The position numbers and the translations under genes are program-made. Below are positions 1 through 30,699 of a stretch of 30,699 bases of DNA, piece by piece. The first letter of the stretch is position 1, and every line of letters starts with the position of its first letter. The DNA is taken from positions 1 to 30,699 of the IMG/VR virus record IMGVR_UViG_3300044922_000164. The stretch is one strand, 5' to 3'. The notes beneath the pieces are model-generated. The model worked only from the letters and a program-made list of their open reading frames with translations. It searched no databases and was not told the DNA's origin. Origin of the DNA: a virus.

Positions 1-1287
1 TCTAAGTACTACCGTTCCACCAACTACTGTCGAGCCACTCAGTATGTTAACTGCAGGAACCCGCACAACAGCATCAAATAACAATCCAGTTGACGAACTA
101 GCATTACCAGTAAATGCATCAGCTTTCACATGTGTTGCTATTATTGATCCTGCAGGAAGAGTATACCCTGCACCTAGATCCGTTGGACTTGCTGTTCTTG
201 CTGCAACAGTTTGCGCAGTAGCAGTTTCAGATAACAAATACGAAACAGAAGAAAGCAACATTGCAGAAGCATTAGATGCAGTACCTTTAAATGAGTTTGC
301 ATACATTTCATTAAATTTGTAACTACCTGACCCAATATTTGACCAAGTAGTTGGATTTGATCCATCAATATTAGTCGTACCTGGCATGATGTCTTTACCT
401 ACAAATTTTACAGGATACACTAAGTTACCAGATACCTTTGTTACAAATTGAATCGTACTTGACGCTGCATTTTTTATAGTAGGTACACTATCTGAGTCGT
501 TTGTTATGTATAAAATTTGATTTTGTGCTGGTCCAATTGCAAAACCAGAATTAGAAAATCTTGCAATATCAGAAAATTCTGCACCGCTCTTTGTAACATA
601 ATTTGCTGCTATTACACTGCCTAATCTATCCGAATTAGTTGCAGATCCATAAAATTTATAATCAGTAGACGTTTTATTAGTTGACTCATATCCTTTAACA
701 GTAATACCTGGATTTATATCAGACCATCCTGCAACTTTTAAAGGTTCGTTGGTTGCTAACGTAAATGCAACTGCTGCACTACTAATAACAAATGTTGTTA
801 CTCCATTAATAACTGCTTCAATTATGTTATATTGCACCGGCGGAGTTGTATTTGAAAACACAGACGACTGCTTCATTTGTGTACTAATGTTATTAAGTTT
901 TCCACCAATTAACACATTTTCAGTTGCACCTTTACACCATAATTGTTGCTGATCAGTAACCCAAAATAGATCACCCTGTGTTAATCCTTGTACTTGATTA
1001 ATTGTAGATACTACATCATTAATACCTAATGTATGCCAAACACCAGTACCGTAATTAACTCTCATTTTTTGTGTTTCTGTATTATACCATAATTGACCAG
1101 TAATTGCATTTGATGGTGCTCCGGCTCTTGCAAAATTTTCAAGTAACCACACAAAATTCTCATTTTGAGCTTCACCATAACCGGCAGTATTTTTACCAAT
1201 TAATTTAATATCAAGGGTAGTATTGATCGTGCCGTCGTCTACTACTGCTAATTGAGTAGTATTGTATTTGTTGATGATATATGCCAT
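1..1287 (-). CDS. Tail-fibre/structural protein, paralogue 1 (3' end beyond window)
   Basis: The reading frame is open from the ATG at 1287-1285 to base 1 (429 codons) with no stop, so the C-terminus lies outside the window. Residues about 25-110 carry the domain shared with the next two genes: an IGKNTAGYGE motif, ENFVWLLENFA, then GQLWYNT and a GDLFWV...QQLW stretch. Further on, KFNEMYANSFKGT matches FREVYASRFTGT in the collar fibre, a fibre-shaft type motif. It has its own SD (AAGGA) and an ATAAATA late-promoter element upstream, so it is probably transcribed separately from the fibre operon before it. I infer a virion fibre or baseplate-attached structural role from the shared domain and position. 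No enzymatic motif is visible. Whether the missing end carries a receptor-binding tip cannot be judged here. Confidence 0.75.
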   Translation of the reverse strand, partial: MAYIINKYNTTQLAVVDDGTINTTLDIKLIGKNTAGYGEAQNENFVWLLENFARAGAPSNAITGQLWYNTETQKMRVNYGTGVWHTLGINDVVSTINQVQGLTQGDLFWVTDQQQLWCKGATENVLIGGKLNNISTQMKQSSVFSNTTPPVQYNIIEAVINGVTTFVISSAAVAFTLATNEPLKVAGWSDINPGITVKGYESTNKTSTDYKFYGSATNSDRLGSVIAANYVTKSGAEFSDIARFSNSGFAIGPAQNQILYITNDSDSVPTIKNAASSTIQFVTKVSGNLVYPVKFVGKDIMPGTTNIDGSNPTTWSNIGSGSYKFNEMYANSFKGTASNASAMLLSSVSYLLSETATAQTVAARTASPTDLGAGYTLPAGSIIATHVKADAFTGNASSSTGLLFDAVVRVPAVNILSGSTVVGGTVVLR

Positions 1288-1310
1288 CGTTGTTATTCCT
1301 TATTTTATTA

Positions 1311-1318
1311 TATTTATT
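1311..1318 (-). promoter_or_regulatory. Late promoter element before fibre paralogue 1
   Basis: The minus strand reads AATAAATA, 7 of 8 matches to the T4 late consensus TATAAATA. It ends 23 bases before the ATG at 1287 and is followed by AAGGA. It lies in the 39-base gap between two fibre genes. Use by gp55 is inferred. Confidence 0.6.
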
Positions 1319-1326
1319 TGTATTGA

Positions 1327-2223
1327 TTATAAATCAATATCATGTCTCCACGTTCCATCTAATACAAATTGTCTAATTGTTATTGGTTGCTCTATTGATG
1401 TTATATCAGTACAAATAACTCGACAAACTGGACCAGTTGGATCGCTAGGATTAACTGCTACTACACTATACTCGTACGGTGGAAACATTTTATTAAGATA
1501 CTGAGTTACAATTGCTTGATTTTTATCAACCCCTGTTATTGACGAAATATCAACCGATATTGACAACGTTGCTAATTTTACAGCATCTATCATTGATGTT
1601 TTATTAACTGCATCATAATCTTCTACAGGACTTGCAACATTTGAAATTGTTGAACGATTAATAAAATTTAATCCAACGTTAATTGGTAATGTATATCCTA
1701 ACGCTTCGGAATCAGGGTTGAATGCAGCAGTACTAAAAATTGCAAATAATTCAGTAGCAACGGTTAGCACTAATATATTATGGGCTATTCCGTACACATC
1801 TAACACCTGTTCAATTTTAAACCCAGTAACTGCAGGATCATACGGTCCTGCTAACAATGTTTGAACACCGTCGTTAAAATATAACTGTTGGCGAGCAGTA
1901 TCAATCCACAAGTCACCTGCTGCAATTGAACTAGGTAATTTATTTGATACAATAGTACCGCCTGTTAATTTAAAAGCCGAACCGTCATAAACTTTTAGTC
2001 GCCCTTCAACTGTATCATACCAAATTTGCCCAGTAATCGGCTGTGTTGGCTGCGTAGTATTAGAAAAATTTTCTAAAAGACGTACAAAATTTTCATTTAT
2101 ATACTCTCCATATGCACTAGCACTTTTGCCAATTAAGGTCAAACTAGTTCTGCTTTGATCAATATTTCCGTCGATAATTGTTGTTAATTCCGACCCGTCT
2201 GTTGTGTTTATTGTATAACTCAT
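1327..2223 (-). CDS. Short tail-fibre-type protein, paralogue 2
   Basis: This 298-residue protein starts at an ATG that shares one base with the stop of the collar fibre (TAATG), so translation is probably coupled; its own SD is weak. Residues about 25-120 repeat the shared domain: LIGKSASAYGE, ENFVRLLENF, GQIWYD, LKVYDG, then GDLWID...QQLYF. Homology to the collar fibre continues past this: AIFSTAAFNP here against AIFSSTAFTP there. Unlike that neighbour it has no tail-collar module. Its C-terminal 80 residues (from about ITGVDKNQAI) have no counterpart I recognise. It looks like a connector or a shortened fibre left after duplication. A structural role is inferred from the domain and operon position. 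Confidence 0.7.
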   Translation of the reverse strand: MSYTINTTDGSELTTIIDGNIDQSRTSLTLIGKSASAYGEYINENFVRLLENFSNTTQPTQPITGQIWYDTVEGRLKVYDGSAFKLTGGTIVSNKLPSSIAAGDLWIDTARQQLYFNDGVQTLLAGPYDPAVTGFKIEQVLDVYGIAHNILVLTVATELFAIFSTAAFNPDSEALGYTLPINVGLNFINRSTISNVASPVEDYDAVNKTSMIDAVKLATLSISVDISSITGVDKNQAIVTQYLNKMFPPYEYSVVAVNPSDPTGPVCRVICTDITSIEQPITIRQFVLDGTWRHDIDL

Positions 2224-4304
2224 TATAGTTTACCAGTGAAAATAATATAATTAATTGTTTGATATGGATTCATAATTGAACTAGCATTTCCGGCTCCTGC
2301 CGAAGCTGCATTTAATCCAGGTATATCATTGTATGCAGGGACTCCTAACGTATCATTGCCTGAACTTGCACCTACTACAATTGCCGAACTATGATGAACT
2401 CGGTTAGCAGGGTCAGTTCCAGGAATAGGATTCCCATTTGCATCTACCCCATTACGGTTACCGCCTGCATTTTTTTCATCACCATTTACCGTTATAGTTA
2501 AATTGTTATCCATGCTATCACAACCTAACGGAAATCTACCACGTAAATCAGGCAATGCAAAAGTATCATTACCGATTAATGAGACTTTTGGTCTATATGC
2601 ATTAGTCTGTCCAATAATTGCATGCAACTCGCTATATTCTGATACTAGTAATTCACTACCGTCACAGAATAAATATCCAATTGGTGGTTTAAATCCTGCA
2701 TATGGGAAAATTGCACCAATAGGTACTGTTGGAACTTTTGACAAAAATACTGATTTTGTAGTCCGTTTCAATCCAACGTCAGGACGATATATTAATAACA
2801 CATCAGAAGGTGCTGTAGTTTCTGTGCCGTCGCGACGTGCTATAATATCTGAACTTACTTTTGTACTAAATATTACTCCTGATGTACCATTAAACGAAAC
2901 TGGCTCGCTGGTAAGGTCTCCTGCAATTCTAAATGTTTGAACATTTTTTAATTTAGCTGCAGAACCGGTTACGTCTCCCGAAATAGTCCCAGTAAGCGTG
3001 CCGTTAAATGTGCCAGTAAACCTAGATGCATATACTTCTCTAAATGGTAATGCACTAGATCCGATATCATAGAATGGTTGATTTTGATCTAATTGGGACT
3101 GAGTGTACTTTGGAAGAATTACCGAACCGCCAATTGGATGATGTATATGGATAACATCAGAAAATAAAGTTGTGCCTCCAATTATTGCAGTTGGTTGCAA
3201 AGGAGTTGTAGTTTCTGGTATAGTAATAGCAGGTTTTAATAAACTCCATTGTACTGTATTACCGATTGTTAATCTTCCATTAGCCGAAATATTACCTTTA
3301 ATAGTAGTAGCTGGGTCAGTTGTTACAACTCCAATAGTTAAATCGTTTCGAACTATTGCACTACCATTAACATCCAACGTAGCCGCCGGTGTTGATGTAT
3401 TAATACCTACTTTAAGTAACGAGTCAATAAACATTCCAGTACGTGACGCTTTTGTTGTAGGATCGATAAATTCAATTTTAAAGTTTCTATTATTTTTAGA
3501 AGTTATGTTTATTAAACTTGCTCTATCATCGGTACTTAGTTTAAGATCTAAACCACTACCAATACTAATACCATCTACTGTTTGTACACTTAATGCTTTA
3601 GACGTAACAGATTCTACATCAGATCTTAAAAAACTAGAAGAGCTAATTGCTTTTCCATTTATTATTAGATTATTTGCATTTTCTGCAGTACCCCACAGTT
3701 GATTGAGATCAGTTGTGATATTAGTTGTTGATAAATTAATACCTCTTTTAATTTTTTCAAAACCAACAATTAACTGTTTCGGAGTAAATGCAGTTGAACT
3801 AAAAATTGCAAGTTGATCATTATTTGAATATATCGATACAATTGCATGTAACTCATTTACTATGTCAGTAACTACGTCAACGATTGGACCTGATTTTAAT
3901 CCACTACTGTATTGAGGTCCAATTAAATCCCAAACATTACCAGTAAACATGTACAGCTGATTAGTATTTGGGTTAACCCACAGATCTCCACTAATACTGT
4001 CGCCGGCTAGTGGTGCGTTAATTTCTTTTTTTATTGATCCTGCAGGATTCCATTTAGTACCGTCATATACTTTAAGTAATTGAATACCGTCGGCATTATC
4101 ATACCATATTTGCCCTTCAACTGGGTTATTTGGTTCTGTATTATTTGCAAAATTTTCTAACAAGTGTAAGAAGTTTTCTGCTATAATCTTTCCATATCCT
4201 GTATAATTTTTTCCAACAAAACTAAGAGACGATGTTTGGTTAATTACTTGATCAGCAACTTCAGTAAACACTTCTCCGTTAATGTGTCTAACTTCATATG
4301 GCAT
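2223..4304 (-). CDS. Tail-collar fibre protein (gp12-like), paralogue 3
   Basis: This 693-residue protein is probably a receptor-contacting fibre. Residues about 25-125 hold the domain shared with the two downstream genes (FVGKNYTGYGK, ENFLHLLENFA, GQIWYD, LKVYDG, GDLWVN). Near 290-350 is a VGINTSTPAATLDVNG stretch typical of trimeric tail-spike and fibre shafts. Near 405-490 are FREVYASRFTGT and GDVTGSAAKL fibre repeats. Residues about 525-600 form a Phage Tail Collar domain: GAIFPYAG, P-x-GYLFCDG, then LPDLRGRFPLG. The end, NPYQTINYIIFTGKL, is the usual closing strand of collar-type fibres. T4 gp12 carries the same family domain. The start is supported by AGGAG seven bases before an ATG in a TAATG overlap with the preceding gene. 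Fibre assignment is firm; equating it with gp12 is inference. Confidence 0.85.
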   Translation of the reverse strand: MPYEVRHINGEVFTEVADQVINQTSSLSFVGKNYTGYGKIIAENFLHLLENFANNTEPNNPVEGQIWYDNADGIQLLKVYDGTKWNPAGSIKKEINAPLAGDSISGDLWVNPNTNQLYMFTGNVWDLIGPQYSSGLKSGPIVDVVTDIVNELHAIVSIYSNNDQLAIFSSTAFTPKQLIVGFEKIKRGINLSTTNITTDLNQLWGTAENANNLIINGKAISSSSFLRSDVESVTSKALSVQTVDGISIGSGLDLKLSTDDRASLINITSKNNRNFKIEFIDPTTKASRTGMFIDSLLKVGINTSTPAATLDVNGSAIVRNDLTIGVVTTDPATTIKGNISANGRLTIGNTVQWSLLKPAITIPETTTPLQPTAIIGGTTLFSDVIHIHHPIGGSVILPKYTQSQLDQNQPFYDIGSSALPFREVYASRFTGTFNGTLTGTISGDVTGSAAKLKNVQTFRIAGDLTSEPVSFNGTSGVIFSTKVSSDIIARRDGTETTAPSDVLLIYRPDVGLKRTTKSVFLSKVPTVPIGAIFPYAGFKPPIGYLFCDGSELLVSEYSELHAIIGQTNAYRPKVSLIGNDTFALPDLRGRFPLGCDSMDNNLTITVNGDEKNAGGNRNGVDANGNPIPGTDPANRVHHSSAIVVGASSGNDTLGVPAYNDIPGLNAASAGAGNASSIMNPYQTINYIIFTGKL

Positions 4305-4915
4305 TATTGCACTCCTATCACGCTAGTTAAACTCTGTATGCGCACTGTATAATCAATTTGAATTAATCGATTTAATGATTTTTGAATAGGATGAAAAATA
4401 ACATGAGTTAACAACATATTATTACCATCTGAACTATACGATTTTAACCCTATTTCGTCAAATATAAATGTCTTGTTAATATCTGATGCATTATCAAATG
4501 CTCCTTGGCCAGATGGCTCTGTATAGTCTAATAAGCAAGTAACAAACACATCAGTATAATTTTTACCAGTTACATGTCGTGTTTCAATATAATTACGCGT
4601 TGGATCTAAATTGTTAATAGATCGATCATTAACAATCTTAACAAATGTTTGATTATATAAACTTGCATTTGACCCTGAACTGTTTGGTGTTAAATATGTA
4701 ATAATTCCAGTAGGATCAATAGCAGTTCCGCCATTACCAAAGCTCATTTCATAAATAAACCCTTGTCCTCTATCTGCAATACTTTTTGCTAATGCAATAC
4801 TCATATTTTCATAATGTATTGCATTACGTTTATTGACGAATACTTCGTCGGTAGTGGGATCAAAAATCTTAAGGTGTCCTTCGATATGTATCCCTGTTAA
4901 ATCTGTAGTCTGCAT
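4304..4915 (-). CDS. Conserved marine T4-like structural protein, function unknown
   Basis: I do not recognise a named domain. The 203-residue protein has no signal peptide or membrane segment and looks like a compact beta-rich protein. Notable segments are GHLKIFDP near the N-terminus, KRNAIHYENMS, a glycine-rich FGNGGTAIDPTGIITYLTPN, FIFDEIGLKSY, and a C-terminal FHPIQKSLNRLIQIDYTVRI. From memory, similar proteins occur next to fibre genes in marine T4-like phages; this was not checked. It is first in the last complete late unit, with an ATAAATA element 20 bases before its ATG and GAGAG as SD, and its stop overlaps the start of the collar fibre (TAATG). An adapter between baseplate and fibres is a reasonable inference from position only. 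Confidence 0.6.
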   Translation of the reverse strand: MQTTDLTGIHIEGHLKIFDPTTDEVFVNKRNAIHYENMSIALAKSIADRGQGFIYEMSFGNGGTAIDPTGIITYLTPNSSGSNASLYNQTFVKIVNDRSINNLDPTRNYIETRHVTGKNYTDVFVTCLLDYTEPSGQGAFDNASDINKTFIFDEIGLKSYSSDGNNMLLTHVIFHPIQKSLNRLIQIDYTVRIQSLTSVIGVQ

Positions 4916-4935
4916 AGTATTCTCTCGTTATTCTA

Positions 4936-4943
4936 TATTTATC
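4936..4943 (-). promoter_or_regulatory. Late promoter element before the 203-residue gene
   Basis: The minus strand reads GATAAATA (7 of 8 to the T4 late consensus), ending 20 bases before the ATG at 4915. It sits in the 48-base gap after the giant gene and would start the unit 203aa-collar fibre-short fibre. Confidence 0.6.
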
Positions 4944-4963
4944 ATAGTTTATTAAGTGTTGTT

Positions 4964-7900
4964 TTAATTTACAGGAGATTCGTATGTTGAACCTGTTTCT
5001 GCAGTTATAAACGCAATTACAGGAGTTGCACCAAGTCCCCAATGCATTCCGGTTTTTTTAATAACTGTAATTAATGTTCCTGGAGTTATTGGATGTGTTA
5101 ATCGTATTTGTTTAGTAGTGCCATTAACTGAAAAGTCTGCATCAAACTGAACATCTCCAGCTGGGCTAGATGCACTGTTATTCATATTATGAATTTTAAA
5201 CGGTGCTTTTTTCAATCGTATATTACCAATAAAGTAAATCCATTTACTAGATCTATCAGTTTTAAATTCAGTACTGCTAATATGTGCAACAACACATCGG
5301 TATGTATAGACCCCTACATTTACAATATCATTAACATTATAATAAATCTTAGGTACCCAAGTTGCATTATCGTCATACCCGCCTACAAATACTTCAACGT
5401 TATTACACTGACCGTACCCTGCTGGTATTGACGATGTAAATGTTGGCAGAAATGACCAACTATCTAAAGATTTTGTTGGAGTATAAGACAATGTAATAAG
5501 ATTTGTTCCATCAGAAACAAATTGATCAATACGCACTGTATCACTATAAGAAATTTTTTCAGCTATTCCAATGTCTTGTACTACTGATTGTGCTTTATGT
5601 ATTTCTGCAACACTGGTTCCCATAGTCCCTCTTCTTAAATTACTTAATACATTATTATCATTTATAAAATATTCAATTCGTTCGCCATTAATGTTAATCA
5701 CGCCTGGAATATTGTATGTTTGATTTGCACCTCCAAAAGCTTGCGAATTTACTAACGTAATAGTAGTGTCATGTTGCAATAAATCTTTAGCTAATTTAGT
5801 TTTTTTACTGTTATTTAACCGTGTAAATGTTACTGCGTTTAACATGTCTTTAAATTGCATAAATGCAGTATTAATTTGTGTAGCACCTGGTTGACTACTT
5901 GCTGTAGTAAATACTTTAATTGCAAGCGTGTCAACAACTTGACCCGGAACAACTTCTTCTGGTCCGTACCCGTTAACAGTTGAATAAAACTCATCGCCGT
6001 CTACATTAATATCCTCAGGTGCTAACCCAGCAGCTGACCCCAATGCAAAATTGCCACCTGATAATATTGTATCATAATCATTAACTACTGAACCATCACT
6101 AGTGTGTTTACGAATTATAAAAGTGTCGCCGTTAGCTGCATTAATTGATGACGGAATCTCAATTATATCAGTGTCACCTGTCATTATCGGTGTAGCCATT
6201 ATTGCATTAGGAACGGTTGGGTTTATAACACCGACAACAAAATCAGGATCATCAATTCTTATAGGGTTTAAATAAAATGTTCCGGTATTAGTACCGCTAC
6301 CTGTTAAATAGATCGATGGTGTTCCAATTACTTCTGTAATAGTAAACGACAAATCTTTACTAAATGAACTAACATAATATTCTTTTTCAATCGACACTCC
6401 GCCATTTGAATTTGCAAAATTTATTTTCATACTATCAGTTATTAACGAGGTATCAGATGTCATAAATGATCCGTTTAATATTCCAGTAATAACAAGAGAA
6501 CCAAACTTTTTATAATACACATTAAATGTTGATCCCTTAACAGGTAAATATGGCATAACAATATCATAAGAGAATGTGCTGCCAACAGTGACACTAAAAT
6601 CATTAGTATTAGGATTAAAGTTATCCCAAGTATCTGTGTAATACGGAATACTATCCCACCCTTGAACTACATTAAAGTTTAATCCGCTAACAATTACGCC
6701 ACCGTAATCAACTCCAGACATTAATTGAGGCAAATCTTTTCCTAATTCGCCCGATATTGGTTTATAATAGTATTGTATTCTATCAGTTGCATTTAACACT
6801 TCGTTGTTTTTATAATAATTTACAACAATTACACTAGATTTTGCAGGAGCAACTTTAAATGTTATTACTCCTGTGTACACAGGGTGTCCGTCAAGTATAG
6901 TTGATACAGTGCCTATAGTATAACTATCACGAACCACAGTTTGTCCGTTAATGATAACGTTTGTTTTTCCAACAGTTAAATCAGGTAACCATTTAAGACC
7001 GTATTGAACTTTTGTACCTGTTATATTTTCAAGTGTTTCTGAATATTGTAAATCATCAATTACAAAATCTTGATAAATTCTATCAAATTTCATCTTAATG
7101 TTCGATGTTCTTATTACACTGTTACCTAAAATTGCAATTGCTTTTGCAGATCTACCATCAACTGAATGCCCACCTATAATATTAATTACTGGTGTTGTTG
7201 TATACTTAGATCCGTTTGTTATTAATTTAATTCTAACAATTTGTTTATTAACTATAAACGCCCTTGCAGTTGCACCGGTACCGGTTTCTGATTCAATAAC
7301 AATTGTTGGTTCAGTAAGGTATTCTGCACCTCCATCCGTAATTTTAATATCAACAATAGCATATCCGACAGTATCTAACCATGTTTTCCACGGGTATGTG
7401 TTTATTAACGGATTAGTGTTATCTACTACTTCAATCAATTGCGTTTTTGAATTATATACTGGCGGAAGATCAAAATCACTTACTCCGGTATTGTTAGTAT
7501 CAAGAACATCATAACTACTTATATATTCACGGACTTGCGTTCTGTATGGTTTTACTTCAGACACGTAATCTTCAAAATTTGACAAATTATCATTTTTATA
7601 AGTTGAGGATTGATGCATATATCCAACATTATGCATTACATTAACAAAGCTGGTTTTAAATATCCAATCAATATATGTTTGTTCGCTCATTGCATGTCGT
7701 ACACTTGAAAAGAACAAATCTAAATATTTAGGTTTTAAATCAATGCCTATTAATAAATCATTTTTAATTGCATTTAAAATAATACGTAACTCGGTGTCTG
7801 CATAATTATCATATACTACCGAATCGTAAATTGCACCATCGTATCCAATTGAGGTATCTTTAAAGTTATAAAGCAATGAACTAAATTGAATTGTTCCATT

Positions 7901-10900
7901 CTGACTGCCAACAACTTTATAATCTTCTTTTTGTAATTCTTCATTAAAATATTTTTCTAAAATTACCCATCGACCCGAATTAGTTACGCGAATTTTTACT
8001 CTATCGCCTACTCTATCAAAAAGTTGATATAAATCAGCATATGTGTCAACTGAATGTTGTATAGTAGTAAATTGGTTAATACCCGTTTCGTACCAATCTG
8101 CATACTCCCAATATTTGGTCACATCGTATGCATACGATAACGTTTTGAACCACGTGTGTGATGACGCTATATACGAATATATGCTCCATTTTCCATTAGA
8201 TGAAGAGTCACTTAAAATTAATACTGAAAAACTTCTAACACGTATCACAGTGTCGTCATTATAATTTAAACCACTATTTTCAATAATCACATCAGTAACT
8301 TGTCCAATAGCATTAATAGATGTTTTTAGCAATGCACTTGTTCCAGACCCATATACAGTTAATAACGGTGGATTTACATATCCTCTACCGGGTTCAACAA
8401 TAATTACTTTAGAAATTTTACCATCAGTTATTACTGCATTTAAAATAGGAGTTTTATAGTATTTGGTAATTGCAAATCTTAATTCTGCATCAGTATCTAT
8501 TGTAGTATCGTATAACCGATTCATAACACTTGGAGGCAAATCGTATTTTTTTAAATTTGATAAATCTGCTGTATCAGTTACTAACAGCGGTTTTAAAATT
8601 AAATTAGTTTTTTCAATTAGCTGTTTAAGTGCGTCAAATCTGTTAATAAACATACCTTGACGTGGTCTATTTTCAATTCCGTATCGAATTTTTATAGGAA
8701 GAGACGGATTTGGTACTAATCGATTATTAATGTCTTTACCACATAGACTATCAAACCATTTTTCTTCTATATTTGTTGGTAAAGTAGTTGTTGAGGAATT
8801 ACTAATAAGTTTCCATTGAGTATGAATATTTTGATCAGTTTTATCAACCTTCCAATATTCAACTGATAACACTATATCATTATGTATTAATAATGATTGT
8901 ACATTTATTAGACTAAACGAATCTAACCCTGTTAATGCTAGATATGCATACCCTTCGCCTTTTGGATTACTAATTAATTTAGATATAGTTGCTGCAGATA
9001 TAGATCTACCCGGTATTGCAATTTCTTTATTTTTAACCCAAAAATAATAGATGTACGAAAATGTTTGACTAAGTGTATCATACCGTTTTACTGAACTATA
9101 AACAGCGTCACCGTATAACGATTTTCCGCTTATATTTAATGCTAACCCTGCATCAGTATCTGCTCGTTTATCCCAGTCAGCTGGTTTATATCTACTTGCA
9201 ACCCATTCATATACATCAACAGATGCACCGTATGCTAATGAGCTTAACATACTATTTCTATAAATCACACTATCAGTGAAATTATCAATAAATTTAGTAG
9301 TACGTAAATCCCACCATAATGACCCAACTTGGTCTGAAGTCCACGCAACTCCTTCGTCAACATTTACCGTAGCAGTCCCGACAGTATACACTGCTGGATC
9401 ATATGCAAACTTATATTTAATTTCGCGTTCTGCAATTGTTGGATGTTTATCTTGTATAGGATCTACAATATCTAAATATTTTACTAGTTTATTTGTACGT
9501 CTATTATACAAAAATGCTTGTTTAATTTTAGTAATATCCGGTTTAGGTATTACTTTATTTTTAATTTTCCAAGTATAGGTATTTGTTAATTTTATAAATT
9601 CGTATACTACACCTGCATTATCATTAGACGCAGGAGCTCCTACAATTATACTGTTAGGTGTAACTGTAACAGACGAGCCAAATGTAGCATTGTTAATTAC
9701 AGGATCGATTGGTACTAATCTTTCACTAAAGATCCAGATATTCTTATACATATCAAAAACATCAATTGCAGATGAATATATGCTATTAATAAATGTACTA
9801 AACCTTGTTGGCTCTGTAGTTATTGGAAAAGTAGTTGGATCCGTTACATCATAAAATGTAGCATCTTTTATTAACAACGGTGTAATTGCATGCCCAACTA
9901 TTATAGTTGAAAAATTGTTAATGAATTGTATATTGCTGCCAAACTCACCAGATACTGCAATCGATGGCGATGTTAATGTTTGATTCGGAGCAGCATAATC
10001 ATTAAATTTGTAAATTAATACTTTTCCTTCATACACAACGTCGTCGACTAATGACGAAATTGCAATATAATCATCATTTTTTGATATAGCAACACGCTTT
10101 CCAAATAACCTCGAATTATCCGGCGCTTCAATAATAGTTGGCGATAAATAATCGTTGTTCGTATACACATAAACTTTACCTTTAAGTATAGTATTTGTAG
10201 ATGTATCTTCATTATATGGTTCCGATATTACTAGTGTGTTATTTTGAGAAGCTGCAATGCTAGTTCCAAATTGCAAAGATCCGGTGTCACCTACTAATAC
10301 ATAGTCCTCTATTACCCACTCATATGACAAGAATTCAATAAGTCCGACTGGTTTTTTAGATGGTTCTGCACTAAGTGTAACTGCTGAGTTTTCTATATCG
10401 ACCGATAGTACATATTGCCCATCTTCTAATCCGGTACCGGTAACTAGCATGCCGTCAGTTATATTAGTAGTAGACGATAGCTTTAATACAGCACCATAAC
10501 TTCCGATTGATATATAAACCGGTGTTGCATGTAATACTATCTTATAAGAAATTTGATAAACAGATCCGACTGCTGTTCCAATAAACAACATGTTATTGCC
10601 GAAAGTTACCGAATACCCAAATTGTTCATTGTTTACTGGTGTAGGACTTACTAATGTGTTGTACAGTACATAAAAATTGCTATTATCTTTCTTATATATT
10701 AATACACCGCCTCTCTTATATTGATCAGCTGCAGGTGATCCAATTGCAATCCAATTAGAATCAGCAGACATTGCAATTACCTTAGCAAATCCATCCTTAT
10801 GATACAACGACACCCGACTAAGGATTACTTGGGTTAAAATCCATCCTTGCAATGCAGTGTTACTATAGATCATAACTGATCCTTCGTCTTCTAAATTTTC

Positions 10901-13900
10901 AGCAGTAACTGCAGAAATAGCAATAGTTTTACCATTCTCAGATGCTGCTGACGATCTGCCGTATTGCGTTATCTTAGAATTAGTGCTATTAACTTTTATA
11001 TTACGATTATAAACTGGATTATATTCCCACACTTCCCAATTACTTGTATCATCATAGAAATCAGTATCAATTTGATCATTATCAGTCCATAATTTCATCC
11101 CTGCTGAGACATCTTCTATTTTATAATTATTATCGTCAATTGTTTTTTTAATTCTACGAGATATAAACAATCCTACAATTTGGGTATCAGGTATTGAGAA
11201 TAATGTTCTTTCTGATATATCAATAATACCAGTCCCTTCAACAATAGTCGATACTCCTAAAACTGAAATTTCATTTATTCCGGTATCTGTTAACGAGACT
11301 ACTGTAATAATCAAATCATTAGCAGGACTAGTTCCTCCTAAATTGCTACCTAAAATTGTAATAGTGTCGCCTATTTCATAGTTAGTGCCGCCGTCGACTA
11401 CAGTAACTTCGTACTGTAAATTAGATCGGGTAACAGTAAATACTGATTCGATACCAACTCCTGAGGTTAACCATTGCGAAACTTCGCTATAATCAACATG
11501 TATCTTGTTAACTTCATACACTGTATTGTTAGATAACGATATTATTGATCCAATTTCTAAATCTTTAATATCTTCAAGTATAATATTATTAGTTACTGGG
11601 TCATCCTGAGTAATATCAAGTATGGTATACGAGTTACGACGATCTGCATATTGGTAAATATTCCAATCTAATGGCGCAAATGTACACATTATATACTGGC
11701 CATAACTAAATGTTGAACTATCTGCTGTTAACAAGTCATCTATTGAAGTTAACATTACGTCAACTTCGTCTAATCTTGCATAAACTGTTGAAGTTTTTAC
11801 TGACTTAGCTTCTGGCCAAACATTTGAGGTATAACTGTCTGGTTTTAAAAACACTTCTGACGGAATTTGCTGTATAACAATATTAGATGCACTTGTTCGA
11901 TCATTAACTAATTGAAATCCTTGCGGATTAGTAGTAAAATATGATTCAGGTAAAATAAATTCAACATTTTCAAAAGACGAACATGCACCGTATTGACCTA
12001 CTCGTAATGCCCACTCTTCGTAAAACTGCAAACTTTCTCGATCACTTGCACTTAGAACATCAAATAATTTATTAAGAACATTTTGTGTTCCTTTTTCAAT
12101 AATCATACCTTGATAAAATTTATATTCACTAACATCATCCTGTATAATATTTTCAAGGTATTGTCTTTTTTGATATCCAACTAAATGTTGAGCCATTTTT
12201 TGCTGTGCATCTTCAAAATTTTCACTATCTAAATTGTAAAAATCAGTAAATTGACTTGCTTTATAATTCCAATTCGGTATTAATTTAGGTTGTGGTTTTT
12301 TACTTAATTTAACCCAGTGTGCGTTATTAAACGATTCACTCCCTGGCAACGTTGCATCTGCACTATAATAAAATGACTTATGTTTTACTATATCACCAAC
12401 TGAATATGCTTTCCACGGAGTCCATCCAGTTGTTAATGCTTGATCAACTATAAAACCTGGTACATTTAGTGACCCATTCCAATCAATACTAACGTATCCT
12501 GAAACTTTAAGTTTGTCTTGTTTATACCCACTTTCTAAATTATATATAGTGTCATTAAACATAGTAGTATTATTAATAACTACTACATGTTCACGCCGCA
12601 CTAAGTAAAAACTAGCACAGTATATGCCAACATCATTTCGTGGAGAATAAGAAACTGCATTGTCTACTCTAAATGTATTTAAAAAGTCAGTAGCGATTGG
12701 GTTTCCGCTTGCATCAAAAATTTCATAAACATTTGTAGGTTTATTAATATCATCAACTACAGATAAAATTGTGTTAAACACTAATTTTTTAGCTGCAGGA
12801 CTTAATGAAATTACAGAATTTCCTGTTAAATCAACGCCATTTAACAAATAATATTCATCTTCATTGAACCACCCTAAAGAAGTATTAACTAATGCTTTAT
12901 AAAAATCTCCATTGTATCTTACTAAATCTCCATACAATACTACAGTGTTAGGTGTCCATTCTTTCCATGTTACTGTAGGTGCTGTCCAATTTTGTGTAGT
13001 CCAAAACATAAATTCTTTAGCTGCAGTTTCCCAATTAGATACTGCCGATAACTCAGAATTAAATTCGTCAAATTTAAATCCTTGAACTTTTAACCATTCT
13101 CCGTAACCTATTAAAAAATCAACCACTTCTTGAATTGACCCAAGTTTAGTGCCGTACTGCATTACGATTTCTTGTTGTTTCCAAGCAGCCCTAAATAGAA
13201 CAGTTGCGCCTCCGGATATCGGTAATGAATCTAACTCGTAATATGTCTCAGTAGTAAATGTAGTTGATGTATGATTTAATATTACTCTATAATACTTTCC
13301 TTGATAAGAAACAATATTTCCTTCATTGTAAATATATCCATATCCCCATTCCGTGTAACTTTCGGATATTCCGCCAACATTTGTTAACACGCCTGATGTT
13401 GACAAAGGTTTATAATATGTAAAATAAGGTTGTAATTTGCTATAACCTTTAATTTCAAATCCGCCAACTACTTTAGTAATAATTACTCCACTATATGTTA
13501 ATATAGCAATTGGTGATGAAGTGTTTAATACTAATTTATAATCCTCTTGAGGTATAAAAATACTACCAGTTGCTGTAGGAGATTTTGAATCTAATAGTAA
13601 ATTAAACTTTTCTTTACTTGTAAATGCACTAACTCTATAACATATTTTTGCAGTAATTGTTTCTAAATCATTTTTATATGAGTTATAAGAAGTTAATTGA
13701 TCACAATTAATATAATTAATCAAATAATTTACTAAACCTGCAGTTTGAACACGAGTATTACTTAAATAAACACTTGGAAATTTAATTGCAGCAGGGGTAA
13801 TACGTAAGTTTGTATCTAAATACACAAGTTGACCTGTAACATTTCTAACTAATCGAGATCGATCAAACAACGTTCCAATTATGTGAGAAGGATGTAACAA

Positions 13901-16900
13901 AATAGCAGTTTTTAATACACTAAATGCATAATGCGAATTTCGTCTCCATGCTGTTTCGACTGGAGATCCGTCACCAAAAGAAAAATCACCTTGAATACTA
14001 TACACTCGATCGCCATTTGCTAGCGTACTATCATATGGACTAATTAACTCTCCTTGTTCGTTAACCGGAATATGAGAAAGTAAGAACGGTTTAACATATT
14101 TAGAACGGTAGACAATTGGTTTACCTGGTTCTCTCACTATGCCGTTACTTATATCGTCCCACAGGATTAAATTATTGCTAGTATACGGAGCCGGACCGTA
14201 TATTTCTGTCCACCACATAGGTTCTTCTGTAAATCCTAACATTTCCCAAGGACATATGTGCGGGCGATCAGTATCGAGCATCCATTGATAAATTCCTCTC
14301 CAATATGCCGGTGTAATTCTACCATCAGGCGTAGTATGGTTAGCATAGTTATATGTAAATGAATTTGTTTTATCGTAACTTAGCACTGTTGAAAAATCAA
14401 CACCTGCATCAGATGCCCATTTATTAAAATTTGGCATTATTACTGAATTAAATTCTGATAAACTGTATGCGGTTTTTCGAGAATACGAAGGTATAATGTT
14501 AGTTAAATCAAAAATATAAGGATCGTATTCTACTTTTATGTTATTATAAATTCGTTTTTCTAACTCTAATACTAATGCATCTCGATAATCTTCATATGCT
14601 GCAGTTAAACTACCGTCGTGACCTTGAATCATTATTCTAGGGTTAACTAACGAAGTATCTAAAAATATTTTTGGTTCGTATTTTGGCCATAATCCTAATT
14701 TTGTTGGTGTTTCTGGAATCAAACATCCATCTGTACTATCATATTCATAAATTGTTATCACATCTCCTGCAATTAACGGTGCATGTACGAATACAAACCC
14801 TTGATCATTAAAATTATAATTATGATTATGTAATAGTTGCACATCATTTAAATACACACCTACTGCCTTGCTCGATAACTTTGATAAACTAAACACTTCT
14901 GATAACGAAAAAATATTATCTTCCGGAGCAGCTACTGTAAAATTAACTTGTGTCTTTGCATTATATGGTACCATATCACTAAAATAATACGGTGCTGTTT
15001 TAGACATATCTTTAAACATGTCTTGTAAAATTATGTTAACGTGTGTAAATGGATTAGTATCAATACCTAAGGTTTCAGCAACAGTTAAAAAAGATTTTTT
15101 AAATTTACAATAATCATCTCGTGATTGATCAACTGCTCTTACTATATTGTTTGTATCAGACGTAATATGATATACTGATAAACTAGCAGGACCGCTATGT
15201 TGAACAAACTTTGTACCAAACTGAGAAATACTACCTAAATCTCTTAAATTACTAGTACCAGGATAACTTCCTTTAAAACCAATTCTATAAATGTTGTCAA
15301 CAATGCTACCTACATGATCAATAACTTCACCTAATGTAAACTCTGATAATACTCCGTTTAACGGATTATTCTGTAAATTAATAGGTATTTCATAATATCC
15401 ATTGTTGTTAATTGGATTCATTGAGAATACTTTAATTAATACTATATCAGTTAATTTAAGATCATTATCAAATTTTATTTGATGATACGGTAAGTTAACA
15501 TTTTTTGAGTTAGTTGAAATAACTTGGTAATAATTTAACTTACTATCTTTTAATTCAGTTGATGCAGGATGCCATTCAATAGCGCGTACATTGTTTACAT
15601 AAACCCGTAAATCTATATCATCAATATTAGGCAAGTTATCAAAAATATCAATATCAAAGTTATTAACAAAATTAGAATCTTTATATAATTGTATTGCAGG
15701 TTGTGTATTTTTAATGTTAGCAGTTTCCCACCCGTTAGTGTATGTTACTCGATTATTAATAGTTTTAATCAAAAATCCAGTATCAATTGATTGTTCAACT
15801 GTTTTTTCATTTAATTCGTATTGAAATGTATCAGTAATCAATGAAAATTTAAAAACAATATCTCCAATATTATTAATATTTTTATACGATAATGCAAACC
15901 CTAAATTGTTGTCAGATGTGCCACTTCCTATTTTATAAGAAAAAATTGAAGTACCAGTAAACGTTGTACCAGGGTAAACAGTTTTGTCACCTACACTTAC
16001 TAAATTAGCATCAACTATGTCAAATAACGGTGGTTGATTTGAAGATGTTTTACTTTGGCATTTAGTCCATGCTGTGCCATTAAACCAATACATTGTACCT
16101 TGAGAAGTTACTCCTTCTTTTACTAACACAACTTGATTATACTTTGGTTCAGAAACTTTTACTAAGCGAATTTGGCGACTCGAGTCAACTGTTGTAATAA
16201 GATTAGTAATTGTACCTGCTACCGGTTTATTACCCCCAATAACCATATATTCAATACTAGTTGAACTAATAATTGCAGTTACTTTAATAGCATCTGGTGT
16301 AATCTTTCCGCTATATAACTTGCCAGTTACTGATGTTGCAGAAAGAGTTGCTCCAATAAAAAGATTTACCGTTGACGTTAATCCAGTAATAGCTGCTGTC
16401 CATCCCGAATTAACTGCAGTAACTTGTGTAATTGTTCCGGCAGTACTTATGATTCGATTACCTATCTCGTGTAATACATCAATAAATTCAACTTCGTATA
16501 TGTTATTTTTTACAAGAATATCAGTATCTGCGGTAAAAATTACACGCTGACCATTAGATACAGAAATTCCATCAATATTGTACCCATATGCCCCTTCGAC
16601 TAATGAGAATGCATCAACCGTATAATCATCAATCACGTTAATATCAGTAATTGCAGTATTTCCAAAATTAAATAATTTTAAATTTTGTTCAAATTCAATA
16701 ATTGGTCTAACTGCTCGAAATGATTGATCGTATGTTGCAGTTATGCTGTTAACTAACGCACTAGATTCAATAACGTCTTTGTGAACCCATTTATTATTTC
16801 TACTCCAGTAATTTCTATCAGCACTTGCTCGGTTAATCACTATATAATCAGGATTAGTAACATACGAAGTTGAATCACTAAATGGCGAAGTGTCAAATAC

Positions 16901-18025
16901 TACAGTATCAAATAACATAGATTTTGTCGTAGTATATGCTGTTATGATTTCTAAATCTTTTTCATTTATTAATTGTATACTACTACCTACACCTTCAACA
17001 AAATATCGGCCAGTTGCATATGATTTAGGGTATACTAATCCTGCAAATTGTACCCGCATACCGTTACTTAATTCAACATCATTAAATTTATATGTTTTCT
17101 TTCCAATAATTTCTGCGTTAACATTAATTTGGCTTTTGTCACTAGGATCTAATATAACAAACATGCCTCCCATATCAATATTGTTTTCGCAAACATATAT
17201 TAACTCATCAGGAGCTGTAATAGGAACTGTAAAGGTGATAGTACCTGTCTCAACTGCATACACCATGCGCTGCACATTGTTACCGTATGTATCCTTTACC
17301 GTAACAAAAACATCAGTTGTTAACGTTGGTGTAATATATCGATCAGTTATCCCTTCAGATCTTTCAGTTTTAATAATAAACGGACTACCGATACTATCAA
17401 TTTTAAATGTATATGTATGCCCTCTATATAACGTGATTACTGGATTTTGTGTTAACCCGTCAGGAGAAAATATATAAGTACTACCGTCAACTGTAATATT
17501 TGCTGTTACTTGATATGTACTAACTACTGTAGCGTTAGTACTATTAAAGATTGTAACAGTATCAGGACCGTGAGGCATCCAATAGTAATTTTGAAAGTTA
17601 ACAAATTTATCCCAATTAATATGAGGATTCCAACTATAAAATTCTTGAAAGTTTAATCGAGAATGATCTGAAACATTTGCACCAAAAACTATTAATTGGT
17701 TAATATAGTCTTGATAATCTTTTAAAAATACAGTATTATCAAGCTCGTCGTCAATTACAAACCCTGGTTCTAATTGGTAGTTTTGTCTAACTGCATTTGG
17801 CGCATCAACAAACACATCTGTTGACACTGTAGATTTAGCATACTGTCTTCCAATATATCCACTAACTTTTTTAACTTGGCCTGATTGGGTAAGTTGATTA
17901 ATTGTCGAATGCAAAAACTTTTTGTTAGCATCGGTTCTATAATGCCTAGGTAAAAACGATGCAGATGTTGCTTCGTCACTTGTATCAGTTTGTTTAAATC
18001 TAGGTATAATATTTTTATTAGCCAT
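4964..18025 (-). CDS. Giant virion structural protein in the gp7/gpI position
   Basis: This single uninterrupted frame of 4353 residues starts at an ATG overlapping the gp6 stop by one base (TAATG), with GGAG six bases upstream. The N-terminus (IPRFKQTDTSDEATSASFLPRHYR) and later motifs (PAYWRGIYQWMLDTDRPHIC and PWEMLGF near 1255; KTSFVNVMHNVGY and SEVKPYRTQVREY near 3450-3500) recall giant structural proteins of cyanophages. Modules visible in order: cupredoxin-like fold (194-291), three CBM5/12-like modules (1557-1602, 1687-1730, 1867-1911), a glycine-rich beta repeat (about 2200-2258), a seven-blade FG-GAP propeller (2352-2813), two more such repeats (about 3200-3257 and 3560-3620), and a fourth CBM-like module (4222-4268). 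No signal peptide, protease or glycosidase motif is evident. T4 gp7 is 1032 residues. A wedge protein expanded with surface-binding modules is my inference; it could instead be an elongated fibre. Confidence 0.75.
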   Translation of the reverse strand: MANKNIIPRFKQTDTSDEATSASFLPRHYRTDANKKFLHSTINQLTQSGQVKKVSGYIGRQYAKSTVSTDVFVDAPNAVRQNYQLEPGFVIDDELDNTVFLKDYQDYINQLIVFGANVSDHSRLNFQEFYSWNPHINWDKFVNFQNYYWMPHGPDTVTIFNSTNATVVSTYQVTANITVDGSTYIFSPDGLTQNPVITLYRGHTYTFKIDSIGSPFIIKTERSEGITDRYITPTLTTDVFVTVKDTYGNNVQRMVYAVETGTITFTVPITAPDELIYVCENNIDMGGMFVILDPSDKSQINVNAEIIGKKTYKFNDVELSNGMRVQFAGLVYPKSYATGRYFVEGVGSSIQLINEKDLEIITAYTTTKSMLFDTVVFDTSPFSDSTSYVTNPDYIVINRASADRNYWSRNNKWVHKDVIESSALVNSITATYDQSFRAVRPIIEFEQNLKLFNFGNTAITDINVIDDYTVDAFSLVEGAYGYNIDGISVSNGQRVIFTADTDILVKNNIYEVEFIDVLHEIGNRIISTAGTITQVTAVNSGWTAAITGLTSTVNLFIGATLSATSVTGKLYSGKITPDAIKVTAIISSTSIEYMVIGGNKPVAGTITNLITTVDSSRQIRLVKVSEPKYNQVVLVKEGVTSQGTMYWFNGTAWTKCQSKTSSNQPPLFDIVDANLVSVGDKTVYPGTTFTGTSIFSYKIGSGTSDNNLGFALSYKNINNIGDIVFKFSLITDTFQYELNEKTVEQSIDTGFLIKTINNRVTYTNGWETANIKNTQPAIQLYKDSNFVNNFDIDIFDNLPNIDDIDLRVYVNNVRAIEWHPASTELKDSKLNYYQVISTNSKNVNLPYHQIKFDNDLKLTDIVLIKVFSMNPINNNGYYEIPINLQNNPLNGVLSEFTLGEVIDHVGSIVDNIYRIGFKGSYPGTSNLRDLGSISQFGTKFVQHSGPASLSVYHITSDTNNIVRAVDQSRDDYCKFKKSFLTVAETLGIDTNPFTHVNIILQDMFKDMSKTAPYYFSDMVPYNAKTQVNFTVAAPEDNIFSLSEVFSLSKLSSKAVGVYLNDVQLLHNHNYNFNDQGFVFVHAPLIAGDVITIYEYDSTDGCLIPETPTKLGLWPKYEPKIFLDTSLVNPRIMIQGHDGSLTAAYEDYRDALVLELEKRIYNNIKVEYDPYIFDLTNIIPSYSRKTAYSLSEFNSVIMPNFNKWASDAGVDFSTVLSYDKTNSFTYNYANHTTPDGRITPAYWRGIYQWMLDTDRPHICPWEMLGFTEEPMWWTEIYGPAPYTSNNLILWDDISNGIVREPGKPIVYRSKYVKPFLLSHIPVNEQGELISPYDSTLANGDRVYSIQGDFSFGDGSPVETAWRRNSHYAFSVLKTAILLHPSHIIGTLFDRSRLVRNVTGQLVYLDTNLRITPAAIKFPSVYLSNTRVQTAGLVNYLINYINCDQLTSYNSYKNDLETITAKICYRVSAFTSKEKFNLLLDSKSPTATGSIFIPQEDYKLVLNTSSPIAILTYSGVIITKVVGGFEIKGYSKLQPYFTYYKPLSTSGVLTNVGGISESYTEWGYGYIYNEGNIVSYQGKYYRVILNHTSTTFTTETYYELDSLPISGGATVLFRAAWKQQEIVMQYGTKLGSIQEVVDFLIGYGEWLKVQGFKFDEFNSELSAVSNWETAAKEFMFWTTQNWTAPTVTWKEWTPNTVVLYGDLVRYNGDFYKALVNTSLGWFNEDEYYLLNGVDLTGNSVISLSPAAKKLVFNTILSVVDDINKPTNVYEIFDASGNPIATDFLNTFRVDNAVSYSPRNDVGIYCASFYLVRREHVVVINNTTMFNDTIYNLESGYKQDKLKVSGYVSIDWNGSLNVPGFIVDQALTTGWTPWKAYSVGDIVKHKSFYYSADATLPGSESFNNAHWVKLSKKPQPKLIPNWNYKASQFTDFYNLDSENFEDAQQKMAQHLVGYQKRQYLENIIQDDVSEYKFYQGMIIEKGTQNVLNKLFDVLSASDRESLQFYEEWALRVGQYGACSSFENVEFILPESYFTTNPQGFQLVNDRTSASNIVIQQIPSEVFLKPDSYTSNVWPEAKSVKTSTVYARLDEVDVMLTSIDDLLTADSSTFSYGQYIMCTFAPLDWNIYQYADRRNSYTILDITQDDPVTNNIILEDIKDLEIGSIISLSNNTVYEVNKIHVDYSEVSQWLTSGVGIESVFTVTRSNLQYEVTVVDGGTNYEIGDTITILGSNLGGTSPANDLIITVVSLTDTGINEISVLGVSTIVEGTGIIDISERTLFSIPDTQIVGLFISRRIKKTIDDNNYKIEDVSAGMKLWTDNDQIDTDFYDDTSNWEVWEYNPVYNRNIKVNSTNSKITQYGRSSAASENGKTIAISAVTAENLEDEGSVMIYSNTALQGWILTQVILSRVSLYHKDGFAKVIAMSADSNWIAIGSPAADQYKRGGVLIYKKDNSNFYVLYNTLVSPTPVNNEQFGYSVTFGNNMLFIGTAVGSVYQISYKIVLHATPVYISIGSYGAVLKLSSTTNITDGMLVTGTGLEDGQYVLSVDIENSAVTLSAEPSKKPVGLIEFLSYEWVIEDYVLVGDTGSLQFGTSIAASQNNTLVISEPYNEDTSTNTILKGKVYVYTNNDYLSPTIIEAPDNSRLFGKRVAISKNDDYIAISSLVDDVVYEGKVLIYKFNDYAAPNQTLTSPSIAVSGEFGSNIQFINNFSTIIVGHAITPLLIKDATFYDVTDPTTFPITTEPTRFSTFINSIYSSAIDVFDMYKNIWIFSERLVPIDPVINNATFGSSVTVTPNSIIVGAPASNDNAGVVYEFIKLTNTYTWKIKNKVIPKPDITKIKQAFLYNRRTNKLVKYLDIVDPIQDKHPTIAEREIKYKFAYDPAVYTVGTATVNVDEGVAWTSDQVGSLWWDLRTTKFIDNFTDSVIYRNSMLSSLAYGASVDVYEWVASRYKPADWDKRADTDAGLALNISGKSLYGDAVYSSVKRYDTLSQTFSYIYYFWVKNKEIAIPGRSISAATISKLISNPKGEGYAYLALTGLDSFSLINVQSLLIHNDIVLSVEYWKVDKTDQNIHTQWKLISNSSTTTLPTNIEEKWFDSLCGKDINNRLVPNPSLPIKIRYGIENRPRQGMFINRFDALKQLIEKTNLILKPLLVTDTADLSNLKKYDLPPSVMNRLYDTTIDTDAELRFAITKYYKTPILNAVITDGKISKVIIVEPGRGYVNPPLLTVYGSGTSALLKTSINAIGQVTDVIIENSGLNYNDDTVIRVRSFSVLILSDSSSNGKWSIYSYIASSHTWFKTLSYAYDVTKYWEYADWYETGINQFTTIQHSVDTYADLYQLFDRVGDRVKIRVTNSGRWVILEKYFNEELQKEDYKVVGSQNGTIQFSSLLYNFKDTSIGYDGAIYDSVVYDNYADTELRIILNAIKNDLLIGIDLKPKYLDLFFSSVRHAMSEQTYIDWIFKTSFVNVMHNVGYMHQSSTYKNDNLSNFEDYVSEVKPYRTQVREYISSYDVLDTNNTGVSDFDLPPVYNSKTQLIEVVDNTNPLINTYPWKTWLDTVGYAIVDIKITDGGAEYLTEPTIVIESETGTGATARAFIVNKQIVRIKLITNGSKYTTTPVINIIGGHSVDGRSAKAIAILGNSVIRTSNIKMKFDRIYQDFVIDDLQYSETLENITGTKVQYGLKWLPDLTVGKTNVIINGQTVVRDSYTIGTVSTILDGHPVYTGVITFKVAPAKSSVIVVNYYKNNEVLNATDRIQYYYKPISGELGKDLPQLMSGVDYGGVIVSGLNFNVVQGWDSIPYYTDTWDNFNPNTNDFSVTVGSTFSYDIVMPYLPVKGSTFNVYYKKFGSLVITGILNGSFMTSDTSLITDSMKINFANSNGGVSIEKEYYVSSFSKDLSFTITEVIGTPSIYLTGSGTNTGTFYLNPIRIDDPDFVVGVINPTVPNAIMATPIMTGDTDIIEIPSSINAANGDTFIIRKHTSDGSVVNDYDTILSGGNFALGSAAGLAPEDINVDGDEFYSTVNGYGPEEVVPGQVVDTLAIKVFTTASSQPGATQINTAFMQFKDMLNAVTFTRLNNSKKTKLAKDLLQHDTTITLVNSQAFGGANQTYNIPGVININGERIEYFINDNNVLSNLRRGTMGTSVAEIHKAQSVVQDIGIAEKISYSDTVRIDQFVSDGTNLITLSYTPTKSLDSWSFLPTFTSSIPAGYGQCNNVEVFVGGYDDNATWVPKIYYNVNDIVNVGVYTYRCVVAHISSTEFKTDRSSKWIYFIGNIRLKKAPFKIHNMNNSASSPAGDVQFDADFSVNGTTKQIRLTHPITPGTLITVIKKTGMHWGLGATPVIAFITAETGSTYESPVN
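5222..5362 (-). other. CBM5/12-like module 4 in the giant protein
   Basis: Residues 4222-4268 of the giant protein read TWVP...YYNVNDIV, then YTYRCVVAH and a closing KWIYFI. This follows the chitin-binding CBM5/12 plan (W, Y-x-x-GD-x-V, GxxY, terminal W), with N in place of the usual G before D. It is separated from modules 1-3 by about 2300 residues. Confidence 0.45.
9587..10972 (-). other. Seven-blade FG-GAP-like beta-propeller in the giant protein
   Basis: Residues 2352-2813 contain seven units of the form (F/Y)G-x-(S/A)-(V/A)-x(5-8)-(I/L)-x-(I/V)-(S/G)...G-x-V-x-(I/V)-Y. Unit cores are YGRSSAASENGKTIAIS, GFAKVIAMSADSNWIAIGSP, FGYSVTFGNNMLFIGT, FGTSIAASQNNTLVISEP, FGKRVAISKNDDYIAISS, FGSNIQFINNFSTIIVGH and FGSSVTVTPNSIIVGAP. 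Seven is the number that closes an integrin-alpha-type propeller. About 80 residues are inserted between units 3 and 4. Calcium-loop residues (DxDxDG) are not evident, so metal binding is doubtful. Confidence 0.6.
12293..12427 (-). other. CBM5/12-like module 3 in the giant protein
   Basis: Residues 1867-1911 read GWTPWKAYSVGDIVKH, then FYYSA, then AHWVKL. Among the four copies this is the best match to the chitinase carbohydrate-binding CBM5/12 pattern: an aromatic pair, Y-x-x-GD-x-V and a closing W. Confidence 0.55.
12836..12967 (-). other. CBM5/12-like module 2 in the giant protein
   Basis: Residues 1687-1730 read WKEWTPNTVVLYGDLVRYNG, then FYKALVN, with EYYLL at the close. The pattern is as in module 3, 180 residues upstream of it. 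Confidence 0.5.
13220..13357 (-). other. CBM5/12-like module 1 in the giant protein
   Basis: Residues 1557-1602 read YTEWGYGYIYNEGNIVSYQG, then YYRVILNH and TYYEL. The GD pair is GN here. Modules 1-3 fall within 355 residues of each other. Confidence 0.45.
17153..17446 (-). other. Cupredoxin-like domain lacking copper ligands
   Basis: Residues 194-291 follow the pattern of cupredoxin-like domains common in marine phage proteins: NPVITLYRGHTYTFKI, GSPFIIKTE, GTITFTVP...AP, then LIYVCENNIDMGGMFVI. Those domains usually read GHPF and C-x-x-H-x-x-M; here the two histidine places are S214 and N282, while C279 and M285 remain. A structural, non-copper role is inferred. Confidence 0.5.
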
Positions 18026-21000
18026 TAGTTACTCCCATAGGTTGAGCTAGTTATAAATTGTCGAGTTAGTGTATTATTATCAATAGATAAATTTGACGAT
18101 TTGATGTTTGTTGCAGTAATTCCTGAAATAATTTCAATGTCGTTAACAGTTGCACCGCTAACTAAAATTTCATTACTCTCTGATTTTATTTCATACAATC
18201 CGCCAAAATTAATATCTGAATGTTTAGGTACAATTACAAAATTAGATACGTACGGAGAAACTTTAGTTACAACATATGTTACTAACTCTGTAAAAAAGAA
18301 GGTATCTCCAAACTCCCAATTATCTAAAGAAAAGAACTCGTTAATTGCCGATATTACTTGAGATTTAACATCGTTATCGGATACTACTTGACCTGGTGTT
18401 TTTGTAATCTTAAACGTTGCTTGTAACTCTAATGCTGCAGCTGATCCAAATAAAACTTTATAATTAACCGGATGATATATAACTTCATCCGAAATAGATT
18501 TAATTAAATTTAATGTAGGTGCTACAACATTATACAATTCATCCGAGCTTGGTGGTAATGGTCTAGTTATAATTGATCCATTAATCCATTGTCTAAACAA
18601 CATGTCATACGATTTAGTTAACATATACACATCGATAATGTTACTTGCACCGGGATCAATTCTTGAATCATAACTTGCTGCATGTTTATATTGGAATTTT
18701 AACTTATCTCGCCCTCTGTATACTTTGTAATCTGTTGATATTACTAACATTCCGGTACTATTAGCTTGTTTTACTAAATTTGTATTAACAAAATAATAAT
18801 ATTTTCCCGGAATGCTAATATCCAACTCGTCTATTACTATTTCAACAATATTGTTAGTATTACTAATATATCGATAATCATCTTGACCTTGCGATATTGA
18901 ATATCGTTCTTGCACTATAAATGCATGTTCGTTAACTGTAGTTTGAACAATTGTATTAAACAGTTCAGGATTATCAACTACTCCGTCGTTATCGAGATCA
19001 GAGAACGAAATAACAATTTTTTTATTGTCAACATATCCATCTAATCCAATATACTCAGAAACAACGTCCCACGAGAAATCAGTTGTAAATGGTTTAGTAG
19101 TTTCTGGATTAGTGTTTATACTTAAAACACTAATTTTGTCTCTTACTACTGAGTTTGAAACAGTTTTTGATAATACATCATTCTTATCATAATAAAATCT
19201 AAGTTGTGCATCGCTTTCAAAAATGTAACGAGTTTCTCGACTTGTTACAACATAATTCTCGTTATTGGTAGTAAACAACAGTAACCAACTTGCATCTTGT
19301 TGTGTTCCTGAAATATCACCTTGCATACTTAACGTAAATGAAGATAAGTAATCTATGTCAGCTTCGTAAACAATTTGCCAACTTTGATTTAACACATTGT
19401 AACTCAATGCAAATGCTTTATTCTCAAATATTAAATCAATAATAGTTGATACTATACTAGTATCTAACACTGATCTAAATTGAGGAATAATTTGATGAAC
19501 GATTGCACCAGTAGGTACCTTAATGTTTAACGTAATTCCAGTAGCCGATGCGCCTGCTACTGTAGTGTCAACAGCAACAACCGATGCCCATAAGAAGCTA
19601 ACTGCACCGGCTATACTTGAAATGTCAACACCTGTGGGTAATTCTACTAATGCATTTTGTAATTTTGTATCAAAGTAATATTGTGCTGAACTGTTTGTAG
19701 GAGTTAAAAACTTAATTAATGCACCTGTTCTAATATATTGCAATTCGTTTTTATTAGCTTGATATTGTCCAACTTGAGCCACAACTCCGTCTGATGTAAT
19801 ACTTCCTGTTGTTAATACATTAGCAACCCATGCAGTTACTACGCTAGTTCCTAATACTGGCAAATTTGTGTAATGTGAATAATAATAATTCCGTAACGCA
19901 CTTCTCTTAAGAATAGAGTTTACAGTGTTATAAATAACTCCTTCAATATCAGTTTTAGTAACATATGAGAACGAATTTGAAATTTGATAATCTTCTGTGT
20001 ACAGTACACCATCGTCTGCAAATAAATTTGTAGAACTATATTTTCCCGTTGGGTCAACTAAGTCAAAATATCTGCTGATTCCACTTGACGACCGATTAAC
20101 TGCTTTTACTTTTAACACTTGTTGACTTACACTTAATGGTGCAATATTATAATCTTCTCCTGTGATCATTCTGTTTTGAGTATAAAATGTAGAAGGGGCG
20201 TTTGCTTTAATATGTGCATTTGTTTCTGCGGCTTCGGCATTAGTTACAGACGATGCTAACGATAATGTTATTATTAACGTTTCTGTCTTTCCTATATTTG
20301 AAACATATGGCACAGAAATTGTTACATTTTTAATGTCTCGTGGATTGATTGAATATGTTATTCCATTACTAGATCTGTAATACACTTTAAATGCACCTAG
20401 TGGTTTATTACCAAATGTTCCGTCACTAAAGTTTAAACTAATTGCGTCACCTGCTCTAGTAGTTACACTGTAAATATTTCTAATATTTTTGTTAATACTG
20501 TTGTAAATAATATTGTTAGCTTCAAAATTTGACACTTTAGTCCATTCTTCTAACTCATTTCCATTTTTATCTAACCTGTATAACCAAACATCCGAGTTAT
20601 TAATCCCAGTAGTGCCTACGTCTACTATTTCATTGCTCCTTGGCTGAGTAACTGTAAACTGAGAATTTGCTAATGTACCTTGTGTAAAATTTAAAAAAAA
20701 TCCAGACCCTGCACTTCCGTATCCTTGACCGTCATTTCTATAGATGCACGACAATCGTTTACCAGATTTTGGTATTTCTTCGTAAATATAATTCTGCCCG
20801 GCAAATGTTGTGCTAGTAACTTCAAAGTTCATTATACGACCAGCAACGGTTTTTGTAAATGGGTAAACAGGAACACCTGTTTCCGAGCTTTTTAATGTAT
20901 ACTTCTCAGTAGGAATACCATAAACAGTAGCTTTATCTGATGGATTTCCAAACTGCTGACTGATATCCATTGCACCATTTATTACTTTAATAAACTGATC

Positions 21001-21459
21001 ATACCAATTAGAATTTGACGAATCATTCCATACTATAATTTGTCCGGATAAGTTACGACCATTACTGTCTAAAATACTTTGGGTTGTTTGAAGGGCTGTA
21101 AATTTAAGCAATCCATGTGCAGCAACATTTCTGCTTGCATTATAGCTGATTAATCGTGCTAGTCGTAATACACTATCGCGACGCTCTGCTAATTCTAAAA
21201 AGTTTTCACGTGCATTTAAGTCTACTCGAAACGCTACACTTTGTCCTAAGAACGCAATTACGTCAATTAACGCTAGGTATTCTGAACTTTCAATGTAATC
21301 ATTAAAATCCTCTGGATAATTTTGGCGAATATAATCAACCATTGTACGCCGTAAATTTTCAAAATCATAACTTTGAAAGTCTGCGTTTCTAAAAGATTGG
21401 TATACTTTTTTCCAATCTTCAGCTACTAATAATCTGTTCTGTCTGTCGGTTGCACTCAT
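18025..21459 (-). CDS. 6: Baseplate wedge protein gp6
   Basis: gp6 forms the ring that links the wedges of the T4 baseplate and belongs to the same superfamily as P2 gpJ. The N-terminal 130 residues are characteristic: an aromatic segment around FRNADFQSYDFENLR, RQNYPEDFNDYIESSEYLALIDV, FLGQSVAFRVDLNARENFL and RLARLISYNASRN. Mid-protein, RMITGEDYNIAPLSVSQQVLKVKAVNR is the gp6/gpJ core. Near the C-terminus, SDINFGGLYEIKSESNEI and VNDIEIISGITA match marine gp6 as I remember it. At 1144 residues it is much longer than T4 gp6 (660), with the extra length mostly central and beta-rich. It has its own late-promoter element and AGGA SD. Its stop overlaps the ATG of the giant gene, so the two are probably made together. 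Confidence 0.9.
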   Translation of the reverse strand: MSATDRQNRLLVAEDWKKVYQSFRNADFQSYDFENLRRTMVDYIRQNYPEDFNDYIESSEYLALIDVIAFLGQSVAFRVDLNARENFLELAERRDSVLRLARLISYNASRNVAAHGLLKFTALQTTQSILDSNGRNLSGQIIVWNDSSNSNWYDQFIKVINGAMDISQQFGNPSDKATVYGIPTEKYTLKSSETGVPVYPFTKTVAGRIMNFEVTSTTFAGQNYIYEEIPKSGKRLSCIYRNDGQGYGSAGSGFFLNFTQGTLANSQFTVTQPRSNEIVDVGTTGINNSDVWLYRLDKNGNELEEWTKVSNFEANNIIYNSINKNIRNIYSVTTRAGDAISLNFSDGTFGNKPLGAFKVYYRSSNGITYSINPRDIKNVTISVPYVSNIGKTETLIITLSLASSVTNAEAAETNAHIKANAPSTFYTQNRMITGEDYNIAPLSVSQQVLKVKAVNRSSSGISRYFDLVDPTGKYSSTNLFADDGVLYTEDYQISNSFSYVTKTDIEGVIYNTVNSILKRSALRNYYYSHYTNLPVLGTSVVTAWVANVLTTGSITSDGVVAQVGQYQANKNELQYIRTGALIKFLTPTNSSAQYYFDTKLQNALVELPTGVDISSIAGAVSFLWASVVAVDTTVAGASATGITLNIKVPTGAIVHQIIPQFRSVLDTSIVSTIIDLIFENKAFALSYNVLNQSWQIVYEADIDYLSSFTLSMQGDISGTQQDASWLLLFTTNNENYVVTSRETRYIFESDAQLRFYYDKNDVLSKTVSNSVVRDKISVLSINTNPETTKPFTTDFSWDVVSEYIGLDGYVDNKKIVISFSDLDNDGVVDNPELFNTIVQTTVNEHAFIVQERYSISQGQDDYRYISNTNNIVEIVIDELDISIPGKYYYFVNTNLVKQANSTGMLVISTDYKVYRGRDKLKFQYKHAASYDSRIDPGASNIIDVYMLTKSYDMLFRQWINGSIITRPLPPSSDELYNVVAPTLNLIKSISDEVIYHPVNYKVLFGSAAALELQATFKITKTPGQVVSDNDVKSQVISAINEFFSLDNWEFGDTFFFTELVTYVVTKVSPYVSNFVIVPKHSDINFGGLYEIKSESNEILVSGATVNDIEIISGITATNIKSSNLSIDNNTLTRQFITSSTYGSN

Positions 21460-21478
21460 GATATTGTCCTAATAATAG

Positions 21479-21486
21479 TATTTATT
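21479..21486 (-). promoter_or_regulatory. Late promoter element before gp6
   Basis: The minus strand reads AATAAATA, ending 19 bases before the gp6 ATG at 21459 and followed by AGGAC as SD. It lies in the 47-base gap after gp25. Confidence 0.65.
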
Positions 21487-21506
21487 GATTATATTAACCA
21501 TGCAGT

Positions 21507-21944
21507 TTATCTTGTACTTAAACCGTTATCTTCATCAAATCGTAACTGTATTGTTTCTGTAAGATTGTAAATTGAATACGATAACGTAAACACAAGTTGA
21601 ATTCCAGTTTCGTATGTTGATATGTTTGTATCACTAATCTGCACACGAGGATCATAATTAATAATCCTGTTTACATCTTCTACAATTATAGCTTTAGTTT
21701 CTGCTGTCATTGGTTCAAATAACATATCCCATATTATTGTACCAAACGTTGGTTGCATTAATCGTTCACCTTGTCTAATGTGAAAATGATTTAAAATATC
21801 TTGTTTAATTAATTCAAAATCATATAAACTATAATGGTCTGCCTTGCTGCTTAATGTTGAAAACCCTTTATAAGTTTTTGGTAAAATAACTTCGGGCTCT
21901 TTTGTAATTGCAGGTAATTGTATTCTATCGTATATTTGGGTCAT
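21507..21944 (-). CDS. 25: Baseplate wedge protein gp25
   Basis: This is the small wedge protein of the GPW/gp25 family, which sits next to the hub and joins the gp6-gp7-gp53 core bundle in contractile baseplates. It has 145 residues, close to the 132 of T4 gp25. The family signature is clear: YKGFST near 25-30, YDFELIKQDILNHFHIRQGERLMQPTFG across the middle (the ER-P-FG core), IIWDMLFEP, then IINYDPRVQI. The ATG overlaps the gp5 stop (TAATG), with AAGGA upstream, so it ends the hub operon. The gene between spike and gp6 is gp25/gpW in both T4-like marine phages and P2. Despite the historical name, it has no lysozyme activity motif. Confidence 0.95.
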   Translation of the reverse strand: MTQIYDRIQLPAITKEPEVILPKTYKGFSTLSSKADHYSLYDFELIKQDILNHFHIRQGERLMQPTFGTIIWDMLFEPMTAETKAIIVEDVNRIINYDPRVQISDTNISTYETGIQLVFTLSYSIYNLTETIQLRFDEDNGLSTR

Positions 21945-23467
21945 TAAGTTGTTCCTTGATCCTCTGGTGCTTTTACTTTGGCAAAAGTATCAGTTGCAGT
22001 TGTATAAGTTTTCCATAACTTAGCAGGTTCTTTTAATGCTGAACTAACTCCGTCATATCGCCCGTCTGCATCTCTATTAGTTTTAGCTGATGTATAATCA
22101 AGAGGGCTTAAATTTTCATGTTGCGGATATGGTTCAAATGTTGGCACTCGCTTCATTATCGAATCTATAGGCTTCGCTATGTCAGGTAATGTATGAGTTT
22201 TTAATGGTTTAGCAGGAGTAACGCTTGCTGATCCAGAATTTAAATTAATGTTTCCGCCATCGATATTAGTATTACCTGAACGTATATCAACGTTTCCAGT
22301 AACCGCAATTCCTAACTTTCCGCCAATTGTTAAATTTCCATCTTTTGTTGCTCTAACAGTAAAATTTTTAACTGTTTCTAATTGCATATCTTCCATAGCT
22401 TTAATGTTAACGTTTCTACCTGCTTGAAAATTTATATCTCTGTCCGCATGGAAATTAAAATCAGCGCCGGTATGAAAACTAATACTATCTTTAGCATACA
22501 CATCAATCTTACCATTAGCAGTCATTTCGATCCACGAGTTACCGCTACCGTGAGAAATATAAATCAAATCTTCGCTATTATGTAATAAAATTTGATGGCC
22601 TGATCTAGTTCTAATACGAACTAGTTCATTGTGTGGTATTGAATGATCTGAATCTCCCGGTGTCCCGCCAGCCTCAACTCCGACATACGTCGGGCCTGCT
22701 TTATTTGCAGGTTTTTCTCTAACAAATTTATCATCACCGTCATCCATTACAAACGTTGATCCGCCTAATCTGCTCACATACGCATTTTTTATAGGATGAT
22801 CTTTTTTACCAATTGTACCTTGTTTTGCACCTGATGATTTGTCAAGCGGTCCAGGAGTTGAAATTCCAAACACCATACTAGGAGTTTCTCTTCGTGCGCT
22901 ACTAGTAGTTATACCTCGAATGTCATCTTTATCTAATCCTTCCGTTATTAACACTTTTGCAAACGGATGCACTGGCTTTTTAATTTTTGTAGTATCAGCT
23001 GATGTATTACCTTTATTTACAGCTTTGTTATACTCTGCTACCGGTAATCGACTTTCGCCGTCAACTACAGATTCAGTAGCTGCTATTCCAGGAACCATAA
23101 AGTTTATACCGTCATCTTGAACACAGCCCATCCAATACCCACGTTTTGAATCTCCGTCAATAAACACAACAATTACAGTAGTTCCTGGATCAGGCGGGAC
23201 CATCCACATTCCATAGCTTTTTTGTGTATTGTTATAATTATTTGGTTTTGTACTTGTATGATCAACACTAGTAACTCCGTAAAACGGACTCATATATTTT
23301 ACTTGATGGGTTTGACCCGATGACCCGTCATTACCTACATTTCTTAAAATTTCAACTTCTAATCCTCCCATATAGGAAGAATCTAAGTGACTAATTACCT
23401 TAGCTAAAAACGGACCAGGTTTTGATTCGCCAGTCGATGCTGGTATATTATCGTGTGTATCGTTCAT
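21944..23467 (-). CDS. 5: Baseplate hub spike gp5, without a lysozyme domain
   Basis: This is the central spike under the tail tube. Of its 507 residues, about 15-125 form the OB-fold (FLAKVISHL, GGLEVEIL, YGMWMVPPDPGTTVIVVF, YWMGCVQDD). Residues about 290-410 form a VgrG/gp5-type beta-helix with short alternating strands (HQILLHNSEDLIYISHGSG, then repeated DINFQAGRNVNIKA and GNVDIRSGNTNIDGGNINL units). The C-terminus carries MKRVPTFEPYPQHENL, which I recall from other marine gp5 proteins. T4 gp5 has a lysozyme domain between these parts. The 130-165 residues here (KKPVHPFAKVLITEGL, SARRETPSMVFGI) show no such motif. Its ATG lies nine bases after the hub gene's stop. Spike assignment is firm; absence of lysozyme is judged by eye. 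Confidence 0.92.
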   Translation of the reverse strand: MNDTHDNIPASTGESKPGPFLAKVISHLDSSYMGGLEVEILRNVGNDGSSGQTHQVKYMSPFYGVTSVDHTSTKPNNYNNTQKSYGMWMVPPDPGTTVIVVFIDGDSKRGYWMGCVQDDGINFMVPGIAATESVVDGESRLPVAEYNKAVNKGNTSADTTKIKKPVHPFAKVLITEGLDKDDIRGITTSSARRETPSMVFGISTPGPLDKSSGAKQGTIGKKDHPIKNAYVSRLGGSTFVMDDGDDKFVREKPANKAGPTYVGVEAGGTPGDSDHSIPHNELVRIRTRSGHQILLHNSEDLIYISHGSGNSWIEMTANGKIDVYAKDSISFHTGADFNFHADRDINFQAGRNVNIKAMEDMQLETVKNFTVRATKDGNLTIGGKLGIAVTGNVDIRSGNTNIDGGNINLNSGSASVTPAKPLKTHTLPDIAKPIDSIMKRVPTFEPYPQHENLSPLDYTSAKTNRDADGRYDGVSSALKEPAKLWKTYTTATDTFAKVKAPEDQGTT

Positions 23468-23476
23468 ATCTATCCG

Positions 23477-25768
23477 TTAATCTAAAAATGTTGCTGCAGC
23501 ATCTGATATTCCTGTTGCAATATCTTCACCGAGATCTAATAATCCTGTTTCAAGTGCATCAAATGCTTTTTTTGCTAGTTTAAACGGAGATGCCGTTATA
23601 CTTCCAAGACCAAATGTAGTTTCTGATTCTTTTTCTTTTTCTTGTAACGGCAATCGTTGTCCAGTTAATCGTTGCTCAAACACTCCGCCTTTAAATGTAC
23701 TAGTAACTCGATTTATTCTATACAATCCACTATATTGCATTATAGGTGCACTAACTTTTTCCCCTGGCGGTTTATCTCCTTGAAACTGATACATGCCGGT
23801 ACTAAGATAATCAAAGTCTATTGGAGTTTTAAAATTAACTATAATATGTACTTCACCGTTTTGCCAATTAACTGACCCATCGTCGTTTATATTTGCGTAT
23901 TCTGTCGGTTTAGCTGTATAACTTCCCATACCACTTTGTGCAATAAAAAACGGATCACCTACTATTTTCATATCTAACATAAGCATGTCGGTACCGCGTG
24001 TTACTGAATCATGAAACATTCTAGCTGCTCGTGTTACACTAGTATCAGTACCTCCGCCACCTAATTTGTCAGTATTAGTTTTTGTGCCATTGTAATTTAC
24101 CATAGTAGGCATAGTACCTTGTTCAGGTGCTTCTCCATCGACTTTAATTAAATCAGTCTCATGATCTTGTGCACCTTGTGCTTCTGCTTCTTTAATATCT
24201 TGAGAATGTTTTCCTGCATCAGCTGCCATTGATACTGCAAAACTGTTCTCAAGTTTAATTTCAAAATTTAATACATCAACATTTTTTCCAGTAAATATGT
24301 AATAATAAGATTTACATGCATTTTTATATAACACATCATATCCTTTTGGTTTAGCATTTGGACCAGGTAATCCTGAACTGTTATGAACATTATACGGAAT
24401 TACACGATACACTAAAATTTTAGGTTGTGTGCCGGTTGATTTATAATTTGCATCTGACGATATTGTATATACTTGTGTATCAATTCTCCACCATTTTACA
24501 TATCCTTCTTCAGTCATTGCAGCCGGATCTAAACTTGATTGAGGGAAATTACTTTGCAGAATTACTTGGTTAATTGCATTTGGAATTGATGTATCTTGTC
24601 TAAATCTAAAATCATTTTCAGTTGCATTCGGAGTATTATTTTGACGAACATTAACTTTTAAATCTGAATTATATACTACTTCGTCTTTTCCAAACGGTGC
24701 ATCTGCTGTTTTTTCAGATCCAACACCAACTATTGCTTGACCTATTATGTTACAGTTTGCAGGATCCTGTACTTGTGTGTTTGTTTTTTCACTTTTTGTT
24801 ACTTTTAATCGTTTATAAATATCATCTTGTGATGCTGAAGACGTTATAGTAGCAGACGAATTATCTTCCGTTTCGCCTTCGGATTTAGTATTACTATATA
24901 CTTCGTCTGGAAACAAGATTAATATCTCGTCTGGAATTTCAATTACTTTATCTTCTTTAAGTTGTTGTAATCGTTTGTTCCATACTGTTTGTAAACTATT
25001 TTCACCAGTCTGCAATACTTCTTGAACTGTTGACCCTTTAATTGACATATCGTTTTTTAAAACAGCATTTTTAGTAGTTAACGCAGAATTATTCCATGCA
25101 AAAACACTGCATTGGTATGATGACCCAGTATGGTTAACTGTCATACTTAACTCTTGCCACTTAACAAGAATATGCCTTGTTGCAGTAGGGACTAACCGCA
25201 TAACTCCGGTATCATCATTACCACGGAATTCAATTGTAATTAAAAATGGTGCTTCTCTCCAATTATTATGTCCTGCTTTCCATGCTGCATCTTGGCATGA
25301 AATTGAAAATAATCCCATGCTATACGGCTCAGTTATAGTAAATGTAATATTAGTTGTATTTGTATTGTTACTTCTTTCAAGTCCAATAACACTTTCAATC
25401 GATAGGTCATCTATAAAGAAATCAAATTTACCATAGTCTGTTTTAATCCTATTTTCAGGGTCAGTATTGCCAGCTTTAAAAATATATCGTAACCCCGAAG
25501 ACTCTGTGTCGCCAGTTTGTTTGTCCATTAATACCGACTTGTTTGACATATATGTTGCATCTGGGCTTGCTAAATCGTCATTTGTTATTACTGCAAATCC
25601 TATAATGTAATTGTAGCTTGCGTAATCGTGTAACACGTTTGGTAACGGTAACGGAATAGGCCCGATCGTAGTATGTTTGCCTGTAATGCTTTTTGCAAAG
25701 TCTGAAATGCTTGTTACAATACTTGATGATGTTATGTTATTAAACGCGGTTGTTGCTGAATCTGTCAT
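23477..25768 (-). CDS. Large baseplate hub protein (gp27 position)
   Basis: I assign this as the likely hub by position, directly before the gp5 spike, where a gp27/gpD-type protein is needed to join tube and spike. The 763-residue protein is about twice T4 gp27 (391). It has a beta-rich first third (YNYIIGFAVIT, LRYIFKAGNTDPENRI, FITIEFRGND-type segments) and an acidic, serine-rich middle around 290-330. Its C-terminal half contains DMLMLDMKIVGDPFFIAQSG, VNFKTPIDFD, then YSGLYRINRVTSTF and GGVFEQRLTGQRL, which resemble tail-tube initiation and hub domains that bind beneath the tube. The last 50 residues are amphipathic. The ATG is three bases after the gp53 stop with AGGGA upstream. A structural role is well supported; identity with gp27 is inference. 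Confidence 0.6.
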   Translation of the reverse strand: MTDSATTAFNNITSSSIVTSISDFAKSITGKHTTIGPIPLPLPNVLHDYASYNYIIGFAVITNDDLASPDATYMSNKSVLMDKQTGDTESSGLRYIFKAGNTDPENRIKTDYGKFDFFIDDLSIESVIGLERSNNTNTTNITFTITEPYSMGLFSISCQDAAWKAGHNNWREAPFLITIEFRGNDDTGVMRLVPTATRHILVKWQELSMTVNHTGSSYQCSVFAWNNSALTTKNAVLKNDMSIKGSTVQEVLQTGENSLQTVWNKRLQQLKEDKVIEIPDEILILFPDEVYSNTKSEGETEDNSSATITSSASQDDIYKRLKVTKSEKTNTQVQDPANCNIIGQAIVGVGSEKTADAPFGKDEVVYNSDLKVNVRQNNTPNATENDFRFRQDTSIPNAINQVILQSNFPQSSLDPAAMTEEGYVKWWRIDTQVYTISSDANYKSTGTQPKILVYRVIPYNVHNSSGLPGPNAKPKGYDVLYKNACKSYYYIFTGKNVDVLNFEIKLENSFAVSMAADAGKHSQDIKEAEAQGAQDHETDLIKVDGEAPEQGTMPTMVNYNGTKTNTDKLGGGGTDTSVTRAARMFHDSVTRGTDMLMLDMKIVGDPFFIAQSGMGSYTAKPTEYANINDDGSVNWQNGEVHIIVNFKTPIDFDYLSTGMYQFQGDKPPGEKVSAPIMQYSGLYRINRVTSTFKGGVFEQRLTGQRLPLQEKEKESETTFGLGSITASPFKLAKKAFDALETGLLDLGEDIATGISDAAATFLD

Positions 25769-25771
25769 ATA

Positions 25772-26074
25772 TTATATCCCTAGTGCTACTTTTAATTTAC
25801 TCAATTGCGGAATATGTATCTGCGTTCCTGGCACAAAATCAAAAATCGGATCTTGAATAACGTCTAAGTTTCGCTGTGTAAAAACCCACCATAGACCTGC
25901 ATCTCCGTACAAATCAAATGCTAATAAATCAGGACGATGCTTATATTGTATTTCAATAGTATACAAAAAATCAATCACTTCTTCTGATACGGTGCGAATC
26001 TTTAAAATATCTAAGTAGTCCTGAGTTACTGGTGTTTTAAACCACGGACTAGTATTTCTGTATTTTGCTATCAT
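25772..26074 (-). CDS. 53: Baseplate wedge protein gp53
   Basis: This 100-residue gp53 family wedge component binds gp6-gp25 in contractile baseplates. Family residues run through the protein: KYRNTSPW at the N-terminus, YLDILKIR, then IEIQYKHRPDLLAFDLYGDAGLWWVFTQRN, DPIFDFVPG and a final IHIPQ, a LysM-like ending. The ATG at 26074 is chosen because it lies one base after the stop of the tube-cap gene and opens directly into the conserved YRNT(S/T)P start. The longer alternative begins with TTG at 26119, inside the upstream gene, and adds 15 unconserved residues. T4 gp53 is 196 residues, so this is a compact version. Confidence 0.9.
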   Translation of the reverse strand: MIAKYRNTSPWFKTPVTQDYLDILKIRTVSEEVIDFLYTIEIQYKHRPDLLAFDLYGDAGLWWVFTQRNLDVIQDPIFDFVPGTQIHIPQLSKLKVALGI

Positions 26075-26075
26075 A

Positions 26076-27002
26076 TTAAATATACCCAACCCCGTTGTGA
26101 AGATACGATCCAGATACAAAGTTATCTAGACTAAACTTACGAGCAGCTGTTCGACTATACATTGGCACTAACGTTACCGTAAATGAACTTTTAGTTGGAA
26201 CATGTGCAATTCCGCCATCCATTGCTGGGCTCATGCCTAACGAATTAACTACTGTAGCTGCTAAACTGATACCATCTGTTATATCAGTAATTTTACTTGC
26301 GTCTGCACCAAATGCTCCGCCTATTGCACTTGCAACCTGCCCAACACCGCTTGCAACTGAATTAACCATTCCGGCAACACTTGTTTCTGTTCTAACAGGT
26401 ATGTAATCACACGATGCATCTAACGAAGTTTGAAATCCAGTAATTACTACTGGAACATTATTAAAAATGTAACTACCGTATGCATTTAACCTTACAATTG
26501 GTGGCGGATTACCTGCTTTAGGATCATTACCTGAAAACATTTTTGTTATTGATCGAAAATAATGCAATGCTGCAATCCAATATAACCCTTGATCAGAATC
26601 TTCAACATTCATTGGCGCACTAATTGTAATTGTTCCAGGATCACTATGTTGATACGCATTAAATCTATAATTTGCATGAATTGGTGATAACGGTGTATAT
26701 GATGCATTTGAATGGATCGATATCGTAGGTGTATATGGGAAAATCATAGCATCTGCTTTTTTTAATGGTTTTAAAACCGGACTTCCTCTAAAACTTGGCC
26801 AAGTTGGTAATGACAATCGAACTCGCCAATCGTTACTATCATTCAGCAAGTCTTCAACCATTGCTTTTGTAACTAGTCCGTCACCGATCACTTCTCCTGC
26901 TCTTGGGATTGACATAGATCGTGAGTTACTTGCAAAGTTTAATGCTCCGCCTAATGCTGATGCGCCTGCTGATGCTGCGCCTGCTAAATCTGAAAATGCC
27001 AT
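26076..27002 (-). CDS. 48: Tail tube cap / baseplate-tube junction protein (gp48-like)
   Basis: In T4, gp48 and gp54 sit on the central hub and start tail-tube polymerisation. This 308-residue protein fits their size (T4 gp48 364, gp54 320). After an alanine-rich N-terminus, the conserved part includes WRVRLSLP, AMIFPYTPTISI, SNASYTPLSPIHANYRF, FNAYQHSDPGTITISAPM, ALHYFRS and VVITGFQTSLDASCDYIP. Together they form a tube-like beta fold related to the gp19 tube subunit. It is the first gene of the hub unit, with AGGAG eight bases before the ATG and a late-promoter element upstream. Adjacency to gp53 supports gp48, as I remember marine T4-like gene order. gp54 is the alternative, and only one of the pair is present here. 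Confidence 0.75.
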   Translation of the reverse strand: MAFSDLAGAASAGASALGGALNFASNSRSMSIPRAGEVIGDGLVTKAMVEDLLNDSNDWRVRLSLPTWPSFRGSPVLKPLKKADAMIFPYTPTISIHSNASYTPLSPIHANYRFNAYQHSDPGTITISAPMNVEDSDQGLYWIAALHYFRSITKMFSGNDPKAGNPPPIVRLNAYGSYIFNNVPVVITGFQTSLDASCDYIPVRTETSVAGMVNSVASGVGQVASAIGGAFGADASKITDITDGISLAATVVNSLGMSPAMDGGIAHVPTKSSFTVTLVPMYSRTAARKFSLDNFVSGSYLHNGVGYI

Positions 27003-27025
27003 TATTATTACTCCTTTTATTGCAT

Positions 27026-27033
27026 TATTTATT
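27026..27033 (-). promoter_or_regulatory. Late promoter element before gp48
   Basis: The minus strand reads AATAAATA, ending 23 bases before the ATG at 27002, followed by AAAAGGAG. It shares one base with the -35 element of the divergent gp55 promoter. Confidence 0.65.
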
Positions 27034-27061
27034 TGACTTTGTTAACTATAGAGTTTATAAT
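27033..27061 (+). promoter_or_regulatory. Sigma-70-type promoter for the gp55 operon
   Basis: TTGACT (27033-27038) and TATAAT (27056-27061) are separated by exactly 17 bases; only one base departs from the bacterial consensus. Transcription would start near 27068, leaving a leader of about 20 bases that contains GGAG at 27075-27078 before the ATG at 27088. Confidence 0.75.
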
Positions 27062-27087
27062 ATATATTGTACATGGAGATACAAACA

Positions 27088-27912
27088 ATGCTTACACCAA
27101 AAGTAAATTACTTAAACAACAAGGATATGCTGTTAGAAATTCATAGATCAAAAAGTTCACACTGTGTCTTTACTGATCCATCTTATCATCAATATGACAT
27201 CATTTTGCCCGGTATAGACAAAATTAATATACGCACAATAGCCGAAGCAAAACGTAATCAAGCAAAAAGAATAGGCGATTTTAATTACATAACTAGAAAA
27301 AGTGAAGGCGAAAAGATTAAACAAGTTGACTGTGAAATTGATTATAAAAAGATTTTAAAAGAAAACGTAGTATTTAGAATCATGACATACGACCATATTC
27401 CTTTAAATAATGTAAGAAAGAAAAATCCAAAAACAGAAGCAGACAGAAGAGAAAAAGTTAACTTTCCACCGTTTCAACATTATAAATTTATAAACGACGA
27501 ACTAGTATGCGTAGGTAAAAGTCATTGGAAAGGTGACTTAGAAACTGGACATTTTGATAAAAATGCAGGACAGATTACTAATACATTAGCTCGCATGATG
27601 ATTAAATTATGCGAACGTTATGCTACTAGAGGTAACGTTAGAGGTTATACATACAACGATGAAATGCGCGGACAAGCAATATTACAACTAACACAAATTG
27701 GATTACAGTTTGATGAATCTAAATCAGATAACCCATTTGCTTATTTTACAGCAGCAGTTACCAATTCGTTCGTAAGAGTTATAAATATAGAGAAGCGCAA
27801 TCAGAATATTAGAGATGATATTTTAGAAATGAACGGAATGAATCCATCTTATACTAGAACAGGATCTGAAGAATATGAAACCGCAATGCGAAGATCAGAG
27901 GATTACGAGTGA
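27088..27912 (+). CDS. 55: Late-transcription sigma factor gp55
   Basis: gp55 redirects host RNA polymerase to TATAAATA-type late promoters. The 274-residue product has its conserved sigma part in the last 110 residues: LCERYATRGNVRGYTYNDEM, GQAILQLTQIGLQFDESKSDNPFAYFTAAVTNSF, VRVINIEKRNQNIRDDIL. The N-terminal part (NYLNNKDML, YDIILPGIDKINIRTIAEAKRNQAKR, FRIMTYDHIPLNN, KVNFPPFQHYKF) makes it longer than T4 gp55 (185). I recall a similar extension in cyanophage gp55. The ATG at 27088 is chosen because GGAG precedes it at normal spacing and the predicted transcript begins near 27068. A TTG at 27067 and an ATG at 27073 would be nearly leaderless. It overlaps the endonuclease start by four bases. 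Confidence 0.92.
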   Translation: MLTPKVNYLNNKDMLLEIHRSKSSHCVFTDPSYHQYDIILPGIDKINIRTIAEAKRNQAKRIGDFNYITRKSEGEKIKQVDCEIDYKKILKENVVFRIMTYDHIPLNNVRKKNPKTEADRREKVNFPPFQHYKFINDELVCVGKSHWKGDLETGHFDKNAGQITNTLARMMIKLCERYATRGNVRGYTYNDEMRGQAILQLTQIGLQFDESKSDNPFAYFTAAVTNSFVRVINIEKRNQNIRDDILEMNGMNPSYTRTGSEEYETAMRRSEDYE

Positions 27913-29657
27913 TTGAATATCAAAAAATTTTAACTTCATTAACAGAATTAGACAGGCGAGGTCGCCTGTCTTACACTGCATTATTAAAAACACCGTATGC
28001 TGAACAAATATCACAAATTGCTATATTGTTATCAAGTACAAATGCTAGACAAATAATTTATCATATTAAACAACAATCACTTGTGATCCCATGCTGTAAA
28101 TGTAGTAACCAATTAAAATGGCATCCGGATTTACAACAATATCGATTATACTGTAGTGCAAGATGCACTGCAACTTATTCTACTGTTATTAAAAAGAAAA
28201 AGAATTTAGAACTTCTAGGAGTCGAATGGCACACTCAAACTGACAATTGGAAAACTAAAGTAAAGTCTACTAGTTTAGAGAAATACGGTGTTGAACATTA
28301 TTCACAAACTGCCGAATACAAACAACGAGTTATTACTTCTAATTTAGAAAAATATAATGTATCACATGTTATGCATTTATCAGCGACTAAGCAAAAAATT
28401 AAAAATACTAATTTAATTAAATACGGCGTTGATAATCCTGCAAAAAATTATAATGTTCAATCTAAAATTAAAGAAACGAATCTTATTAGATACGGCTGCA
28501 CTAATCCGTTACTAAATTTAGATATTCAACAACAAATTAAAGATACTAATATTATTAAATACGGTTATATTAATCCTCTAAGTAATGCCAGTATACGAGA
28601 AAAAAGCGTTGCTACTAAACGAGAACACTATTTTTCTGCAGATACATTAGAAAAACTTACAAACGCATCTTGGCTAGAAAATGAACAGCATTCAGGTAAA
28701 ACTGTACACGAGATTGCTAATGATATAGGTATTAGTTCTAGTCAACTATGCAAAATTTTTCATTCATTAAATATTAATATCGTCCGGCATTCTGCAAGTG
28801 AATTAGAACGAAGATTATACTTGCATTATGATCAAAAAGGTGTTAAAATAATTAAGAATAATAGAACTATAATTTCACCTAAAGAATTAGATTTATATTT
28901 TCCAGACTATAATTTAGCAATAGAAATTAACGGATGTTATTTTCATTCAGAACAGTATAACAAAACACAGCTGTATCATTTACAAAAAACTAATGCATGT
29001 ATATCACAAAACATTGCATTATTACAATTTTGGGATACAGAAATTAATGAAAAATGGGAACAAACTATTAATTTAATTGATAGTAGATTAGGGCTACATT
29101 CTAAATTATACGCAAGGCACACTAACCTGCAGGTAGTTAATTCAGCTGAGAAGGCACAGTTTATATCAACTCATCACCTGCAGGGAGATGTTAACAGTTT
29201 AATTAACCTAGGTCTGTACGATACTACTAATAGATTAATTATGGTTGCAACGTTTGGTAAGCCAAGATTTACTAAGGCTTCTACATTTGAACTATTACGG
29301 TTATGTTCGTTATCAGGTTTACAAGTAGTAGGCGGGGCAAGTAAACTTATTAACCATTTTGTTAAATGTTATATGGAACCCAATGATGTATTACTGTCGT
29401 ATTGCAATCGTCGTTATAGCACTGGTAATGTTTATTACAAATTAGGTTTTACGTTAGAATCTACATCACCACCGGGATTTTTTTATATTGATAAAGCCGG
29501 AAAGTATGCAGGTTCACGGTATCAATGGCAAAAACACTTAATGAAACACAAACTATTAACATTTGATAACACATTAACTGCATCACAAAATATGGAAAAC
29601 AACGGGTTTTTTAAAGTCTGGGACTGCGGACAACTAGTATTTAAATTAAAAAAATAA
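27909..29657 (+). CDS. Multidomain homing endonuclease (Hef-like, VSR/PD-(D/E)XK type)
   Basis: This is probably a free-standing homing endonuclease. Of its 582 residues, 62-86 form a zinc-finger-like cluster (C62-x2-C65, C82-x3-C86). Residues 100-237 are six tandem 23-residue repeats (L-x-KYGV...N...IK-x-TN), the phage endonuclease DNA-binding repeat type. Residues about 263-296 form a helix-turn-helix (VHEIANDIGISSSQL). Residues 320-380 are a VSR-like nuclease core (ELDLYFPDYNLAIEINGCYFHS, with D328, E339 and H346 as likely active-site residues, and LLQFWDTEI). Residues about 400-582 resemble the C-terminal domain of Hef proteins (FELLRLCSLSGLQVVGGASKL, RRYSTGNVYYKLGF). The GTG start overlaps the gp55 stop (GTGA). 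The gene reads through without frameshift, so it looks intact. Whether it cuts gp55, gp47 or another site cannot be read here. Confidence 0.8.
   Translation: MIEYQKILTSLTELDRRGRLSYTALLKTPYAEQISQIAILLSSTNARQIIYHIKQQSLVIPCCKCSNQLKWHPDLQQYRLYCSARCTATYSTVIKKKKNLELLGVEWHTQTDNWKTKVKSTSLEKYGVEHYSQTAEYKQRVITSNLEKYNVSHVMHLSATKQKIKNTNLIKYGVDNPAKNYNVQSKIKETNLIRYGCTNPLLNLDIQQQIKDTNIIKYGYINPLSNASIREKSVATKREHYFSADTLEKLTNASWLENEQHSGKTVHEIANDIGISSSQLCKIFHSLNINIVRHSASELERRLYLHYDQKGVKIIKNNRTIISPKELDLYFPDYNLAIEINGCYFHSEQYNKTQLYHLQKTNACISQNIALLQFWDTEINEKWEQTINLIDSRLGLHSKLYARHTNLQVVNSAEKAQFISTHHLQGDVNSLINLGLYDTTNRLIMVATFGKPRFTKASTFELLRLCSLSGLQVVGGASKLINHFVKCYMEPNDVLLSYCNRRYSTGNVYYKLGFTLESTSPPGFFYIDKAGKYAGSRYQWQKHLMKHKLLTFDNTLTASQNMENNGFFKVWDCGQLVFKLKK
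27951..27970 (+). other. GC-rich perfect hairpin at the 5' end of the endonuclease gene
   Basis: GACAGGCGA-GG-TCGCCTGTC is a perfect nine-base inverted repeat, with a realistic stem of seven or eight pairs. It lies about 40 bases after the GTG, inside coding sequence for DRRGRLS, in an otherwise AT-rich gene. No U-run follows, so a classical terminator is unlikely. A translational or RNA-processing role is possible. Confidence 0.5.
28206..28619 (+). repeat. Six tandem 69-base coding repeats in the endonuclease
   Basis: Units begin at protein residues 100, 123, 146, 169, 192 and 215, an exact 23-residue period. Best conserved are L-(I/E)-(K/R)-YG at the start and K-(I/V)-K-x-T-(N/S) at the end. 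The first unit (LELLGVEWHTQ) is the most divergent. At DNA level the units differ, so the repeat is old and kept by protein function. Confidence 0.8.
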
Positions 29658-29890
29658 TGACTATGAATAACACACTAGATATAGCACATCCTGCACTTGA
29701 TGATGCTTATCAAATTCTTAAAGAAGAACACTTGGATGCTAAAGCTAGTTATATTGAAAAACTGTTTGAAGAAACTTATAAATGCAAAGTAAATTTTAAC
29801 AGTAGCTTTGGCGGTTCAGTTACATTTAACACAAACAAAGATTTAGTTTGGTTTTTATTAAAACACGACTCAACAGGAAATAATGGATAA
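29657..29890 (+). CDS. Small protein of unknown function between endonuclease and gp47
   Basis: I do not recognise this 77-residue protein. It is soluble-looking and acidic, with a helical first half (LDDAYQILKEEHLDAKASYIEKLFEETY) and a short beta-like second half (CKVNFNSSFGGSVTFN) ending in a helix (DLVWFLLKHD). The ATG overlaps the endonuclease stop (TAATG); a second ATG two codons later is an alternative. No SD stands before it, so translational coupling is likely. Its last eight bases overlap gp47. The tight packing on both sides argues that it is a real gene. A role with gp47/gp46 or gp55 is only suggested by position. Confidence 0.6.
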   Translation: MTMNNTLDIAHPALDDAYQILKEEHLDAKASYIEKLFEETYKCKVNFNSSFGGSVTFNTNKDLVWFLLKHDSTGNNG

Positions 29891-30699
29891 TTTATTTAAA
29901 AAAGCAGCAGTTTTTACAGATATCCACTTTGGATTAAAGTCAAATAGCAGTGTACACAATCAAGATTGTGAAGATTTTATAGATTGGTACATTGGTACTG
30001 CTAAAACAGAAGGGTGTGATGTTGGAATCTTTATGGGAGATTGGCATCACAATCGCAACAGTTTAAACATTACAACAATGGATTACAGTCTAAGAGCATT
30101 AGAGAAATTAGGTCAGGCGTTTGATGAATTTTACTTTTTTCCAGGTAATCACGACCTATATTACAAAGATAAACGTGACATACACAGCGTTGAATTTGGC
30201 AAATATATCCCCGGAATTACAGTAGTTCATCATCCAACTACCATTGGAAATGTTACATTATGCCCTTGGTTAGTACATGATGAATGGAAAGAAATTGGTA
30301 AGAAAGGTGCGAAATATATCTTTGGACACTTTGAATTACCGCATTTTTTTATGAACGCAATGGTACAAATGCCTGATCACGGTGAGATTAGTTTAGAAGC
30401 TTTTAGCAGTTATGAACTTGGTTTTAGTGGGCATTTTCACAAAAGACAGCAACGTGAAAACATGCATTACATTGGTAATGCATTCCCTCATAACTATGCA
30501 GATGCATGGGATGATGCAAGAGGTATGATGACATTAGAGTGGGGCGGACAACCAGAATTCTTTACTTGGCCCAATCAACCTACATTTAGAACTGTTAAAT
30601 TAAGTCAACTTTTAGACGATGCTGATAAGATTCTTAAACCAAATCAACACTTACGTGTAGCATTAGACATTGATATTAGCTTTGAAGAAGCTAGCTTTA
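29883..30699 (+). CDS. 47: Recombination nuclease subunit gp47 (Mre11/SbcD-like), 3' end beyond window
   Basis: gp47 is the nuclease subunit that, with ATPase gp46, resects DNA ends for recombination-dependent replication. The visible 272 residues carry all metallophosphoesterase motifs: D13-I-H15 (motif I), G52-D53 (II), G88-N-H-D91 (III), H149 in IFGHFE (IV) and G183-H-F-H186 (V). These are the dimanganese ligands of the Mre11 family. The frame is open to the right edge, so the C-terminus, which should include the gp46-binding part, is missing. The ATG is preceded by AGGA at short spacing and overlaps the stop of the 77-residue gene by eight bases. gp46 would be expected downstream. Confidence 0.93.
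   Translation, partial: MDNLFKKAAVFTDIHFGLKSNSSVHNQDCEDFIDWYIGTAKTEGCDVGIFMGDWHHNRNSLNITTMDYSLRALEKLGQAFDEFYFFPGNHDLYYKDKRDIHSVEFGKYIPGITVVHHPTTIGNVTLCPWLVHDEWKEIGKKGAKYIFGHFELPHFFMNAMVQMPDHGEISLEAFSSYELGFSGHFHKRQQRENMHYIGNAFPHNYADAWDDARGMMTLEWGGQPEFFTWPNQPTFRTVKLSQLLDDADKILKPNQHLRVALDIDISFEEASF

Follow-up and report, generated by a model that had tools for sequence, protein, structure and literature searches.

A seven-bladed FG-GAP_2 propeller inserted in a hairpin turn of a giant virion protein of uncultured jumbo phages

The giant protein encoded directly after the gp6-like gene of an environmental phage carries a complete seven-bladed propeller of the FG-GAP_2 type, confirmed by profile search and structure prediction, and this propeller is a discrete in-frame cassette within one tight hairpin turn of the protein scaffold. 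The window, which is the whole 30.7-kb stretch of DNA analysed, is a single fragmentary virus record. In the reading preferred here, to which a probability slightly above one half (about 0.52) is given, the propeller was inserted once, early in an uncultured jumbo-phage lineage, and forms an outward-facing disc that is a putative binder of host glycans or proteins.

The window contains a minus-strand T4-type baseplate cluster, in the order gp53-like, virion structural protein, gp5-like, gp25-like, gp6-like and the 4,353-aa ORF. The features of the cluster and of the scaffold are the following, with residues of the giant protein in brackets.

25772..26119, minus strand: gp53-like baseplate wedge subunit (phrog_7145, phrog_232)
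21944..23467, minus strand: baseplate hub and tail lysozyme, gp5-like (phrog_13211)
21507..21944, minus strand: gp25-like baseplate wedge subunit (phrog_261, phrog_43; named gp25 by synteny with 121Q)
18025..21459, minus strand: gp6-like baseplate wedge subunit, 1144 aa (phrog_10646, E 2e-288)
4964..18025, minus strand: giant 4353-aa virion protein of the phrog_10938 family, which carries the propeller (ORF, profile, mass spectrometry of orthologues)
11906..14128, minus strand: upstream scaffold, conserved block (1300-2040) found in every cultured relative examined
7436..9583, minus strand: downstream scaffold, conserved block (2815-3530) found in every cultured relative examined
13265..13348, minus strand: CBM_5_12 stretch of chitin-binding type (1560-1587), the best of four in the giant protein (Pfam E 4.6e-12)

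The giant protein matches phrog_10938 with an E-value of 1.5e-287 and its position directly after gp6, already recognized in the initial annotation and borne out by the adjoining ORFs 4964-18025 and 18025..21459, is syntenic with cultured relatives. By gene order this slot corresponds to gp7 in T4, and a wedge function had been expected there. Homology to T4 gp7 was not recovered: hhalign gave a probability of at most 1.1%, and Foldseek found no PDB match under E 0.001 for the scaffold model, which covers part of the protein (pTM 0.51). Because no gp7 similarity is seen by profile or fold, the label "wedge" comes from gene order alone. Scaffold profiles searched against PDB sequences returned only CBM5/12 chitin-binding or chance-like matches, and self-versus-self blastp detected no internal repeats in the giant protein. 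The conserved scaffold, at L007:8525-12097 in a related contig, has no significant match to a solved structure by sequence or fold, and possibly represents an undescribed baseplate fold.

The location of the protein in the virion is argued from the detection of orthologues by mass spectrometry. PA5oct gp355 is a virion protein by this method, according to its record note. The 382-kDa gp245 of phAPEC6, taken as an orthologue by size and gene order, was found in the virion with 17 unique peptides and is listed after the baseplate wedge gp244 (PMC7247149), and CBB_236, assigned by the same two features, was also detected in the virion by mass spectrometry and is listed beside the CBB_237 wedge (PMC5259590). 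Some of the four CBM_5_12 stretches of the giant protein lie in the upstream scaffold, and similar modules occur inside a propeller loop of some relatives. Elsewhere in the window, a 69-bp AT-rich tandem repeat of 2.7 copies (28394-28576) lies inside a homing endonuclease-like ORF (27909-29657, DUF7487), located between late sigma factor and SbcD-like genes.

The propeller cassette, the scaffold strands that enclose it and its blades, delimited by AlphaFold2 strands and blade profiles, are located as follows.

11018..11038, minus strand: hairpin entry strand WEVWEYN (2330-2336); W2330 invariant, strand in the L007 model
9578..11017, minus strand: whole propeller cassette (about 2337-2816), between the two scaffold hairpin strands, delimited by comparison with L007 and L092, where the site is empty
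9554..9577, minus strand: hairpin exit strand around YTWKIKNK (2817-2824); W2819 invariant, strand in the L007 model
10808..10972, minus strand: blade 1 (2352-2406)
10634..10795, minus strand: blade 2 (2411-2464), with a 2-3 loop that is long in relatives
10286..10633, minus strand: blade 3 (2465-2580), with the inserted domain of the next entry
10346..10519, minus strand: small beta domain in the 3-4 loop of blade 3 (about 2503-2560), pLDDT mostly >90
10118..10282, minus strand: blade 4 (2582-2636), which holds the best FG-GAP_2 stretch
9959..10117, minus strand: blade 5 (2637-2689)
9701..9955, minus strand: blade 6 (2691-2775), the most conserved, with a low-confidence insertion in its 2-3 loop
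9542..9694, minus strand: blade 7 (2778-2828), whose last strand continues into the scaffold

Seven FG-type units had been reported in the span 2352-2813, which maps exactly to 10972-9587 on the minus strand. All seven are present in the translated ORF: five have a true FG (2469, 2586, 2641, 2695 and 2782), unit 1 has YG (2355-2356) and unit 2 has FA (2413). The FG-GAP_2 pattern, in which blades of four strands follow one another with FG on strand 1 and G-x-V-x-I/V-Y on strand 3, is found with these two exceptions for FG, and the Pfam model FG-GAP_2 (PF14312) matches the propeller with 58.2 bits (E 9e-16) against a curated cut-off of 23 bits. Taken singly, 33 of 47 aligned members match this model at E<=0.001, and a few of the 47 match WD40-type propeller models. 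Single-blade profiles were built from 31 sequences and compared pairwise by hhalign, with stretches of the same giant protein as controls. The median probability was 88% between blades (15 of 21 pairs >50%) and 0.2% between blades and controls (one of 140 >50%), and every blade matched at least one other blade at >80%. The FG-GAP_2 E-value and the blade-profile matches far above controls rule out chance motifs. A chimeric contig or random FG motifs could be suspected in a record that is single and fragmentary, but the contigs L001 and L002 share the same architecture with a 57%-identical propeller, and such an artefact, which also faces the E-value given above, is refuted by these related contigs and has a negligible probability.

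Structure prediction by AlphaFold2, with residues 2306-2850 and 30 relatives as input, gave a propeller model with pLDDT 82.7 and pTM 0.81, in which 28 strands form seven blades of four antiparallel strands each, so the complete FG-GAP-type propeller proposed from the repeats alone is upheld by both profile and model. Values of pLDDT <50 are confined to stretches of the blade 6 loop, at about 2716-2751. Blade 3 has a small inserted domain (about 2503-2560), which is missing or shorter in some relatives, such as L050 and L068. This domain seems to recur in other giant ORFs of related phage contigs (G006:C1:70807-71037 and G008:C1:122455-122667), and is perhaps a mobile module of its own.

In Foldseek searches against the PDB, the integrin alphaIIb and alphaV headpieces 3zdz and 8w30 are among the top matches (E about 1e-8), with TM by target of 0.55 and 0.42, and WD40 proteins are also found. 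The matched integrin and WD40 structures are closed rings, with TM by target of about 0.5-0.6 to the predicted model; together with the seven complete blades, they suggest that the phage ring is closed too. Against viral models the matches reach E 5e-21 and many are FG-GAP proteins of phages and giant viruses, including the Atu_ph07 "hemagglutinin" and a virion protein of cyanophage S-TIM5.

The likeness to integrin is one of fold only. Both propellers have seven FG-GAP-type blades, which supports this part of the initial description as integrin-like, but the phage propeller is built of FG-GAP_2 units without the calcium loops of integrin alpha, with 11-16% identity and a TM of about 0.5 at best. 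In integrins calcium sits in the 1-2 loops of the propeller. DxDxDG calcium loops are found in none of the 47 aligned members, in which the 1-2 loops are mostly 3-6 aa and hardly vary in length, and PF01839, the calcium-type FG-GAP model, has no match within the window. Integrin alpha is part of a membrane receptor together with a beta subunit, whereas the propeller described here sits in a phage virion protein.

The sister contigs L007 and L092 set the edges of the cassette: they are cleanly devoid of the propeller, and their beta-hairpin is intact. The empty site of L007 reads ...GKWATWKRINNNWIVQHTAVEKPDVSKIKQAFLYN, and the occupied site of the window reads ...SNWEVWEYNP-[propeller]-NTYTWKIKNKVIPKPDITKIKQAFLYN. 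In the L007 scaffold model, two strands joined by a two-residue turn are seen at the empty site, with pLDDT of about 88-90. A similar uninterrupted hairpin-like stretch is found in PA5oct, Atu_ph07, Phosso and SCTP-2; no hairpin can be recognised in the 121Q/RaK2 group. Near the hairpin, Atu_ph07 and SCTP-2 have GxGY-type repeats and a domain that is LamG-like by eye. Modules of these kinds occupy a second, separate insertion hot spot shortly upstream of the hairpin in cultured relatives (SCTP-2, which is L084, at about 2100-2340, and also L083 and L086). The SCTP-2 LamG-like domain was considered as an occupant of the propeller insertion point and rejected, as the alignment puts it upstream and the SCTP-2 hairpin is intact; for this reason the idea of one shared swap site was dropped.

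Searches with the propeller alone, by tblastn against isolate phages and by pattern in viral contigs, returned nothing because the propeller diverges fast, while the conserved flank used as query retrieved 80 relatives from viral contigs, and later searches added more. Both flanks are present in 124 unique sequences, and 113 of these have the propeller, each scoring 110 bits or more against the propeller profile. The comparison of presence and absence suggested in the initial annotation gave a sharp division: the propeller is found in 113 of 115 environmental sequences, a sample biased towards best matches in which the exceptions are the sisters L007 and L092, and in none of nine cultured relatives with both flanks kept (PA5oct, 121Q, RaK2, Atu_ph07, Phosso, SCTP-2 and others). 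On a phylogeny built from 122 rows of the downstream block, presence and absence require two changes, against a mean of 10.7 in label shuffles. With the cultured phages outside, this is most simply explained by a single acquisition at the root of the uncultured clade and a single loss in L007/L092, although the base of the tree is uncertain owing to the long branches of SCTP-2, L212 and PA5oct. A domain that adds decoration or bulk but has little function, tolerated at a permissive site, would agree with this loss and with the repeats and LamG-like domain that accumulate near the site in Atu_ph07 and SCTP-2, but it is an improbable explanation, since the propeller is retained across a deep tree and its core motifs and 1-2 loop lengths appear constrained.

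The propeller diverges faster than its surroundings. Across 153 pairwise comparisons, the propeller has a median identity of 38% (its blade strands 42%) and the flanks have 56% and 59%, and in all 153 pairs the propeller is less similar than the downstream flank. The 1-2 loops are nearly fixed (about 3-6 aa), whereas lengths of up to 418 aa are seen in the 2-3 loops and up to 205 aa in the 4-1 loops. Long insertions occur in the 2-3 loops of blades 2 and 6, in the connections from blade 1 to blade 2 and from blade 6 to blade 7, and in the 3-4 loop of blade 3; those in the 2-3 loop of blade 2 are CBM5/12-like in some relatives, and two of the 47 propeller regions match CBM_5_12. As the ligand face of the integrin propeller is formed by the 2-3 and 4-1 loops, the variable loops lie mostly on the ligand-type face, but not all of them do, the major insertion in the 3-4 loop of blade 3 being on the opposite face. 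Blade 6 is the most conserved, with a mean pair identity of 0.52; blade 2, with 0.46, is also well conserved, and blades 1 and 4 have the lowest values.

Many propellers act as docking platforms in protein complexes. The main rival to an exposed binding module is a protein-docking hub in the virion, which would hold tail fibres or neighbouring baseplate proteins with no direct host contact. The good conservation of blades 6 and 2 and the retention of the propeller in nearly all environmental sequences speak for such a hub, and the Kelch-type propellers of phage CBB, which include one in a virion protein, have been considered likely to bind proteins (PMC5259590). Its clean loss in two sisters, its faster divergence than the scaffold and loops that vary in length by hundreds of residues argue against it, and the hub is regarded as rather unlikely.

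In the preferred reading, a single in-frame insertion would have placed an FG-GAP_2 propeller into the hairpin turn of the giant protein after gp6, and would date from the early history of a large uncultured lineage of jumbo phages. Both stalk strands would come from the scaffold hairpin, and therefore the disc could hang off the baseplate with assembly undisturbed. Blades 6 and 7 and the stalk would be nearest the scaffold, and the disc would face outward and bind something, most likely a host surface glycan or protein, through variable contacts mainly on the 2-3 and 4-1 loops. Its proposed role is attachment or short-range adhesion. Exposure is argued from the fast divergence, from the growth of the 2-3 and 4-1 loops against fixed 1-2 loops and from the CBM_5_12 matches in relatives, and dispensability from the clean loss in L007/L092. 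The propeller would most likely be an exposed binding module and not a part of the wedge, and host binding would be its likely role; the baseplate propellers of the phi11 RBP and phiKZ gp131, with proposed receptor roles, are precedents (PMC4901313). Relaxed constraint would also account for the fast divergence and the growth of loops, and a structural job could explain equally well why 113 of 115 environmental sequences keep the propeller. A more elaborate proposal, put forward tentatively and with clearly less confidence, is that a putative receptor-binding disc is built into the baseplate protein and that its loops accept CBM-like modules, which would make it a nested, swappable display platform.

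Some polysaccharide lyases use propeller frames, which favours an enzyme, such as a glycan lyase or hydrolase, that would clear surface polysaccharide. The propeller of phiKZ gp131 was itself proposed either to bind or to act as a degrading enzyme (PMC4901313). This explanation is very improbable for the propeller described here, in which no enzyme family is matched in the 47 aligned regions, no enzyme family is prominent among the top Foldseek matches in the PDB or viral models, and the invariant positions are mostly G, W, Y and F, with no catalytic-type cluster evident.

Fibres and tailspikes are where host recognition by phages is normally looked for. Propellers in virions are already known, as in phiKZ gp131, the phi11 RBP and the FG-GAP protein of Vibrio phage nt-1; the open-access literature searched yielded no description of an FG-GAP propeller in a phage baseplate. 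The C-terminal seven-bladed propeller of phiKZ gp131 (4GBF) and the five-bladed one of the phi11 RBP are the closest in setting, both being in phage baseplates with receptor binding proposed (PMC4901313), but they belong to separate peripheral proteins. Neither was found by sequence, and 4GBF is not among the best 50 PDB fold matches listed. The CBB propellers, from a related jumbo phage with one in the virion (PMC5259590), are of the Kelch type and encoded by separate genes, whereas the one described here is FG-GAP and inserted.

The FG-GAP_2 propellers of nt-1, the Atu_ph07 "hemagglutinin", Phosso XYS97288/XYS97289 and S-TIM5 belong to the same family or neighbourhood by sequence or fold. 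Several phage proteins of this type are annotated as virion or FG-GAP proteins; FG-GAP names are already on those of nt-1 and an uncultured phage, and related propellers are otherwise named in Atu_ph07 and S-TIM5. The Sinorhizobium phage Phosso has two stand-alone FG-GAP_2 proteins of 392-394 aa (L233:45125-47533; 92124-94532) and two giant proteins of 3162 and 3692 aa with many propeller-profile matches (L233:1339-21979; 48338-68978), all annotated as hypothetical, and these stand-alone propellers and repeat-rich giant proteins lie outside the Phosso giant protein after gp6. The propellers examined among these are in separate genes or in other giant proteins, in contrast to the in-frame insertion described here. 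In giant virion proteins of the RaK2/121Q/PA5oct type (phrog_10938) the scaffold is orthologous and in the same slot after gp6, but the propeller is absent in the nine cultured members examined.

What is new here is the exact insertion of a propeller into the giant protein after gp6, across a large uncultured clade. The empty sites in two sister phages offer sharp domain edges for expression and a natural control, and the giant proteins after gp6 are places to seek host-range determinants in metagenomic phages with hosts unknown. If the proposal of a display platform is true, these phages would carry an adhesion module within the baseplate itself, in contrast to the separate fibre proteins of known cases.
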